From a virus, in the IMG/VR virus record IMGVR_UViG_3300033146_003479, positions 62,001 to 126,000 of that record: 64,000 nucleotides of DNA; one strand, given 5' to 3'. A model generated the notes under the pieces. It did not search any database. It saw only the letters and a program-made list of their open reading frames with translations, and was not told the origin of the DNA. Position 1 is the first letter of the stretch, and every line of letters begins with the position of its first letter. The translations under genes and the position numbers were made by a program. Positions 1 through 64,000 of the stretch are shown one piece after another.

Positions 1-172
1 GTGTCACGTATGGAGACTTCGGATTCACTCCCTTTTTGATGACGTTGATGAAAGTAACGTAAGTGTTCTCCGTTGATGAATACTTATTCAATAGGTCATT
101 CACGTACTCCTTTGGGTTATTCTCAGGATTACGCCTCTTCTCGTTTAAATATGACCAACTAAATTTATCCAT
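1..172 (-). CDS. Partial hypothetical protein (N-terminal 57 residues)
   Basis: This reading frame runs leftward off the window edge, so only the N-terminus is visible. It starts at the ATG complementary to 170-172 and begins MDKFSWSYLNEKRRNPENN. I do not recognise it. The visible part is polar, with no signal peptide or membrane segment. It is about 41% G+C, clearly above the roughly 30% of its neighbours, and from about codon 11 it uses G/C-ending codons (GAG, AAG, TAC, GTG, GTC, ATC) that adjacent genes avoid. This suggests a gene from another source or one under different codon pressure. It is last in a leftward series after the 479-aa protein, with a 10-bp gap. Confidence 0.6.
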   Translation of the reverse strand, partial: MDKFSWSYLNEKRRNPENNPKEYVNDLLNKYSSTENTYVTFINVIKKGVNPKSPYVT

Positions 173-182
173 ATGTTATCTC

Positions 183-1622
183 CTATCCTAACTTTAAATA
201 CACACAAGATAACTCATTTATCTTCAATGCTCCTTTATAAAATTCACCTAAAGTTTCAGATAATAAATCATTTTCATATAAAATAGCAAAGTCATAAAAA
301 TATTTCAATCCTTCTATCTTCGAAATGATATAATTATCTAAAATCATTCTTTCTTGAATATTTATACTTTTCTTTGATTTATCTAATTCTAATAAAAAAT
401 TCACAAAATCAGTATCATCTCGAAAGTTACTAATAAATTTCTCCTTAAATGCTCTTTGACAAACAGAAAACATTTCTCTCCATATATGAGGATATCGCAA
501 TATCTCATCCTTTCGTTTTAATCGACCAACGGATAACGATTCGAATTGTTTAAAATGAGAATCTATAATCTTCGTTGGGATTTTACCATATCTAGCAATG
601 GCCTTTTTACTTTTTCCTTCAATTTGAATGTTCCCGCTCATCCATGGATACTGCTTTAATTGACAATATAAATCTTTCTCCTCATCATTCACTTTACCTG
701 TAGCATAGAATGTAGTATCTCTAGATTGCAATGTTCTATGTGAGGTATCACTCCATCGCATAAAAAATCGAATTTCTGATAAATCCCAATCGTTCACTCG
801 AATTCGATCTAAATTAAAAGTCTCACATTTATTATTATCAGCATTAATTTTCTTTAATGAAATGGGAATCAATATTTTACTTAAAAAACAAGACTCAATA
901 TACTCATTGATATGATGAATGTTTCCATTTTCATAATTTACAATCTCCGATAATTCATCTAGAATTACTCTCTCACTTTGAATATCAACAAGCCAAATGT
1001 CCGCAGGATTCCAAGTTGATATTTTAGTAAATCGAGAAATTAAAGCATAAAATTCATCAATAAACTTCGATTTTCTATACACCTCGTATTCTTTTTTATC
1101 AGAATTTGACAAAAAAAATTGGATAAGTTTTGCCTGATACTCAAATGATTTTCTCCAATCTAGAGTAATTTGAGGATAGATATTCATAATATCCGATTCA
1201 TCAGGAAATACACCATCATTAATAATACTTTTAATATATAAACTAGAACACAACTCCTGTTGCTTCGTGAACATTGAGCCTTGAGAATTACTCGTACTAT
1301 TAATCCCTTTAAATTTATTTATTTTGGCTACATCATTTAATTTTATTTGAGTGAAAGTGTCATCATCATTCTTAACTACTATTGCTGGTATATATCGAGA
1401 ATTCATCTTAAACGTATCCAATATATCTCCCGTTTGAGGAGACACATTTTCTCGCAGAAGTTGTATTAAGTGTCTATTAAACTTGGATTCTATAATTTTC
1501 TTATTCCCATTCACTAATTCAATTTCAGAATCAAATTCTAAGATATCGGCTAAAATTTCTTGTCTAGTTTTTTTTAAATCATTATTGATTTTATAAAGAT
1601 CTTCTATTTTCAATCCTTGCAT
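183..1622 (-). CDS. Hypothetical protein, 479 aa, co-transcribed with uvsY-like gene
   Basis: A complete frame whose ATG overlaps the stop of the upstream UvsY-like gene by one base (TAATG), so the two are translationally coupled. I do not recognise the family. The N-terminal third (about residues 1-70) is helical and charged. Residues around 195-215 contain a striking STWNPADIWLVD segment, and the remainder is a soluble mixed alpha/beta sequence rich in aromatic and charged residues. No signal peptide, transmembrane segment or nucleotide-binding loop is visible. Its place directly behind uvsY and gp32-like genes suggests a replication, recombination or late-transcription role, but that is inference from position alone. 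Confidence 0.75.
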   Translation of the reverse strand: MQGLKIEDLYKINNDLKKTRQEILADILEFDSEIELVNGNKKIIESKFNRHLIQLLRENVSPQTGDILDTFKMNSRYIPAIVVKNDDDTFTQIKLNDVAKINKFKGINSTSNSQGSMFTKQQELCSSLYIKSIINDGVFPDESDIMNIYPQITLDWRKSFEYQAKLIQFFLSNSDKKEYEVYRKSKFIDEFYALISRFTKISTWNPADIWLVDIQSERVILDELSEIVNYENGNIHHINEYIESCFLSKILIPISLKKINADNNKCETFNLDRIRVNDWDLSEIRFFMRWSDTSHRTLQSRDTTFYATGKVNDEEKDLYCQLKQYPWMSGNIQIEGKSKKAIARYGKIPTKIIDSHFKQFESLSVGRLKRKDEILRYPHIWREMFSVCQRAFKEKFISNFRDDTDFVNFLLELDKSKKSINIQERMILDNYIISKIEGLKYFYDFAILYENDLLSETLGEFYKGALKINELSCVYLKLG

Positions 1623-2062
1623 TATCTATCACCATTTGTGAAACGGTCATACTTCAAAGCGAAATCTAAAGCATATGACTTTTGAGTTAATAAATTCTTA
1701 ATGTCAGTCAAAAATTCCAATTTAGTATTAATATGTTGAACATCTTGTTGAATTTGATTCCATTCTAAATCTGCCTCTATAGCAATTCTCATATCAGTTT
1801 TATTTGAAAATTTCACTTTCGAATTCATTCTTAAATCCAAATAAATCTCATATTCTTTTTTTCGCATTTTCTCTTCAAGATTATTATTCATCATTCGACA
1901 TTGAGCCATTAATCGAACTACCTTATGCATATGTGAAGGTAAATCCAACATTTCCTCTCTCATATTACTTCGATCAACTTCTACCATGCGTTGAAATTCA
2001 TTTAAACTTGTTTCTGGGAATATATTTTTATATCTCTCAGTATTTAATGCTTGATTTGACAT
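1622..2062 (-). CDS. uvsY: UvsY-like recombination mediator
   Basis: A 146-aa all-helical, highly charged protein, close to the 137 aa of T4 UvsY. In T4, UvsY helps load UvsX recombinase onto gp32-coated single-stranded DNA. The features that suggest it are the EYEIYLDLRMNSKVKFSNKT segment followed by D-(x)n-EADLEW and a C-terminal KSYALDFALKYDRF motif, which resemble the core and tail of the UvsY family. gp32 is immediately upstream on the same strand and UvsX is encoded elsewhere in the window, so both partners are present. A late-type TATAAATA box lies 43 bp upstream and a terminator separates it from gp32. The call rests on pattern and context rather than alignment. Confidence 0.65.
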   Translation of the reverse strand: MSNQALNTERYKNIFPETSLNEFQRMVEVDRSNMREEMLDLPSHMHKVVRLMAQCRMMNNNLEEKMRKKEYEIYLDLRMNSKVKFSNKTDMRIAIEADLEWNQIQQDVQHINTKLEFLTDIKNLLTQKSYALDFALKYDRFTNGDR

Positions 2063-2104
2063 ATAGACCTCTCATCATAATATTATTATTCTTACCTCTA
2101 AGTG

Positions 2105-2112
2105 TATTTATA
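2105..2112 (-). promoter_or_regulatory. Late promoter TATAAATA for the uvsY-like gene
   Basis: Exact T4-type late -10 box TATAAATA on the minus strand, 43 bp before the start codon of the UvsY-like gene. Confidence 0.6.
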
Positions 2113-2179
2113 AGGTTCATAATAATATATCAATGGAGATGGTTTTTAACGAATAAAATGAAAAAGATGGACAAATAAA

Positions 2180-2205
2180 AAAGGCTCTCTTAAAAGAGAG
2201 CCTTT
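2180..2205 (-). terminator. Rho-independent terminator after gp32 gene
   Basis: A perfect 12-bp inverted repeat (AAAGGCTCTCTT / AAGAGAGCCTTT) followed on the minus strand by a T-run (TTTTTTAT). It lies 21 bp beyond the gp32 stop codon, so it should end the gp32 transcript before the uvsY-like gene. Confidence 0.85.
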
Positions 2206-2225
2206 CAATTAGAAAAAGGAGATGA

Positions 2226-3200
2226 TTATTTTTCTAAATCTTTAAAGTATGATGCAAAGTCATCTGCTTCTGTTGAGTCCTCACTTTTCAAACTTTCATC
2301 TTCAGTTTGACGACCTCTTCTAGATGAAGTTTCTTTTTCTAAGTCATCGAGAACATCTTTCTTTGTTGCTGAATATACTTTCGAATCACTTTCTCTAGAT
2401 GTAGTTTCAACATCTGGATTTGCACTTGAATCTTTTTCAAGACCTACTGACGACAGGAATTTTGTAAGTTTATCATCCTGTTCATCATAAGTTTTATATG
2501 AAGTGTCATTAATGACTTCTTGAAGATCATAAAGATTGTCTTCAATTTTATTCCATGTTAATGTTTTGAACTCAGGATCATTCTTATGTGATTCATTAAT
2601 TTGCTCAATACTCTTCTCAACGACAGTTGGAACTGCGAATTCACTAGATGTCCAAGTTGCATAACCTGAACTTGTATCTTTCTTCACTTTAATCTTGAAA
2701 TTAGCACCTTCATCTGGATCAAAAAATATGAGTGGTTCTTCTCCAGCAAATGTTGGGAAAAGTTTCTCTTGAATTATCTTAAAAAGTTGAGGTCCGAATT
2801 CGAAAAGAAATTGTTTACCTTCATTTGCGGGATTTCCTGGATCACTAACGACTAAAATATTTGAGTAATATGATTTCTTTCTATATGTTTTTTGCTCTTT
2901 AACCCAATCAGATGGTTGCGATTTATTCCACTCACAAATTGCACATGGCTTTCCAATTGTAGTTGGACATTTATCGATCATGAATCGTTTTCCAATATTA
3001 ATTGAATGCTTAAATACTGGTCTAAATGGAAGACCATCAACTTTTGAATCCGGTAAAAATCTAATAACAGCAAACCCATTAGAATCTTTATCTCTTGTTA
3101 ATTGCCAAAATCTCTCATCTCTTTGTTTTGAACCGTTAACACATGTCTGTTTTGTGTTAATTAAAATTTCTGAATAATTCCTCTTTTTTCTCTTTGTCAT
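2226..3200 (-). CDS. 32: gp32-like single-stranded DNA-binding protein
   Basis: A 324-aa homologue of T4 gp32 (301 aa), the ssDNA-binding protein of the replisome that coats unwound DNA and interacts with UvsX, UvsY and the helicase loader. The N-terminus is basic (KRKKR). The core contains IRFLPDSKVDGLPFRPVFKHS and a zinc site His65, Cys78, Cys86, Cys89, almost superposable on the T4 ligands H64, C77, C87, C90. A GNPANEGKQFLFEFG segment follows at about residue 125. The C-terminus (about 250-324) is acidic and Ser/Asp/Glu-rich, as expected for the protein-interaction tail. The start has a good AAGGAG site. It heads the leftward operon bordering the repeat-rich non-coding region. Confidence 0.95.
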   Translation of the reverse strand: MTKRKKRNYSEILINTKQTCVNGSKQRDERFWQLTRDKDSNGFAVIRFLPDSKVDGLPFRPVFKHSINIGKRFMIDKCPTTIGKPCAICEWNKSQPSDWVKEQKTYRKKSYYSNILVVSDPGNPANEGKQFLFEFGPQLFKIIQEKLFPTFAGEEPLIFFDPDEGANFKIKVKKDTSSGYATWTSSEFAVPTVVEKSIEQINESHKNDPEFKTLTWNKIEDNLYDLQEVINDTSYKTYDEQDDKLTKFLSSVGLEKDSSANPDVETTSRESDSKVYSATKKDVLDDLEKETSSRRGRQTEDESLKSEDSTEADDFASYFKDLEK

Positions 3201-3263
3201 GATTAAACTCCTTAATCCTTGTAATAACTAAAATAAACCTAACATCTTAAACTTCATAATATA

Positions 3264-3306
3264 TTTAGTGTTTTAAATGTATTACATATAAACCAAAAAC
3301 ACTAAA
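3264..3306. repeat. 11-bp inverted repeat upstream of gp32
   Basis: TTTAGTGTTTT (3264-3274) and AAAACACTAAA (3296-3306) form a hairpin with a 21-bp loop, 64-106 bp upstream of the gp32 start. A second ACACTAAAC unit follows at once. In T4, gp32 represses its own translation by binding a structured A/T-rich leader. A similar role here is possible but is inference. Confidence 0.4.
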
Positions 3307-3530
3307 CACTAAACATTAGAAGTTCGATTGCTTATAAAATAATATATCAAATGAAATGACTTTTTAAATAATTTATTAGCCATTTTTCGAAAAAACATTT
3401 AAATGTAATATTTGGACATTTATTTCATTAACAATTCATTAAACTTACGTTGCAATGGAGAAATAATCATTTAAAAAATAATTATTTCCGATACATTATA
3501 ATCCTAAAAATGAGATTAAAATATATTGGA

Positions 3531-3607
3531 GATCATCTTTGATGAATCAAAATTGGTACAATTTTGATCTCTTTTTCGAAGAAAAAGAGTAATAGGTGTT
3601 CTGAAAA
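3531..3607. repeat. 77-bp inverted repeat, left arm
   Basis: It matches the reverse complement of 3881-3957 at 76 of 77 positions, and similarity continues a few bases outward past a 2-bp indel (TATTGGA). The arm contains three short hairpins, each with a 3-nt loop: CATC-TTT-GATG, CAAAATTG-GTA-CAATTTTG, and a 9-bp stem CTCTTTTTC/GAAAAAGAG around GAA. Such dense internal structure within a conserved arm points to a functional DNA or RNA structure. Confidence 0.95.
3542..3592 (+). other. Possible 16-codon leader peptide inside the left repeat arm
   Basis: An ATG preceded by TTGGAG (about 10-nt spacing) opens a 16-codon frame reading MNQNWYNFDLFFEEKE before TAA. The inverted copy on the minus strand reads the same apart from residue 2 (Y), also inward. 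The hairpins may explain the sequence entirely, so this is a weak call. Confidence 0.2.
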
Positions 3608-3737
3608 TTAAGAATAAATGAAATTTTTTATTATTAATATTATCAATTACTTATTAATGAATGGACAAATAATTTTAAAAATAAATGTCAATGTAGATAT
3701 ATTCATTAGTCCTAGAAAAGAAAAAGAAGAAAAAAAT

Positions 3738-3851
3738 AAGGATAGGATAGGATAATAAGGATAGGATAGGATAATAAGGATAGGATAGGATAATAAGGAT
3801 AGGATAGGATAATAAGGATAGGATAGGATAATAAGGATAGGATAGGATAAT
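3738..3851. repeat. Six tandem 19-bp repeats (AAGGATAGGATAGGATAAT)
   Basis: Six exact head-to-tail copies of AAGGATAGGATAGGATAAT span 114 bp, followed by a partial AAG. Each copy is itself built from GGATA steps. The array lies off-centre between the 77-bp inverted arms, nearer the right one. Iterons of this kind are typical binding arrays for initiator or partition proteins. They also arise by slippage, so their role is open. Confidence 0.95.
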
Positions 3852-3880
3852 AAGAATTATCAATTTACATAAAAATTATT

Positions 3881-3957
3881 TTTTCAGAACACCTATTACT
3901 CTTTTTCTTCGAAAAAGAGATCAAAATTGTACCAATTTTGATACATCAAAGATGATC
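3881..3957. repeat. 77-bp inverted repeat, right arm
   Basis: This is the inverted copy of 3531-3607 with one mismatch (T for A at the GATGAATC/GATGTATC position). The two arms and the 273-bp core make a 427-bp unit. No target-site duplication was obvious in the AT-rich flanks. Confidence 0.95.
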
Positions 3958-4125
3958 CAATAATCATTATATTATAAATGTATAATCTTAATACTTTATT
4001 TTATTTTGGAGATTAATATTAATAAATGGACATATTAATGATATATTAATTATATAAAATTTGATTTTAATAAAAATATATGTTACATTAATAATGTTTT
4101 TATTAATTAAAAAAAGGAAATTATT

Positions 4126-6078
4126 ATGAAAAAGCAAATTGAAAAATTACAAACTATCATTAAACGTTCCAAAGAATTATATTATCATGGATTAATAAAT
4201 GATCCGGATTATATAACAGATCAAGAATATGATCAATTAGAAAAAGAATTAAAATCATTGGATCCTAATAATGAAATTTTAGATTATGTAGGATATGACA
4301 TATCTCAATCAACATTTAATAAAATTAAACATGTGGATAAAATGACTTCATTGGGAAAAGCATACACTGAAGAGGATATGCTACGTTGGAGAAAAGATTT
4401 TAATGATAATTTAAATATTATTGAATCTTTAAAAATGGATGGATTCGCAATAGAATTGGTTTATGAATGTGGTGAAGGTTCAGAATTTCAGGTAGAATAT
4501 ATTTTAAAGGAAGCATCTACAAGAGGAGATGGATTTATTGGAGAAGATATTACAGAAAATGTTAAAATGATTTCAGATATTCCTCATAGAATCATTATTA
4601 ATAATGATGATTTAAAAAAAGTAAATTCCACTATTAGAATTAGAGGAGAGATATTTATGAAAACAAGTATCTTTAATGAACTTCTAAAAGAAAATATCAT
4701 TGATGGAGAATCAAGAATTAGAAATATTGCTCCTGGATCAGTTAGACAAAAAGATCCTCTCGTTACTAAAAGAAGAAAACTAAACTTTTTTGCTTATGAT
4801 ATTAAAGGATGTGAATTTGATACATATAGTCAAAAAATGGAGTTTTTAAACAAAATGAAGATCCCAACAGTTCCAATGAATAAAATATCATTCGATGATA
4901 TGACGACTATGTATAACTCAATAATAATTAAAAAAGAGTTGATGGATTATCCCATCGATGGAGTAGTATTCAGATTAGATAATGAAGATGAATTTCAAAG
5001 TGCAGGAGAAACATCCCATCATCCAAAGGGATCTATTGCTTGGAAGTTTGAGGCTGAAACAGGAGTGAGTGTTTTGAGAAAAGTTGAATGGCAAGTAACA
5101 CGAACTGGACTTATTAATCCGGTAGGAAAATATGATCCAGTTGAAGTTGATGGAGCAATTTTAAGTGCCGCAACATTACATAACATTTCTCAGATGATGC
5201 GTTTAGATATTGGTATTGGAGATGAGATTGAAGTTGCTAGACAAGGTGGAGTGATTCCTAAAATATTCAGAGTTGTTTCAAAATCTTCAGCGGATAGTAC
5301 AGTGATAATTCCCTCAGAATGTCCAATATGTCATAAGCCAACTGAAATAGAAACTTCAGATGATGGTATAAAAACTTTACATTGCACAAATCATTTTTGT
5401 CCAGCAATCATGAAAGATCGTTTGAATCATTTTTGTAAAGTGATGGGTATAAAGGGAGTTTCTGATGCAATAATTAGTAAGTTGTATGATGAAAAGTTAG
5501 TTACAACTTTCGCTAATTTCTATGAATTGAAGATTGAAGATATTTTAAAATTAGATGGATTCAAACAGCGATCATCTGAAAAAATTATAAATGCAATTCA
5601 AGGACAACGAGAAGTTTCGTTTAATGTATTTTTAAGATCTTTGGGAATTCACACTTTAGGTAAAACATCATCGAAACTAATTGCAGATCGTTGTAACTCA
5701 ATAGAAGCGTTGGATGAATTAGAATTATCTGAGATTGAAGGTATTGGAGAAATTGGAGAAAATAGTATTAGAGAGGGGCTATTAGAGAATGAAGAATTAA
5801 TCACTCATTTATTGCAATATGTGACTATATCTATGGTGGACGAAACTATCTCTGAAGGTAAATTACAGAATCTTAATTTTTGTATAACTGGAAAACTTTC
5901 CGATAAGAAAATGATTCAATCCTTGATAGAATCCGCGGGAGGGAATATATTATCATCTGTGAGTTCTAAACTCGACTATTTGATATACGGTGATAAAGCA
6001 GGTAGCAAATTAGATAAAGCAAAGAAGAATAATGTTCCAATAATCACAGAAGATGAGTTCATGCTCATGTTAAAATGA
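4126..6078 (+). CDS. ligA: NAD+-dependent DNA ligase
   Basis: A full-length (650 aa) LigA-type ligase, which seals nicks using NAD+ and releases AMP and NMN. The order is classical. An N-terminal NMN-binding Ia region (YYHG..DPDYITDQEYDQL) leads to the adenylation domain with the catalytic Lys103 in KMDG and a STRGDG motif. An OB fold follows, then a Cys4 zinc finger around residues 400-430 (CPIC...CTNHFC), a helix-hairpin-helix region, and a C-terminal BRCT domain (about 575-650, NFCITGKLSDKKM). T4 itself uses ATP-dependent gp30, so an NAD+ ligase is a distinctive choice. The start has an AAAGGAA site. It is the first gene rightward of the repeat-rich region, so it may be transcribed from there. 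Confidence 0.97.
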   Translation: MKKQIEKLQTIIKRSKELYYHGLINDPDYITDQEYDQLEKELKSLDPNNEILDYVGYDISQSTFNKIKHVDKMTSLGKAYTEEDMLRWRKDFNDNLNIIESLKMDGFAIELVYECGEGSEFQVEYILKEASTRGDGFIGEDITENVKMISDIPHRIIINNDDLKKVNSTIRIRGEIFMKTSIFNELLKENIIDGESRIRNIAPGSVRQKDPLVTKRRKLNFFAYDIKGCEFDTYSQKMEFLNKMKIPTVPMNKISFDDMTTMYNSIIIKKELMDYPIDGVVFRLDNEDEFQSAGETSHHPKGSIAWKFEAETGVSVLRKVEWQVTRTGLINPVGKYDPVEVDGAILSAATLHNISQMMRLDIGIGDEIEVARQGGVIPKIFRVVSKSSADSTVIIPSECPICHKPTEIETSDDGIKTLHCTNHFCPAIMKDRLNHFCKVMGIKGVSDAIISKLYDEKLVTTFANFYELKIEDILKLDGFKQRSSEKIINAIQGQREVSFNVFLRSLGIHTLGKTSSKLIADRCNSIEALDELELSEIEGIGEIGENSIREGLLENEELITHLLQYVTISMVDETISEGKLQNLNFCITGKLSDKKMIQSLIESAGGNILSSVSSKLDYLIYGDKAGSKLDKAKKNNVPIITEDEFMLMLK

Positions 6079-6131
6079 ATTATATGATTCCATAAAAATT
6101 ATAAATAATGTAAAATGTTTGTGGAGTTATC

Positions 6132-6713
6132 ATGTCAAAAAAAGTATTGTTGTATATTGATGATTTTAATATGATCTCAAAGGAGATTCAAAAGAATCTG
6201 AATACATTGAAGCAAAAGTTGAAGTCGATGAAGAGTGTTCAAAAATGTATAATTTTAATTAAACAGGAGACTAATGATTTACTCACTGTAACAGAAAGGA
6301 AGCATTTATTAAATAAGACCTTAGATTCAGATAAGCAATTTGTGATCAAAACTACTAAATTAGCGAAGACATTTAAAATAATGAAGAAATTTGAAACCTC
6401 TAATATTGAAATTGAAACTATTTATGTTGACTCTAAGGATAAAAATTTCTTTGAATCAGGATTAAAAGGTCTCCCAATAAAGATTCAATCGTTTGATACT
6501 AAAGATCGAACTAATGATATCGTCGATGCTATTTCTAAAAATGAATATAAGAAGTATGTCAATTTAGTTCCAACTCCACTCATTGATGAATGGGAGTGGA
6601 TGAAAGAGAAGTTGTCTGGTAGAATGAAAGAGAGTGTTAATCCACATCTTTCATTGATGAATGATAGATTTTCTAAGATTTTAGAATTGATGGAGAATAA
6701 ATATGGAGATTAG
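6132..6713 (+). CDS. Hypothetical protein, 193 aa
   Basis: A soluble, lysine-rich protein preceded by a TGGAG ribosome site six bases before the ATG. The N-terminus (VLLYIDDFNMI) and the middle (IEIETIYVDSKD) look like alternating beta strands and helices, suggesting a small alpha/beta fold. The last 40 residues are helical (WEWMKEKLSGRMKESVNP). I do not recognise a family. It follows ligA by 53 bp and overlaps the next small gene by 11 bp. Confidence 0.75.
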   Translation: MSKKVLLYIDDFNMISKEIQKNLNTLKQKLKSMKSVQKCIILIKQETNDLLTVTERKHLLNKTLDSDKQFVIKTTKLAKTFKIMKKFETSNIEIETIYVDSKDKNFFESGLKGLPIKIQSFDTKDRTNDIVDAISKNEYKKYVNLVPTPLIDEWEWMKEKLSGRMKESVNPHLSLMNDRFSKILELMENKYGD

Positions 6714-6861
6714 TAGAGATGAGTTGTTAGGTTTGGTAGAAATTGCTATTAGAGAGGTTGAACGTCAATGTTTAACGGAGAAGATTAAACTTGACATTAT
6801 GAATGTGGTAAATCAAAAAGTAGATGATAAGGTCTTAGAACTATTCAATAAGGTTAAATAA
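6703..6861 (+). CDS. Small helical protein, 52 aa
   Basis: A short frame starting with ATGGAGATTAGT that overlaps the end of the preceding gene by 11 bp in another frame. It reads MEISRDELLGLVEIAIREVE and continues as one charged amphipathic helix ending in ELFNKVK. TGGAGAAT just upstream can serve as ribosome site. Overlap spacing and codon choice match neighbouring genes. The IAIREVE pattern loosely resembles the IREE motif of other small proteins in this cluster. Confidence 0.6.
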   Translation: MEISRDELLGLVEIAIREVERQCLTEKIKLDIMNVVNQKVDDKVLELFNKVK

Positions 6862-6886
6862 ACTCGCAATTTTCCAAAAAATATGA

Positions 6887-6892
6887 TATAAT
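6887..6892 (+). promoter_or_regulatory. Extended -10 promoter TGATATAAT before HAD gene
   Basis: TGATATAAT (6884-6892) is an extended -10 with perfect TATAAT. The -35 region (TCGCAA with a 17-bp spacer) is weak. It sits about 30 bp upstream of the HAD phosphatase start and could drive the whole RNA-repair cluster. Confidence 0.6.
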
Positions 6893-6923
6893 ATATTGAA
6901 ACTTAACAATGTTGGAGTATATT

Positions 6924-7514
6924 TTGGATAAATTAGACCGATTACTAAAGGAAGTTGAGCGAATGTCGATAACTGAATATAATGAATTTTATACTAAAAC
7001 TAAAGAACAAATTGATGGTGGTTTAACATTAGATATTTTTGATTTCGATGTGACTCTTTGTTGTACCGATTCAAAAGTTATAAAGACTAATGCTGATGGA
7101 ACAATTCAAAAACTATCGTCCACGGAGTTTAATAATATTAATGATTCAACGCTTGATAAATCATCTCTTGACTTTTCAGAATTTCATGAGTTAATTAATC
7201 CTAAAGTGAATGAAGATGTCCTTCAAGCATTTCGATTTTCATTGAAAAATAGTCGAGTGATTATATTGACTGCGAGACAATCTTCGATTCCAATTAGAGA
7301 ATTCTTAACTATGAATAATTTACCTCAAATTCCCATTTATTGTGATGAATTTAAAAGAGAATTTATTGAGAATATAATTTTAAGTGGTACCACATCTAGT
7401 ATAAATTTCTTCGAAGATGCTCCAAATTACATTCGAGATGCTAGACTTTTACAGAGAAAGTATCCTAATTTTAATTTAAATATTCATGAAACTTCTTTGG
7501 ATGGGTTTGCATAA
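6924..7514 (+). CDS. HAD-superfamily phosphatase
   Basis: This protein has the HAD signature: motif I IFDFDVTL (Asp nucleophile and acid/base two residues apart, about D40 and D42), motif II IILTAR, and a late EDAPNYIRDA acidic motif IV. HAD enzymes of this size in phages include the 3'-phosphatase half of polynucleotide kinase, which removes 3'-phosphates so that nucleic acid ends can be ligated. Next to a ligase-like fusion and a CCA enzyme, end healing is the attractive guess. No P-loop kinase domain is present. I chose the TTG at 6924 because GGAG lies six bases upstream; an in-frame ATG at 6909 lacks a ribosome site. It overlaps the next gene by one base. Confidence 0.8.
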   Translation: MDKLDRLLKEVERMSITEYNEFYTKTKEQIDGGLTLDIFDFDVTLCCTDSKVIKTNADGTIQKLSSTEFNNINDSTLDKSSLDFSEFHELINPKVNEDVLQAFRFSLKNSRVIILTARQSSIPIREFLTMNNLPQIPIYCDEFKREFIENIILSGTTSSINFFEDAPNYIRDARLLQRKYPNFNLNIHETSLDGFA

Positions 7515-9037
7515 TGATTGATATAAAAATAAAGAATTTAACAAAAGTTTTAACTAGTGATAAAAAAATCAAAGAATTCTTTAATGATGAATATGTCATT
7601 ACTGAAAAGTTTGATGGGACAAAATTAACAATAACTAGAAATAGTGTTGAGTTCGATAAAAGGAATTATAGTAACAATTGGATAATATCATATAAGGGAA
7701 ATGTAATTCTAAGAGATGAGATTGATAATATTAAATTGAAAAGTGTTCGAGATCACTCGATAGGAATTTCTCAATATGCATTAGTTCATGAGCATATGCG
7801 ACGAATTCATAAAAAAACAGAACAGATTCCTACAAATACTGAATTTTTTATAGAATTTATAATGAGAAAGCCGACATTAACTAGAAAGTATAAAATTTAT
7901 CATTCATTAGTTTTTTTAAAGTGTGAACGAGTAATTTTTACTACTGATGATTTAGAGTATGTGTCATCGTCGGGTTCTCAGGTGTTTGGTAAGATTTCTC
8001 CATTCGAACAATTGCAATTTGCTAATACTTTAAATCTTCACTCGTTACCTATTTTATATGAAGGTAAATTACATTATAACAAATTGGACTGGAGAAAATC
8101 GTTAGATAGTATAATTGACACATTCACTTCTTTCGAATCGATTTTTGGAGGAACTCCTGAAGGAGTAGTATTACGTTCTATTAATAATCAGTATAAGATA
8201 GTTCAGTTGGATCAATATGATAGACGAACTAGAGATATTATTAAAAATCAGTGGAGAATGGCTGACGTTGAGGAGACTGAATATTGGGATAAAGTTTATC
8301 AATTATCATCGAATTGGGTATCATTAGTAAAGAAGAATAATCCTGATTATAATGTTCGATGTATGTTGAGAGAATTGAGTGATAATATATATAGTAGACG
8401 ACCTAAGGTATTGCATACTAAAAAGAAGGTCATTAATCGACAAGATGATATTTATTTGACTAGTAAAATAATGATTAAAAAATTATTAGATATTGGTATT
8501 AACACTAAAACATTAGGACTTATTCCTATGGCGGCTAAACCTCTACATAAAGGACACTGGAGTTTAATTGAAAAGGCGAGTCGTGAGTGTGATAAAGTCA
8601 TAATTTTCACATCAACAATTAGTCGAGAGTTTATGAGTATTAAATCAGTTAATGCTATGTGGGCAATAATTAAGCCTAATTTACCTGAAAATGTTAGTGT
8701 GAGAGTTGTCGCTTCTCCTATTAATTCGGTGAATAGAGAGTTAGCGTACTATGATATTGTTGGTAAAAGTCCTATTCCAGAAATCCATGTATATGGTGGA
8801 AATAAAGATGCTAATGTGTGGAGGAATGTTGTTAAACAAAATGTTAAATTAACTAACAATGATAAAATATTTGTGCATTTATTAGATACTAATATTGTTA
8901 ACATTAGTGGTTCTCAGATGAGAGAATTTGTGCGATTAAATGATAAAGTATCTTTTATTGATGGACTTCCCAAAGGGTTTTCTGATAAATGTAAGATTGA
9001 TATATGGAATCTGTTATATAATTTGGAGGAAAAATGA
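7514..9037 (+). CDS. Fusion of RNA/DNA ligase-like domain and NMNAT-like nucleotidyltransferase
   Basis: A 507-aa two-domain protein. The N-terminal half has covalent nucleotidyltransferase motifs of the ligase family: motif I EKFDG with candidate Lys32, a FFIEFIMRKP strand near 120, motif IV PEGVVLRS and motif V YKIVQLD. This looks most like an Rnl2-type RNA ligase core. The C-terminal half (from about 335) has PLHKGHW, an HxGH motif of the cytidylyl/NMN-adenylyltransferase fold, and ISGSQMREF, the matching ISxSxxR motif. It could join an end-sealing ligase to a nucleotidyl or NAD+-making activity. It overlaps the HAD gene by one base and the CCA enzyme by four, so the three are one translational unit. 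Substrates are inferred. Confidence 0.85.
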   Translation: MIDIKIKNLTKVLTSDKKIKEFFNDEYVITEKFDGTKLTITRNSVEFDKRNYSNNWIISYKGNVILRDEIDNIKLKSVRDHSIGISQYALVHEHMRRIHKKTEQIPTNTEFFIEFIMRKPTLTRKYKIYHSLVFLKCERVIFTTDDLEYVSSSGSQVFGKISPFEQLQFANTLNLHSLPILYEGKLHYNKLDWRKSLDSIIDTFTSFESIFGGTPEGVVLRSINNQYKIVQLDQYDRRTRDIIKNQWRMADVEETEYWDKVYQLSSNWVSLVKKNNPDYNVRCMLRELSDNIYSRRPKVLHTKKKVINRQDDIYLTSKIMIKKLLDIGINTKTLGLIPMAAKPLHKGHWSLIEKASRECDKVIIFTSTISREFMSIKSVNAMWAIIKPNLPENVSVRVVASPINSVNRELAYYDIVGKSPIPEIHVYGGNKDANVWRNVVKQNVKLTNNDKIFVHLLDTNIVNISGSQMREFVRLNDKVSFIDGLPKGFSDKCKIDIWNLLYNLEEK

Positions 9038-10458
9038 ATCGTAAAATAATTCGAGTTATAAGTGAATCTGAGAGAGAGTATTTTCAAGAATATTTAGATT
9101 TAGCCACAAATATTGATTCGCTGATGAAATTGAGGTTGATTTTAGTTGGAGGGTCTATCAGAGATTTATTAATTCGTGGTGATATTGTTGAACCTGAAAT
9201 TGATGATTTGGATTTTATGTTGGTTGATACCGATGGACATGGAGTCGTAGATGAAATTGATGTGTTGATGATTGAGTTGGCAAAATTAGATTATTCAATT
9301 GTGAATGACGGTAGAGAGTTTCTTCATTTCAAAGTAATACGAAATGGATTTGTGTTTGATATTGGTACTCCTCGAACTGAAATTTACGATGAATATAGTC
9401 GAAATCCGAAAGTTAAAGTGGGATCACTTCGAGATGATTATTTTAGACGAGATTTCACAGTTAATGCATTTTTTGCTCAAATAGTTAAGGTCGATGATCG
9501 AGTTGAATTGGAGTTATGTGGAGATGATGAGTTAATATCACGCTCGTATGATGATCTTTTATCGACCACATTGAACACTACTCAATATGAATCTAACGTT
9601 GTATTTGAAGAGGATCCTTTACGTATTCTACGAGCGATACGATTCATGGGGTATGGTTTTCAGTGTTCGAAGGAAATGAGTGTTGCTATTGATAATTTTG
9701 ATATGAATATATTCTTTAGGAAGGTATCGAAAGAGAGAGTTGCTATTGAATTGAAGAAGATATTAAGACGAGGAGATTTAGATTATTTTTTTGATCATCG
9801 AATTGTTAATAAGATTATTCCTGAATTTGATAATTTTATAAATCGAGAATATGAGTTTGATGAAATTGAGCATATTAAGAATGTGATTTTGAAAAGTCGA
9901 GAGTTATCTAATGACGATATGTTTTTATTAGTAGCATTATTTCATGATTTAGGTAAAAGTATAACTGGTACTATTCATAAAAGTCAAACTCGTTGGGCAT
10001 TTTTAGGACACGAAGATATATCATCAAAATGGGCGTACGATACTCTTAGACGATATCGATTTGATAATCAAACTTGCAATTCAGTGAGAGATATTGTGAA
10101 AATGCATATGTCATTGAAGTGGATTTCAAATTGGAAAAAAGGAACTATAGTGAAATTCATATTAAAACATTCACCAACATTAATACGTAATATTTTAGTA
10201 TTTAATCACATGGATTGGGGTGGAAAATCTGAGGAGTGGAAGATTAAATATAATGTGGCACAATCATTGGAAACGATAGATGAGATTGTGAATTATTGGA
10301 TAGACATTGTTGATGAAGTGGTGTTTTTTTATAGCAATGAACTAAGAGAAATTGGAGTTAATGCTAATGCTAATAAAAACATTCCACGAAATGAGTTACG
10401 AAATATTATTATTGGTGAAAAAATGAGATTTATTTTAAATAAGGAGAAATTATTGTGA
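9034..10458 (+). CDS. cca: tRNA nucleotidyltransferase (CCA-adding enzyme / poly(A) polymerase family) with HD domain
   Basis: A 474-aa class II nucleotidyltransferase. The pol-beta head has VGGSIRDLL (39-46) and the metal-binding DLD at about 58-60, followed by FDIGTPRTEIY and RRDFTVNAFF. The neck motif EDPLRILRAIRF is diagnostic for the CCA-adding/poly(A) polymerase family. The C-terminal part carries an HD-type phosphohydrolase motif (LVALFHDLGKS) as in bacterial CCA enzymes with 2',3'-cyclic phosphodiesterase or phosphatase activity. It should repair or complete tRNA 3' ends. With an RNA-ligase-like fusion and an HAD phosphatase immediately upstream, a tRNA-repair role during infection is plausible. 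A poly(A) polymerase activity cannot be excluded. Confidence 0.93.
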   Translation: MNRKIIRVISESEREYFQEYLDLATNIDSLMKLRLILVGGSIRDLLIRGDIVEPEIDDLDFMLVDTDGHGVVDEIDVLMIELAKLDYSIVNDGREFLHFKVIRNGFVFDIGTPRTEIYDEYSRNPKVKVGSLRDDYFRRDFTVNAFFAQIVKVDDRVELELCGDDELISRSYDDLLSTTLNTTQYESNVVFEEDPLRILRAIRFMGYGFQCSKEMSVAIDNFDMNIFFRKVSKERVAIELKKILRRGDLDYFFDHRIVNKIIPEFDNFINREYEFDEIEHIKNVILKSRELSNDDMFLLVALFHDLGKSITGTIHKSQTRWAFLGHEDISSKWAYDTLRRYRFDNQTCNSVRDIVKMHMSLKWISNWKKGTIVKFILKHSPTLIRNILVFNHMDWGGKSEEWKIKYNVAQSLETIDEIVNYWIDIVDEVVFFYSNELREIGVNANANKNIPRNELRNIIIGEKMRFILNKEKLL

Positions 10459-10646
10459 AGTTGATATATTGTGTTGGTTGTGGAGAAAAATATAATCTAT
10501 CGAGTAGTTTTTTGATATCAAATACTTTTAATCCCAAACGAGTTGTAGTTTGGTGTGAAAACTGTGGTTTATTAGTGACTGGCAATATGATGATACATCG
10601 TGAGATTCAAAGTCCAATTATTAGATTTCCTAAATTGAGTTTTTGA
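10455..10646 (+). CDS. Small zinc-ribbon protein, 63 aa
   Basis: A GTG start at 10455 lies eight bases after AAGGAG and overlaps the cca stop by four bases. Two CxxC pairs (CVGC near residue 6 and CENC near residue 34) form a probable four-cysteine zinc ribbon, and the tail is short and hydrophobic. Such small ribbons commonly bind nucleic acid or act as adaptors. No specific function can be assigned. Confidence 0.7.
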   Translation: MKLIYCVGCGEKYNLSSSFLISNTFNPKRVVVWCENCGLLVTGNMMIHREIQSPIIRFPKLSF

Positions 10647-10647
10647 T

Positions 10648-11253
10648 ATGAAAATATATGTTATTTCAGATACTCACTTTTTCCATTATAATATTATTAA
10701 GTATTGTGGTCGTCCATTTACAGATGAATATGAAATGAACGAGTATATTATCTCTCAATGGAATTCTTTAATTACTAATGATGATGTGGTTTTTCATTTG
10801 GGAGATTTTTCAACAGGACTCAAATGTCGATATGGAGAATTGCGAGAAGTGTTTTCTAGATTAAATGGACAAATACATTTAATTAGAGGGAATCATGATC
10901 ATCAATCAGATGAAGAATTGTTACAATTAGGATTTAAAAGTGTTCAGGAGTTTAAGATAATCAATGATACAATGTTGGTTCATTATCCATTTTTCTTACC
11001 CAAGGACAAATATAATAGTAAATTTCAACGATTTTACGATACATTTAATATGATATATACGGGAGAGAATTGTAGATATGTGCTATATGGACATTCTCAT
11101 GAATATCCATCGATATATGTGAATAAGTATAATGTTGCTGTTGATTTACACGACTTTAAGCCTATATTATTGGATGACATATTTAATAATGTATTTAAAA
11201 ATAATCTAATTCAAGAAAATATAATAAAGGAGAAAAAAGATGAGAATATTTGA
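10648..11253 (+). CDS. Calcineurin-like metallophosphoesterase
   Basis: A 201-aa protein with the complete metallophosphoesterase signature: ISDTHFFH (Asp8, His10), VFHLGDF, RGNHDH and YGHSHE near residue 150. Enzymes with ISDTHFxHxNIIxYCxRPF at the N-terminus form a common phage and bacterial group with two-metal phosphodiesterase activity on nucleotides or nucleic acid ends. It begins just after the zinc-ribbon gene and overlaps the next frame by 14 bp. It may supply a 2',3'-cyclic phosphate or end-processing step to the RNA-repair cluster, but this rests on location only. Confidence 0.9.
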   Translation: MKIYVISDTHFFHYNIIKYCGRPFTDEYEMNEYIISQWNSLITNDDVVFHLGDFSTGLKCRYGELREVFSRLNGQIHLIRGNHDHQSDEELLQLGFKSVQEFKIINDTMLVHYPFFLPKDKYNSKFQRFYDTFNMIYTGENCRYVLYGHSHEYPSIYVNKYNVAVDLHDFKPILLDDIFNNVFKNNLIQENIIKEKKDENI

Positions 11254-11695
11254 GTTTGCTACGGGATTTAAACTAGATTTAGATATGGTAATTGCGGTTG
11301 ATCATTCAACTCCGGATGGTTATGGCAATATGTCGTATTTTATTTTACTTAGTAGTGGTAAAAGACTCGAAGTATATGAAACAAAGTGTTATGATTATCT
11401 TGCATATCCTAGAGATGATTTTATTACTCGATGGGAAGAAGTAAAGTGTCCTAGCGATTCAATTGAACATTTTATGAATTATTGTGGTGATGTTGTTGAT
11501 ATTAATAAAGAAACTATGGAGTATCGCTTCGAGATAACAGATAGATGTTTATATACAATGTTTCATGATTCTGAGAGAGAGATGTTGTGGTATTTTAAGT
11601 CACTATATGATGTTGAATATATAGTGAGATGCACGAAATATTGTGTTGGACTGGGACAGAATCGTATTGTTGTTTTGAAAATAAAGGAGATATAA
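11240..11695 (+). CDS. Hypothetical protein, 151 aa
   Basis: A beta-rich, acidic, aromatic-rich protein that begins inside the end of the metallophosphoesterase gene after AAGGAGAAAAAAG. The N-terminus FKLDLDMVIAVDHSTPDGYG and the YFILLSSGKRLEVYE strands suggest a small beta-sandwich or barrel. It has six cysteines but no obvious metal pair spacing. No family recognised. It is followed within 5 bp by the next gene, so it belongs to the same operon. Confidence 0.75.
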   Translation: MRIFEFATGFKLDLDMVIAVDHSTPDGYGNMSYFILLSSGKRLEVYETKCYDYLAYPRDDFITRWEEVKCPSDSIEHFMNYCGDVVDINKETMEYRFEITDRCLYTMFHDSEREMLWYFKSLYDVEYIVRCTKYCVGLGQNRIVVLKIKEI

Positions 11696-11699
11696 TATT

Positions 11700-13382
11700 A
11701 TGGGTGGAAATTCACGAGCAATAAATAGAGAAACTGGTGAAGTTCAATCAATTAATGGAACTCCCGTATTTGCTCAAAAACTTGATTTGAGAGTAGTTAA
11801 TCGAAGAGTAGTTGTTAGTTTATTTACAAACACGTTCATCAATTTGTCTTCCATGTATGCTCAACAAAATCTTGGCAATCAATTGTGGGAACTGAAGAGA
11901 GAACTTTTCTCGACAGGATTAGTATACAATGGTTCATCTGAGCATTTATTCAATGATAGCATATCGGATGAAGAATTTGTGAAGTATAAACCGTTACTTG
12001 GTGATATTGATATTACCGTCGATGGAACAAAATTATCGAAGGTATTTGATTTATTAATTTTACTAGAAGGTAAAATTATCTATGAGAATGTGGACGGATT
12101 CATTCGATATATCGGTCAAAATAAATCTAAATTCCAAGGTGAGCAAATAAATTCTGTATTTGAGTTGAATGTGAATGATAAGAGTCATTATGTTCAGGTT
12201 GATTTTGAAGGAGTCGTTTATGAAAATGGAGTTCCTGATGAATTTTCGAAATTCGGACATTCATCTGATTGGTATGATATAACTAATGGTATTAAAGGAG
12301 TTGCTCATAAGTTTTTAATCATGAATTTAGTGCGAGGGAACACTTATTTATCTCCATCTCAAGGGATTCTTTTAACTAATGGTTCGATTGAGGATCCCAA
12401 TTCCGATAAATTAAGAGTTTCGGCTTCTCAGAAATATCTAAAGACATTTGCGTTTTCGATAACTAAAGGGCTTAGAAAGAAGGTTCGATATATTGGATTA
12501 AAAGATAGTATTCCTATGTATAAAGAATTATCAACATCCAATTCAATATATCAACGAGATTTGGTTGATATATTTCAAACTATATTTAATGTTTCTCCAA
12601 AAAAAGGAGAAATGAAGAAGTTCAGATCATTCATTGGAGTACTTGAACTTATTCAAAAATATTTTGATGTTAATGATGAACGTATCGCTCGAACTTTTGA
12701 TTTCTTATTGGATATAAATTTATTTGGAAATTCTGCTCAACGTTTAGATAGAGATAGTATGAAGGTGGATTTTGAGGTGAAGTATAATATGTTGGAGAAA
12801 ATCTTTGAGTTTATGCCTCAGTTGAAAACCTCAGATCGAACTGAGAAGATTAAGCATGCGATTGATTCTTATTATACTGTCCAGAATTATTTTAAAAGTA
12901 AAAATATAAATAAAACTACAGATAAAGCACAAATAGGAGAAAAAATGTCTGATACTATACAAAATGAAAATGCTCTTCGTCGAATCATTCAAGAGGAGAT
13001 TCAATTGATATTGAATGAAGATAGCAAATTGAATAAAACTTTATCTAAATTATTGAAGATTGTTAAGGAGACCGTGGGGCAAAAAGATTCTCGTAAAATA
13101 AAACGAGTTTTTATTTCATCCGATGGATCTAAATGGGTTGAAATTGAAATACCAAATACAACATATTCGTTGTCTTTAAATTTAAATAAAGATGAGATTT
13201 CATATGGCACAACTAAAATTGAAAAACTTTTTAAAATCAAAAGTTCAACTGCATCTAAGGAGTGGTTAGAGCATTCAAATAAACTTTTAAGGTATGCTGA
13301 AGACATTAAAGGTATTATGAAGATTTATGCGAAAATGAAGAAGTCCAAAAAAATTAAAACATTTATAGAAAAAGAACTTTAG
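11700..13382 (+). CDS. Putative pol-beta-like nucleotidyltransferase with C-terminal extension, 560 aa
   Basis: The N-terminal half contains YNGSSEHLF followed by LLGDIDITVDG (about residue 98) and a later YVQVDFEG strand. This resembles the GS...DxD...D arrangement of pol-beta nucleotidyltransferases, although the spacing between GS and DID is longer than usual. KVFDLLILLEGKI and GIKGVAHKFLIMN could be the remaining helices of that fold. From residue 416 the sequence changes to a separate helical module starting MSDTIQNENALRRIIQEEI, which has its own internal start signals and may also be made alone. The role is unknown. Nearness to CCA and ligase genes fits nucleic-acid end chemistry, but a virion role is not excluded. 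Confidence 0.6.
   Translation: MGGNSRAINRETGEVQSINGTPVFAQKLDLRVVNRRVVVSLFTNTFINLSSMYAQQNLGNQLWELKRELFSTGLVYNGSSEHLFNDSISDEEFVKYKPLLGDIDITVDGTKLSKVFDLLILLEGKIIYENVDGFIRYIGQNKSKFQGEQINSVFELNVNDKSHYVQVDFEGVVYENGVPDEFSKFGHSSDWYDITNGIKGVAHKFLIMNLVRGNTYLSPSQGILLTNGSIEDPNSDKLRVSASQKYLKTFAFSITKGLRKKVRYIGLKDSIPMYKELSTSNSIYQRDLVDIFQTIFNVSPKKGEMKKFRSFIGVLELIQKYFDVNDERIARTFDFLLDINLFGNSAQRLDRDSMKVDFEVKYNMLEKIFEFMPQLKTSDRTEKIKHAIDSYYTVQNYFKSKNINKTTDKAQIGEKMSDTIQNENALRRIIQEEIQLILNEDSKLNKTLSKLLKIVKETVGQKDSRKIKRVFISSDGSKWVEIEIPNTTYSLSLNLNKDEISYGTTKIEKLFKIKSSTASKEWLEHSNKLLRYAEDIKGIMKIYAKMKKSKKIKTFIEKEL
12905..12912 (+). promoter_or_regulatory. Internal late promoter TATAAATA
   Basis: An exact TATAAATA box inside the 560-aa gene, 40 bp ahead of a strong internal ribosome site and in-frame ATG at 12945. 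This is the same geometry as other late boxes in the window. Confidence 0.5.
12945..13382 (+). CDS. Nested in-frame product (145 aa) of the preceding gene
   Basis: An ATG at 12945 with AGGAGA six bases upstream and a TATAAATA box at 12905 would yield the last 145 residues of the 560-aa protein as a separate product. That segment begins MSDTIQNENALRRIIQEEI and has the helical LRxxIxxE N-terminus shared with the next gene (SLRRLIRQETTKLL), which suggests a related small-protein family. Either two genes were fused by loss of a stop codon, or the long protein and its C-terminal domain are both expressed, early and late respectively. Confidence 0.5.
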   Translation: MSDTIQNENALRRIIQEEIQLILNEDSKLNKTLSKLLKIVKETVGQKDSRKIKRVFISSDGSKWVEIEIPNTTYSLSLNLNKDEISYGTTKIEKLFKIKSSTASKEWLEHSNKLLRYAEDIKGIMKIYAKMKKSKKIKTFIEKEL

Positions 13383-13391
13383 GAGAACAGA

Positions 13392-13931
13392 ATGAAAGTA
13401 ACATTGTCTGAGAAAAGTCTAAGGAGATTAATTCGTCAAGAGACGACTAAACTGTTAAAGGAACAAGAGGAAAATGCATTTAATACGATCGATGATATGC
13501 AAAGTAAGTTTATAGAGGAGTTTAATAAAATTCTTAAAGAAAAATGGGCAAGAAAGATCAAAATGTTAAAATACGTTGATAATAGTTTTCAATTCATTTT
13601 AATTGGTGATGGTGATGAACGAGTTAAATTGGAATGGAATCCTAAATGGGATGTAACAATTAAAGGTAAAATTAAAGTGTCTCCAATTAAAGCCCTTAGA
13701 ATTGGACTTGAATTTTCCGAAAAAATGTATCGAGTTATTGTAAAAATTATTGAGAATGAGAAGGTTATTTATCCTATATTGGAAGAAATTTCTACAATGA
13801 TGAAGGATGGTGGAATGGGTAAAGAAGAGGTTAAAGATACTTCTGAAAAAAAAGTTGATGACTCTTTAACTGATGAATCTTCAACTGATGAATCTAATAA
13901 TGATAGTGAAAAAGGAGAAAAAGATGCGTAA
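13392..13931 (+). CDS. Hypothetical protein with LRRLIRQE motif, 179 aa
   Basis: Starts after AGGAGAAC, 9 bp past the previous stop. The N-terminus has the SLRRLIRQETTKLLKEQEE helix that recurs in several neighbours. The middle is a beta-rich globular region (FQFILIGDGDERVKLEWNPK) and the C-terminus is an acidic Ser/Asp/Thr tail from about residue 145. It is similar in layout to the nested 145-aa product upstream. Function unknown. The motif is common near the N-terminus of small proteins in marine T4-like phages, possibly as a virion-packing or docking helix (inference). Confidence 0.7.
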   Translation: MKVTLSEKSLRRLIRQETTKLLKEQEENAFNTIDDMQSKFIEEFNKILKEKWARKIKMLKYVDNSFQFILIGDGDERVKLEWNPKWDVTIKGKIKVSPIKALRIGLEFSEKMYRVIVKIIENEKVIYPILEEISTMMKDGGMGKEEVKDTSEKKVDDSLTDESSTDESNNDSEKGEKDA

Positions 13932-14379
13932 AAAGAAAGTGAATACATATTCATTAAATCAAATTTTGGAACAAATGGAGGATTTTGGAGGAAAGCAATA
14001 TCACAGACAGTTGATTGAATCAACTGATGCTCCAGAAGAGATTGAAGAGGCAAAAGAAGAAGAACTTGAGACAGAAGATGAAACTGATGATGAAGTTACA
14101 GAAGAGTCTATAAATGAAGGTTCTTTTAATACCAACAATGCTTCTGGGAAAAACACAGAAGAAGTTAATAATGAAAAAACTTCAATAAAAGCAACTACCA
14201 CTAAAGATGATTCAGGTAAAGTTTCAAATGAGGGTGGAGAAAACTCTAAAGATCAATGGAAACTGGCGAATAATAAAGCCAAATATGTTATGAATTCTAT
14301 GGGAAAATTCTTCTCTAACGATAGAAGTGGAACTCCTATTCAATTCAATGAAAAATCTGGAAAATTCGAAGCCGAATAG
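13924..14379 (+). CDS. Acidic low-complexity protein, 151 aa
   Basis: I place the start at 13924, where AAGGAG precedes the ATG by eight bases and the gene overlaps the preceding stop by 8 bp. A short basic N-terminus (MRKKKVNTYSLNQILEQME) leads to a long Glu/Asp/Thr/Ser-rich linker, probably disordered. A C-terminal segment (WKLANNKAKYVMNSMGKFF) is predicted helical. It could be a scaffold, chaperone or internal head protein, but no family is recognised. A probable sigma70-type promoter for the next gene follows. Confidence 0.65.
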   Translation: MRKKKVNTYSLNQILEQMEDFGGKQYHRQLIESTDAPEEIEEAKEEELETEDETDDEVTEESINEGSFNTNNASGKNTEEVNNEKTSIKATTTKDDSGKVSNEGGENSKDQWKLANNKAKYVMNSMGKFFSNDRSGTPIQFNEKSGKFEAE

Positions 14380-14407
14380 GCACCAAATACCCATTCAAAA
14401 ATAAAAA

Positions 14408-14436
14408 TTGACATTGCATTCAAAATATGATATACT
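14408..14436 (+). promoter_or_regulatory. Sigma70-type promoter TTGACA-17-TATACT
   Basis: A perfect -35 TTGACA (14408-14413), a 17-bp spacer and an extended -10 TGATATACT with hexamer TATACT (14431-14436), 43 bp ahead of the coaE-like gene. This is the best host-type promoter in the window. Confidence 0.85.
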
Positions 14437-14478
14437 TAATCTACAATGAATGTTTATTAATGTTATTGGAGAACTATT

Positions 14479-15072
14479 ATGATAACAGTGACTGGTGGAA
14501 TTTCTGTAGGGAAAAGTTTAATTGTGAATTATATATCAAATGAATATAATTTCAATATTATATCTGTGGATTTGATAGGACATCAAGTATTGTTGTGTGA
14601 AGATATTAAACGAGAAATATCATTTAATATTTCGAGTAAGATATTTGATATTAATGATAATATTGATCGACAAAAACTTGGGAAAATAGTTTTCTCTAAT
14701 AAAAAAAAGTTGGAGACATTGAATGCCATTGTGGGTCCATCTATTTTCTCTAAATTAAATGATGCTATTGAAGACTTGGGAGGGAAATCATCGAATGTTA
14801 TTTTGGAGCACCCAAAGATATTAGAATTCGATTATTATCGAGAATTTTCTCCGATAATTCAAGTTTCATCGATAAATCAATTACAGTGGCTAATGGAGAG
14901 AGATGGTATAAATGAGTCGGAAGCATTAATGAAAATAAATAGTCAATCTAAATTGTCAGAATTGATGAATAAGCCTGACTTTATGATTTCAACTGGTAAT
15001 TCAATGAGTGATAATTTAGAACAAGTTGATGTTATAATGGATTCTTTAATGTATAAAAAAATTAAAAGTTGA
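14479..15072 (+). CDS. Dephospho-CoA kinase-like P-loop kinase
   Basis: A 197-aa P-loop kinase. The Walker A is GGISVGKS (6-13), followed by SVDLIGHQVL, IDRQKLGKIVF, and ILEHPKILE in the order seen in dephospho-CoA kinase (CoaE), which phosphorylates dephospho-CoA in the last step of CoA synthesis. T4 gp1, a deoxynucleotide monophosphate kinase, has a related fold, so a dNMP kinase role is a real alternative and would suit the nucleotide genes nearby. The expected LID arginines are weak (LMERDGINESEALMKI). It has its own strong promoter and a TTGGAG ribosome site. Confidence 0.7.
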   Translation: MITVTGGISVGKSLIVNYISNEYNFNIISVDLIGHQVLLCEDIKREISFNISSKIFDINDNIDRQKLGKIVFSNKKKLETLNAIVGPSIFSKLNDAIEDLGGKSSNVILEHPKILEFDYYREFSPIIQVSSINQLQWLMERDGINESEALMKINSQSKLSELMNKPDFMISTGNSMSDNLEQVDVIMDSLMYKKIKS

Positions 15073-15078
15073 TATACT
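15073..15078 (+). promoter_or_regulatory. Extended -10 promoter TGATATACT before split IMPDH
   Basis: TGATATACT at 15070-15078, overlapping the end of the CoaE-like gene and 39 bp before the GTG start of the IMPDH N-half. No good -35 is seen. Confidence 0.5.
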
Positions 15079-15116
15079 ATAGTATTACTTTTTAATATTT
15101 AACCTTGGAGAAAAAT

Positions 15117-15959
15117 GTGTCAAAAATCAAACTAGCCTTAACGTACGATGATGTTCAAATTATTCCGAAATTTTCAAAAATCAATAGTCGGTCGAATTGT
15201 AATCTGAGAAGCAGATTCACTAAGAATTATGTAGTAGATGTTCCTATAATTGCATCTCCTATGGATACCGTCACAGGAGACTCTATGATGATTGAAATGC
15301 ATAAATTGGGAGGAGCAGGGATTCTTCATAGATTTTCTGATATTGATGAACAAGTGAGAATAATTGAGTATATTGAGGATCAAGATGTTCGATTAATTCC
15401 ATCGTCGATTGGAGTTAAAGAGTCTTCGATTCAAGGAGCCGAACTATTATTGAAAGCGGGATCTAATGTGTTATTGATCGATGTGGCTCACGGAGATCAC
15501 GCACATGTGGAGCGAACAATTAAGTCACTGAAGGATAAATATTCAGGAAAATATGAGTTTGATATTATTGCTGGTAATATTGCAACTGCTGAATCTGCTG
15601 AAAATCTTATTAGATGGGGAGCAGATGCTTTGCGTGTTGGAATTGGAGGAGGATGTTTTATTCCAGGATCAAAAGTTAGAACTGAAAATGGATTGAAAAA
15701 CATCGAAGATATCACGATCGATGATAGAGTGTGGACACATACTGGAGACTTGCAACGTGTTGTTGATACATTGATGTTCGATAGAGATGAAGATATTATG
15801 AGAATTAATGATATTGAATGTACCAAAAATCATGAATTCTATGTTATAGATGCTGAAGATGTGCCAAATGTAACTGAAAGTAATATTCATAAGTTCGCTA
15901 GATGGATTCCTGCTGAAAAATTATCAACTCAGCATAAGTTGATAGAATTGATAACATAA
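15117..15959 (+). CDS. guaB: IMP dehydrogenase N-terminal half fused to split-intein N-fragment (IntN)
   Basis: Residues 1-179 are the N-terminal half of an IMPDH/GMP-reductase barrel (ALTYDDVQIIPKFS, IIASPMDTVTG, AGNIATAESA, ADALRVGIGGG). At Cys180 (15654) the sequence changes to an intein N-fragment of 101 residues: CFIPGSKVRTENGLKNIEDI, then a TKNHEF block B motif, ending at a TAA. The insertion falls exactly at the catalytic loop GGG/SxCST, so the enzyme is inactive until it is spliced to the product of the next gene. I chose GTG at 15117 because TTGGAG lies seven bases before it. The arrangement matches the IMPDH-1-type split inteins known from marine metagenomes. Confidence 0.95.
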   Translation: MSKIKLALTYDDVQIIPKFSKINSRSNCNLRSRFTKNYVVDVPIIASPMDTVTGDSMMIEMHKLGGAGILHRFSDIDEQVRIIEYIEDQDVRLIPSSIGVKESSIQGAELLLKAGSNVLLIDVAHGDHAHVERTIKSLKDKYSGKYEFDIIAGNIATAESAENLIRWGADALRVGIGGGCFIPGSKVRTENGLKNIEDITIDDRVWTHTGDLQRVVDTLMFDRDEDIMRINDIECTKNHEFYVIDAEDVPNVTESNIHKFARWIPAEKLSTQHKLIELIT

Positions 15960-15969
15960 TAAAATAATA

Positions 15970-16009
15970 TACATAGTGTGTTAATTGGCGGAGGAATACT
16001 GTGTATTGT
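15970..16009 (+). other. RNA hairpin between the split-intein halves
   Basis: The 88-bp gap between the halves holds ATACATAGT and ACTGTGTAT, which pair over nine positions with one G-U wobble around a loop of about 20 nt containing GGCGGAGGA. No endonuclease gene lies in the gap. The structure may be a remnant of a mobile element or a translational element. Confidence 0.3.
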
Positions 16010-16047
16010 TTTATTTGCGAAAAGGAAATTAATTAAGGAGAAAAAAG

Positions 16048-16674
16048 ATGAAATTTAAAATTAAAAATATTGATAATATAGAAGTTGTTCAATATTCAGG
16101 TAAAGTTTATGATTTGACTGTAGAAAAAGATCATTCGTATAATATTAATGGAGTTATTGTTCATAATTCCGTCTGCTCAACTCGCATAATCACAGGAGTT
16201 GGAGTTCCAATGATAACTAGTATATTGGATTGCGTAGAAGTTGCAGATGAGTATGATATCCCAGTCATTGCGGATGGAGGAATTAAGACTCCTGGAGATG
16301 TAGCGAAAGCGTTGGGAGCAGGAGCATCAACTGTTATGCTAGGTAGTTTATTAGCAGGTACTCTTGAGAGTCCTGGAGTTATTAGTCGAGATGGAGTTTG
16401 GCCGAATGAGCAACTTTATAAGAAGTTCAGGGGCTCAGCATCACTCGCTAGTAAAATGGATCGTCAAGAAGGAGAAAAAAATGTAGAAGGAGTGAGTACT
16501 ATTATTCCATATAAAGGAAAAGTTAAGCGAATAGTTAATGATATTTGTGATGGAGTAAGATCATCTATGTCGTATGTTGGAGTTAATAATATGAATGATT
16601 TCAGTTCAAATGTGGAATTCGTTCAAGTAACGTCCTCAGGCATTAAAGAAGCATCTCCTCACGCAAAAAAATAA
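16048..16674 (+). CDS. guaB: Split-intein C-fragment (IntC) fused to IMP dehydrogenase C-terminal half
   Basis: Residues 1-40 are an intein C-fragment ([20 protein letters not shown] ending in VHN), giving the block F and G motifs with the terminal Asn needed for cyclisation. Ser41 (16168) is the +1 nucleophile and starts the C-extein [12 protein letters not shown], which contains the IMPDH catalytic Cys. The barrel continues with [19 protein letters not shown] and a flap/C-tail ([15 protein letters not shown]) typical of IMPDH/GMPR. Spliced with the upstream half this gives 347 residues, lacking CBS domains, the size of GMP reductase or a minimal IMPDH. AAGGAG precedes the ATG. IMPDH oxidises IMP to XMP in the guanine pathway. 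Confidence 0.95.
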
Positions 16675-16692
16675 AAGAACGGTATTAAATTT

Positions 16693-16751
16693 CCGTCAAT
16701 AATTACAATATATGATATATTATATAGACTAAGTTTATTAATTATTGACGG
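16693..16751. promoter_or_regulatory. 13-bp inverted repeat enclosing a TGATATATT promoter
   Basis: CCGTCAATAATTA (16693-16705) and TAATTATTGACGG (16739-16751) are perfect inverted copies flanking an extended -10 TGATATATT (16713-16721). ACGG at 16680-16683 offers an alternative pairing to the left CCGT, so the region can fold in two ways. It may be an operator or an attenuator before the next gene. Confidence 0.5.
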
Positions 16752-16759
16752 TAAAAATT

Positions 16760-17221
16760 ATGAATCTAATGTTGTTGATGATATGGAGACATCGTAAGAA
16801 GAAAAGAGAGCAGAATCGACAGTTTTTGGATGAAATCGCTAGATTATCTGAGGATATCTCCAGTTCGAGTTCGAGTTGGTCAAATTATATCGAAGTTGAT
16901 TATGACAATATGATGGAAAATTTGAATAAATATGTAGATATATATCGTCGCAATAAAGCATCTCTTGATGATGATTATGCTGAATTGAAACGTGAGAATG
17001 AAGAGTTGAAATTGAGAAATTCTCAGTTGTCTGATATCATCAATACTCATTTGAATATTGAAGATGAGACTGTGTCTTCAAGAATATTCACTCAACGATA
17101 TGAAGATATATCAGGCAGTGATAGATTACTAAGTGATGCTACTATTCAAAGATTACATCAACAATATTGTCAAAAAATGGATGCAGGATTATATTATGCT
17201 CCATATATACCCTCATTTTAA
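16760..17221 (+). CDS. Small protein with N-terminal hydrophobic segment and coiled coil, 153 aa
   Basis: Translation probably starts at ATG 16760, although the ribosome site is weak (GACGG). A short hydrophobic stretch (NLMLLMIW) is followed by a basic RHRKKKREQNR cluster. This is the pattern of a short N-terminal membrane anchor with a positive inside flank. Residues about 55-110 form a Glu/Lys/Leu coiled coil (YAELKRENEELKLRNSQLSD). The C-terminus is polar. It ends 12 bp before the glycosyltransferase gene. Function unknown. Confidence 0.65.
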   Translation: MNLMLLMIWRHRKKKREQNRQFLDEIARLSEDISSSSSSWSNYIEVDYDNMMENLNKYVDIYRRNKASLDDDYAELKRENEELKLRNSQLSDIINTHLNIEDETVSSRIFTQRYEDISGSDRLLSDATIQRLHQQYCQKMDAGLYYAPYIPSF

Positions 17222-17233
17222 TGGAGAAAAAAA

Positions 17234-18946
17234 ATGAAACTGAAAGGATATAGAATTATGCATTTATTGAATACTGCGAGATATGATCGAAATGGTAAAT
17301 TTTTACACGATTTTGATTCAAACTTTAAGGTGATGATGAAGACAGTTAGATTTTTACCAGAATGTCATCATTATATTGTGGTCCCAGATAGGAATAGGTT
17401 TACAGGCACAGAGGATTCAATTAGAAAAGAATTTCATTTGAATAGTTCCAACATAACATTCTTATATTATAACTATACTCACGGTAGTGCATCGAACAAA
17501 GCAAGTTTTAGTGAGGAAGGTATGGATCACATGCTTAAAGACTTTGAAGTTGATTATGAAATTTCGCTTAATAATAAGCATTTAGATCGCAAGATAAGTA
17601 AACTATTAGATGTTCATAAAAATGCACTGGACGAGAAGGATTTTAATGATTTAGATGAACTTCGAAACTCTACTAAACATTTTGACGGAGTTAAATTCAA
17701 AAGTATGATTAAGTTACACTCTATGGATTTTGATTTTGTATTTAATCATTTGCCTGAAAATCATTATAATGTTCTTTCGGTATTTGGCTCTAAGAAGTAT
17801 GGTTTTTTAATTAATAGTTTTATATTTTATCATTGGGTAGATACTCCAGGTAGTAGATTGAATTATCAAATTTATCCTACATATATGAGACAATTAGAGG
17901 CTATTAATTTGTGTGATAAGGTATTTTTTCACACCACAGCAAGTTCAGAATATTTGAAATATAATTTCGATAAAGATCCTAATTGTACAGTTTCATTAAA
18001 TTTCGAAAATGTTCGCAAGAAAGAGAGTTATATGCCATTAGCCAGCGATGAGTTTCCAGAATCTGAAGCGTTTGATTTGCCAGTGTTTAAAAATAATAAT
18101 GGTGAAGAAAAGGATATAATATTATTTAATCATAGATGGAATACTACTACGGGCGTAGATCGAATGGAGCGATATATGGTTGGGTTAGAAGGTAGTTGTG
18201 AGATATGGTCAACTGATGTTAAAGTTAGTCCGTCAAAATATGTGAAGTCTGATAGATTGAGTTTAGGGCAATATAGATATTTAATTGAAAACACATTATG
18301 CTCAATTTGCTTTGTTGATAGTTATGCTACTTGGAATTTGAGTCTTCAAGATGGATTGAGATTGAAAAAACCAGTATTAATTTATAAACATCCTACATTT
18401 GTTGCAATGCTTGGAGAACAATATCCATTTTTCTTTGAAACCAAAGAAGAGTTTCAATTGTTAATTGAGAAAGTTAAAAGTCTGCGAGATAGACCATTTG
18501 AGTATCCTGTGCGAGATTTTGAGAGTGAATTTAAAACAAATATTCACAAAAGTATGATTGAATGTATTGAGACTCCGAAATATAAACAGGAAAGTAAAAA
18601 TCTTAAAATGTGGCTATTTATCATATATCAGTTATGTAAGGAGAATGGGTATGCAACGAAAGATACTGTGTTGTTTTATGGTACGAAGTTTTTAAGTAAA
18701 GATTCAGGTACAGTTAAAGATATGCATTCTGAAAGTGCATCTTGGCAATTTGTTAGACGACAATTAATGGAATTTGGTATTACAGATGACCACACATCTA
18801 AGCATACTAGATATACAATATCGAAAGATTTATTGCCAAGGGTGGAAACTGAAATTAAAGATATTAATTTCACAATGGATTTTAATGCATTAGTGAAAGC
18901 CAAGAAGGTTTCGAATAGTGTTAGTGTGATGAATCTCTTAAAATAG
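17234..18946 (+). CDS. GT-B-like glycosyltransferase, 570 aa
   Basis: The central and C-terminal parts show a GT-B pattern: FYHWVDTPGSRLNYQIYPTY with CDKVFFHTTASSEYL in the first Rossmann half, then DIILFNHRWNTTTGVDRM and SYATWNLSLQDGLRLKKPVL as the donor-binding half. The Asp-Gly within LQDGLRL takes the place of the usual family-1 acidic motif. The last about 110 residues look like an extra helical domain. In T4-like phages GT-B enzymes glucosylate modified cytosines to protect DNA. Modification of a virion protein or host surface sugar is also possible. A hairpin with a late promoter follows the stop. Confidence 0.7.
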   Translation: MKLKGYRIMHLLNTARYDRNGKFLHDFDSNFKVMMKTVRFLPECHHYIVVPDRNRFTGTEDSIRKEFHLNSSNITFLYYNYTHGSASNKASFSEEGMDHMLKDFEVDYEISLNNKHLDRKISKLLDVHKNALDEKDFNDLDELRNSTKHFDGVKFKSMIKLHSMDFDFVFNHLPENHYNVLSVFGSKKYGFLINSFIFYHWVDTPGSRLNYQIYPTYMRQLEAINLCDKVFFHTTASSEYLKYNFDKDPNCTVSLNFENVRKKESYMPLASDEFPESEAFDLPVFKNNNGEEKDIILFNHRWNTTTGVDRMERYMVGLEGSCEIWSTDVKVSPSKYVKSDRLSLGQYRYLIENTLCSICFVDSYATWNLSLQDGLRLKKPVLIYKHPTFVAMLGEQYPFFFETKEEFQLLIEKVKSLRDRPFEYPVRDFESEFKTNIHKSMIECIETPKYKQESKNLKMWLFIIYQLCKENGYATKDTVLFYGTKFLSKDSGTVKDMHSESASWQFVRRQLMEFGITDDHTSKHTRYTISKDLLPRVETEIKDINFTMDFNALVKAKKVSNSVSVMNLLK

Positions 18947-18954
18947 ATATTATT

Positions 18955-18992
18955 CTCCTAAAAATATAAATAATATTGAATATTTTTAGGAG
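18955..18992 (+). promoter_or_regulatory. Hairpin combining terminator, late promoter and ribosome site
   Basis: CTCCTAAAAATA (18955-18966) and TATTTTTAGGAG (18981-18992) form a perfect 12-bp inverted repeat. The late box TATAAATA (18965-18972) starts in the left arm and the GGAG ribosome site of the next gene ends the right arm. On transcripts reading through from upstream, the ribosome site would be sequestered; late transcripts starting about 10 bp inside would lack the left arm and leave it free. Confidence 0.6.
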
Positions 18993-18998
18993 ATTTTT

Positions 18999-19262
18999 AT
19001 GAATATAATAAAAAGTAGATTGTCAGAGATTATTCGAGAAGAATTGGATATTGCCATTGAAAAAATTATCATAAGTCGAGTTCAAGAGAAATTAGGACGA
19101 CTTCGATCTGAGCCCGATACCTCAAAAAAATTGCAGGTAACAGAGAAAGTAATTAAGAACACCTCTGTTGAAATTTCAAAGTACATTAAGTTGAAAGGAT
19201 TAAATGAGTCGTTTGTGAACTCATTGAGTGACCGAATACTAAAAGATAGAATTGGAGAATAA
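18999..19262 (+). CDS. Small helical protein with IIREE motif, 87 aa
   Basis: An 87-aa charged, all-helical protein beginning MNIIKSRLSEIIREELDIAI, a clear member of the LRxxIREE motif group in this window. The start follows AGGAGATTTTT within the hairpin described above. The C-terminus (LNESFVNSLSDRILKDRIGE) is also helical. It ends two bases before the next gene and is probably expressed late from the TATAAATA box at 18965. Function unknown; a minor virion protein is possible. Confidence 0.7.
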   Translation: MNIIKSRLSEIIREELDIAIEKIIISRVQEKLGRLRSEPDTSKKLQVTEKVIKNTSVEISKYIKLKGLNESFVNSLSDRILKDRIGE

Positions 19263-19263
19263 T

Positions 19264-19686
19264 ATGGCTAGTAAACTCACATCATATCTAATTAAATATA
19301 AAACAAAGAAAATTAAACCGGGTGAGAGAATTATAAAGGCTAAGAATGCTGCCGATGCAATATCAAGATTGAAGCATGATGTTGAGGGATTAGTTAAAAT
19401 TGAAGAGCCTAAGTTAGCATCACAACGAGATTTAGATTTACGACAAACCAAGAGCGATAAGGAAACTTTAACTCAAAATAGACCTAAAATCAAGAGAACC
19501 TTGGGAAAACCTGATACCGCAAAACGAAGTAAAGAAGAGCGAAAACCAGAAATTGCTAGTCCATTATCCGCATCAAATAGAGGATCTCAAATGAATGCAT
19601 CCAAGCAGTATGATTTAGACTCTATAGATTTAATGATTATGAGAGAGAGTTTGAAATCAATTTTTAAGGAAATCATTTCTGAATGA
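19264..19686 (+). CDS. Basic low-complexity protein, 140 aa
   Basis: The ATG at 19264 follows TTGGAGAATA. The N-terminal 45 residues (LTSYLIKYKTKKIKPGERII) look like a small beta/helix domain, followed by a Lys/Arg/Gln/Ser-rich, probably disordered region. A C-terminal helix (LMIMRESLKSIFKEIISE) resembles the LRxxIxxE motif of its neighbours but sits at the end of the protein. It may be a DNA-associated internal head protein. No family recognised. Confidence 0.65.
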   Translation: MASKLTSYLIKYKTKKIKPGERIIKAKNAADAISRLKHDVEGLVKIEEPKLASQRDLDLRQTKSDKETLTQNRPKIKRTLGKPDTAKRSKEERKPEIASPLSASNRGSQMNASKQYDLDSIDLMIMRESLKSIFKEIISE

Positions 19687-19745
19687 TTTTTTAGTTCAAC
19701 TAAATAGTATTGTCAATTGAAAATTAAATTTTACGGAGATTAGTT

Positions 19746-20216
19746 ATGAAAAGAAAAGATTTGGTATCATTGTATCACGCATTAAACACTTTAACAGACT
19801 CTTACAGTACAAAATTTGCATATGCTGTGAGTAGAAACAAAAAGTCACTTGAGGAGGAAGTTAAAATATTAGAAGAGCACCAGCCAAAATTAAATGAAGA
19901 ATTTGTCAATAAGAAAAATGAAGTAATTCAAAAATTTGCAGAAAAAGATTCTGATGGTAAAATAATTTGGGAAGATATTAATATTGGACTCCCAAAATAT
20001 AAAAAGGTCAATAAGAAAAAGGCTGAAACTGAGGTTGAAAAATTATCTATTGAGTATAGTGAAGATATTTCGACTTTTGATGCGAAAAGTAAGGAGTTCG
20101 TTGCATTTTTAGATGAAGATTATGAAATTGAACTATATAAGGTAGATATCGATAGTTTCCCTGAAACTATCGATCAAAAAGTGATGGATATTATTGGTGA
20201 GGCAATGATTAAGTAA
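19746..20216 (+). CDS. Hypothetical protein, 156 aa (possibly DUF1617-like)
   Basis: A soluble helical protein starting MKRKDLVSLYHALNTLTDSY with a long middle helix (KFAYAVSRNKKSLEEEVKIL) and a C-terminal acidic beta-strand region. The N-terminal pattern resembles small phage proteins grouped as DUF1617, whose function is unknown. I hold this loosely. ACGGAG lies ahead of the start. Its last eight bases overlap the end of the convergent fibre gene, so transcription from both sides meets here. Confidence 0.65.
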   Translation: MKRKDLVSLYHALNTLTDSYSTKFAYAVSRNKKSLEEEVKILEEHQPKLNEEFVNKKNEVIQKFAEKDSDGKIIWEDINIGLPKYKKVNKKKAETEVEKLSIEYSEDISTFDAKSKEFVAFLDEDYEIELYKVDIDSFPETIDQKVMDIIGEAMIK

Positions 20217-23022
20217 GTTTACTTTTTAATTCGTCAATCTCTTTCTTTAAGTTCTGCATTTCACTTATCATCGGAGCAATCAACTGAATATAATCTATAG
20301 CATCGGGTATCATTTCAAATTCAGACCTATTTTGAGAGTATTTCTTTTTAGTTTCTTTAAGTAGACGAGTTTTCTCTTTACTCGAAGGTAAATTCTGAAT
20401 TTCATGAATTGCCTTTGGGATATATGTTACTGCTGTCGTATTTATTTTGTCTAATTCTTCTGCAATTAAACCGAATTCCAAATTATTCTCGCTAGTACCT
20501 ATTCTATTATATACAACTGGAGTTAGTTCGTATATCCAATCACTTTTTTCTATTGTTTTAATGTTAGTTTTATATCTTTTAGATGATGTATGTCTATATA
20601 ATAGATTTTCTTCATTCACATAAACTGGTCCGAAGCCTATTATAGGATAGTCGTCTGGAGTATTTGGCTGACAATCGCTACCATCTGCGACATTGTATAT
20701 ATTTCCAATAAAGCATCTATGAGAAGATGGAGTAGTAGATGTGGTACCAATAACTATGCAATCATTAACAGCCCCTCCAGTAGAATAAATATCTGCATTT
20801 TGTCCGATGATGATGTTGTCATCTCCACTAGTTACTACTTGTCCCGCTAGGTGTCCAATAATTGTATTATCATATCCCGAAGATATATGATCTCCCGCAT
20901 TTCTGCCAATACATATGTTACCGTGACCAGTAGTATACCTTTGTCCAGAGTATGCTCCAAAACTAATATTATTATCGCCTGTGTTGGACCCATTTACACC
21001 TATTCCTGCACTATATCCCATCGCAACATTATAATCTCCAGTAGTATATCTATTAGCATAATTCCCGATTGCAACATTATAATCTCCAGTCGTTGTCAAT
21101 GATAGTGATGAATATCCAATTGCAACATTGCTACCTCCAGACGTTATCAATGCTAGTGATGAACGACCAAGAGCAGTATTGTTATTTCCAGATGTTATAT
21201 TCAGTCCACTTTGATAGCCAATAAATGAATTACCACTTCCAGTTGAATTTCCATCACTTCCTCGTCCCGCATTATAACCATTTGTAACGTTATATGATGA
21301 TGTAATATAACGTCCTGCATTATATCCTATTGCAACATTGTAATTTTGCGTAGAGACACTTGCTTGAGCGTATGATCCAATTGCAACATTGCTACCTCCA
21401 GTCGTTATTGATGATAGTGATACTCTGCCAAGAGCAGTATTGTTGCTCCCAGATGTTATATTCAGTCCACTTTGATAGCCAACAAATGAATTGCTACTTC
21501 CAGTTGAATCTCCATCACTTCCTCGTCCACTTTCATATCCTATAGTAACGTTAGATGCAGATATAATATAACGTCCTGCACTATATCCTATAGCAACATT
21601 GTTACTATGCGTAGAGTTGCTCGATTGAGCATAATAGCCTATTGCAACATTGCTACCTCCAGTTGTTATTGATAATAGTGATAATCGACCAAGAGCAGTA
21701 TTGTTGCTCCCAGATGTTATATTCAGTCCACTTTGATAGCCAATAAATGAATTACCACTTCCAGTTGAATCTCCATCACTTCCTCGTCCCGCATTATATC
21801 CTATAGTAACGTTAGATGATGATGTAATATACTGTCCTGCATTATATCCTATCGCAACATTGTAGTACTGTGTAGAGACACTTGCTTGAGCGTATGATCC
21901 AATTGCAACATTGTTACCTCCAGTCGTTATTGATGATAGTGATGAATATCCAAGAGCAGCATTGTTGCTTCCAGATGTTATAGTTAGTCCACTTTGATAG
22001 CCAACAAATGAATTTCTAGTTCCAGATGTTATATTCAGTCCACTTTGATAGCCAACAAATGAATTGCTACTTCCAGTTGAATCTCCATCACTTCCTCGTC
22101 CACTTTGATATCCTATTGTAACATTAGATGATGATGTAATGTAACGTCCTGCATTATATCCTATCGCAACATTGTTACTATGCGTAGAGACACTCGATTG
22201 AGCATAATAGCCTATTGCAACATTGCTATCTCCAGTTGTTATTGATGATAGTGATGAATATCCAAGAGTAGAATTGTTATTTCCAGATGTTATAGTTAGT
22301 CCACTTTGATAGCCAACAAATGAATTGCTACTTCCAATTGAATTTCCATCACTTCCTCGTCCCGCATTATATCCTATAGTAACGTTAGATGATGATGTAG
22401 TATACTGTCCTGCATTATATCCTATCGCAACATTACTACTATGTATTCTGTTACTCGCTTGAGCATAATATCCAATTGCAACATTACGAGTCCCAGTTGT
22501 TATTGATGATAGTGATGAATATCCAATTGCAACATTATGAGTCCCAGTCGTTATTGATAATAGTGATGAATATCCAAGAGCAGTATTGTAATTGCTACCA
22601 CTTTCGATATTGGCTCCTGATTGGTATCCTATCAAAGTATTTCCAGATCCAAGAGTTGCTTCAAATTCCAATCGATTTCCTTCCCAAGAAATTCCTGAAT
22701 TTTCTATCACATTAGTTCCTGAAAAAATAGCAAGTTGATTATCGACCCCTGCTCCAGTAATATTATTCATTATCACATCTTCCTTAAGTGCTAATGCATC
22801 AGTTATATATCCTTGAGTGCATAACGTGTCGTTATTGTTTGTTCCAGATGCTATATTCGAAATTAGTTGACTATCCAGATTGAGAGAGTCTCGAATATGT
22901 AGTTCGTGAAAAAATGCTTTATCCCACTGATTAGTGTTGTCTCCTAACGTTAGATTTCCTGTAGATGGGAATATATTCCCATCTGATATTAATCCATGTT
23001 TAACTTTAAATTCATTTGCCAT
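20209..23022 (-). CDS. Tail fibre with YadA-head-like repeats and C-terminal peptidase S74 chaperone
   Basis: A 937-aa fibre. After an N-terminal region (FKVKHGLISDGNIFPSTGNL) residues about 120-730 are made of NNVAIGY / NTALGYSSL / SFVGYQSGL strands, the trimeric beta-roll repeat type of YadA heads. These are organised in about five 87-residue super-repeats marked by NVTIGYNAGRGSDG. The C-terminus carries an intramolecular chaperone of the peptidase S74 type (SKRYKTNIKTIEKSDWIYEL...FGLIAEEL), whose Ser-Lys pair cuts itself off after trimer folding, and ends in a coiled coil (MQNLKKEIDELKSKL). It should form a receptor-binding trimer. A GATAAATA late box lies upstream. Confidence 0.93.
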   Translation of the reverse strand: MANEFKVKHGLISDGNIFPSTGNLTLGDNTNQWDKAFFHELHIRDSLNLDSQLISNIASGTNNNDTLCTQGYITDALALKEDVIMNNITGAGVDNQLAIFSGTNVIENSGISWEGNRLEFEATLGSGNTLIGYQSGANIESGSNYNTALGYSSLLSITTGTHNVAIGYSSLSSITTGTRNVAIGYYAQASNRIHSSNVAIGYNAGQYTTSSSNVTIGYNAGRGSDGNSIGSSNSFVGYQSGLTITSGNNNSTLGYSSLSSITTGDSNVAIGYYAQSSVSTHSNNVAIGYNAGRYITSSSNVTIGYQSGRGSDGDSTGSSNSFVGYQSGLNITSGTRNSFVGYQSGLTITSGSNNAALGYSSLSSITTGGNNVAIGSYAQASVSTQYYNVAIGYNAGQYITSSSNVTIGYNAGRGSDGDSTGSGNSFIGYQSGLNITSGSNNTALGRLSLLSITTGGSNVAIGYYAQSSNSTHSNNVAIGYSAGRYIISASNVTIGYESGRGSDGDSTGSSNSFVGYQSGLNITSGSNNTALGRVSLSSITTGGSNVAIGSYAQASVSTQNYNVAIGYNAGRYITSSYNVTNGYNAGRGSDGNSTGSGNSFIGYQSGLNITSGNNNTALGRSSLALITSGGSNVAIGYSSLSLTTTGDYNVAIGNYANRYTTGDYNVAMGYSAGIGVNGSNTGDNNISFGAYSGQRYTTGHGNICIGRNAGDHISSGYDNTIIGHLAGQVVTSGDDNIIIGQNADIYSTGGAVNDCIVIGTTSTTPSSHRCFIGNIYNVADGSDCQPNTPDDYPIIGFGPVYVNEENLLYRHTSSKRYKTNIKTIEKSDWIYELTPVVYNRIGTSENNLEFGLIAEELDKINTTAVTYIPKAIHEIQNLPSSKEKTRLLKETKKKYSQNRSEFEMIPDAIDYIQLIAPMISEMQNLKKEIDELKSKLT
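20740..22640 (-). repeat. 261-bp coding super-repeats in the S74 fibre gene
   Basis: The landmark CTCGTCC recurs at 21261, 21522, 21783, 22095 and 22356. The spacings are 261, 261, 312 and 261 bp. The 312-bp unit carries an extra 51 bp (17 residues, NSFVGYQSGL type). Units are nearly identical, which invites unequal recombination. Confidence 0.9.
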
Positions 23023-23108
23023 ATTTTTCTCCTGATATAGAAGACACGAAGAGATTCAACATCACACGCTTCATTGTCCACATGTTAATTTACAAAATTG
23101 TCTAATAT

Positions 23109-23116
23109 TATTTATC
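23109..23116 (-). promoter_or_regulatory. Late promoter GATAAATA for the S74 fibre
   Basis: A minus-strand GATAAATA, one base from the TATAAATA consensus, 87 bp before the fibre start. Confidence 0.4.
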
Positions 23117-23145
23117 ATTTTTATGGATGATAATATCCCTGAAAA

Positions 23146-23153
23146 CATAAATA
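23146..23153 (+). promoter_or_regulatory. Late promoter CATAAATA for the plus-strand fibre operon
   Basis: CATAAATA lies 32 bp before the lamin-tail protein start and is the only late-type box found by eye before the run of fibre genes to 34532. Confidence 0.55.
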
Positions 23154-23184
23154 AAAATAGTAATAAACACAATGAGGATATATA

Positions 23185-24270
23185 ATGAAAGTTGTTGAAT
23201 ATAATTTAAAAGAGTTTGAATTAATTGAAGAATTCGAAAATGTTGATATTGCTTTGCGAATAAATAGTGCAATTGTAGATGAACGTGAAAATATTATTTT
23301 TTATTCACACATTTGTTCTGAATATTTGGAAATTTTTGCGGGAAAAGGTAATGTGAGTATAAGTTTCAAAGAAGAGTTGATTTTATCAATGAAAATGAAT
23401 GATCAGAATATCCCAAAGAACATTCGAATATCTAATATGATATCTTCTCCTCCATCTCAAATGAATCCATTGAATAATCATAGTGAGGAATATTATGTTG
23501 ATATTCTTTATCAAAAAAAGAAATTATTTGAGGAATCTCAAGGTATGAGTCCGGATTTAGTTTCCATAATGACAGAGGAGATCAAGAAGGGAAATCCAAA
23601 AGCGTTGTTGAATAATCAATGGTGTAGATCGTTGAATGGCACATTATATAAGAAACTTCAACAAATAAAAAATGGTGAAAATTTTGATTACGATTTTTCA
23701 AATGTAGGTACGTTGCCATATAGTGCAATTGAGATTATGAATTTGAATGAGCAAAATGAAAATATTAATCATATCATAATAGTCGAAGTGTTTTATGACC
23801 CGGAAGGTAAAGATGATAATCGAGAATGGCTAATTCTTTATAATCCGACGGATGATGATATTGACATTTGTGGTTGGGAAATTCAAGTTGCTGGGTCATA
23901 TTTTAAACCATCAGTTACTATTGGTGATGCAATTATAAAATCAAAATCGCATTTTATAATTGGAGGTTCATTAATTGATTCGCATGTGGATTTAGAGTGT
24001 GGGCTTTCTATGCAAAATGGAGGAACATGTACGGATGGAGTTAGAATAGTTAATTCCAATGGAATTGTTCAAGATACTGTTCTATACAATCTAAATAATA
24101 GTAATGCTTTGGCTGATGATGCCAAAACTCCAGCGATAAGTTTTGCTCCAGACGTAAATTCTGGACAATCGTTGTTGCGACGAACTATTGAAGGTCGTTA
24201 TGTTGATAGTAATGAGTCGGCGAAAGACTTTCAAGTTAATGAAACTCCTGATATTTCAAAATATCAGTAA
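23185..24270 (+). CDS. Structural protein with C-terminal lamin-tail-like (LTD) domain
   Basis: A 361-aa protein. The N-terminal half is mixed alpha/beta (KVVEYNLKEFELIEEFENVD) and unrecognised. From about residue 195 it reads IIIVEVFYDPEGKDDNREWL followed by LYNPTDDDIDICGWEIQVAG. This is the lamin-tail domain pattern: a beta-sandwich with the E-W-hydrophobic-x-N motif and I-x-GW strand. LTD domains occur in secreted bacterial proteins and nuclear lamins and are thought to mediate adhesion or binding. GAGGATAT precedes the start. It leads the plus-strand fibre operon, 13 bp before the 1129-aa protein. Confidence 0.75.
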   Translation: MKVVEYNLKEFELIEEFENVDIALRINSAIVDERENIIFYSHICSEYLEIFAGKGNVSISFKEELILSMKMNDQNIPKNIRISNMISSPPSQMNPLNNHSEEYYVDILYQKKKLFEESQGMSPDLVSIMTEEIKKGNPKALLNNQWCRSLNGTLYKKLQQIKNGENFDYDFSNVGTLPYSAIEIMNLNEQNENINHIIIVEVFYDPEGKDDNREWLILYNPTDDDIDICGWEIQVAGSYFKPSVTIGDAIIKSKSHFIIGGSLIDSHVDLECGLSMQNGGTCTDGVRIVNSNGIVQDTVLYNLNNSNALADDAKTPAISFAPDVNSGQSLLRRTIEGRYVDSNESAKDFQVNETPDISKYQ

Positions 24271-24283
24271 TTGAGAGATAAAT

Positions 24284-27200
24284 ATGGCTAAATTATCGAA
24301 CACTACAATATTAGATGTTGTTGGAAAACAAGGATTAGGGGTCTCATCTACTAATAATGATAAAAATTATTTTGAGGAATCGTATGAATGGAGACCTCAG
24401 TTAACTATAGATGATATTTTTGGTGAAATCGTTCCCATTGCGAATAATCCAACTGAAGCCGATGTAAATGTTGCCAATAATCCAACTATTATCGAAAAGA
24501 TAGTTGATTATCAGATGACAGAAATTCCGGCTAGCAATGGACAAGGATACGGAGTATTTTCTATCCCTGGTGATACCAATTCTTCACGACTCAAAGACTT
24601 TTTGACTCCGCAAAAATTTGGAAACGGATATGCTTGTATAATCAAAAACAACACTTCAGTGATAGATTTATCGATGGGACAATTTACTGTCGATTATGCA
24701 AACGGTATTATTAGATTTGATGTCGCTAGTGTTCCATCAACAATGGGCTGGACTTCATTGAATATTACTATATATAGATATGTTGGAGCGAAGGTTGAAG
24801 GAGGAACAAGTTCTAGTTCAGGTTTCGAAATGACATTTGTCGATGCAGATTTAACTGCGGGCATTTTAACAGTACCTCACAACTTAAATTCCACCAATAA
24901 TGTTGTTCATATAACTATTCGAGATGATAATAATGATGTTGTTGTGCCCGATAATGTGGAATTCGTGAACTCTAATAGTTCAGTTATTGATTTTAGTTCG
25001 TATTCTCCAATATCTAATACTTGGGCATTGACGGTTGGGATTGGAGGTTCGGGAACTGGAGAAGCAAGTGAAGTGACAGTTGATCCACTTCAGGTTGCAG
25101 GAAACACAGTTGATGCATTAACGGGAAGTTATACTTGGCTCAATCAGCAGATATCGGGGTTGCCGGATCCACATAATATATCATTACACAACATTGTAAA
25201 TATATCATATATGGTACCATCTCAACTATGGATAAACACAGAATTAACATCGAATGGTTCGACAAATTATATATTAATTCCAATATCAGGTAATACCTCA
25301 GAATATATAGTGGCAGGACAACATTTGATAGTAACTGGAGGGATTGCGAATGGAAATGAATATGTTATTGATGGTCAAATTGTATTGGATGGAGCCGCTA
25401 TTCCCACATATCACTTAGTCGAAGTTCAATTAGTTTCAGGTTCAGCGATAAGTTTTCCCACATATCCCACCACGGATAGTCCAACTTCTATAGATAGACC
25501 TGGGGGAGCACAACTGATATCTGTTGAATCTCAAGTTACTTCTGTTTCTGTAACATCCATTGGAATAATAAATTCCACGAGTGTTGCTAAGTCAATATCT
25601 AACATTGATATTTATTCAACTCATTTCATTCAAAATGGATACTTAGGGATTAATAAAAATGATCCTAAATATCCATTAGATGTTGATGGAGTTATTAATG
25701 CAGATGAAGTCATTTCGAATTCATCCTTGAATAAATTTAATATTGATTCAAATAGTGTTGATCTTATTGAAAATGATTTAGTATTTTTCGGAAAGAGTCC
25801 TAATAACAACTTAATGTTATCTAGTTCATTCGTTAAATCATATGATGAGGATTCTGAAGGAGTAAACGATAATATAGTTACAGGGAATCCCGATATGACT
25901 ATTGCTCCATATGGATTAGATTGTTTTGTTACATTAGTTAGTGGAGGAACAAATTATCAGTTAGAGTCATATACTATAGATTCAAATGGAGTAACACTGG
26001 GGTCAATATATGATTTAGGAGTTTCATTTCCTAATACGACTCAGTTATTTCCAATAAAGGCTACACATCAAACTCAAAGTGTCGAATCTCTTGATCATGT
26101 TGTTGGTTTATTTAGAAGTGATGTGACAACAAACACATATCATACTGGATATTATGATGTTAGTTCTAGTGTTGGTTGGAATATTACTCCTATAATATCA
26201 TTTAGAGATACTACTCATTCTATTCCATCAACATATAGATTTAAACGAATGATTTCGATTAAAACTAATGTTGGCAATGATTATGATCGATATTACGCAG
26301 TTTTAATGCAAGATGGTGGAGATGAATATTATATTCAAATGATAAAACTAGATATTGAATCTCAAGTTGAAACTATTGGTTCAATGAGAGTTTTGCCGTC
26401 TGGAGTAAATTATTCTGATAGTGAGATTTTTGCTCATTATCGAGAAAATTCCGGAGATGTGATTTTATTTTATGAGAACTCTGTGGGAGATTTTATAATT
26501 TGTTCAGCATCATGTGATTCTAGTGATATGAATGTTGAAGAATTCACAATATATAATATCATGAATTTAGATAAAGGTAGATTGCTATATGTAGAATGCT
26601 TTGATACTTATATTGGGACTAATTCATTTAACTTTAAAGCGATAGTTCATCATACTGGCAGTTTCACTATTCACGAATCGAGTTTCAAGAGTGGTGTTAG
26701 AAATATTGAATCTTATGTTCTAAAGGATAATGATTTAGAAGTTCACGGAGTGCATACATTTGTTATGAAACAGATGGGACTCAGTAGTCGAATAGTAGCG
26801 TTTGGACATCATACTGATACTTCGGTAGTTGTTATTGACTTGCTCGATAAAACAATGAAGAGCATTAAGGGCTCCACTGTAACCTGGGATTTTATTGGAC
26901 TAGAATCTGCAAGATTGAGAATGGTCCCATTAAGCGATAGATTATCACACTTAGAATATGCAGATCGATTTAAGACATTAAAGTTTTTTAATTCTGAAGT
27001 TGGAATTTTAAAGGAAGTTAAAGATGATGTGGCGTATGTGATGATGAATGGAGTATATTATAGTGAAAGTAATAGATTTAATGTGGGAGATAATGTAGCA
27101 TTAGGATCTATAGATTTAGGTGCAACGAGCGATTTGGGATTTTCAACGAATACTTCTTGTGGTATAAATTTAGGATCCATTATTGCTCCAAACACATTAT

Positions 27201-27673
27201 ATTTTAACCCTCAATTAAATGTAACTCCCGGACACGTTATTGCTGAATCAGAGTCTCGAATCGAGTATTCTTATGTGTATGTTAATGGAGCAACAACTGC
27301 GTTTACATCGGGAGGATCTACAACGTGTAATTGGGGAACTCCGATTGAAGATGAATTAGGTGAGATGAGTAGCGATAGATTCACAGCAACATCGGCTGGA
27401 TTGTATACCTTTTCATTTAATGTGACTACTGGATATCAATCTTGGAATGTTAATGAGGGTATCGTATTAATATTAAATAAAAATGGATCTCCACTTCAGC
27501 GAATGGATCGAACTAGATTAGGTGCCGCAGTGAGTGAGAATATATACACTCAAGGTAATATAACGCTGAAACTAAATGCTAATGATTTTATTCAGTTAAG
27601 TGTGTATGGTGATAATGTTGCGAGTTCTATGGATCCAACTCGTACCTTTTTGACAGTGATTCGAATAAGATAG
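24284..27673 (+). CDS. Large tail fibre/adhesin, family-A N-terminus and C1q-like C-terminus
   Basis: A 1129-aa protein. Residues 1-175 form the family-A N-terminal module shared with three minus-strand genes (MAKLSNTTILDVVGKQGLGV, NDKNYFEE, FLTPQKFGNGYA, YANGIIRFD, YRYVG), probably the virion attachment part. The long middle is beta-rich, with a DPLQVAGNTVDAL segment and a propeller-like region from about 560. The last about 140 residues (CNWGTPIEDELGEMSSDRFT, AGLYTFSFNV, VLILNKNG, VIRIR) fit a C1q/TNF-like jelly roll, often used for trimeric receptor binding. It follows the lamin-tail gene and starts at ATG in the context GAGATAAATATGG. Confidence 0.8.
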   Translation: MAKLSNTTILDVVGKQGLGVSSTNNDKNYFEESYEWRPQLTIDDIFGEIVPIANNPTEADVNVANNPTIIEKIVDYQMTEIPASNGQGYGVFSIPGDTNSSRLKDFLTPQKFGNGYACIIKNNTSVIDLSMGQFTVDYANGIIRFDVASVPSTMGWTSLNITIYRYVGAKVEGGTSSSSGFEMTFVDADLTAGILTVPHNLNSTNNVVHITIRDDNNDVVVPDNVEFVNSNSSVIDFSSYSPISNTWALTVGIGGSGTGEASEVTVDPLQVAGNTVDALTGSYTWLNQQISGLPDPHNISLHNIVNISYMVPSQLWINTELTSNGSTNYILIPISGNTSEYIVAGQHLIVTGGIANGNEYVIDGQIVLDGAAIPTYHLVEVQLVSGSAISFPTYPTTDSPTSIDRPGGAQLISVESQVTSVSVTSIGIINSTSVAKSISNIDIYSTHFIQNGYLGINKNDPKYPLDVDGVINADEVISNSSLNKFNIDSNSVDLIENDLVFFGKSPNNNLMLSSSFVKSYDEDSEGVNDNIVTGNPDMTIAPYGLDCFVTLVSGGTNYQLESYTIDSNGVTLGSIYDLGVSFPNTTQLFPIKATHQTQSVESLDHVVGLFRSDVTTNTYHTGYYDVSSSVGWNITPIISFRDTTHSIPSTYRFKRMISIKTNVGNDYDRYYAVLMQDGGDEYYIQMIKLDIESQVETIGSMRVLPSGVNYSDSEIFAHYRENSGDVILFYENSVGDFIICSASCDSSDMNVEEFTIYNIMNLDKGRLLYVECFDTYIGTNSFNFKAIVHHTGSFTIHESSFKSGVRNIESYVLKDNDLEVHGVHTFVMKQMGLSSRIVAFGHHTDTSVVVIDLLDKTMKSIKGSTVTWDFIGLESARLRMVPLSDRLSHLEYADRFKTLKFFNSEVGILKEVKDDVAYVMMNGVYYSESNRFNVGDNVALGSIDLGATSDLGFSTNTSCGINLGSIIAPNTLYFNPQLNVTPGHVIAESESRIEYSYVYVNGATTAFTSGGSTTCNWGTPIEDELGEMSSDRFTATSAGLYTFSFNVTTGYQSWNVNEGIVLILNKNGSPLQRMDRTRLGAAVSENIYTQGNITLKLNANDFIQLSVYGDNVASSMDPTRTFLTVIRIR

Positions 27674-27683
27674 GAGAAATAAC

Positions 27684-28310
27684 ATGGCTAAACATGGAAT
27701 TATAGATAGTCGAAAGACATCGATAGTCTCATCTCCAGATAGTGGATATTTAAGATTAAAGGCGACAGAAAATAATACATTTGAAATTATTCGAGATGAT
27801 GGCACAAGAACTGATATTTCTGCTCCCTGGAGTTTACCAGTTGAGTCGAAAGTTATTGTTGATCCAACTACATTGACTCCATCTATTTGGCAACGATGGA
27901 TAGTTGGAATAGGTTCAACAGGAGATTGGAATTCTCATGATGACGAAATTGCTCAATGGAATGGGACATCATATGATTTTTTTATACCTGAGGTGGGCTG
28001 GGCAGTTTACGTTAAGGATGTTACTGGACTTAGTACCTTTGATGGATCGAATTGGAATGATTTGAGTGGAGCATCTAGTGGAATTGAAGAATTCTCGACT
28101 ACATTGACTTCGACTGATATAAGTAATGGTTTTGTTGATATCGGACAAACCATAAATAGTTTAGTAGATTTTAGAATTAGAGGAGCCGGAACTCAACATG
28201 AATCTTTAGATTATGAAATAGGAACTCCAAACAGTAGAGTTTCATGGACAGGATTGATATTAGATGGACAATTAAGAATCGGGCACGACATAGTAATTTT
28301 ATATAAATAG
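27684..28310 (+). CDS. Fibre-associated protein with DUF2793-like domain, 208 aa
   Basis: Residues about 65-125 (IWQRWIVGIGSTGDWNSHDD, AQWNGTSYDFFIPEVGWAVY, FDGSNW) match the pattern of DUF2793-type phage domains, with Trp-rich strands after a GDW. The C-terminal 75 residues (EEFSTTLTSTDISNGFVDIG to GHDIVILYK) are a beta cap shared with three other plus-strand fibre proteins. This is probably a small fibre tip or adaptor. AGGAGAAATAAC precedes the start, 10 bp after the previous stop. Confidence 0.75.
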   Translation: MAKHGIIDSRKTSIVSSPDSGYLRLKATENNTFEIIRDDGTRTDISAPWSLPVESKVIVDPTTLTPSIWQRWIVGIGSTGDWNSHDDEIAQWNGTSYDFFIPEVGWAVYVKDVTGLSTFDGSNWNDLSGASSGIEEFSTTLTSTDISNGFVDIGQTINSLVDFRIRGAGTQHESLDYEIGTPNSRVSWTGLILDGQLRIGHDIVILYK

Positions 28311-28322
28311 GAGAACACAGAA

Positions 28323-29666
28323 ATGAGAATGAATGCTGAATGGATATCAAAGAATGGTCAACATTTTGATATATCACAAACTACTGACCTAACTTTACTT
28401 TTTAAACCTCAAGGTGGCTTGAACTCCGATGCTCAAGGTATTTATGTTGAAGGAACAATTTCCAATCTTCGGAGTGATGTTATTGATATTCAAGTCGATA
28501 ACACTTTGGATCCAGGTGCGACTCCAACAACAGGAGATAGATATTTATTAACTGACGTTGCAACATTGCATGCGAATTTTGGAACAATTGTTGGCATTGA
28601 AGATGATGATATTGTAGAATTCGATGGTTCGGATTTCGTTATAACTTTTGATGCAAGTGCAGATCAAGATGATAATGCTTTAGTTTGGGCAAATACTCCA
28701 AATCAATGGTGGCATTTTAATGGGAACGATTGGCATTTACATCAAGGACTATCATCATTAACAGCGGGAAATGGTCTTAATATTGCCGCAGGTCAGATTG
28801 ATTTGGTAATTGATAATGTTACAGGTGGAGATATTGCTCCTATTAATGTGAGTGCTAATGGAGTTGGAGTTGATGTTACCACATTAGACGGTGATCATTT
28901 GACTATTGATTGGGATCCAATTCATTATACTCCCGATGCTAGTTCAGCAGAAGCCGACTCAGTTGATGATTTGACCGCACATCTCGCAGGTATTGATAAT
29001 AAATTAGACGATATTGATGCCACTCATTTAGAACAAACTGTTACAGTGAATGGTCATGGATTTACAGTTAATCAAGTGGTGAGAATGAGTGGTAATTCTT
29101 GGGTTTTGGCTCAAGCGAATTCTGCAACTAATGCTGAAGCAATAGGAGTTGTCAATGAAGTTATAGATACTAATACTTTTGTGGTCGTAACTCATGGATC
29201 GTGTTTGAATCTTACAGGATTAACTGGAGATACCGTATATTATTTGGATCCAGTTACTCCTGGAGCATTAACTACAATTGTTCCGAGTTCAACTGGTCAA
29301 GTAGCCAAGGCTATATTATATGCTAAAAGTGCAACTGAAGCATATGTATATGATAGAATCGGAATTGAAGTTGCGGCTGATGATCCAGTTCCATATAGAG
29401 AGCATCATGTTATTACAGCAAGCGAAGAAACTGCTGGATTTTTTGTTTTAATGAATGTGCCAAGTAGCACATTGTTAGTTTCTGCGACTCCTGTGGGTGG
29501 ACCAGAACAAGTTAATCAAGATACTCCAGGTAGAACAGCAATGCCTGATTATCAGATATTAGGAGTAGGCTCAGATGAGTTTCATTTTAATAACAATGGA
29601 GTTGCTAGTGGATTATCTGAAAATATGGTCGCTGGGCATGAAATTATAATAGATTACTCTTACTAA
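28323..29666 (+). CDS. Tail fibre protein, 447 aa
   Basis: A beta-rich acidic protein. The N-terminus (EWISKNGQHFDISQTTDLTL) differs from family A. A central segment DRYLLTDVATLHANFGTIVG to WWHFNGNDWHLHQGLS is a Trp-rich module like those between fibre repeats. NGLNIAAGQIDLVIDNVTGG begins a repeat-like region. The C-terminal region (YREHHVITASEETAGFFVLM to AGHEIIIDYSY) is the shared beta cap. AGGAGAAC lies before the start. Probably a trimeric fibre segment. Confidence 0.75.
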   Translation: MRMNAEWISKNGQHFDISQTTDLTLLFKPQGGLNSDAQGIYVEGTISNLRSDVIDIQVDNTLDPGATPTTGDRYLLTDVATLHANFGTIVGIEDDDIVEFDGSDFVITFDASADQDDNALVWANTPNQWWHFNGNDWHLHQGLSSLTAGNGLNIAAGQIDLVIDNVTGGDIAPINVSANGVGVDVTTLDGDHLTIDWDPIHYTPDASSAEADSVDDLTAHLAGIDNKLDDIDATHLEQTVTVNGHGFTVNQVVRMSGNSWVLAQANSATNAEAIGVVNEVIDTNTFVVVTHGSCLNLTGLTGDTVYYLDPVTPGALTTIVPSSTGQVAKAILYAKSATEAYVYDRIGIEVAADDPVPYREHHVITASEETAGFFVLMNVPSSTLLVSATPVGGPEQVNQDTPGRTAMPDYQILGVGSDEFHFNNNGVASGLSENMVAGHEIIIDYSY

Positions 29667-29677
29667 GGAGACGAAAA

Positions 29678-31018
29678 ATGAATCATTCAAGTCCTAGAGC
29701 CAACTTTGGTTCCACAGCAGGCAGTGCATTTAGAATGAATTTGGGCATCAGAGGTATTATTGCAAAATATCCCGTTCAAATTGAAGAGAGTGAAGGAGTT
29801 ATTACAATTCGTCACACTTGCAGTTCTAGATTTTCTTTAGCAGTCACATCTCAAAATGATGAGACTGATGACATTGAAGTTGACTGGGGAGACGGTACAG
29901 TAACTCAAGAAACCCCATATGTTGGCTTGAATTTTCCAACACAAGAGGCTGGCGAGGCAGCCGCATGGCACCACACATATGCAGATGCTACTCCTAGAAC
30001 TATTACTATTACTCCTATATCGAACACTCAAATAAAAAGTTTTAGTATTCAACCTATGGCGTTTAGTTATGTTGGAGGAGTTGGTGAGGAATTTTATGAA
30101 ATACTAAATGTTAATCTTAGTGATGCTCCAGCCTTAGAGAGATTTAGAATATCTAAGCAGCCAAATCTGACAGAGATTGATATGAGTAATTCTATACAAA
30201 TTAAAGATTATTATGCGACTGATTGCGAAAATTTAACTTCAGTGTTGTTTACCTCAGGTGGAATGCAAAATCCATATGAAGTTTATTTAACTAATACTGG
30301 AATAACATCTCTTAATTTACCATCAATTTCTAAAGTTACTGGAATTAGAGTTGAGAGATCTGATAATTTAACCGAAGTTGATTTGTCATCTGAAAATAAC
30401 TATATATTGACTTCCTTTGGTAGTTGGGATTGTCCTAATTTAACTAGTATAGTGTTCGGTGACATTTCGATGCTGAATAGTGTTTCGGTAGGAAATTGTA
30501 ATTTATCAACTTCTACGATCAATAATATTTTAACTAAACTAGTTTATCAATGTGAGAATCCTCAACCTAATCCCGAGGAAGTTGCATCATTAGAGCAAGA
30601 TATTGTTAGATTGGAAGCAGATATAGATGCGTTGAATGATGATTTAACGCAAGCCCAAAGTGAATTATCTAACTTACAGACTATACTGAGTGGGTTGCAA
30701 GATGAGTTAGCATTATTAATCGAAGATAGTCCAGAGTGGATAGCAAAATACGATGAGATTTTGGAGATTGAAACTCAAATTGAATCTAAAAACGCTGAGA
30801 TTTACAATATAGAAAGTGATATCGCATCAACAGAAGATGCCTTGGAGTATGCTCAGGAGCAACTACAAGGGTTATATGACGATTTAGAGCCAATTCAAGG
30901 TAGTTTTAATTTTTCTAATAATCCTGGAGCAGAATTCTGTAATCAGACGGATGTCAATACACTAAGGGATACCTACGGTTGGGATATCGATGATGGGTTC
31001 GGTAGCGGAGGAGAATAA
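29678..31018 (+). CDS. Adhesin with PKD-like, leucine-rich and coiled-coil segments, 446 aa
   Basis: Residues about 45-115 carry the PKD-type turn VDWGDGTVTQETP followed by HTYADATPRTITI, as in extracellular bacterial and archaeal proteins. A BspA-like leucine-rich region follows (NLTEIDMSNSIQIKDY, CENLTSVLF, NLTEVDLS, CPNLTSIVF). From about residue 305 a strong coiled coil (EQDIVRLEADIDALNDDL, ELSNLQTILSGLQDELALL) interrupts the LRR. The repeat then ends with SFNFSNNPG and a C-terminal Gly-rich tail. The protein probably binds a host surface polymer. It shares no clear module with the neighbouring fibres. Confidence 0.75.
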   Translation: MNHSSPRANFGSTAGSAFRMNLGIRGIIAKYPVQIEESEGVITIRHTCSSRFSLAVTSQNDETDDIEVDWGDGTVTQETPYVGLNFPTQEAGEAAAWHHTYADATPRTITITPISNTQIKSFSIQPMAFSYVGGVGEEFYEILNVNLSDAPALERFRISKQPNLTEIDMSNSIQIKDYYATDCENLTSVLFTSGGMQNPYEVYLTNTGITSLNLPSISKVTGIRVERSDNLTEVDLSSENNYILTSFGSWDCPNLTSIVFGDISMLNSVSVGNCNLSTSTINNILTKLVYQCENPQPNPEEVASLEQDIVRLEADIDALNDDLTQAQSELSNLQTILSGLQDELALLIEDSPEWIAKYDEILEIETQIESKNAEIYNIESDIASTEDALEYAQEQLQGLYDDLEPIQGSFNFSNNPGAEFCNQTDVNTLRDTYGWDIDDGFGSGGE

Positions 31019-31024
31019 CATCTT

Positions 31025-32272
31025 ATGAGATTAAAAAAGGCCTTTTTAAATAGAGATTTTTTGGATATAAATTCAGTTAATGCGAATAATTTATATTTCG
31101 ATGAGACTAGAGATATTAAAAGTGAAATTAATAGTCTTTCTGGTGACAACTTAACTATAGATGTAGTTAATGGAATCTTTTTATCCGGATGTTTGGATTC
31201 TAATAAAAATGGTCTTTATCTCTATGCAGGAATCATATCAAGTAAGCCGTATTATACTTTAGGTAACTATAGAATAATATGGTCGAATAGTAATTATAGA
31301 TGGGAAATACAACAAATAACTCCTAACGTTTTAGAGTTTCATGGCACATCTATTGAAAATCTTTCTCAACCATTTTATGATCCAACTTGGGTTGCCGATA
31401 ATGGAAGTGGGACTCCATCATTTTTATTGTCAGATAAACTTATCAAAAATAAAAATATTGATTATATCATAGATGATGATAATGAAAGCATTGATGGATC
31501 TAATACTCCAATGGTTGATCCTCATCGAGAATTGATTACCAGAGCATTTGCTGAGAGTATTGTGCAGAATGCGAATCATTGGACAAAAAATGGAAGTGAA
31601 TTGATACCTCAAGATGCGAATGTTAACGTTCTCACCTTGGATAGAAATCACAATGCTTACACGCAAGTGATGGTGAGAAATGAGAATTCTACTGGTAATG
31701 GAGCAGGGGCTCTTATTGAGATAAAAGGGTCAGGAGCCAATTATACTAATAATGCATATTTTGGAATTTATAGTCCGAATTTCTGGCTTTCTCAATTAGC
31801 CGGTAATTCGGTTCTTATGACTGATAGGAAATTAGTTATAGGAACAGTTGATGTAAATGAGTCTATTGAATTTTTAGTTGGAAATTCATATTCGAATCCT
31901 ATAGTAGTTGGTCATCTAAATCAAGATGGACTTCATTTAGATACTCTTCAAACGACAACAGTTCATCCAGCAAGTTATTATAACGTTTTCGTTGATGCAA
32001 CAACTGGATTACTATATGGTAGTAATACTGGAGCAACTGGGAATACTCCTAATATTGAAACATTTACGATTACATCGACAATAATTGCAAATTTATATAT
32101 TGATTTATCTGAAACTCCATCTTCCGATAATCATAATTCAGTGAATTTGAATGGATCAATATTATTCGAAGGATCAGGAGAAGATTATGAGATATCCAGT
32201 AACAGAGTGAGTTTTGACTCAAGTGTTAATTTAACACTTGGAGATAAAGTTCAAATAAAGTATAAATATTAG
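31025..32272 (+). CDS. Tail fibre protein, 415 aa
   Basis: Begins MRLKKAFLNRDFLDINSVNA, a basic start different from its neighbours, 6 bp after the previous stop. Residues about 190-310 have a fibre-shaft pattern (DRNHNAYTQVMVRNENSTGN, AYFGIYSPNFWLSQLAG) of a type often followed by an S74 or sugar-binding tip. The C-terminal 75 residues (IETFTITSTIIANLYIDLSE to GDKVQIKYKY) are the shared cap module. Probable fibre component. Confidence 0.72.
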   Translation: MRLKKAFLNRDFLDINSVNANNLYFDETRDIKSEINSLSGDNLTIDVVNGIFLSGCLDSNKNGLYLYAGIISSKPYYTLGNYRIIWSNSNYRWEIQQITPNVLEFHGTSIENLSQPFYDPTWVADNGSGTPSFLLSDKLIKNKNIDYIIDDDNESIDGSNTPMVDPHRELITRAFAESIVQNANHWTKNGSELIPQDANVNVLTLDRNHNAYTQVMVRNENSTGNGAGALIEIKGSGANYTNNAYFGIYSPNFWLSQLAGNSVLMTDRKLVIGTVDVNESIEFLVGNSYSNPIVVGHLNQDGLHLDTLQTTTVHPASYYNVFVDATTGLLYGSNTGATGNTPNIETFTITSTIIANLYIDLSETPSSDNHNSVNLNGSILFEGSGEDYEISSNRVSFDSSVNLTLGDKVQIKYKY

Positions 32273-32282
32273 GAGAAGTATT

Positions 32283-32510
32283 ATGACTGATATATATATC
32301 ACAGAAGAGCGAGAGATTAAAGTTAGAGAGTTAAGTTTAGCCGCATTTATAAAAACCCATAATTTAATATTAAAACGAGTTGATAATGGTGAGTTTATAT
32401 TTGATAGTAAGTTGAGTTTAAGTGAGTGGAAAATGGAATTCCTAAAGTCAGAAAGTTGTAAGTTCGACCGAGAGGTTAGAGATTTACGATGGATTTTAAA
32501 AAACAAATAA
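32283..32510 (+). CDS. Small protein of DUF5659-like type, 75 aa
   Basis: A 75-aa basic protein (MTDIYITEEREIKVRELSLA...FDSKLSLSEWKMEFLKSESC). The pattern of a substrate-like beta hairpin followed by a helix loosely resembles DUF5659 phage proteins. AGGAGAAGTATT precedes the start, and it sits in a tight series between two fibre genes. It may be a fibre-assembly factor, but this is inference. Confidence 0.6.
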   Translation: MTDIYITEEREIKVRELSLAAFIKTHNLILKRVDNGEFIFDSKLSLSEWKMEFLKSESCKFDREVRDLRWILKNK

Positions 32511-32522
32511 CGGAGACATACT

Positions 32523-34532
32523 ATGGCTTTATTAAGAGGTTCAACGCAAATACTTGATGCGAGTATAAATAGACCGAAATTGTCGGCTGATTTTTTAAAC
32601 GGTAGTAATTGGGATATTACAGATGGAAATAATAATTTTACGATCACTGGATTAGTCGCAGGTACAAATCCATTTGATGCAGTAAATTATCAACAGTTGA
32701 TTGACCTAATTGAAGGACAGAGAGTTCGTGAAGTTAGAGTTATCACAGACACAAATCAATCATTAACAGGAGCAGCCACTATTGATGGAGTAGTTCTTGC
32801 TGGTGACGGAACAAAAGCAAATTCAGATAGAGTATTTGTTCATGGACAAACTACTTCAACTCAAGATGGTATTTATTATGTGAATACTGGTGGAGCATGG
32901 GTTAGAACTGAGGATTTCGCATTAGGATTTGAAGCGAGATCGTGTAAGATCTTAGTATCAGAGGGAACAGTAAGTGCAGATACTCAATGGTTCATAACTA
33001 ACGATAAAGGTGGAGATGTTGTTGGAACAGCCAATTTAGTAGCAGTTCAAACAGGTTCATCAGGTATGTTAGGAGCCAACAATGGTCTTACATTGTCGGG
33101 TTCAGATATAATTCTTGGTGGAACATTGAACCAAGGAACCACTGTTGCTCAAGCAACTAATGCTCTAACTTTTTCAGGCGGAGCATTCACTGTTGATGGT
33201 GGAGCAACTGATGTGTTACTTCTTAGAAGTGGAGGAGATGTTAGTCTAGTTAGTGGCACAGGAGATGTAACAGTTTCATCTATGTCTGCTGATATTCATA
33301 TTAATGCACTTACAGTTGTTGATTTTTTTGACAATGAAATGCAAATGTCAACTTCTATGGGTGGAAATTTGTTACCATTAACAGTGACAACAACTGTAGA
33401 TCATGGTAGTGGTACAAGTGCCGGTGATTTAATGGACGATTTTGTTGCTACATTTACTGATATCGGAATCGTGAATGCTATTATGGAAAATAGAGATGCT
33501 ATTTCAGCAACATCTAGTTTGTATAGTGCGAATGGGACACTTACTGGAAATCGAGCAGTAACATTAGATGAGAATAGTTTAAGTTTTGTTGGTTCTCAAA
33601 ATGCAAATGAGATCGTAAGTTTTGGAGCAACATCAACTGAAATTAATAGTTTTGGTGTTAGTACAATAGCCAATATTACATTTACTTCAACTTCTGGTAT
33701 ATTTGAGGTTACATCAAGTAATTTTAATATAGGCAACACATCTAATGCTTATACTATTGGGCATCAGCCAGATGGAACGGTTGCTTTAGCGATAGCAACT
33801 ACGGGATATGTAGACTCTGCAATATCTTCGGGATATTCATTCTCAAATGGTCTTACATCAACTGGAAGTGGTCCTATAGCAGTTACTTTGGGAGGAAATT
33901 TAGATGCAGGTACAACTACAATAGGAGTTACTTCTGGTAGAAATTTAGATTTCATAGGTACATTTAGTGGACCAGGACAAGCAAGAATTCGTCATGAGAT
34001 AAATAATACTGACTCTGGTAATTATTCTCGATATACTATATCCGATTCTGGAGTTCAATTGTGGACAGGTGCTCAAGCATATGGAGCAACTGGATTCGAA
34101 AGTGAGATTAGTATGGGAATGGGAGCATTGTCATTATCAGTTGAGGATACAGATTCATCACAGTTAACTAGAATTCACGTTGGCAGTTTAACTATTACTG
34201 ATACTATTAATAATCGAGGAATGAGATATTTTGCTGATTATTCGTCCGGATATACTAATAGATCACTTGTCGATAAAGAATATGTTGATAGTTTAGTTGC
34301 GAGTGGCGGAGAAACTGTTGGAAGTGAGCATATAGTTACTGGAACAGATGTTACTAATGGATATATTGATATCACAGTGGTTACTGGTATGACAAACGCA
34401 AAGATTTTCTTAAATGGAAATAGATTAGGTTCTGGAGAAGTTTCATATGCCTCAACAGGTAGAGTTACTTTTGGTGGAACTCAAGTTATTACAGCAACAG
34501 ATCAAGTTATTGTTGATTTTATTGATGCTTAA
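32523..34532 (+). CDS. Tail fibre protein, 669 aa
   Basis: The N-terminus MALLRGSTQILDASINRPKL leads into a repeat-adaptor module (VITDTNQSL, TIDGVVLAGD, VFVHGQTTSTQDGIYYVNTG) that is shared in outline with three minus-strand fibre genes. The long shaft (about 210-590) is Gly/Ser/Thr-rich beta-helix-like sequence (NNGLTLSGSDIILGGTLNQG). The C-terminus has the cap module (GSEHIVTGTDVTNGYIDITV to ATDQVIVDFIDA). A UUCG-loop terminator follows at 34552, so this gene probably ends the first plus-strand fibre transcript. Confidence 0.8.
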   Translation: MALLRGSTQILDASINRPKLSADFLNGSNWDITDGNNNFTITGLVAGTNPFDAVNYQQLIDLIEGQRVREVRVITDTNQSLTGAATIDGVVLAGDGTKANSDRVFVHGQTTSTQDGIYYVNTGGAWVRTEDFALGFEARSCKILVSEGTVSADTQWFITNDKGGDVVGTANLVAVQTGSSGMLGANNGLTLSGSDIILGGTLNQGTTVAQATNALTFSGGAFTVDGGATDVLLLRSGGDVSLVSGTGDVTVSSMSADIHINALTVVDFFDNEMQMSTSMGGNLLPLTVTTTVDHGSGTSAGDLMDDFVATFTDIGIVNAIMENRDAISATSSLYSANGTLTGNRAVTLDENSLSFVGSQNANEIVSFGATSTEINSFGVSTIANITFTSTSGIFEVTSSNFNIGNTSNAYTIGHQPDGTVALAIATTGYVDSAISSGYSFSNGLTSTGSGPIAVTLGGNLDAGTTTIGVTSGRNLDFIGTFSGPGQARIRHEINNTDSGNYSRYTISDSGVQLWTGAQAYGATGFESEISMGMGALSLSVEDTDSSQLTRIHVGSLTITDTINNRGMRYFADYSSGYTNRSLVDKEYVDSLVASGGETVGSEHIVTGTDVTNGYIDITVVTGMTNAKIFLNGNRLGSGEVSYASTGRVTFGGTQVITATDQVIVDFIDA

Positions 34533-34551
34533 TATATAAATTGATATTGGA

Positions 34552-34573
34552 GTGGATGTCTTCGGGCATCCAC
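34552..34573 (+). terminator. Rho-independent terminator with UUCG tetraloop
   Basis: GTGGATGTC-TTCG-GGCATCCAC: a 9-bp stem (one G-U) closed by a stable cUUCGg tetraloop, followed by ATTTT, 20 bp after the 669-aa fibre gene. Confidence 0.85.
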
Positions 34574-34589
34574 ATTTTGGAGGAGATTA

Positions 34590-35984
34590 ATGGCTCAAAT
34601 ACGAAACACACAAATTAGAGATAATGATTTAACTGGTCGCACTATTAATAGAAATTTTCGATTTTTTGATGAACAGGAAGTTCCTATTAATAAGGGTGAA
34701 ATTAGATTTTGGCAAAGTAAATGGTGGCAAGTCACTCAAGACATCACAGTAACTGAGACTGGAGGAGATATACCTGCTGAGGGAGACATATCATATAGTC
34801 CAGATGTGGAGACTGAATATTGGAGACAATTGCCTAATTACGGATCAGAGAGATATGAATTTGAAGTGTTTGGGTTTTATAATTATCCAATAACTCAAAT
34901 TACATTAGATGAATCATTATCATCCACTGCATCTAGAATGAAGAATAATTTTGAGTCATATTCGAAATTGTTATTTGATATTCATAATTCATCCTCAGGA
35001 GATTATTTAGGTAAGCAATTTGCAACTTCTGCATCATTTATAACTTGGGTCAACGATAATCTTACAACAGGAGATACAATAGTTCGAGTTTATGGTAATG
35101 TAGATGGAGATTCCACCAATATTCACAAATTACATGGTCGAAATTTTGCATATGGAATAATCAAAGGGAACGATAGTAGTAGCAATTCTCAATATTATAA
35201 GGGAATGTGTGGTCAAGAAAGTAATTGGGATAACATTGAAGCCTTTTCTATGGACATATTAGAGAGAATTACGGGAGTTACTCCTTCCGATGCAACCAAT
35301 GCTAGTCGATGTATATGGTTCCCTCAAAACAATCAAAATCTTTATAAATTATATCCAACTATAAATTCCGAAATAGAAATTGAGTTTACGGGTGGAGTTA
35401 GGGCTCAAAAACGTTCATTTGATCCTGCAACAAATACATTCAACACTATAAATACGTCAGACATATTCTCTTCTATTCCAGGATCGAACGGATTCTATTC
35501 CATTCGCACAACCAATTACAGTTGGCAGTTTGCTGGAGTTCAACATCTCCCAACTGGTGAGTATTTTCGACCTACTCACTCATATGTTAAGGTGTATGGA
35601 TTCCAAGATTCATCTGGAAATATTGGAGTTATCGTGAAACCAGTCGGGATGGATGAATTTAGATTAACCTCAATTGAAGAAACTGGGGACAAAACGTATT
35701 ATTCATTATCATACAATGATGATGATAAACCTAAAGTTATGGATATATCATCTGAAATCACACATCTAAATCAAGAACTGAGTAATATCGATGTGATTAT
35801 TTATAAAGAAGCATTAGTTAATTGTCAAAATGCTAAAGGAGTAACTAGTCCGTCCACTACGACATTAAAGAATGTTAAGTTCTTTTATAGTGATGATAAG
35901 GGAAATATTAGTAAATTTTCTCCTGAAATTAGATGGCATATTAATCGTCCTGGAGCAAAAATTATGACATTATTAAATAACTAA
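34590..35984 (+). CDS. Structural/fibre protein, 464 aa
   Basis: Begins MAQIRNTQIRDNDLTGRTIN. The first 90 residues (INKGEIRFWQSKWWQVTQDI, VETEYWRQLPNY) are Trp-rich like a carbohydrate-binding or fibre-adaptor module. The rest is a large mixed domain of unknown family with aromatic-rich strands (IRTTNYSWQFAGVQHLPTGE). GGAGGAG precedes the ATG, just after the UUCG terminator, so it may be controlled separately from the genes before it. Its stop is followed by three hairpins. Confidence 0.7.
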   Translation: MAQIRNTQIRDNDLTGRTINRNFRFFDEQEVPINKGEIRFWQSKWWQVTQDITVTETGGDIPAEGDISYSPDVETEYWRQLPNYGSERYEFEVFGFYNYPITQITLDESLSSTASRMKNNFESYSKLLFDIHNSSSGDYLGKQFATSASFITWVNDNLTTGDTIVRVYGNVDGDSTNIHKLHGRNFAYGIIKGNDSSSNSQYYKGMCGQESNWDNIEAFSMDILERITGVTPSDATNASRCIWFPQNNQNLYKLYPTINSEIEIEFTGGVRAQKRSFDPATNTFNTINTSDIFSSIPGSNGFYSIRTTNYSWQFAGVQHLPTGEYFRPTHSYVKVYGFQDSSGNIGVIVKPVGMDEFRLTSIEETGDKTYYSLSYNDDDKPKVMDISSEITHLNQELSNIDVIIYKEALVNCQNAKGVTSPSTTTLKNVKFFYSDDKGNISKFSPEIRWHINRPGAKIMTLLNN

Positions 35985-35997
35985 ATATTAATGAAAT

Positions 35998-36110
35998 GGA
36001 GTCTCATATAAAAAGACTCTATCTATAAGGAGTTTTATATTAAAAAATTCTTTCTGTTGGGCTCTCATATAAAAAGACCCTATCTTGAGAGAAGATTCAT
36101 TTCTTCTCTC
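35998..36110 (+). terminator. Cluster of three terminator-like hairpins
   Basis: GAGTCT...AGACTC (35999-36019) and GGGCTCT...AGACCC (36059-36080) share the loop CATATAAAA and look duplicated. A third, stronger stem GAGAGAAGA/TCTTCTCTC (36087-36110) is followed by TTTAAAAA. Together they should stop transcription after the 464-aa gene. The TATAAAA in each loop could also act as a late-promoter-like box. Confidence 0.7.
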
Positions 36111-36164
36111 TTTAAAAATTGAAAATTACTAAATAATAATGTTAATTTTAAATAGGAGAAAATA

Positions 36165-38213
36165 ATGGTAGAGTATAGATTTTATGATCCCACAGAGACG
36201 ATTGTTGCGACGGATTTGAGAATTTGGGAAGATGGATTAATATATGAGGCAACTGGAAATATTAGTCCTACAGAATTAAAAAGTAAAAGTACAATTCCAG
36301 TTTTCAATTCGAATTGGATAAAAAATAATACTAATAATTATTTAAATATAGTGCGTGATAGTAGAAGAAACTGGCATATTGATGTTGATTTATCTTTAGA
36401 TGAAGTTACTATTTATTTACCTAATCCTGATTATTTCTCAAAAGGAGATATAACAGTGAGTGTGGTTTCAGAAGGCAACTCGCTAGTTATTCGAACTCAT
36501 GATGGATCAACATATATTAATAGCACAAGAGAGAAAGTTAACTATGGAGTATTAGGAGATAATATAACATTTCATTCTAATGGTATAGGTTGGCAAATAA
36601 AAAGTGAAGTTATAGAAATGTCTCCATTAGTATACACAGTATCTCAAACTACTCCCACTTCATTTACTGGCACTCTTGTTGATATGAATATGAATATTGA
36701 ATTGAAAAATAAGGGTAATATTGCTCGATTAGAAAGTGGTAATATTGTTTTTAATGTAGGTGGAGATTATATAGTTATGTTATCTGTCGCTACGGATGTT
36801 ACAGCAGGTAATAATGGAAGCACATGTATCGCTAATGCTCAATTAAATCATGAGTTAAATGGATTTATTGATGTGACTAGATCTAGATTATATATGACAA
36901 ATAGACGAGCCGGTGATGGATATGCTCAAGGTTCGATAAGTTTTCCTATATATGTTAGTGAGAATGATGAATTGAAATTGCAAATCATTCGAGATACTGG
37001 TTCAGATTCAATGGAGACAAAGATTGAAGGTACGTCAGTGACGATATTTTCACCAAAAGGATTAAGAGGTGAGACTGGAGAAAAAGGAGATATTGGTAAT
37101 GATGGAGCCGATGGAGATATTACCTGGGAAAACGGATGGTCAGCAAGAACATATAATGCCAATGAAGCAGTGGAGTATCAAGGATCATCATTCGTGTGTC
37201 ATTCAAATGGAACTTCTACTTCTCCTGGTGATCCCGATGCTCCAAATGCAGGATGGGATTTGTTAGCAAAAAAAGGAGCCGATGGGGCAGGAGCATCATT
37301 GAATGTTTCAGAAAACAGTTCGATGATTCCAAATGCTCCTCACGGCACGTTAAATTTCACAGGCGGAGTTACAGTGAATGATGCAGGCAGTGGAGTTGCA
37401 GATGTTAATGTTCATAATGGACTTCAACCATACTTAATAAATAATGATGATATTGTTTTATTTTATAATACCACTAGTAATTGTTATTTGAGCGGTGAAC
37501 TATTTGATAATAACATGGAGGTTGATTTGGGTCCAAATGTAACAATCAACTCCATAGTTGCTACTTCCAATACTTCGTTGACTATTAATTATACCACAAC
37601 TAGTTTGCTTCAAAGTGCTACCCCTATTTCATTAACAAGAGGGGGATCAGATCATTTCGGTCAAAGTTTAACTTGTTCCGTTACTGATGTGATTGTTGGT
37701 ACTGGTAGTGCAGGGACATGGACAGAATCATTTAATGCTGGAGAATGGTCTACTCCTAGATGGACAGTATTTGAAGGACCATCACTGAATAATTTATTCC
37801 GAACAGGAGTAACAACTGCAAGTTCTAATACAGGAGCCACGACTGCATATGATGGTGATTTTTTATATACTGAGAGATCAAGTCCAAATAATGGAACGGG
37901 AGTTGACTTTGATGCGTATGCAGAGACAACTGACTTTAGAGATTTAACAGAAGTGTCCTTCCAATTACATAAATTTTCAGGTAACGCGAGTCATATGGGA
38001 GATCTTGTTATTTTTTCGCAAAATCCCAATACAACTTGGACAGAAAGATATCGTCATACTGGATTAGAACAGTCAGCACAATCAGATCCATTTGTATTGA
38101 TCACATTAAATGCTACATCGTGGGATTGCATAGGAGTAAGATTTTTCTTTGAAAATGCAGGAGGTTGGGAATCAGATATTTGCCTAGATGATATTACTAT
38201 AACTTCAGTTTAA
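36165..38213 (+). CDS. Fibre with C1q-like, collagen-like and MAM-like segments, 682 aa
   Basis: Residues about 165-305 (VYTVSQTTPTSFTGTLV, GNIVFNVGGDYIVML, DELKLQIIRDTG) resemble a C1q jelly roll. A short collagen stretch (GLRGETGEKGDIGNDGADGD) follows. Next comes a Trp-rich chitin-binding-like module (WENGWSARTYNANEAVEYQG to GWDLLAKKGADGAG). The last about 165 residues (WTESFNAGEWSTPRWTVF, YDGDFLYTERSSPN, FQLHKFSGN, ICLDDITITSV) fit a MAM-like fold, ending in its typical D-D-I strand. It ends one base from the convergent minus-strand gene. A tip-type adhesin is likely. Confidence 0.78.
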   Translation: MVEYRFYDPTETIVATDLRIWEDGLIYEATGNISPTELKSKSTIPVFNSNWIKNNTNNYLNIVRDSRRNWHIDVDLSLDEVTIYLPNPDYFSKGDITVSVVSEGNSLVIRTHDGSTYINSTREKVNYGVLGDNITFHSNGIGWQIKSEVIEMSPLVYTVSQTTPTSFTGTLVDMNMNIELKNKGNIARLESGNIVFNVGGDYIVMLSVATDVTAGNNGSTCIANAQLNHELNGFIDVTRSRLYMTNRRAGDGYAQGSISFPIYVSENDELKLQIIRDTGSDSMETKIEGTSVTIFSPKGLRGETGEKGDIGNDGADGDITWENGWSARTYNANEAVEYQGSSFVCHSNGTSTSPGDPDAPNAGWDLLAKKGADGAGASLNVSENSSMIPNAPHGTLNFTGGVTVNDAGSGVADVNVHNGLQPYLINNDDIVLFYNTTSNCYLSGELFDNNMEVDLGPNVTINSIVATSNTSLTINYTTTSLLQSATPISLTRGGSDHFGQSLTCSVTDVIVGTGSAGTWTESFNAGEWSTPRWTVFEGPSLNNLFRTGVTTASSNTGATTAYDGDFLYTERSSPNNGTGVDFDAYAETTDFRDLTEVSFQLHKFSGNASHMGDLVIFSQNPNTTWTERYRHTGLEQSAQSDPFVLITLNATSWDCIGVRFFFENAGGWESDICLDDITITSV

Positions 38214-38214
38214 T

Positions 38215-40977
38215 TTACCAATTCGAAATTCCTAATCCCGTCAATAAAGAACTACTTTGAGTGTTAGATGCATATGTGATTCGAACAAACATAGTTCTAT
38301 TAATTCCACTATCACTTGAATATGTTCCAAGAGTAAACTCAACAGAACCATCGATACTAGGAGAATGAGATGTTGAATTAATTCTACAACCTTCTTCTGA
38401 ATCTATTTCATAACAAGTCCATGTTATACCACCATCAACAGTTGTTCCACCAACAGTTGTTCCCCAAACTGGTTCGGTTGCTCCTGAACTACCTGAATCA
38501 ACAGTAACTTTGTACTTATATCCGTTAGAAACTGTAGGTACAGCCCAATCGCCAATAGAATAATCAGTACTTAATGACCAAACATCATCTACAAATTTCA
38601 CATTATCTTCAAATGTACTTAGAGTGTATGGTGAATTCAATGAAATCCAATCCGTTTTTGTAGGAACTTTGATGTCAATTTTAACGTTACCTGAACTTAA
38701 ATCCACATCAGTAATTCCCGGTAAGTCAATGATTCCATTTGAATTATCAATTGTTCCTTGAAAAATTCTATGATAATCGTAATCAGTTCCTGCGGCTAAT
38801 CCTGAATAATCAGGTCCTACAGGCAAACGACCTGATGAATAATCAACACTTGGATGAGCAAGTCCTCTAGTAGTTGCTCCACTTTCATCATAAACTTGAA
38901 GTTCATTTGCAAGAGTTGATAGAGAAGTAGTTCCAGTCCAATTTCCGGTTAATGATCCGGGAACAACATCGAAGTTGGTAGTTCTTGGGAATCTATAGTT
39001 TTCATCGACGAAATATTCATACGTGGTATCAGATAAATTCGGAATGCTCATAATGGATATGTTTTGATTCGCAGTGATATCTGAAATATAAGTTCCATAT
39101 GGGTCTTGTGGAGTGGCTGTAACTCGTACGTTATTTTCTTCTTGATTAGCGAGAACTGTAAATGTATATGCGGCAATAGTCATTGTGTCGCCAATAGTTG
39201 GAGGAGTAGTAACTCCTGAAACAGAAGGATCACTGTAAACTATTCCAGTGGATGCTACTCCTGGGAAACCACTTACCACAACAGGAGCATTAGATGAATG
39301 ATATACGTTATTAAATCCATTACTAACAATCGTTCCATAATTGAAAGTTGCTCCTGTATCATAATAAGGTACACCAGATAAGTGTTTTACTACAGGAACA
39401 TCTTCAGTTAATGTTGAAGAAGCAACACTAGGATCAGCACCCACATCAGTATCTAAAAATAATTCATATGTAGATGAAGTGTCTGCTCCTCTTGTCATAT
39501 ATAGCGAGTTGTATCCTTGTCGGAATAAGGCAGAGTTAGAAACATTAACAGTTGCACTACCTTTTTGATAAACATTGGCTTCAATGTTTTGTGTCCAATT
39601 GACAGTGTTTAGAGTTAAGTTTCCGTTACCTATTCCTGCGTTAGTAAATGGAACGATACCGTTTGTTACTGGGTCACCAGTTCCTGCTAAATCATAATCG
39701 GCTAAAATTTGTGACCCTCCTCGATTAGTCTCATTAAAATTTATCGCTAAATCCAATGCCCCTATGCTTCCTCCATTAAACATTACATTTAATTGGTCTA
39801 TGCTAGCATTATTAAAAGAAGTTGTTGTAGTACTAAAAGTATTTGATGTAGGAATGTCGGTTGAACGAGATATATAATTTAATAGATCGCCAGCACTAGT
39901 TGATCCATAATTAATATTTCCTTGAGATATTCTACCAGAAAATCTAGTGATAGTATTTTCAATTTCTATAGCATTTGGGGCTTCTGGAGCATGCAAATAG
40001 GCTGTTGAGTCATCGATGAAGACGGTATCAGATGTTCCCGGACAAACCAGAATTCTATTGATGTTTGCTCCTAATGGAGTCTCATCTGCTTCTCCAACAA
40101 AAAGGTTGAAATTTGAGGTCTCAACCCAATCGGTTCCATTGAAAGTAAATGTTACATCAGCATACTGTGTGCCTTCTTTTACTAGAAGTCTATCTCCATC
40201 TTGAGGACTTCCATCACTATCTTGACCATCTTCAATTAATGTCCAAGTTAATCCTACATTATCCCAAATATATTTTCTATCATTTTCAAGTCCTATTGTT
40301 AATGCTGTGAAAAGAACTATGTCGCCAGACACTAAAGTCACACCATCAATTACTGGATCAGCAGACCATCCAGTTAACACTGTAGAAGAAGTATCTAATA
40401 CTCTAACTGGTTGTCTCCAACTATCATCGCTAGTTCCACCTGAAGTATTTTCATCTGCCAACATGTCTCCGATATATCTATATGCAGTTAACGTCAGTGG
40501 AGTTGACCATCCCATATCAGTTGGAGTATTACCTTCATTGAATCTTAATATACCATTATGATAATCCATTTGATATGATCCGGTAGTTAAATCGAGAACT
40601 GTTCCACCACTATCCTTCAATATGAATCCATACCCATTTCCATATTTTTGAGGAGTTAGAAAGTGTTGAAGTCGCAATGATGTGGTATTGCCAGGAGTAG
40701 CAAAGGCAGAATATCCTTGAGCGTTACTTGCAGGTAATTCATCAATCTGATAGTCGGTGAGTTTTGATATCAAAGTGGGATTAGCGGAAACATTTGCATC
40801 TGCGGCTGTTGGGTTGGAAGCCGTAGGTATAGTGTTTGCAAAAATATCAGTTTTGTCTAATTGTGGACTCCACTTAAACATTTCTTCGAAATAATTTTTA
40901 TCATTCGTTGTACTGAGTACGCCCAATGACATCTTATTGGTGACATCTTGAATTGTGGTGCTATTTAATTTAGCCAT
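38215..40977 (-). CDS. Tail fibre, family-A N-terminus plus shared C-terminal module, 920 aa
   Basis: Residues 1-175 are the family-A module (MAKLNSTTIQDVTNKMSLGV, KNYFEEMF, FLTPQKYGNGY, YHNGILRFNE). Residues about 190-300 are the adaptor module (PVRVLDTSSTVLTGWSADPV, DGVTLVSGDIVLFTAL, GDRLLVKEGTQYADVTFTFN). The remaining about 550 residues form the large C-terminal module shared with three other minus-strand genes, including ELQVYDE, YHRIFQGTIDNSNGIIDLPG and TWTCYEIDSEEGCRIN. It is about 97% identical at DNA level to the 919-aa gene over part of this module. Likely a receptor-binding fibre with a duplicated sister. Confidence 0.82.
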   Translation of the reverse strand: MAKLNSTTIQDVTNKMSLGVLSTTNDKNYFEEMFKWSPQLDKTDIFANTIPTASNPTAADANVSANPTLISKLTDYQIDELPASNAQGYSAFATPGNTTSLRLQHFLTPQKYGNGYGFILKDSGGTVLDLTTGSYQMDYHNGILRFNEGNTPTDMGWSTPLTLTAYRYIGDMLADENTSGGTSDDSWRQPVRVLDTSSTVLTGWSADPVIDGVTLVSGDIVLFTALTIGLENDRKYIWDNVGLTWTLIEDGQDSDGSPQDGDRLLVKEGTQYADVTFTFNGTDWVETSNFNLFVGEADETPLGANINRILVCPGTSDTVFIDDSTAYLHAPEAPNAIEIENTITRFSGRISQGNINYGSTSAGDLLNYISRSTDIPTSNTFSTTTTSFNNASIDQLNVMFNGGSIGALDLAINFNETNRGGSQILADYDLAGTGDPVTNGIVPFTNAGIGNGNLTLNTVNWTQNIEANVYQKGSATVNVSNSALFRQGYNSLYMTRGADTSSTYELFLDTDVGADPSVASSTLTEDVPVVKHLSGVPYYDTGATFNYGTIVSNGFNNVYHSSNAPVVVSGFPGVASTGIVYSDPSVSGVTTPPTIGDTMTIAAYTFTVLANQEENNVRVTATPQDPYGTYISDITANQNISIMSIPNLSDTTYEYFVDENYRFPRTTNFDVVPGSLTGNWTGTTSLSTLANELQVYDESGATTRGLAHPSVDYSSGRLPVGPDYSGLAAGTDYDYHRIFQGTIDNSNGIIDLPGITDVDLSSGNVKIDIKVPTKTDWISLNSPYTLSTFEDNVKFVDDVWSLSTDYSIGDWAVPTVSNGYKYKVTVDSGSSGATEPVWGTTVGGTTVDGGITWTCYEIDSEEGCRINSTSHSPSIDGSVEFTLGTYSSDSGINRTMFVRITYASNTQSSSLLTGLGISNW

Positions 40978-40987
40978 ATTTTTCTCC

Positions 40988-42907
40988 TTACCAATTTATT
41001 GAAAATTCATCAGTAATAACTCTAGGAATAGAATTATTAGCATAAACTATTTTCACGAAAAGATTACGATTAACCGAACTATCACTTGCAAATAATCCCA
41101 ATGTGAATTCTATCGAATTGTCTAATGCAATAGAATGAACGGTAGGATTAATTCTACATCCTTCTTTTGAATCTATTCCATAACAAGTCCATGTTATTCC
41201 ACCATCAACAGTTGTTCCTCCAATAGTTGTTCCCCAAGTAGGTTCAGTTCCCGCTGAACTCCCAGAATCAGAAGAAACTTTATATTTATATCCATTAGCA
41301 ACTGTAGGTACTACCCAATCATCCATAGCGAAATTCGTAATTGCTGTCCAGGTGGTATTAACAAATCGAACATTTTCATTGAAAGTTGAGAAAACATAAG
41401 ATGATGATATGTCGATCCAATCAGTTTTGCTAGGCACTTTTAGAAATATATTCACATTCGAGCCTAAGTCTGCATCGGTGATACCATTAATTGTGAGGAT
41501 ACCATTGCTATTGTCTGATGATCCTTGAAATATCCGCACATACTCTTTATCTGTCCCTCCACTTAATGTGGAGTAATCTGGATTATTTATAGGTAAATCA
41601 TTAGAGAAATCATCGTGAGGATGAATTAGACATTGTGTAGTAGCATCATATGTTGAATATACTTGGAGATCATTGCTTCCTAAATTCAATGTTGAGTCCC
41701 AATTACCAGTTATTGATGATGGAGAAACATTGAAATTGTAATTTAATGGAAATCGATAAACTTCATCTACAAAACTTTCACTTGTAGTAGTAGAAGCATT
41801 AGGAATAGACATTATCATTATATTATTCGATGGAGTTTGAGCAGTTGAATAGTTGGCATATGGATCTCTAGGAGTAATAGTTAATCTAGCATTATCAGTT
41901 TCTTGATTAGCAATTAAAGTGTATTCTTTATTTGATATATTCATAATATCATTAATTGTTGGAGGAGTTGATGTTCCTGATGCAGAACTGTCGGTGTATG
42001 CTATTGTATCAGATATTCCCCAATCTGATGATATGACTATAGGAGCATTACTCTGATGATAAACATGATCGAAGGCATTATTAACTGTGACATCGAAATT
42101 AAAAGTAGTTCCGGTATAACAATATTCAACTCCCGAAATATGTTTACCGACTACTGTATCTAAAACTAATTGAGAATTCGTTGCAGAAGGAGATAAGCCA
42201 ACATCTGTATCGTAAAATAATTTAAATGTGTTATTTGAATGAAAGTTGTGTGATGTATCAATATGATTATATCCTTGTCGCATTGCTGTCGAATTAATGG
42301 AAATCTGAAACGATCCGGCTTGATAGTTATCAGAGGTCATAGTTCCGGTACATTGGATGCTGTTTAATTGAAGAAATCCGCCTGAAAAAAGCACTCTACC
42401 ATTAGTAACAACATCTCCGGTACCTTGATTATTATATTCCGCAAGGTTCTGAGAACCACTCCTATTACTTTCATTGAAATTTGCTCCTAAATCTATATTA
42501 GCAACTGCAATATTATTAATTAATACAATCAGATTGCCAATGCTTGCGTTATTAAATTCACTTTCACTTAGAGTAAATGAAACATCTGTGGTTATATAAT
42601 TATGAACTGCTCCTGCAATAGTTTCATAATTTATATTATTTTGACTTTCTCTTCCTGTAAATAATGTGGTTCCCGACATTGTCAGATTTCCGCCCAATGG
42701 GCTTGGTGGTGGAGTACCATTAATATAAGCGATACCATCAATGATAGTAACCGTCTCTCCTCCTACTCCAGATTGACCGTTAAATACTATACCCGACACA
42801 GTTTCCATAGGAGATCCATCGGCTTCACTAACGACAAGTCCTCCTCCACTCCCACTTTTTTTCGTAGAAGAATATCTTGGAGATGATGTGTTGAATTGAG
42901 TTCCCAT
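40988..42907 (-). CDS. Tail fibre with shared C-terminal module, 639 aa
   Basis: Lacks the family-A N-terminus and begins with a low-complexity stretch (TKKSGSGGGLVVSEADGS) followed by an IVFNGQ...IDGIAYINGT segment. From about residue 80 it is the shared module (INYETIAG, NNASIGNLIVLINNIAVANI, GYNHIDTSHNFHSNNTFKLF, ELFYDTD-type strands), ending TWTCYGIDSKEGCRINPT and EFSINW. The 890-aa gene at 50374 is its closest relative along most of this length. It follows the 347-aa gene by one base and precedes the 920-aa gene. Confidence 0.8.
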   Translation of the reverse strand: MGTQFNTSSPRYSSTKKSGSGGGLVVSEADGSPMETVSGIVFNGQSGVGGETVTIIDGIAYINGTPPPSPLGGNLTMSGTTLFTGRESQNNINYETIAGAVHNYITTDVSFTLSESEFNNASIGNLIVLINNIAVANIDLGANFNESNRSGSQNLAEYNNQGTGDVVTNGRVLFSGGFLQLNSIQCTGTMTSDNYQAGSFQISINSTAMRQGYNHIDTSHNFHSNNTFKLFYDTDVGLSPSATNSQLVLDTVVGKHISGVEYCYTGTTFNFDVTVNNAFDHVYHQSNAPIVISSDWGISDTIAYTDSSASGTSTPPTINDIMNISNKEYTLIANQETDNARLTITPRDPYANYSTAQTPSNNIMIMSIPNASTTTSESFVDEVYRFPLNYNFNVSPSSITGNWDSTLNLGSNDLQVYSTYDATTQCLIHPHDDFSNDLPINNPDYSTLSGGTDKEYVRIFQGSSDNSNGILTINGITDADLGSNVNIFLKVPSKTDWIDISSSYVFSTFNENVRFVNTTWTAITNFAMDDWVVPTVANGYKYKVSSDSGSSAGTEPTWGTTIGGTTVDGGITWTCYGIDSKEGCRINPTVHSIALDNSIEFTLGLFASDSSVNRNLFVKIVYANNSIPRVITDEFSINW

Positions 42908-42908
42908 A

Positions 42909-43952
42909 TTATCTTCTCTTACCTATAGAATTCTCATCAATATCTAAAACTAGTGTGCCTCCAGTTTCTTCTTGATTATTCGTAATCGTTAGTTTGACAA
43001 ATCTGGTATTTGCAGGAACATTTAGAGGTATAACAGGAGACATTGCTCCATCAATTAACAGTTCTCTAGGTTCAAATTCACTAACATTGCCAGTAACAGT
43101 TTCGACAGTGTCTGAATAGTATTCATAATTATTTTTATCTAACTTATCGTCTTTAGAAAACCATTTAGCAACTTTATCATCATAGAAGAATCCATAGTAT
43201 TCGGGAAGTATGTTGACTTGAGTATTATTAGGATAATCCCAATTCGCATAAATCATAATATTTTCAGTTCTAATTCCTCGAACTTCAAAAAATACATCAT
43301 AAATATCAATTGTACCGCTTCCAGATTTTTGAGATTGAATGATTTGAACAACTTCATTCCAAGTCCACTCAGTAGTGAAAGACGTGGGAAAAGAATCGAA
43401 GGCTATCCCATGAGTACTAGGATCAGTCACATTAAAATCAGCAATCTGAATAGTTTGAGTGGCGATATCAATATTGATAATTTTACGATAAGTTAAGTTA
43501 TCAATAGTTTCAGGAATTGGAGCATAATTGATATAATTTCCAACAGAAATATCTTGAATATCTACATTATCATCATATTCTAACATTATTGGGAAAACAC
43601 CGTCAGCAGAAATTCGTCTTATTTGTCCTTGAGTTGCTGAATGGAATTCGACATTTTCGATTGGAAAAGCATTCCAATGTTCAGAATCATTTAGTTGCAA
43701 TGTGAAGGTATCTCCAACTCCCACAGGAGCAAGAACCTCTCTCCCTTTACATTGAGGAGCAATATGTCTACCTGAATAAATAAAATCTCCAGAGGATATA
43801 GATGTGCTGTCTCCACCTTCCACTTCTAATATGACAGGAGTCACATCATCAGCAGTTATTCTTTTAATTCTAGGAATTAATCCTTTGGATGGTCGTTGAA
43901 TTCGTGTGCCATCCTTTGGGAATCGAATTGTATTTTTTGTCTTTATTTGCAT
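42909..43952 (-). CDS. Putative structural protein, 347 aa
   Basis: I place the start at 43952, where ACGGAGG precedes an ATG; an upstream in-frame start at 43973 lacks a ribosome site. The N-terminus MQIKTKNTIRFPKDGTRIQR leads to two similar segments with IKRITADDVTPVILEVE and IRRISADGVFPIMLEYDDNV, suggesting an internal duplication of an OB- or barrel-like domain. The C-terminal part is beta-rich (ENIMIYANWDYPNNTQVN). It may be a baseplate or fibre-connector protein. It is divergent from gp14 across a palindromic promoter region. Confidence 0.7.
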   Translation of the reverse strand: MQIKTKNTIRFPKDGTRIQRPSKGLIPRIKRITADDVTPVILEVEGGDSTSISSGDFIYSGRHIAPQCKGREVLAPVGVGDTFTLQLNDSEHWNAFPIENVEFHSATQGQIRRISADGVFPIMLEYDDNVDIQDISVGNYINYAPIPETIDNLTYRKIINIDIATQTIQIADFNVTDPSTHGIAFDSFPTSFTTEWTWNEVVQIIQSQKSGSGTIDIYDVFFEVRGIRTENIMIYANWDYPNNTQVNILPEYYGFFYDDKVAKWFSKDDKLDKNNYEYYSDTVETVTGNVSEFEPRELLIDGAMSPVIPLNVPANTRFVKLTITNNQEETGGTLVLDIDENSIGKRR

Positions 43953-43970
43953 AGCAACCTCCGTAAAAAT

Positions 43971-43978
43971 CATAAATA
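43971..43978 (+). promoter_or_regulatory. Late promoter CATAAATA for gp14
   Basis: CATAAATA 39 bp before the gp14 start. It is the left half of a palindrome AAATCATAAATA/TATTTATGATTT (43967-44000). Confidence 0.5.
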
Positions 43979-43988
43979 GTTATAATGT

Positions 43989-43996
43989 TATTTATG
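43989..43996 (-). promoter_or_regulatory. Opposed late promoter CATAAATA for the 347-aa gene
   Basis: Minus-strand CATAAATA, the right half of the same palindrome, 37 bp before the start at 43952. The two boxes face each other, so their early transcripts would overlap. Confidence 0.5.
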
Positions 43997-44016
43997 ATTT
44001 TAGGTGGAAAAATATA

Positions 44017-44727
44017 ATGTCATTTAATTGGTATAAACATAGAGATACACAAAAGACCTATCGTGGATTAAACTCAGAAGTTATTGAATTATTTGGAATT
44101 CCAATTCGTTATATGCCTAAAACAACTTCTGAGAAATCAGAATTTGGAAATGATCCCAATAATAATAGCGGATTTGGCATTGACTCTCCAATGAAAAGTA
44201 ATACTGAATGGAATCAATTATATGGTGAGGATCCGTTAATAGCATATAATAATGCTATTAGAATGAAGGGTATGTTAGAGAATTATGATTTCTATGAGGG
44301 AACACATCAAATATTCAATAAATTTGGATTTTCAATGTCGGATGAGATAACATTAACATTTGAAATTGAAACCTTTAGGAATATTATGGATATGAATTCC
44401 ATTCCATATAATCGACCAGAAGAAGGTGACTTAATTGCATTTGAGTTAGCAGAAGCCAAAAATAATAAATTTCAATTATTCGAAATTAATTACGTTAATG
44501 AGTCCTTTTCATATTTTTCTTTTGGACAACTTTCGATATTTAAAGTTCGATGTAAAGTGTTTCAATATTCTATGGAAAAAATTGAAACTGGAGAGGAGAA
44601 GATTGATCAAATCAAAAATATTAATCCAGCAACTATGATTGGAGATAACGATATGATCGAGAAAGAATCCAATAAAGTGACGAATTATCATCCTAATGAT
44701 CCATTTAAAGATATATTTGATGATTAA
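44017..44727 (+). CDS. 14: gp14-like neck protein
   Basis: A 236-aa protein matching the T4 gp14 head-completion (neck) family, which with gp13 closes the filled head and links it to the tail. The diagnostic order is ELFGIPIRYMPKT near residue 23, then a FYEGTHQIFNKFGFSMSDEI segment, ETFRNIMD, RPEEGDLIAFELAEAKNNKF and LFEINYVNESFSYFSFGQLS, ending with FQYSMEKIETGEEKID. I start at ATG 44017 after TAGGTGGA. It stands alone between minus-strand fibre genes and has its own late promoter. A terminator follows its stop immediately. Confidence 0.88.
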   Translation: MSFNWYKHRDTQKTYRGLNSEVIELFGIPIRYMPKTTSEKSEFGNDPNNNSGFGIDSPMKSNTEWNQLYGEDPLIAYNNAIRMKGMLENYDFYEGTHQIFNKFGFSMSDEITLTFEIETFRNIMDMNSIPYNRPEEGDLIAFELAEAKNNKFQLFEINYVNESFSYFSFGQLSIFKVRCKVFQYSMEKIETGEEKIDQIKNINPATMIGDNDMIEKESNKVTNYHPNDPFKDIFDD

Positions 44728-44753
44728 TTGAGAACTCCGAAGAGTTCTCAATT
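44726..44753. terminator. Bidirectional terminator between gp14 and convergent fibre gene
   Basis: Perfect 12-bp stem AATTGAGAACTC/GAGTTCTCAATT with loop CGAA on the plus strand and the stable cUUCGg loop on the minus strand. It starts at the gp14 stop and lies 7 bp past the convergent fibre gene's stop. Confidence 0.85.
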
Positions 44754-44760
44754 GAAGAAG

Positions 44761-46350
44761 TTAAATTAGATGTCTAGTAACTCTAACTGTAGTGTAATTA
44801 TTTGTTGACGCCGTTCCTCTTAATCTAACAATGTTAGTATCTATATCTACCAAAAAAGAAAAATCAGAAGTATCTCCTATGTCTGATGTGGATGTCTCGA
44901 AAAATTCAACAGCATTGGTGGAACTATTGATTGCTGTCATAATAGTTCCGGCTCTTCGATTGTTTCCATATCCAACAACATAATCCCATCTTACAGCATC
45001 TGCAATAGTATCGCCAAAAGAATCAATTGTTTCGGTTGTTGCATTGATTGTAGTAGTATATGAATTTATAGTTCCATCAATATATGCGTTGCTCTGAACT
45101 TCTAACATATTGCTCACTAAAATATCTCCAGAGGAGTTGGTAATATGATTAGCAGTGGCGGTTCCGACTTTTACGACTCCATTGACTGCGAGTTGATTAG
45201 AAGCAAATGTCAAATTTGTACTATCCTCAACATCTGATCCACTTTCAAACAAAATTCTACCAACATGATATGAATTAATCGTATCTGAAAGTCCTAGAAA
45301 ATTCGATGTCGCATTGCTAACTGAAGTTTTTACCCAAGTTGTTCCATTAAATGTCCAACGTTGATCTTCACAGAGAGTTCCCTCTTCGATCCAAACAGTA
45401 TGCCCATCTTGAGGATCATCTGCTCCAGTTCCATCTTGTTCGACAACATATGATGAACCATCATATGAATATATTCTTCCATTGACAGCACCACTCTGAC
45501 AAGCAACTACTAATACTCTATCTCCACTCACAATGGTCAATCCATCAACAGATGTCCCAAGAGCCGCTCCTGCATCATTAAATAATGCTCTAACTGGAGG
45601 ACGATAAGATATGCCATTTTGAGTAATATTATCAACATAAGTTTTAATAGCCTTTTGAGTAGGTAAAATACTATCAGATGATCCTAAACTAGTATTAGTG
45701 CTGATAGTATATATCCACTCAGGACTAGTTCCGTTAGATGATAAAATTTGTCCACTTGTTCCAGAATCCAAAGAAGTTAATGCTGATGTTCCATTTCCAA
45801 CTAATATATGTCCAGAAGCAACTGAAGTGAGTCCTGTTCCGCCTTGTGCTACAGGAACAGTTCCACTCACTCTACTAAACGGTAATGTCCCGCTAATATG
45901 AGTAAATGTTAATGCTGTCCATGCAGGAGTTGTACCGTTGGATAGAAGAACTGTATTTGCTCCGCCAATCGAAAGTGTAGATAAAGAATTGGCTGAATCT
46001 GAATATAAAATATCACCTGCTGTATATGAGGCAATACCTGTTCCACCTCTAGTTTCGATTAAAGTTCCTGTCCAAGTTAAAGTATGAGTTGTTCCTGATG
46101 ATACTATGGTAACATTTGTATCATCTACGAACGTTTGGATGTCCACCGTAAGTCCGTTTAATCTTGATAATCCACCAGAAATCCCGATGTTTTCCCAATC
46201 TGCCCCGTCATTTGAAAGTTGCCAAGCATTAGTTGCAGAATTATATCTCAATCCTGGTTCATTGGTATCTCCATTGAATGCGAGAATATTAATATTCTCA
46301 TTAGTTCCTCTACCGATTTTTAAGTCGGATTGTCTTGCTATAAAAGCCAT
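44761..46350 (-). CDS. Tail fibre protein, 529 aa
   Basis: Begins MAFIARQSDLKIGRGTNENI, followed by an early display-type segment (PGLRYNSATNAWQLSNDGAD). Residues about 85-180 are Gly/Thr-rich repeats common in phage fibre shafts (GGTGIASYTAGDILYSDSAN, VAQGGTGLTSVASGHILVGN). An adaptor module (PVRALFNDAGAALGTSVDGL, SGDRVLVVACQSGAVNGRIY) lies near 250-340. The C-terminal about 95 residues (ETIDSFGDTIADAVRWDYVV to VRVTRHLI) are shared with the next gene (46371) upstream on the minus strand. Probably a receptor-binding fibre. Confidence 0.8.
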   Translation of the reverse strand: MAFIARQSDLKIGRGTNENINILAFNGDTNEPGLRYNSATNAWQLSNDGADWENIGISGGLSRLNGLTVDIQTFVDDTNVTIVSSGTTHTLTWTGTLIETRGGTGIASYTAGDILYSDSANSLSTLSIGGANTVLLSNGTTPAWTALTFTHISGTLPFSRVSGTVPVAQGGTGLTSVASGHILVGNGTSALTSLDSGTSGQILSSNGTSPEWIYTISTNTSLGSSDSILPTQKAIKTYVDNITQNGISYRPPVRALFNDAGAALGTSVDGLTIVSGDRVLVVACQSGAVNGRIYSYDGSSYVVEQDGTGADDPQDGHTVWIEEGTLCEDQRWTFNGTTWVKTSVSNATSNFLGLSDTINSYHVGRILFESGSDVEDSTNLTFASNQLAVNGVVKVGTATANHITNSSGDILVSNMLEVQSNAYIDGTINSYTTTINATTETIDSFGDTIADAVRWDYVVGYGNNRRAGTIMTAINSSTNAVEFFETSTSDIGDTSDFSFLVDIDTNIVRLRGTASTNNYTTVRVTRHLI

Positions 46351-46370
46351 AGTTAATCTCCGTTAATGTA

Positions 46371-47210
46371 TTATAAAAAATTCCGTGTCACTCTAATTGT
46401 CGAGTAATTGTTAGTGCAAGTTGCTCTTAATCTAATAACATTATTGTCATTGATTATCGAAAAAGAAAAATCACTTGTGGATCCGATATCTGAACTAGAT
46501 GTTGTATATATTCTAACATCACTAGTTGCTTCATTCCAAACAGCATATATGTTACCTGCTCTAAAATCAGATCCTGTACTTATTACATAGTCCCATCGAG
46601 CAGCCATAGCACTAGTGTCATCGAAACTATCTATTGTGATATTTGATTGATTATTTATACTAGTGCTTATTATATTGGAAGATGAACTAGCAGTGCTAAT
46701 CATTTCTCCAACATATCTATATATTGTTATTGTTAAATTTGTCCAACTCATATTGCTCGGAGTACTTGCGGGATCAAATCTAATTATACCATTAGCGTAA
46801 TCAATTTGATATTGTCCGAGTGTTAATGCTATTGGACTCCCATCGTTAAATATGGTTGCGGCATAACCATTTCCATATTTTTGTGGAGTTAAAAAGTTTT
46901 TTTGTCGTGTTGAATTGGTATCTCCAGGAGTTAAGAAAACTCCATATCCTTGACCATTACTTGAAGGTAACATATCTATAGAATAATTCGTAAGTTTTTC
47001 AATAATTGTAGGATTATTAGTAACATTTAAATCGGCAGATGTACTAGTTGATGCGAATGGAACATTTTCGCCAAAAATATCATTATGATCTAATTGAGGT
47101 CTCCAGGAGTATAATTCTTCAAAATAATTTTTATCGTTGGAGGTTGAAGAGACACTTAGTCCCTGCTTTCCAACATTATCTAAAACTGTAGTATTCGATA
47201 GTTTCGCCAT
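46371..47210 (-). CDS. Short fibre: family-A N-terminus joined to cap of the 529-aa fibre
   Basis: At 279 aa it is the shortest family-A member. Residues 1-172 match family A (MAKLSNTTVLDNVGKQGLSV, SNDKNYFEE, FLTPQKYGNGYAATI, YANGIIRFDPAS, YRYVGEM) and the last about 95 residues (TIDSFDDTSAMAARWDYVIS to IRVTRNFL) match the C-terminus of the 529-aa fibre. It therefore looks like a natural recombinant, or a minimal two-module fibre. It lies 20 bp upstream of the 529-aa gene and has a late box at 47242. Confidence 0.8.
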   Translation of the reverse strand: MAKLSNTTVLDNVGKQGLSVSSTSNDKNYFEELYSWRPQLDHNDIFGENVPFASTSTSADLNVTNNPTIIEKLTNYSIDMLPSSNGQGYGVFLTPGDTNSTRQKNFLTPQKYGNGYAATIFNDGSPIALTLGQYQIDYANGIIRFDPASTPSNMSWTNLTITIYRYVGEMISTASSSSNIISTSINNQSNITIDSFDDTSAMAARWDYVISTGSDFRAGNIYAVWNEATSDVRIYTTSSSDIGSTSDFSFSIINDNNVIRLRATCTNNYSTIRVTRNFL

Positions 47211-47241
47211 AATTCATGTTCTCTAATAATTTATTATTAAT

Positions 47242-47249
47242 TATTTATC
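47242..47249 (-). promoter_or_regulatory. Late promoter GATAAATA
   Basis: Minus-strand GATAAATA, 32 bp before the 279-aa fibre start and just after a terminator for the upstream gene. Confidence 0.45.
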
Positions 47250-47256
47250 ATTTAAG

Positions 47257-47278
47257 TAGGTGAGATTTCTCTCACCTA
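47257..47278 (-). terminator. Terminator after the 919-aa fibre
   Basis: TAGGTGAGA/TCTCACCTA, a 9-bp stem with a 4-base loop, 6 bp past the fibre stop on the minus strand. The T-run is short (CTTAAAT). Confidence 0.65.
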
Positions 47279-47284
47279 ATTATA

Positions 47285-50044
47285 TTACCAATTTGATATT
47301 CCAAATCCTTCAGTTAATGCCCCACTCTGAGAGTTCGAAGCGTATGTTATTCTTATGAATAGATATCGACTTACAGAAGTATCGCTTGAATATGTTCCAA
47401 GAGTAAACTCAACAGAACCATCGATACTAGGAGAATGACTTCCTGGATTAATTCTACAACCTTCTTCAGAATCTATTTCATAACAAGTCCATGTTATGCC
47501 ACCATCAACAGTTGTTCCGCCAACTGTTGTTCCCCAAGTCGGTTCAGTTCCCGCTGAACTGCCAGCATCAACTGTTACTTTATATTTATATCCATTAGCA
47601 ACTGTAGGTACTACCCACTCGTCAAGGGAATAATCAGTATTTAATGTCCAAACGTCATCTACAAATCTAGCATTATCAGTGAATGATCCTAAAGAATAAT
47701 CAGAATTCAATGAAATCCAATCCGTTTTTGTAGGAACTTTGATGTCAATTTTAACGTTACCTGAACTTAAATCTGCATCAGTAATTCCCGGTAAGTCAAT
47801 GATTCCATTTGAATTATCAATTGTTCCTTGAAAAATTCTATGATAATCGTAAACAGTTCCTGCGGCTAATCCTGAGTAATCAGGTCCTATAGGTAAACGA
47901 CCCGATGAATAATCAACACTTGGATGGGCTAAACATTTTTTCGTTGCAGAATCTTCGTCATAAACTTGAAGTTCATTTGCAAGAGTTGATAGAGAAGTAG
48001 TTCCAGTCCAATTTCCTGTCGCAGACACAGGAACAGTGTCGAAGTTTGATGTTCTTGGGAATCTATAATTTTCATCGACGAAATATTCATCAGTCGTAGT
48101 TGATTCAGCATTCACACTCATTATGGAAATGCCAGAACTAGCACTAGTGTCAGCAGTATATGAACCGTAAGGATCTCTTGGAGTAGCAGTAACTTGAACA
48201 TCATTTTCTTCTTGTCCAGCGGGAACAACAAATTCATAATCAGTAATAGTCATAGTTTCAGAAATATCGGGAGGAGTTGAAACTCCAGTGACTGATCCGT
48301 CAGTATATGAAATGTTTGCTGATGCTACTCCAGGGAATCCTGAAAGAACTACAGGAGCATTTGATGCATGATATACATTATTAAAAGCATTTGAAACTAC
48401 TAAATCATAATCAAAAGTTGAACCAGTATCATAATATGAAATTCCAGATACGCTTTTGACAACAGGAGTATCAATAGTTAAATTAGATGCTGTAACACTT
48501 GGATTAGCACCAGCATCAGTATCATAAAACAATTCATATGTAGATGAAGTTTCGCCATCTCGACTAACAACAATTGTATTATATCCTTGTCTCCACAATG
48601 CAGGATCAGTCACATTAATTGTACATGACCCTTTTTGATAACCATCTGCTTCTATATTTTGAGTCCAATTAACAGAATTTAATGTCAAGTTACCGTATCC
48701 ACTGGCTGTTCCTGTGAAGTTCACAACACCATTTGTAACAGCATCTCCTGCTCCAGTTACATCATAATCAGCCATAACTTGACTTCCTGCACGATTACTT
48801 TCGTTGAAATTTGCGGCTAAATCTAAATTGGCAATCACTGTTCCATTTAAAGTTACTGAAAGAATTCCAACGCTAGCACTTCTAAATGATGTTGCTGTTG
48901 ATGAGAAAGTATTAGATGTGGGTATCCCTGTTGAACGAGTGATATAATTAATACTAGTTCCTGCTGGATCACCACTCTTATAGTTTATGTTGGATGTAGA
49001 AATTCTACCAGAGTATTCGGTGATTGTGTTATTGATATCTATAGTATCAGGAGCATCTGGAGCGTGAAGATATGCAGTAGTTCCGTCGATGAAAACGTTG
49101 TCTGAATCTCCAGGACAAAGAACAATATCTGTAATATTTGTTCCTTCTGGATTTCCATCAGATTCTCTAACAGTTAATGATGAGTTTGAAGTTGCTACCC
49201 ATGCAGTACCATTAAACGTAAATGTTTTATCTGCTGAAGTGTCACCTTCAGTTACTATTAATTTATCACCATCTTGAGGAGAACCATCTTCTTCTTGACC
49301 ATCTTCAACTAATGTCCAAGATGTCGCTACATTGTCCCAAACGTATTTTCTATTATTTTCTAAGGCATTCGTTAGTGCAGAAAAAAGAACTATGTCATCG
49401 GACACTAAAGTTACACCATCAATTACGGGATCAGCAGACCATCCACTCAACACTGTTGATGATTCATCTAACACTCTAACTGGTAATCTCCAACTATCTG
49501 AGATAGAATTAGAACTAATAACATTCGATAACATGCTGCCAGTATATCTATAAACAGTTACAGTTAATGGAGTTGACCATCCTTCGTCCGATGGAGTATT
49601 ACCTTCGTTGAATCTCATAATACCATTATGATAATCCATTTGATATGACCCAGCGGTCAATGCGATAGTTGTTCCTGCACTATCTTTAAGAATGAATGCG
49701 TAGCCATTTCCATATTTCTGAGGAGTTAAGAAGTGAGTTAATCTCACACTTGATGTGTTACCTGGAGTAGCATAACATGAGTATCCTTGACCATTACTTG
49801 CGGGAATTTCGTCTAATTGATAATCTGTAAGTTTAGTGATTATAGCAAAATTTGTTGCATTAGCATCGGCTTCAGTGGAGTTAGATGCCGTAGGCACAGT
49901 TTCACCAAAAATATCTGATGAATCTAACTGAGAGGACCATTGAAAACTTTCCTCGAAATAATTTTTATTATTGGTTGTACTTAGTACACCCAACGACATC
50001 TTATTCGTAATGTCTTGAATCGTAGTACTATTTAACTTCGCCAT
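47285..50044 (-). CDS. Tail fibre, family-A paralogue of the 920-aa fibre, 919 aa
   Basis: Same architecture as the 38215 gene: family-A N-terminus (MAKLNSTTIQDITNKMSLGV), adaptor module (DSWRLPVRVLDESSTVLSGW, DGVTLVSDDIVLFSAL, GDKLIVTEGDTSADKTF) and the large C-terminal module with STLANELQVYDED, YHRIFQGTIDNSNGIIDLPG and TWTCYEIDSEEGCRIN. Differences concentrate in the adaptor and middle regions (for example SISDSWRLP versus GTSDDSWRQP), whereas the C-terminal DNA is nearly identical. Its ATG overlaps the stop of the 104-aa gene by one base, so they are coupled. Confidence 0.82.
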   Translation of the reverse strand: MAKLNSTTIQDITNKMSLGVLSTTNNKNYFEESFQWSSQLDSSDIFGETVPTASNSTEADANATNFAIITKLTDYQLDEIPASNGQGYSCYATPGNTSSVRLTHFLTPQKYGNGYAFILKDSAGTTIALTAGSYQMDYHNGIMRFNEGNTPSDEGWSTPLTVTVYRYTGSMLSNVISSNSISDSWRLPVRVLDESSTVLSGWSADPVIDGVTLVSDDIVLFSALTNALENNRKYVWDNVATSWTLVEDGQEEDGSPQDGDKLIVTEGDTSADKTFTFNGTAWVATSNSSLTVRESDGNPEGTNITDIVLCPGDSDNVFIDGTTAYLHAPDAPDTIDINNTITEYSGRISTSNINYKSGDPAGTSINYITRSTGIPTSNTFSSTATSFRSASVGILSVTLNGTVIANLDLAANFNESNRAGSQVMADYDVTGAGDAVTNGVVNFTGTASGYGNLTLNSVNWTQNIEADGYQKGSCTINVTDPALWRQGYNTIVVSRDGETSSTYELFYDTDAGANPSVTASNLTIDTPVVKSVSGISYYDTGSTFDYDLVVSNAFNNVYHASNAPVVLSGFPGVASANISYTDGSVTGVSTPPDISETMTITDYEFVVPAGQEENDVQVTATPRDPYGSYTADTSASSGISIMSVNAESTTTDEYFVDENYRFPRTSNFDTVPVSATGNWTGTTSLSTLANELQVYDEDSATKKCLAHPSVDYSSGRLPIGPDYSGLAAGTVYDYHRIFQGTIDNSNGIIDLPGITDADLSSGNVKIDIKVPTKTDWISLNSDYSLGSFTDNARFVDDVWTLNTDYSLDEWVVPTVANGYKYKVTVDAGSSAGTEPTWGTTVGGTTVDGGITWTCYEIDSEEGCRINPGSHSPSIDGSVEFTLGTYSSDTSVSRYLFIRITYASNSQSGALTEGFGISNW

Positions 50045-50358
50045 TATTTAATCCCCCTAATTAATCGTTTTAATTGAGAAACAATTCGTTTCAAATCTTG
50101 GAATTTCATAATTTTACCTGTAGCAAAAAAGTCATTTACTTTTATTGATAGTAAAAACATATTGTTTTTCTGTTTGATATATGCAAATTTGTTTGTAAAA
50201 ACGTCTGCTTTATCGTTCTCCTTCCTAAGAGCAAGAATAGTTTGCTCTTTCAATGCTTCAGCATCTTCTAGTGTTAGCATTATAATTTCACTAGAAATCC
50301 CATTCTCTTCGAAGATAATACCAATTTTATCATCATGTGTTAAAAATTTTAAATCCAT
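50044..50358 (-). CDS. Hypothetical protein, 104 aa
   Basis: A small basic mixed alpha/beta protein (LDLKF-type start MDLKFLTHDDKIGIIFEENG, then helices DAEALKEQTILALRKENDKA and LKRIVSQLKRLIRGIK). It shares one base with the start of the 919-aa fibre (TAATG) and lies 15 bp after the 890-aa fibre. Position between fibres and coupling suggest a fibre chaperone or assembly factor, but no family is recognised. Confidence 0.65.
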   Translation of the reverse strand: MDLKFLTHDDKIGIIFEENGISSEIIMLTLEDAEALKEQTILALRKENDKADVFTNKFAYIKQKNNMFLLSIKVNDFFATGKIMKFQDLKRIVSQLKRLIRGIK

Positions 50359-50373
50359 AGAACATCTCCTTCT

Positions 50374-53046
50374 TTACCAGTTAATCGAAAATTCGTTACT
50401 TATTACATTTGGTATACTAACACTAGCATACGTTATTCTTACAAATATAACTCTATTTACACTTGAGTCGCTAGAAAATTCACCTAATGTGAACTCAATA
50501 GAATTATCAGAATCAATTGAATGACTTCCGGGATTAATTCTACATCCCTCATCACTATCAATTTGATATCTTGTCCATGTGACTCCTTCATCTAATATCT
50601 CATCGGTTACCCAATTTGGCTCAACATCTCCAGATTGACCTGTTGAAATCGCTGAACATCTATACTTATTACCATTAGAGATAGTGGGTATTATCCAATC
50701 TCCAACTGCATACGTTGTTGTTTGCCAAGTATTATTGACAAATCTTGCATTTTCACTAAAACTACTCATGTTATAATTATTGGAGATATTTAACCAATCA
50801 GTTTTAGATGGAACTTTAATATGAATCATCACATTAGTTCCTAAATCCAGATCTGTTATCCCATTAATTGTTAAAATTCCATTACTATTATCTTGAGATC
50901 CTTGAAAAACTCGAACATAATGTTTATTTAGTCCCCCACTTAATACAGAATAATCAGGATTAGCAGGGATAGTGCCAGTCAGGTCATCATGTGGATGAAT
51001 TAATGATTGAGATTCTAATCCATAAGTATCATAAACCTGAAGATCATTCGCTCCCAATGGTAATTGAGAATTCCAACGCCCAGTTATAGCCAAAGGTACA
51101 ATATTGAAATCATAACTCAAATCAAATCTATATGTTTCATCAATAAAAAATTCAGATGATGCGTCCGAAGTTGGACTCATACTCATAGTTAAAATATTAT
51201 TTTCAGGAGTAAGATAGTTAGTGTATGTGCTGTATGGATCTCTAGGAGTAAATGTTAATCTAGTATTAGAATCTTCTTGATTGATAGGAATTATATACTC
51301 CTTGTTTGTTATAATCATGCTTTCTGAAATATCAGGAGGAGTAGACACTCCTGTAACACTCGAATCAGTGTATGATATAGTATCAGATATGTTAATATTA
51401 GATGAAATTATAATTGGAGCGTTCGATGAATGATAAACATTATCAAAAGCATTCTCAACGATAGCCGTAGCATATAATGAAGTCCCAGTATTGCAATATT
51501 CTATGCCCGATATGAAATTGCTAACTAAACTATTTACTAAAAGTTCTGTTGAATGAACCTCAGGATTAGAATTGCTATCTGTATCATAAAATAATCTAAA
51601 AATATTATTGGAATTTCCATTATGAGATGTTTCAATATAATTATATCCTTGACGTAATGCAATAGGGTTGAGTTCAATGGTAAATGCTCCCATTTGATAA
51701 GCATCGCTATCTATTGCTCCAGTCGCTCTCACGGATTCTAGAGTTAGTGTTCCTCCAGAGAATGTAATGACCCCGTTTACTAAACTATTTCCAGATCCTT
51801 GAATATTATAATCATTCATGTCTTGATTCGTAGATCGATTAACTTCATTAAAATTACTGGATAAATCTAAATTCGCAACAACTATTCCATTAATGAAAAC
51901 CTCTAAGTTGCCAATGCTAGCATTATTGAACTCACTTTCTCTCAATGAGAAGTTAGCATCCATAGTTAAATAATCATGTTCGACTCCATACGTTGTTTCA
52001 TAATTAATATTACTTTGACTTACTCTGCCAGTATATAATACATTATTAGTTAATGTTAAATCTCCTCCTAAATTCAGCGGAGGAGCCACACTGTTTATAT
52101 ATGCTACTCCATCAACGATATTGACAGTTTCTCCATTAGAATCAGTTCGACCATTAAATACAATTTGAGATACCGATTCCGAAGGACTACCATCAAGTTC
52201 GCTTACTATAAGTCCACCACTTGATCCGCCACCACTTAATGTGCTATACATTAAATTAGTTTCAATATTGATAATTTTATGTGTATCATCATACATGCCT
52301 AAATAGACATTTGATGAATTAATAGAAATCTCTTTTAAGGTATTGTCGTAAAAAAAGCGTTGATTAGTATCTGTTAATATAGTAAATTCATCCGAAACTT
52401 TACTAATACCTGAAAATAAAATAACATACATGAATCGTTCTTCAGATAAGATTAATTCGGGATTCATATCTATTTTTTCGATAACAACTCCGATTTGCGA
52501 ATTGCTTCCCGTGAATTCAGTAATGTTTTGTATATTAAATGTGAAGCCTGAAGATATGGTTTCGTTTACTGATTCTATGAAAACTAAATCCGTTAAATTT
52601 AATTCAGTAACACATCTACCTTTTATAATTTTCTCAGATTTTTGACTTAAACTTTGAAGATTTTGTTCGATTTCTTTACTCCAACCGAATTCATTATCGA
52701 ACTCAGTAGTTTCACCACTCATTGGAATAGTAGAATCAGTTATTGAATTAGATACTTTCAAATATAAGTTAGTTTGTGAATAATTCCCTTTTGAACTTCG
52801 TTCAACTACTTTTAAATAATAATTTCCACTCACCACAGGAATAAATTTTTCGGGAGATACAATGGATGATTGAGAATTTGAATGCTCAAAAATTGGCAAA
52901 TAAGTTTTATCATTAGTGCTATTTGGGTATTGTAATATTTCCCAATGAACTCTTTGAGAATCAGATTCCAGTGTTAATTCTTTAAATGAATCTATATCTA
53001 AAATGATTTTTGCGTTTGTATAATCTATATTATTTATAGTGAGCAT
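50374..53046 (-). CDS. Tail fibre with unique N-terminus and shared C-terminal module, 890 aa
   Basis: The N-terminal about 270 residues are unique in the window (INNIDYTNAKIILDIDSFKE, VHWEILQYPNSTNDKTYLPI), with beta-sandwich-like strands that may be an Ig or fibronectin-type fold. A linker GGGSSGGLIVSELDGSPSES, nearly the same as in the 639-aa fibre, joins it to the shared module (INYETTYGVEH, NNASIGNLEVFINGIVVANL, GYNYIETSHNGNSNNIFRLF), ending TWTRYQIDSDEGCRINPGSH and EFSINW. The AATAAATA box at 53078 may drive it. Confidence 0.8.
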   Translation of the reverse strand: MLTINNIDYTNAKIILDIDSFKELTLESDSQRVHWEILQYPNSTNDKTYLPIFEHSNSQSSIVSPEKFIPVVSGNYYLKVVERSSKGNYSQTNLYLKVSNSITDSTIPMSGETTEFDNEFGWSKEIEQNLQSLSQKSEKIIKGRCVTELNLTDLVFIESVNETISSGFTFNIQNITEFTGSNSQIGVVIEKIDMNPELILSEERFMYVILFSGISKVSDEFTILTDTNQRFFYDNTLKEISINSSNVYLGMYDDTHKIINIETNLMYSTLSGGGSSGGLIVSELDGSPSESVSQIVFNGRTDSNGETVNIVDGVAYINSVAPPLNLGGDLTLTNNVLYTGRVSQSNINYETTYGVEHDYLTMDANFSLRESEFNNASIGNLEVFINGIVVANLDLSSNFNEVNRSTNQDMNDYNIQGSGNSLVNGVITFSGGTLTLESVRATGAIDSDAYQMGAFTIELNPIALRQGYNYIETSHNGNSNNIFRLFYDTDSNSNPEVHSTELLVNSLVSNFISGIEYCNTGTSLYATAIVENAFDNVYHSSNAPIIISSNINISDTISYTDSSVTGVSTPPDISESMIITNKEYIIPINQEDSNTRLTFTPRDPYSTYTNYLTPENNILTMSMSPTSDASSEFFIDETYRFDLSYDFNIVPLAITGRWNSQLPLGANDLQVYDTYGLESQSLIHPHDDLTGTIPANPDYSVLSGGLNKHYVRVFQGSQDNSNGILTINGITDLDLGTNVMIHIKVPSKTDWLNISNNYNMSSFSENARFVNNTWQTTTYAVGDWIIPTISNGNKYRCSAISTGQSGDVEPNWVTDEILDEGVTWTRYQIDSDEGCRINPGSHSIDSDNSIEFTLGEFSSDSSVNRVIFVRITYASVSIPNVISNEFSINW

Positions 53047-53077
53047 ATTTGAACCTTTTTATAATTTTTCTATCAAA

Positions 53078-53085
53078 TATTTATT
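53078..53085 (-). promoter_or_regulatory. Late promoter AATAAATA for the 890-aa fibre
   Basis: Minus-strand AATAAATA, 32 bp before the start codon, in the short gap after the 634-aa fibre gene. Confidence 0.4.
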
Positions 53086-53095
53086 ATTTTACTTT

Positions 53096-55000
53096 TTAAA
53101 AAATCGTTTGTGTAATTGAGACATGAGCCGTCCATCGACAGGTTGTGTAATGGGATTTGTGCACTTGAATCTCGAGAGTTGTGCCTGATATGTTAAATCT
53201 TACATCACCATTAAACCCTGAATCTTGTTTTTCATCTTTAGTTGCGGATCCAACTTCAGTTATATCAGTTCCATTAAATTTAAATGCTCCCGAAAGAGAA
53301 AATACTCCACATAAACTTGTTCCAGATTCTGTTGCGGCAATTTCTGTTTTAATGTTCCAAATTGAATTTGTAGGCATTATTAGATCGGAGAATGTGTCAA
53401 TTTTAAGTGCTTTCCAAACCAAAGAAGTAGTGAGAATTTGAAGAACTAAGTTGAACTGTTGACTATCTCCAGGCGATGAAAAACTGCCGCTAGATAGTGC
53501 TTGTTCAGTTTTATGTGTTGTTTTTGATCCCTTTCCTTTTGCGTGACTATAATCTCCCTCTGCGTGACTACTTCTTCCTTCTGCGTGACTACCTTGTCCT
53601 TCAGCGTGAGTAAAATATCCTTCTGCGTGGCTATTCTCACCCTCTGCGTGAGTAAAATATCCTTCAGCGTGACTATTCTCGCCCTCTGCGTGAGTGTTGC
53701 CACCCTCTGCGTGACTATTCTCGCCCTCTGCGTGAGTAACATATCCTTCAGCGTGAGTATTCTCGCCCTCTGCGTGAGTGTTCTCGCCCTCTGCGTGACT
53801 ACTTAATCCAGTTGCTTGAGTTCCTCGTCCTTCAGCGTGACTATACTCTCCTGAAGCAATGGTTTCGATATATGTGAGCCATGGACTTTCACCACTTGTC
53901 CTATATCCTCCTTCAGCGTGACTATGCCATCCACTAGCAATAGTTCCATATCCTTCAGCATGACTATTTCTTCCGATTGTTTGAGTACGTTCTCCTTCAG
54001 TGTGACTATTCTCGCCCGAAGCAATAGTTAAATGCCCCGAACTATTGGCATTTTTTATTTGAGCATTTGAATGATTAGGTACCACAAAATTTAAATCATA
54101 AGAATTTAAGTCTTCATTTATAACTAGAGTGGTGATTGGATTAACATAACTACAACTATTAAAATTTGTCGCAACTATTGTATAAATTGAACCATCCTCT
54201 AAAATACATTTTAAATCATTTGACGTGATAAAATAATCACTTGAATAATCTCCTGAAAGTTCGATGTTTGATGGATTTCCAGTAGGAGTATTCACGACTT
54301 TCACTGCGGGTCCAGTAAGAGTTCGTTCTCCACTAGATTTACAATTATCTCCTAATGCATTAGTTTTTAATCCCTCAGCGTGACTATTCTCGCCCTCAGC
54401 GTGAGTATCTTCTCCCTCAACATGACTATACTGTCCCTCAGCGTGACTACTATGTCCTTCAGCGTGACTATAAGATCCCTCAGCGTGAGTATTTTCTCCC
54501 TCAGCATGACTACCAAATCCCTCAGTATGAGTATTATATCCCTCAGCATGACTATAATTTCCTTCTGCATGACTACCATATCCTTCTGCGTGACTACCAG
54601 TTTTATTGGCATGACTACCATATCCTTCTGCGTGACTATTCTCGCCCTCTGCGTGAGTGTTGCCACCCTCTGCGTGACTATAATCTCCTGTAGAACCTCT
54701 TCCTGATATGGTAGTTTGACTACTATCTATCGCATTAGTTCCTATAGTTCCTTTATTACTAGTATCTATCCCTAATAGAACTACTCCATCGTCATGACTA
54801 CCGAAGCCCTCGTTTACACTTCCTCCTCCAGAGTCTTCTACCCAAGATGTTCCATTATAAACTTCAAATCTATCATTAGTTATATTAAACACTCTTACTA
54901 ATTTAGAATTTTCTGTGGGATTTAATCCACTTAACTCAGCAGTTGTATATTTCGGATAAATATCTCCGATTGCTGGGCGAGTATTAAAATTTGCCATCAT
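53096..55000 (-). CDS. SHAEG-repeat fibre/adhesin, 634 aa
   Basis: An N-terminal about 60 residues (RPAIGDIYPKYTTAELSGLN) lead to the conserved block NEGFGSHDDGVVLLGIDTSN. Two arrays of seven-residue repeats then follow, with consensus xx-S/T-HAEG (for example NTHAEGENSHAEGYGSHANK), separated by a globular insert around residues 230-310. The repeat is the His-Ala-Glu-Gly variant of the YadA-type beta-roll, expected to form an elongated trimeric stalk. The C-terminus (DSQQFNLVLQILTTSLVWKA to TCRWTAHVSITQTIF) is a beta-rich tip. AAGGAGATAT precedes two adjacent ATGs. Confidence 0.85.
   Translation of the reverse strand: MMANFNTRPAIGDIYPKYTTAELSGLNPTENSKLVRVFNITNDRFEVYNGTSWVEDSGGGSVNEGFGSHDDGVVLLGIDTSNKGTIGTNAIDSSQTTISGRGSTGDYSHAEGGNTHAEGENSHAEGYGSHANKTGSHAEGYGSHAEGNYSHAEGYNTHTEGFGSHAEGENTHAEGSYSHAEGHSSHAEGQYSHVEGEDTHAEGENSHAEGLKTNALGDNCKSSGERTLTGPAVKVVNTPTGNPSNIELSGDYSSDYFITSNDLKCILEDGSIYTIVATNFNSCSYVNPITTLVINEDLNSYDLNFVVPNHSNAQIKNANSSGHLTIASGENSHTEGERTQTIGRNSHAEGYGTIASGWHSHAEGGYRTSGESPWLTYIETIASGEYSHAEGRGTQATGLSSHAEGENTHAEGENTHAEGYVTHAEGENSHAEGGNTHAEGENSHAEGYFTHAEGENSHAEGYFTHAEGQGSHAEGRSSHAEGDYSHAKGKGSKTTHKTEQALSSGSFSSPGDSQQFNLVLQILTTSLVWKALKIDTFSDLIMPTNSIWNIKTEIAATESGTSLCGVFSLSGAFKFNGTDITEVGSATKDEKQDSGFNGDVRFNISGTTLEIQVHKSHYTTCRWTAHVSITQTIF
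53530..53870 (-). repeat. 21-bp SHAEG-coding tandem repeats, C-proximal array
   Basis: Units like CTCTGCGTGACTATTCTCGC recur every 21 bp with synonymous changes, each encoding one HAEG heptad. The matching N-proximal array lies at about 54370-54690. Confidence 0.85.
54370..54690 (-). repeat. 21-bp SHAEG-coding tandem repeats, N-proximal array
   Basis: About fifteen further 21-bp units encode HAEG heptads. The array ends at the block 54664-54814, which is shared with the neighbouring SHAEG gene. Confidence 0.85.
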
Positions 55001-55012
55001 ATATCTCCTTTA

Positions 55013-56743
55013 TTATATATCATAAATTATTTCTTCGGTTTCTAATCGTCCTACCCAGAGAACTGAATCTGAATTTCCATTGACTTGGATCTCTAATGCG
55101 TTACCTGTAGCCACAACTTGGATGCTATATGTTGAGTCGTCTTCATATTCAGTAGTAATTGAGTGATATTTTAATATTGCATTGCTAGAATCTCGATATA
55201 TAATTCCTTTAATGCTATAAGCATTTGAATTAGATGATGAATTTCTACTTATCACATTAGCATTAAATTTTATAGTTTGATTAGGTAATAATGATAAAGT
55301 TAATATATTATCATTTTCGTTTATACTATTTTGTCCCATCGAGTGATTTGAAGCATCAGTTGTATATGCCATTATAGAATGCAGTCCTAATTGAGCCTGA
55401 CCTGGAGTTGAGTTGTCCCATGCTCCGGATGCTATATATGTAGAATAATTATCACGAGCGTGAGACAATCTACCACAAGCGTGACTACCATGTCCCTCTG
55501 CATGACTATTCTCACCCTCTGCGTGACTACCAGGTCCCTCAGCATGGGTATTATATCCTTCAGCATGACTATAATTTCCCTCAGCATGACTATTCTCGCC
55601 CTCAGCATGACTATATTGTCCCTCAGTGTGACTATAACCTCCCTCAGCATGACTATAACTTCCCTCAGCATGACTATAACTTCCCTCAGCATGACTATAT
55701 TGTCCCTTAGCATGAGTATTATATCCCTCAGCATGAGACCCATATCCTTCAGCGTATGTGCGACTACCTTGAGTATATGAATATTGACCACTCGCTACCG
55801 TTTCAAATCCAGTAGCGTGTTGAGAAGACAAAGAAGGTCCAGAATTTGGAATAACGTACTTATATGATGATGATGCTCCATTAATCACAATAATCGTGGT
55901 TTGATCTAATCCGCTATCATATGTTACAGAAACAAAATCGCTTTCAGAGATAATATCACACTGAGAATTTCCAATCACATAAAATTTTAAGTTGGAGTTA
56001 AATGAAGATGTGACATCTCCACTCATAATAAATTCTGTAGGATAAGTGACACTTACAATTTTTATTGCGTGTCCAGCAAAAGAATTTCTTCCTTCTGCGT
56101 GACTAGAAGTGGATAATGCGACGGTATTTTCTCCCTCAGCATGACTATTCTCACCCTCTGCATGACTACCATATCCTTCTGCGTGACTATTCTCGCCCTC
56201 TGCGTGAGTGTTATCGCCCTCTGCGTGACTATAATCTCCCTCTGCGTGACTATCTTCTCCCTCAGCATGACTACCAAATCCCTCGGCATGAGTATTATAT
56301 CCCTCAGCATGACTATCATTTCCTTCTGCGTGAGTGTTACCACCCTCTGCGTGACTATAATCTCCTGTAGAACCTCTTCCTGATATGGTAGTTTGACTAC
56401 TATCTATCGCATTAGTTCCTATAGTTCCTTTATTATTAGTATCTATCCCTAATAGAACTACTCCATCATCATGACTACCGAAGCCCTCGTTATCTTCACC
56501 AAAATTAATTGCTGTCCAAGTACTACCATCACTATTTAATATATATTCAGTACTATCAGAGATACATCGAACTTTCATTCCTTCACTACGTCTATCTACA
56601 GGTATAGCATCTCGTTCAGTGGTATCTTGAACTGTTCTATATCCCCCACGATTAAATTTTTCATCAGTGACAGCATATGTGTCGTTATCGTCTGTGGGAG
56701 CAACTAGTCCCCCAAAAGGAATTCCACCTGGTATTTTTGCCAT
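55013..56743 (-). CDS. SHAEG-repeat fibre/adhesin, 576 aa, paralogue of 634-aa gene
   Basis: Starts MAKIPGGIPFGGLVAPTDDN and carries an early adaptor (VQDTTERDAIPVDRRSEGMK, STEYILNSDGSTWTAIN) before the same NEGFGSHDDGVVLLGIDTNN block and two arrays of HAEG heptads (about 145-215 and 315-425). A globular insert lies between the arrays (about 220-305, VVSVTYPTEFIMSGDVTSSF-like). The C-terminal region (GQAQLGLHSIMAYTTDASNH onwards) is a beta-rich tip different from its neighbour's. It is preceded by AAGGAGAAATAAA and is 12 bp upstream of the 634-aa gene, so the two are co-transcribed. Confidence 0.85.
   Translation of the reverse strand: MAKIPGGIPFGGLVAPTDDNDTYAVTDEKFNRGGYRTVQDTTERDAIPVDRRSEGMKVRCISDSTEYILNSDGSTWTAINFGEDNEGFGSHDDGVVLLGIDTNNKGTIGTNAIDSSQTTISGRGSTGDYSHAEGGNTHAEGNDSHAEGYNTHAEGFGSHAEGEDSHAEGDYSHAEGDNTHAEGENSHAEGYGSHAEGENSHAEGENTVALSTSSHAEGRNSFAGHAIKIVSVTYPTEFIMSGDVTSSFNSNLKFYVIGNSQCDIISESDFVSVTYDSGLDQTTIIVINGASSSYKYVIPNSGPSLSSQHATGFETVASGQYSYTQGSRTYAEGYGSHAEGYNTHAKGQYSHAEGSYSHAEGSYSHAEGGYSHTEGQYSHAEGENSHAEGNYSHAEGYNTHAEGPGSHAEGENSHAEGHGSHACGRLSHARDNYSTYIASGAWDNSTPGQAQLGLHSIMAYTTDASNHSMGQNSINENDNILTLSLLPNQTIKFNANVISRNSSSNSNAYSIKGIIYRDSSNAILKYHSITTEYEDDSTYSIQVVATGNALEIQVNGNSDSVLWVGRLETEEIIYDI
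55465..55770 (-). repeat. 21-bp SHAEG-coding repeats, C-proximal array of the 576-aa gene
   Basis: About fourteen 21-bp units encode HAEG heptads. Several adjacent units around 55640-55690 are near-identical, suggesting recent expansion. Confidence 0.85.
56085..56360 (-). repeat. 21-bp SHAEG-coding repeats, N-proximal array of the 576-aa gene
   Basis: About twelve 21-bp units encode HAEG heptads, running into the block at 56341-56491 shared with the 634-aa gene. Confidence 0.85.
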
Positions 56744-56754
56744 TTTATTTCTCC

Positions 56755-58077
56755 TTAACTCACTCTAATATTAATTGTTCCAGCCATTTGCTGAGTGCTT
56801 CTATAAACATAATAATCTATTGCTTGACTTCGAGAATTAGTTACATTAACCGTATAAACAATTTCGAATGGAACTGGTAAATTATTACTAGTGTCTGTGA
56901 ATCCAGAAGCCTCACTGAAAGTTATTGGATAACAGATATATTTGTATGTTGGAGTTGGACTAGTTTCAACAAATGAATATGTTCGTTGCCGATTATTTTC
57001 TAGTTCATCGTGGCTTCTTAATGTAATGATTTCAGATTCAATAAGGGAAGGAGAAACGGTTTCTCCATAATATGTTATCCATCGCCATTCAAATGTCAAA
57101 TTTCGGGTTAATGTTTGATTTAAACTATTTTCAATAGATAATCTAAATTGATGTGAAACTGTTGGAGTAGTCATTACAGATGCATCTTTTGTTATCGCTG
57201 TAGGCATTGAACAATTATGTGAATGTGTAGAATGATCTATATCGATTATGTCAACGAAAGTTGACCCTCCACTAACATCTTCAATATTTAATGTGTTTGG
57301 CATAACATTAAATTCATTATTAATTGTCCAAGTTGCAATTGGATCAATTGGCGTTAATTCTCCAACTTCATAAATAGTTTTCCAACCAGTAAATGTGAAA
57401 TTAGTGATATTAGTAGCATATAATAAAGCATTCCACATTTCAGAACTAGTTTGATTATTAAATGTTGAGCCAGCAATAATTCCACCCACAGTATTCACTG
57501 TGGGTTCAGCATTTGTGAATCCGGCGGAGGATACAGTTGTCCAAATAGGAGTAGTATTCCCTTGACATTGTAAAAAATCACCATTGTGTCCGTCTGGACT
57601 CAATGTTACCCAATTTATTCCATCAAACCATAAAACATGTCCAGCACTCGACGGTAAAGGTAATATTGCAATTGTTTCCCAACTAGGATCAGTAGCAATT
57701 CCATTTGACATTAAAAATTTATTTTGTTGTCCAGTGGAATCTAATATATCCCATCCTGTCGTAGAATTTCCAAACATCAGATCTCCACGATGCTGAGATA
57801 ACATCATAGAAGTGAATGTATTCCAACTAGGAATACCTGACTCTAATTGTAATATTTGTTCATTTCCACCTGTGGCTAAAAGAGTCCATTCTGATCCATT
57901 CCAGTATAATATTTGACCGGTTTCTGTGCCAGCAGGAACTGAAATTCCTCCAGAACCACTACCACCTGTTCCCCAATAATTAGGTTGATTTGCTCCATTT
58001 GATTTCAACACATCGTTGACTTGAGCCCCATCTTTTATTTCAATTTTATTTGTGATCCATTGACCTTTTATCTTCAT
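56755..58077 (-). CDS. Tail fibre protein, 440 aa
   Basis: Begins MKIKGQWITNKIEIKDGAQV. Residues about 45-190 contain repeated G-x-(I/V)-L-x-W-(N/D)-G units (GQILYWNGSEWTLLATGG, GHVLWFDGINWVTLSPDG), a shaft motif frequent in phage fibres, with PSW and PIW ends. The C-terminal half is an unrecognised beta-rich domain with paired strands (TRNLTFEWRWITYYGETVSP, KYICYPITFSEASGF), perhaps the receptor-binding tip. The late box AATAAATA lies upstream. It is the first of the minus-strand fibre genes, divergent from gp25. Confidence 0.78.
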   Translation of the reverse strand: MKIKGQWITNKIEIKDGAQVNDVLKSNGANQPNYWGTGGSGSGGISVPAGTETGQILYWNGSEWTLLATGGNEQILQLESGIPSWNTFTSMMLSQHRGDLMFGNSTTGWDILDSTGQQNKFLMSNGIATDPSWETIAILPLPSSAGHVLWFDGINWVTLSPDGHNGDFLQCQGNTTPIWTTVSSAGFTNAEPTVNTVGGIIAGSTFNNQTSSEMWNALLYATNITNFTFTGWKTIYEVGELTPIDPIATWTINNEFNVMPNTLNIEDVSGGSTFVDIIDIDHSTHSHNCSMPTAITKDASVMTTPTVSHQFRLSIENSLNQTLTRNLTFEWRWITYYGETVSPSLIESEIITLRSHDELENNRQRTYSFVETSPTPTYKYICYPITFSEASGFTDTSNNLPVPFEIVYTVNVTNSRSQAIDYYVYRSTQQMAGTINIRVS

Positions 58078-58113
58078 AATTAACCTATCGAGATTGTTTA
58101 TAATTCCTTTTCT

Positions 58114-58121
58114 TATTTATT
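58114..58121 (-). promoter_or_regulatory. Late promoter AATAAATA for the 440-aa fibre
   Basis: Minus-strand AATAAATA 37 bp before the fibre start. It lies back-to-back with the plus-strand TATAAATA at 58137. Confidence 0.45.
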
Positions 58122-58136
58122 CTTTTTTTCATAAAC

Positions 58137-58144
58137 TATAAATA
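58137..58144 (+). promoter_or_regulatory. Late promoter TATAAATA for gp25
   Basis: Exact TATAAATA 27 bp before the gp25 start, in the gp25/fibre divergent gap. Confidence 0.7.
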
Positions 58145-58170
58145 ATTGAAAATAATAAGAGGTAAATAAA

Positions 58171-58647
58171 ATGTCATCGCAACCCTTTCATGAATTATTA
58201 CCTAATATAATTCAACGAGAAGAAAATGAACTTATACGAGAGTCATTATTTGAAAAAACACAAATAACATATGATGATGATTTCTTTGTTGATTTTGATA
58301 TGAAAATGGGAATGAATCCTATAAGCGGAGACGTTTCTAAAAAGACAACTGTTGATTCAGTATCGCAAAGTATAAAAAATCTAATTTTAAATAAAAAATT
58401 TTTTAAGCGAATGCCTGTAAATTTTCGTCAATTATTATTTGAAAACTCAAATGTTCCATTTTTATCATCTCAATTAAAAAGCAAAATTATTGATTTCCTA
58501 AATCGAAATGAGCCAAGAGTAAATATTGATGATGTGATAATTCAATTGCACTCCAACAATCATTCAGTAACGGTTGATATTTCGTTTCGACTAGTAACTA
58601 ATTTATCTATGTTGTATAAATTTCCAATTTTCATTAATGTTCGATAA
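58171..58647 (+). CDS. 25: gp25-like baseplate wedge protein
   Basis: A 158-aa member of the T4 gp25/GPW family, a lysozyme-like wedge component that anchors the sheath at the baseplate. The signature is DFFVDFDMKMGMNPISGDV, then SVSQSIKNLILNKKFFKRMP, FRQLLFENSNVPF, and a C-terminal beta region (VIIQLHSNNHSVTVDISFRL). T4 gp25 is 132 aa, so length agrees. The N-terminus is slightly extended. AGAGGT precedes the start. It lies just before the uvsX operon, and its own late promoter separates its timing from that operon. Confidence 0.92.
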   Translation: MSSQPFHELLPNIIQREENELIRESLFEKTQITYDDDFFVDFDMKMGMNPISGDVSKKTTVDSVSQSIKNLILNKKFFKRMPVNFRQLLFENSNVPFLSSQLKSKIIDFLNRNEPRVNIDDVIIQLHSNNHSVTVDISFRLVTNLSMLYKFPIFINVR

Positions 58648-58685
58648 CAAATAGGACTTTTTTTTAAAACAATATTATTCTTAAT

Positions 58686-58694
58686 TGATATATT
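58686..58694 (+). promoter_or_regulatory. Extended -10 promoter TGATATATT before uvsX operon
   Basis: TGATATATT 54 bp before the start of the 112-aa gene ahead of uvsX. The -35 region is weak. It probably drives the 112-aa gene and uvsX. Confidence 0.5.
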
Positions 58695-58747
58695 ACTTTA
58701 ATGGGCAATTTTAGCCTCAATTAATATTTATTTAAATGGAGAGTAAG

Positions 58748-59086
58748 ATGAGTGAGAAAATTTTTATTGGATTTGTAGATGGAATGTTGAGTATTGGAAA
58801 AGAGAGTGGGGATATGATTACTGAGATTATGGGATTTGGATTTGATTCTGATATAGAAACGGGACAATTAAAAATGGCGTTACAGAATCCTTTACCGTTT
58901 AATTTTAGAAAAAAAGGAACTGCTGAGGTTTTTAGAATGGCATTACATAAAACCAAATTTACATATATTTTAGATGTGGATGATGTGGATGGTGCCGATG
59001 AGATCATTTCTTATTATTTAGGGCAACTTGCTCAAGAGCAACTCGCAATGAGCGAAAGTGCTAAAATGAAATCTGAGGTAAAATAA
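58748..59086 (+). CDS. Hypothetical protein, 112 aa, upstream of uvsX
   Basis: I start at 58748, where GGAG lies seven bases upstream; an ATG at 58736 has no site of its own. It reads MSEKIFIGFVDGMLSIGKES, with two similar strands and an ILDVDDVDGADEIISYYLGQ helix. The C-terminus is helical and acidic. The next base after its TAA starts the uvsX ATG, so the two are tightly coupled. Function unknown; a recombination accessory is suggested only by position. Confidence 0.7.
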   Translation: MSEKIFIGFVDGMLSIGKESGDMITEIMGFGFDSDIETGQLKMALQNPLPFNFRKKGTAEVFRMALHKTKFTYILDVDDVDGADEIISYYLGQLAQEQLAMSESAKMKSEVK

Positions 59087-60142
59087 ATGAGTAAAAATTT
59101 CATGAAGGATTTATTAAAAGCATCTGATAATCCGTATGCAACTATTTTATCCGAGGGCTCAGTTTATGATAATGCATCGTTAATTAGTACAGGCAATTAT
59201 ATGTTGAATGCTCAAATAAGCGGATCATTATATGGAGGATATGCTTCAAATAAAATATTTATTCTCGCAGGCGAACAAGCAACTGGAAAAACATTTATGG
59301 TGTTAAGTATGGTCAAACAATATCTTCAATCTAATCCAACAAATATGGTCACTTTTTTTGAAACTGAAGGTGCAATAGATAAAGCAATGTTGGAAGAACG
59401 AGGACTAGATACTAATCGAATCATTTTTATTCCTGTGGATAGTGTTGAGAACTTCAAGATTCAATCCATCAAAGTGTTAAAACGATATGAAGATATAAAA
59501 ATGGATGGCGATGAGGTGAAGCCAAAAATGATGTTTGTTCTTGATTCTATAGGGATGTTAGCATCATCTAAAGAATTAAATGATGCATTAGATGGAAAAA
59601 CCACTGCTGATATGACGAGAGCAAAGACTTTAAAATCTACTTTCCGAATATTAACATTATCGTTAGCAAAAAATGATATTCCTATGATTTGTACTAATCA
59701 CACATATGAATCGATAGGAATATTTGCTAAAAAAAGTATGGGTGGCGGGTCTGGAGCCTATTTTTCAGCAAGTACTATTGGATTTTTATCAAAAGCCCAA
59801 ATTAAAGATGGAACTATTAATACAGGAATTTTAGTTTCATGTAAACTTGAAAAGTCAAGATTATCAAAAGAAAAAAGTTTGATAAAATTTGAAATTGATT
59901 TTAATAATGGAATCAATTTATATAGTGGACTATTTGATTTTTGTGAAAGTCGTAATATAATTAAAAAAGAAGGTAGAACTTATTTTTTTGAAGGTGAAAC
60001 TAAAGCCGATGGGAAAGCAAAGGCAAGTATTTATAGTGATCCGGCTGCCTTTTTTACTGAAGAAAAATTGAGAACTATTGTTGAGCCTCAAGTCAATGCT
60101 ATTTTTAAATATGGCACTAAAGATATATTTGACGAAGAATAG
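59087..60142 (+). CDS. uvsX: UvsX RecA-like recombinase
   Basis: A 351-aa RecA/UvsX-family strand-exchange ATPase, which with UvsY and gp32 drives recombination-dependent replication. The Walker A is GEQATGKT (62-69). MVTFFETEGAIDKAMLEERG resembles the RecA Walker A-to-B region, and MMFVLDSIGMLAS holds the Walker B Asp. A TRAKTLKSTFRILTLSLAKN helix and CTNHTYESIG follow, then the GGGSGAYFSAST loop-2 region. T4 UvsX is 391 aa, so it is a little shorter. Its stop is followed by a small hairpin and a late box, marking the end of this operon. Confidence 0.95.
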   Translation: MSKNFMKDLLKASDNPYATILSEGSVYDNASLISTGNYMLNAQISGSLYGGYASNKIFILAGEQATGKTFMVLSMVKQYLQSNPTNMVTFFETEGAIDKAMLEERGLDTNRIIFIPVDSVENFKIQSIKVLKRYEDIKMDGDEVKPKMMFVLDSIGMLASSKELNDALDGKTTADMTRAKTLKSTFRILTLSLAKNDIPMICTNHTYESIGIFAKKSMGGGSGAYFSASTIGFLSKAQIKDGTINTGILVSCKLEKSRLSKEKSLIKFEIDFNNGINLYSGLFDFCESRNIIKKEGRTYFFEGETKADGKAKASIYSDPAAFFTEEKLRTIVEPQVNAIFKYGTKDIFDEE

Positions 60143-60147
60143 AATTA

Positions 60148-60171
60148 TTAGGGAGCGTAAAACCTCCCTAA
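60148..60171 (+). terminator. Hairpin terminator after uvsX
   Basis: TTAGGGAG/CTCCCTAA, an 8-bp stem with an 8-base loop, followed by AAAAC rather than T-rich sequence, so termination may be partial. The late box CATAAATA follows directly. Confidence 0.5.
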
Positions 60172-60174
60172 AAA

Positions 60175-60182
60175 CATAAATA
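60175..60182 (+). promoter_or_regulatory. Late promoter CATAAATA
   Basis: CATAAATA 39 bp before the 112-aa helical protein start at 60221, right after the hairpin behind uvsX. Confidence 0.45.
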
Positions 60183-60220
60183 ATTTATATAATATTAATA
60201 TATTTTATGTGAGAAAGGTT

Positions 60221-60559
60221 ATGAGATTGCAAGAAGTAGATTCGTTAAAAATCAATTTAGTTCGAGAATTAAAGACTATTTTAAATGAAGAACTGAATCA
60301 ATTAGATTTAGAAAAGTCATTTAAGTCAGTTCGAAGTATTAAACATTGTTTTACTGAATCAGAATATTCTCAACTGAAAACAGTTCTGCGTAATGCTATA
60401 ATTAATGAAATTCGAGTTACTGATGACGATAATTCAATTGAAATAAAAATATTCACAGAAAATTTTCAAAATCAAAAAGAACTAAATAAAATACACAATA
60501 TTTTAATTGAAACTGTTGAGATATTTAACAACAACACATTATTAATTATTAAAAAATAA
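60221..60559 (+). CDS. Small helical protein with RELKTILNEEL motif, 112 aa
   Basis: I place the start at ATG 60221 after GAGAAAGG; an in-frame GTG at 60209 is possible. It starts MRLQEVDSLKINLVRELKTI with the LxxIxxEE helix seen in the small-protein group around 13-20 kb. An IKHCFTESEYSQLKTVLRNA helical segment and a beta-strand C-terminus follow. Function unknown. Confidence 0.65.
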   Translation: MRLQEVDSLKINLVRELKTILNEELNQLDLEKSFKSVRSIKHCFTESEYSQLKTVLRNAIINEIRVTDDDNSIEIKIFTENFQNQKELNKIHNILIETVEIFNNNTLLIIKK

Positions 60560-60570
60560 AGGTAAAAACT

Positions 60571-60744
60571 ATGCGAAAAAAAATAAACGAACAGAAAAAG
60601 AAATCGAATAACGAAAATAATATGGTTTATACTATACCAGATTCAAAAAAACTATTAAAGTATATTGAGAAAAAGTTTACTGGTGGAGTTAAAGCATATA
60701 AAGATGAAATAAAAGAATCTTTATTGAAAATCATCAAAAAATAA
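60571..60744 (+). CDS. Small basic protein, 57 aa
   Basis: A short frame (MRKKINEQKKKSNNENNMVY..., ending SLLKIIKK) starting 11 bp after the previous stop, with AAAGGTAA as ribosome site. It is strongly basic and lysine-rich, with a helix near the C-terminus (YKDEIKESLLKII). Codon use matches the neighbours. Possibly a DNA-binding or accessory peptide. Confidence 0.55.
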   Translation: MRKKINEQKKKSNNENNMVYTIPDSKKLLKYIEKKFTGGVKAYKDEIKESLLKIIKK

Positions 60745-60992
60745 TTAAAAAACGCAATCTTATCATAAATCCTTGCCTAAAATAGGTTAAAAATCCTAAA
60801 AAAATATATTTTTTCTTGATATATTATATCAGTTATTGGTATATAATGATATTCATTATATATTTTCACTTTAAAATGAAAAATGCTAATAAATAACAGA
60901 ACTTAATAAGTAGTTGTAATTCTTAATTATTATACGTATGAATGTCAACTATTAATTTATAAATAATATGAAACAATAGTATGAGAGGAATT
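60745..60992 (+). promoter_or_regulatory. Promoter-rich 248-bp gap before helicase region
   Basis: Contains TGATATATT (60818-60826), a TATAAT (60842-60847), AATAAATA (60888-60895) and TATAAATA (60958-60965) before the 73-aa gene. No gene is seen in it. Several promoters of both classes may act here, so the region is likely a regulatory switch for the gp41-nrd genes. Confidence 0.5.
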
Positions 60993-61214
60993 ATGATAGT
61001 TGAAATGAGTTCAGAAAAGGTTGAAGAGTTACAATCCTTTTTACCATTAAATGTGACGTTTAAAGATTTAGAAATTCAAATTAAAAGTATAGAGTTGGAT
61101 GCGAGTGATGATATAACATTAGAATTTATTTATCCAAAGGATCGTACTGATGAATCCTTTCAACATCTAAATGAATTTTTATTGATTTTTAATTACAAAA
61201 AAGTTGAATCTTGA
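60993..61214 (+). CDS. Small acidic protein, 73 aa
   Basis: The ATG at 60993 has GAGG five bases upstream; an ATG at 60981 overlaps the ribosome site. The protein (MIVEMSSEKVEELQSFLPLN to FLLIFNYKKVES) is a short acidic alpha/beta domain. Function unknown. A TATAAATA box lies 28 bp upstream and a TGATATATT motif overlaps its end for the next gene. Confidence 0.65.
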   Translation: MIVEMSSEKVEELQSFLPLNVTFKDLEIQIKSIELDASDDITLEFIYPKDRTDESFQHLNEFLLIFNYKKVES

Positions 61215-61220
61215 TATATT
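61212..61220 (+). promoter_or_regulatory. Extended -10 promoter TGATATATT before gp41
   Basis: TGATATATT overlaps the stop of the 73-aa gene and lies 41 bp before the helicase start. Confidence 0.5.
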
Positions 61221-61260
61221 ATATTGCAAGTGATTTGAACTTTAAGTGATGGAGAAAAGA

Positions 61261-62688
61261 ATGCTAGAAAATATTAATTATTCAGATATGATAATTTTTA
61301 ATTTAATTTCAAATGAAGATTATAGAAACTCATTTATTCCAATATTAAATGATGCCTATTTTAAAGGATATCATAAACAAATATTTAAAGTGATTTATAA
61401 TTTTCATTTAAATGATATGAAGCATTTTACCAGAAATGAAATTTTCTTGAAGATGAAAGAAAATCAAAATATGGATCCAGAATCAACTAAAGAAATTGCT
61501 CGACTTTTTTATACATTAGAAAAGAGTGGGTATGATTTAAATAAAGATTTTTTAGATGATGAAACTGAAAATTGGATTAAACAAAAGTCAATTGAAAAAG
61601 GAGTCATTGATTGTATTGAAATTATGCAAACTACTCCTGAGAATAGTCATGAGATGCCTGAGATATTAATAAATGCATTAAATGTATCTCTCAATGATGA
61701 AATAGGATTAGATTATAATAATACATTGGAACGACGAATTGATTTTTACAAAAAAAGAGAGGATAAAATTAAATTTACTCCAAATAGAGATGATATATTA
61801 AATAAAATAACAAATGGAGGTCTCTCAAGGAAGACTCTTAATATTTTTATGGCTGGAACAGGAATAGGGAAAACATTAACTATGACCTCGCTAGCGAGTG
61901 ATTATATTAGAATGGGATATAATGTTTTATATGTGACATTGGAAATTGCTGAAGAGAGAATTGGTAGTAGAATTGATGCTAATCTATTAGACGTTTCAAT
62001 TGAAGAGTTACATACTACATCAAAGGATATTCTCATGAATAAGTTTTCTAACTTCACTAGTTCTGGCAATCGAGGAGATCTTTTCATAAAAGAGTATCCC
62101 ACAGGAAGTATAAATACAGTGCATATTAAAGGACTTATTAAAGAATTGAATATGAAGCATGAGTTTAAGCCCGACGTTATTATGGTTGATTATTTGAATT
62201 TAATGAATCCCGCTAGAAATGTTGGGAAAAATAGTAACTCATATATTAATATAAAAACTATTGCTGAAGAATTAAGAGGTGTCGCTGTCGAAACGAATAC
62301 CGCAATTATATCAGTAACTCAAGCCAATAGAGAAGGATTAAATGGAAATGAAGTTGATTTAGATTCAGTTTCAGAATCAGCAGGATTACCACATACCGCA
62401 GATTTCTTTTGTGGAATTTTTCAAAATGAAACTCAACGAGAAAATAATATATATATGTTTAAAACATTAAAGAATAGATATTCATCATTTGTTAATTGGA
62501 AGTTTGTTATGAAAGTTGATTATCTTAAAATGAAAGTTGAAGAAGTGAACTCCGATGAGTTTGAGGAAATTGAGAATAAGGGCTTAGATCAGATAACTGA
62601 AAGTAAGAAAATAGAAAATGCGGGAAAAGATAGAGGATCATTCTTACCATATGATTCTATTAAGAAAAAACGTTCACGAAGACACTAA
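61261..62688 (+). CDS. 41: gp41-like replicative DNA helicase (DnaB family)
   Basis: A 475-aa hexameric 5'-3' helicase of the DnaB/gp41 type, which unwinds DNA at the phage fork. T4 gp41 is 475 aa, the same length. The N-terminal helical domain (1-150) precedes the RecA-like motor with Walker A GTGIGKT (199-205), LYVTLEIAEERIG, Walker B MVDYLNLMNPA, and a late SVTQANREGLNG motif with SVSESAGLPHTADFF. The start at 61261 follows TGGAGAAAAG; the upstream in-frame ATGs at 61246 lack a ribosome site. The C-terminus is acidic then basic. The next gene starts 8 bp later. Confidence 0.95.
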   Translation: MLENINYSDMIIFNLISNEDYRNSFIPILNDAYFKGYHKQIFKVIYNFHLNDMKHFTRNEIFLKMKENQNMDPESTKEIARLFYTLEKSGYDLNKDFLDDETENWIKQKSIEKGVIDCIEIMQTTPENSHEMPEILINALNVSLNDEIGLDYNNTLERRIDFYKKREDKIKFTPNRDDILNKITNGGLSRKTLNIFMAGTGIGKTLTMTSLASDYIRMGYNVLYVTLEIAEERIGSRIDANLLDVSIEELHTTSKDILMNKFSNFTSSGNRGDLFIKEYPTGSINTVHIKGLIKELNMKHEFKPDVIMVDYLNLMNPARNVGKNSNSYINIKTIAEELRGVAVETNTAIISVTQANREGLNGNEVDLDSVSESAGLPHTADFFCGIFQNETQRENNIYMFKTLKNRYSSFVNWKFVMKVDYLKMKVEEVNSDEFEEIENKGLDQITESKKIENAGKDRGSFLPYDSIKKKRSRRH

Positions 62689-62696
62689 GAGGAATT

Positions 62697-63038
62697 ATGA
62701 TTTATTTTGCTCACAGATTAAACCCAACACTATATGTTGATAATACAGATGTTATCCATTCATACTCTACCATATCAAAACGATATGAACTTGATGCAAG
62801 AGAATTGCCTTGTGCTTTTGAGAAAAGTATGAATGATTTAAAGGATTTTGCATTTTACACAAGACTAGGATCCTCTGTAATAAGAGTTCATAAAATTAAT
62901 ATGCAATATACGGATATGGAATTAAATTTGATTAGTAGTGGAGATTTACCTCCACATGAGCGACTAGAAGAAGCATTTGTAAGAGCATCTGCTTATATTC
63001 AAACTGAACATATAAAAAACACAATGAGGACTAAATAA
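62697..63038 (+). CDS. Hypothetical protein, 113 aa
   Basis: A soluble protein (MIYFAHRLNPTLYVDNTDVI) with mixed alpha/beta character and a C-terminal helix (ERLEEAFVRASAYIQTEHIK). AGAGGAATT precedes the start. Its stop overlaps the NrdG start (TAATG). It is in the helicase-nrd operon, so a nucleotide or replication role is possible. Not recognised. Confidence 0.65.
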   Translation: MIYFAHRLNPTLYVDNTDVIHSYSTISKRYELDARELPCAFEKSMNDLKDFAFYTRLGSSVIRVHKINMQYTDMELNLISSGDLPPHERLEEAFVRASAYIQTEHIKNTMRTK

Positions 63039-63589
63039 TGAACACTAATGTTATTTCAATAACTACTGAAATGAATGATATCCCTAATCTTTCGACGACA
63101 ATATGGTTTTCTGGATGCAAATTGGACTGTGCGGGATGTCATAATACTATACTTGAAGATTTCACACCGGGATTTTCATTAGATGAAGTTGAAGAATTAT
63201 TAATTGAACGACGAAAAATGACAGATTGGTTAGTATATTTGGGAGGGAATCCATTAGATTCAATTGATGATGTGTTATCCATATCAAAAATTGCCAAGAA
63301 ATTGGGATTTAATCAATTTTTATATAGCGGATATACATTTTTAGAATTTAAAAGTATGTTTTCATCAGAAATTCATACGGAGTTAATTCACAATTTCGAT
63401 TACATAAAGACCGGACGATTTGATCCACATTTCATGAAAGAAAAGTGTTGTGATATTGGACAAGATTATTTTTTCGCAACTGTAAATCAAGAAGTTTATA
63501 AAAGCGACTCTGACGATAATGTTTGGGATAAATTCTATAATTTTAATTTAGATAACCAACGCATTCAAGGTCAAATGAGTCAATTATGA
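63038..63589 (+). CDS. nrdG: Anaerobic ribonucleotide reductase activating protein NrdG
   Basis: A 183-aa radical-SAM activase. The cluster motif CxxxCxxC is CKLDCAGC (Cys27, Cys31, Cys34), after the TIWFSG strand typical of NrdG. LGGNPLDSIDDV and FLYSGYTF follow, as in the SAM-binding barrel. It uses a 4Fe-4S cluster and SAM to install a glycyl radical on NrdD. The family is about 155-180 aa, so length agrees. It lies directly before the nrdD start, as expected for the partner pair. Confidence 0.95.
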   Translation: MNTNVISITTEMNDIPNLSTTIWFSGCKLDCAGCHNTILEDFTPGFSLDEVEELLIERRKMTDWLVYLGGNPLDSIDDVLSISKIAKKLGFNQFLYSGYTFLEFKSMFSSEIHTELIHNFDYIKTGRFDPHFMKEKCCDIGQDYFFATVNQEVYKSDSDDNVWDKFYNFNLDNQRIQGQMSQL

Positions 63590-63652
63590 TTAGTTATGAG
63601 AATCTAATAAATATTATATATGTAATTTTAACCTAATACGACGGAGAAACGT

Positions 63653-64000
63653 ATGAATGTAATTAAAAGAGATGGTAATATTGTTGCCTTTAATTGGGAA
63701 AAGATTTTTAATGCTGTTCGCAAAGCATTTGACGAGAGTGAAATAAAATATTCTAAAGAGAGTTTAGATATGATATTTGGCGATCTTAGAGATTGGTTTG
63801 ACACGCAACATTATAAAAAATCAGAAATGAAAGTAGAAGATATTCAAGATCAATTGGTTATATGGATGCATAGTAATGCATATCACAATCAAGCAATAAA
63901 ATTTATGAAATATAGAGAGCGACGAAGTATTGCAAGAGGAGTCAATTCGGTAGATTCAGTTTCATTGATTGATGATTATCTAAATAAAATAAATGATATG
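63653..64000 (+). CDS. nrdD: Anaerobic ribonucleotide reductase NrdD, N-terminal part
   Basis: The visible 116 residues start MNVIKRDGNIVAFNWEKIFN, the N-terminal ATP-cone regulatory domain of ribonucleotide reductases, with KYRERRSIAR near residue 90. The frame runs off the window. With NrdG immediately upstream, the class III anaerobic enzyme is the best call; class I and II reductases also carry ATP-cones, so this is inferred from context. GACGGAGAAAC precedes the start. It reduces ribonucleotides for phage DNA synthesis without oxygen. Confidence 0.85.
   Translation, partial: MNVIKRDGNIVAFNWEKIFNAVRKAFDESEIKYSKESLDMIFGDLRDWFDTQHYKKSEMKVEDIQDQLVIWMHSNAYHNQAIKFMKYRERRSIARGVNSVDSVSLIDDYLNKINDM

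Follow-up and report, generated by a model that had tools for sequence, protein, structure and literature searches.

Several origins of replication are used in phage T4 and no motif is common to them, and oriE, oriF and oriG are located where transcription diverges and strand composition switches (PMC3016281). OriE also bears iterons, and iterons are found at the same place in close T4 relatives (PMC3016281). The locus described here, a non-coding gap between divergent gp32 and ligA genes, resembles oriE in its T4-superfamily background, its position at a divergence and composition switch, its evenly spaced direct repeats, and the recurrence of repeats at this position in relatives (PMC3016281). 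The repeats are 12 nt in oriE and 19 bp here, and unlike oriE the present element, a putative origin, has near-perfect 77-bp inverted arms of contiguous hairpins and lies between gp32 and ligA. With the R-loop origins oriF, or ori(uvsY), and oriG it shares an AT-rich stretch suited to unwinding, a composition switch and a nearby uvsY, but these were described without iterons and hairpin arms, both of which are present here (PMC3016281). Iteron plasmid origins (e.g. R6K gamma) and the PLE satellite origin (PMC7145576) also combine, in non-coding DNA, tandem repeats with an adjoining AT-rich stretch, whereas our locus has inverted hairpin arms and no recognised initiator gene alongside. In our proposal the element would work like an iteron origin, by analogy and not as a member of an experimentally defined class. 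Moreover, Arbiol et al. (2010; cited in PMC4177764) reportedly described mobile regulatory cassettes of T4-type phages, intergenic stem-loop units that can be duplicated and shuffled. Our locus is likewise an intergenic stem-loop unit of such a kind, but it is far larger, has iterons and no terminator-like site, and is found at one place here and at two in a relative.

The window (the whole stretch of 64,000 nucleotides that was analysed) comprises bases 62001-126000 of a 134,396-base IMG/VR record. Because its proteins match gp32, UvsY, primase, helicase, clamp loader, UvsX, gp23-like major capsid protein (MCP), portal and terminase of the T4 superfamily, the phage is, judged by these matches, an uncultured T4-superfamily virus. 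A search of annotated phages gave no close relative, the best MCP matches being about 35–42% identical. With ORFs called mechanically, and two short low-complexity ORFs inside it discounted as spurious, the gp32-ligA gap (hereafter the hub) is the sole gap longer than 300 bp in the record, which agrees with the preliminary description of it as the only long non-coding gap. Its GC content is among the lowest 0.1% of 925-bp windows in the record. Transcription diverges at the hub, with nearly all genes at 2–65 kb of the record on the minus strand and those at 66–82 kb on the plus strand, and replication and recombination genes flank it. No initiator (Rep) gene was recognised among its neighbours, which comprise gp32, UvsY, ligA and proteins that do not match Rep, and these genes have no RepEA/RepEB-type match in PHROGs or Pfam. 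In the window, neither Rfam nor tRNA searches gave a match.

Several other genes of the window have features of their own. One gene, 7514-9037 (+), encodes an RNA-ligase-like N-terminal part (PHROG 27149, 548) apparently fused to a C-terminal part like cytidylyltransferase / nicotinamide-nucleotide adenylyltransferase (PHROG 3041, 3462), and a tRNA nucleotidyltransferase and a dephospho-CoA kinase (CoaE) are encoded at 9034-10458 (+) and 14479-15072 (+), in the early gene block beside ligA. A 261-bp coding repeat occurs in six copies at 20906-22561 inside one minus-strand gene (937 residues), and long arrays of 21-bp (7-residue) repeats lie at 53505-56445 in two or three minus-strand genes near putative tail genes. 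Four large minus-strand paralogues (38215-40977, 40988-42907, 47285-50044 and 50374-53046) all match one gene (24683-26548) of the relative G001 introduced below; they are probably a lineage-specific expansion of tail or fibre proteins.

The coordinates of the hub and its neighbours are summarized in Table 1. The preliminary description reported two inverted arms matching at 76 of 77 positions, which was confirmed; the arms are spaced by 273 nt and, allowing a 2-nt bulge, their pairing continues slightly outward beyond the 77 bp. Three mini-hairpins with 3-nt loops had also been proposed for each arm. Folded as DNA, the left arm indeed forms three hairpins back to back without spacers (z = -5.2) and the right arm mirrors them (z = -6.1), but the outermost hairpin, in which the single mismatch between the arms falls, is weak. 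Stems of at least 9 bp with a 3-nt loop number 4 in the gap against 0.01–0.07 expected, and DNA folding of the whole element gives -95 kcal/mol, compared with -27.6 +/- 3.5 for shuffled sequences (z = -19). Between the arms, the six 19-bp direct repeats noticed earlier were recovered as perfect copies, the number of which comes from a metagenome assembly and may be wrong; G is absent from the gp32-sense strand of this array. The adjoining AT-rich stretch is a candidate unwinding element.

Table 1. Features of the gp32-ligA region (positions in the window)
Feature	Position	Strand	Details
UvsY-like recombination mediator	1622-2062	-	
gp32 single-stranded DNA-binding protein	2226-3200	-	
Non-coding hub	3201-4125		between divergent gp32 (-) and ligA (+); 925 bp, 20.3% GC
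Left inverted-repeat arm	3531-3607	+	pairing reaches 3524 with a 2-nt bulge
Left-arm hairpin 1	3533-3545		5 bp, loop TTT
Left-arm hairpin 2	3546-3568		10 bp, loop GTA
Left-arm hairpin 3	3569-3589		9 bp, loop GAA
AT-rich stretch	3608-3734		15.7% GC, lowest 0.2% of record; A/G-rich tract at its end
Direct repeats	3735-3854	+	AATAAGGATAGGATAGGAT, 19 bp, 6.3 copies, 100% identical
Right inverted-repeat arm	3881-3957	-	76/77 to left arm; pairing reaches 3962
Right-arm hairpin	3899-3919		9 bp, 3-nt loop
Right-arm hairpin	3920-3942		10 bp, 3-nt loop
Right-arm hairpin	3944-3954		4 bp, weaker, 3-nt loop
Promoter-like block	4061-4089	+	TTGATT-N17-TACATT, TG before -10; common to G001 upstream of its ligA
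NAD-dependent DNA ligase (ligA)	4126-6078	+	

The cumulative GC skew of the record reaches its minimum at 64–66 kb, coinciding with the element. Since the genes also diverge there, skew was evaluated at fourfold-degenerate third positions with coding strand and side of the element fitted jointly. In this fit, side contributes +0.113 (0.05–0.17) in addition to +0.078 for coding strand; the strand correction depends on a small number of genes on the opposite strand, and the switch falls where transcription diverges. When all breakpoints were scanned, the best one was at 63–67 kb, within about 2 kb of the element (p = 0.005, with values permuted among same-strand genes), and the bootstrapped breakpoint has a median of 66 kb, quartiles of 64–70 kb and a wide 10–90% range of 58–100 kb. 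The sign of the skew is the usual one for bidirectional forks with G-rich leading strands.

In order to compare, relatives were collected. Single-protein searches of IMG/VR with ligA and the helicase returned none, while alignments of MCP and gp32 succeeded; a gp32 alignment against GTDB genomes gave no match. The relative found by MCP alignment, IMGVR_UViG_3300033146_000850 (G001; 126,063 bases), is 56% identical in MCP, 40–43% in gp32 and 42–44% in ligA. In the 1.46 kb upstream of its gp32 there is no credible gene, the small ORFs in the repeats being taken as spurious. This hub contains three units of ~305 bp, in all of which the hairpin GTGCCGT-TCTT-ACGGCAC occurs together with a long hairpin; ~30-bp C/T-rich repeats, a triple hairpin and CGTG repeats follow. 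A second hub, located at 98,714-99,824 with a gp55-like late sigma gene on one side and ligA on the other, is an inverted, diverged copy (mostly 87–94%) of the first one (L024 1-1467). Between the copies, hairpins are conserved at 268 of 270 positions compared with 592 of 640 elsewhere (Fisher 5e-6). In one of the copies a stem lacks a base on each side (T7/A7 vs T6/A6); this paired loss keeps the pairing, but could alternatively come from template switching within the palindrome. The best-fit skew breakpoint of G001 is at 108 kb (p about 0.05), away from the hub, and its skew mainly tracks the coding strand; only the cumulative-residual minimum (99.3 kb) coincides with the second hub. The layout of G001 is uncertain because its assembly ends inside the first hub. 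At the G001 end (125347-125988; L030 5347-5988), a terminase-like start with a Walker-A motif runs into CVEYSTKIKY, which we take to resemble the start of an intein.

Another relative, IMGVR_UViG_3300033146_003203 (L037; gp32 38% identical), has in the 710 bp before its gp32 two other tandem arrays, a ~22-bp hairpin directly abutting a 6-bp GC hairpin, C/T-rich 15-bp iterons, and a GC-rich hairpin. The preliminary description's proposal to look for the arms and iterons in relatives had a divided outcome: the same arm sequence was not found, while hairpins and tandem arrays of other spelling lie upstream of gp32 in both G001 and L037. Tandem arrays occupy the same place with different letters in the window phage, G001 and L037, the three genomes that form the lineage sample, and these have no conserved hub sequence in common. 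The gp32-sense strand of the array next to the hairpins is G-free or nearly so in all three, although the likeness of such C/T tracts is weak evidence alone because low-complexity tracts resemble each other easily.

Among 110-nt windows folded as DNA, the 7 most stable in G001 (of 2291), the 3 most stable in L037 (of 101) and 3 of the top ten in the window phage (of 2442) lie inside the hub, which is therefore a structured region in each genome despite the unshared sequence. A strict scan for perfect back-to-back hairpins picked out the arms of the element and three further sites in the record and missed the hairpins of G001 and L037, because their loops are longer or their stems imperfect, as did the first hairpin count (9 bp, loop 3–8). 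The claim of contiguous hairpins in all three hubs is therefore based on folding and not on the strict scan. At 74 other, more distant gp32 loci, the next upstream ORF is at most about 225 bp away (by mechanical ORF calls, with a few loci cut by contig ends). Repeated 10-mers within 1.5 kb upstream of gp32 number 153 here, 219 in L037 and 798 in G001, compared with 0–64 in 36 of these 74 loci. Four cyanophage gp32 regions are compact without a comparable gap, and the first gp32 relative (L005) has no such region.

Since two distant relatives keep a similarly built, differently spelled region before the same gene and the strand composition switches here, we regard it as probable, on sequence grounds, that the gap is a bidirectional replication origin of a T4-superfamily phage, with the 427 bp as its core. 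The preliminary description had listed an origin beside a packaging or partition site and a mobile element; composition switch, synteny and the architecture in two relatives favor the origin, and the other entries fared poorly, as discussed below. In the proposed process, a phage or host protein would assemble on the 19-bp array and melt the adjoining AT-rich stretch. The arms would then snap into runs of hairpins with 3-nt loops, or pair mutually as a cruciform, and these hairpins may hold the bubble open and mark the loading place for gp32, helicase and primase. Forks would depart both ways, one to gp32, uvsY, helicase and primase and the other to ligA. R-loop priming as at oriF and oriG is possible.

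The same arrangement could instead belong to a hub for two divergent early operons, in which hairpins and repeats insulate or control transcription of gp32 and ligA, or stabilise their leader RNAs, without acting as an origin. The element is located between two divergent promoters, both G001 copies are upstream of phage genes too (gp32 in one case, ligA and the gp55-like gene in the other), and, with arms in both orientations, the same hairpins could be present in the two transcripts. The promoter-like block just upstream of ligA is also common to G001; this block, which includes TTGA[TC]T-N17-TA[CT]ATT, is the sole clear sequence-level similarity between the two hubs (E 3e-8). It is probably the ligA promoter, but it lies outside the element and is directed away from it. 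Generally, sigma70-like matches are at chance level (12 vs 11.6 expected in the scan), no single promoter directed into the AT-rich stretch stands out, and the terminator scan gave nothing above chance. A purely regulatory role would moreover leave unexplained the strand-corrected skew switch and the AT-rich stretch with iterons, and we consider it rather unlikely.

A role in recombination, inversion or packaging, in which the inverted hairpin arms are cut or paired during recombination-dependent replication or mark the packaging start, seems still less likely. It is suggested by G001, where recombination between the two inverted, 87–94% identical hubs would invert ~98 kb, so that the gene order becomes gp32-hub-ligA as in the window phage, but that layout is the uncertain one mentioned above and the record of the window phage has a single hub copy. 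UvsY is encoded two genes from the hub, and a gp47/SbcD-like gene lies close to the second G001 hub. Nothing speaks for the packaging or partition site suggested earlier: the terminase gene is ~64 kb from the element, T4-type headful packaging requires no fixed cut site, and a partition gene was not found among the proteins scanned. Near-perfect terminal inverted repeats around a non-coding core would also suit a small non-autonomous (MITE-like) element inserted between gp32 and ligA. That idea is already largely refuted and we hold it to be very unlikely, because, at the sensitivity applied, the arm sequence occurs nowhere else among the sequences searched (the record, annotated phages, plasmids, and IMG/VR and GTDB genomes) and a target-site duplication is lacking. 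No direct repeat is made by the flanks ATATTGGAG and CAATAATCA, which prolong the inverted repeat instead, and in relatives the corresponding position is occupied by a hub of other spelling. The search for further copies with target-site duplications, which the preliminary description had recommended, was accordingly empty at this sensitivity. In these searches, the 10-bp hairpin pattern had no match in IMG/VR; the 18-mer TAATAGGTGTTCTGAAAA had three, all in one similar stretch without hairpins, and these were attributed to chance. The AT-rich part had a 52-nt plasmid match (E 3e-3), which was rejected as low complexity.

Returning to the origin reading, a broader and more tentative proposal is that this lineage initiates at an origin type undescribed for T4, with contiguous hairpin runs beside a G-poor array in front of gp32, retaining its form through full turnover of the sequence, and that duplicated inverted origins, as in G001, let a ~98-kb segment flip between two gene orders. 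This is possible but doubtful at present. A lineage that retains hairpin runs and a strand-biased array at one position upstream of gp32, with changing letters, allows the requirements of a T4-type origin to be studied by comparison; the implied requirement would be for shape and composition, not for a particular motif.
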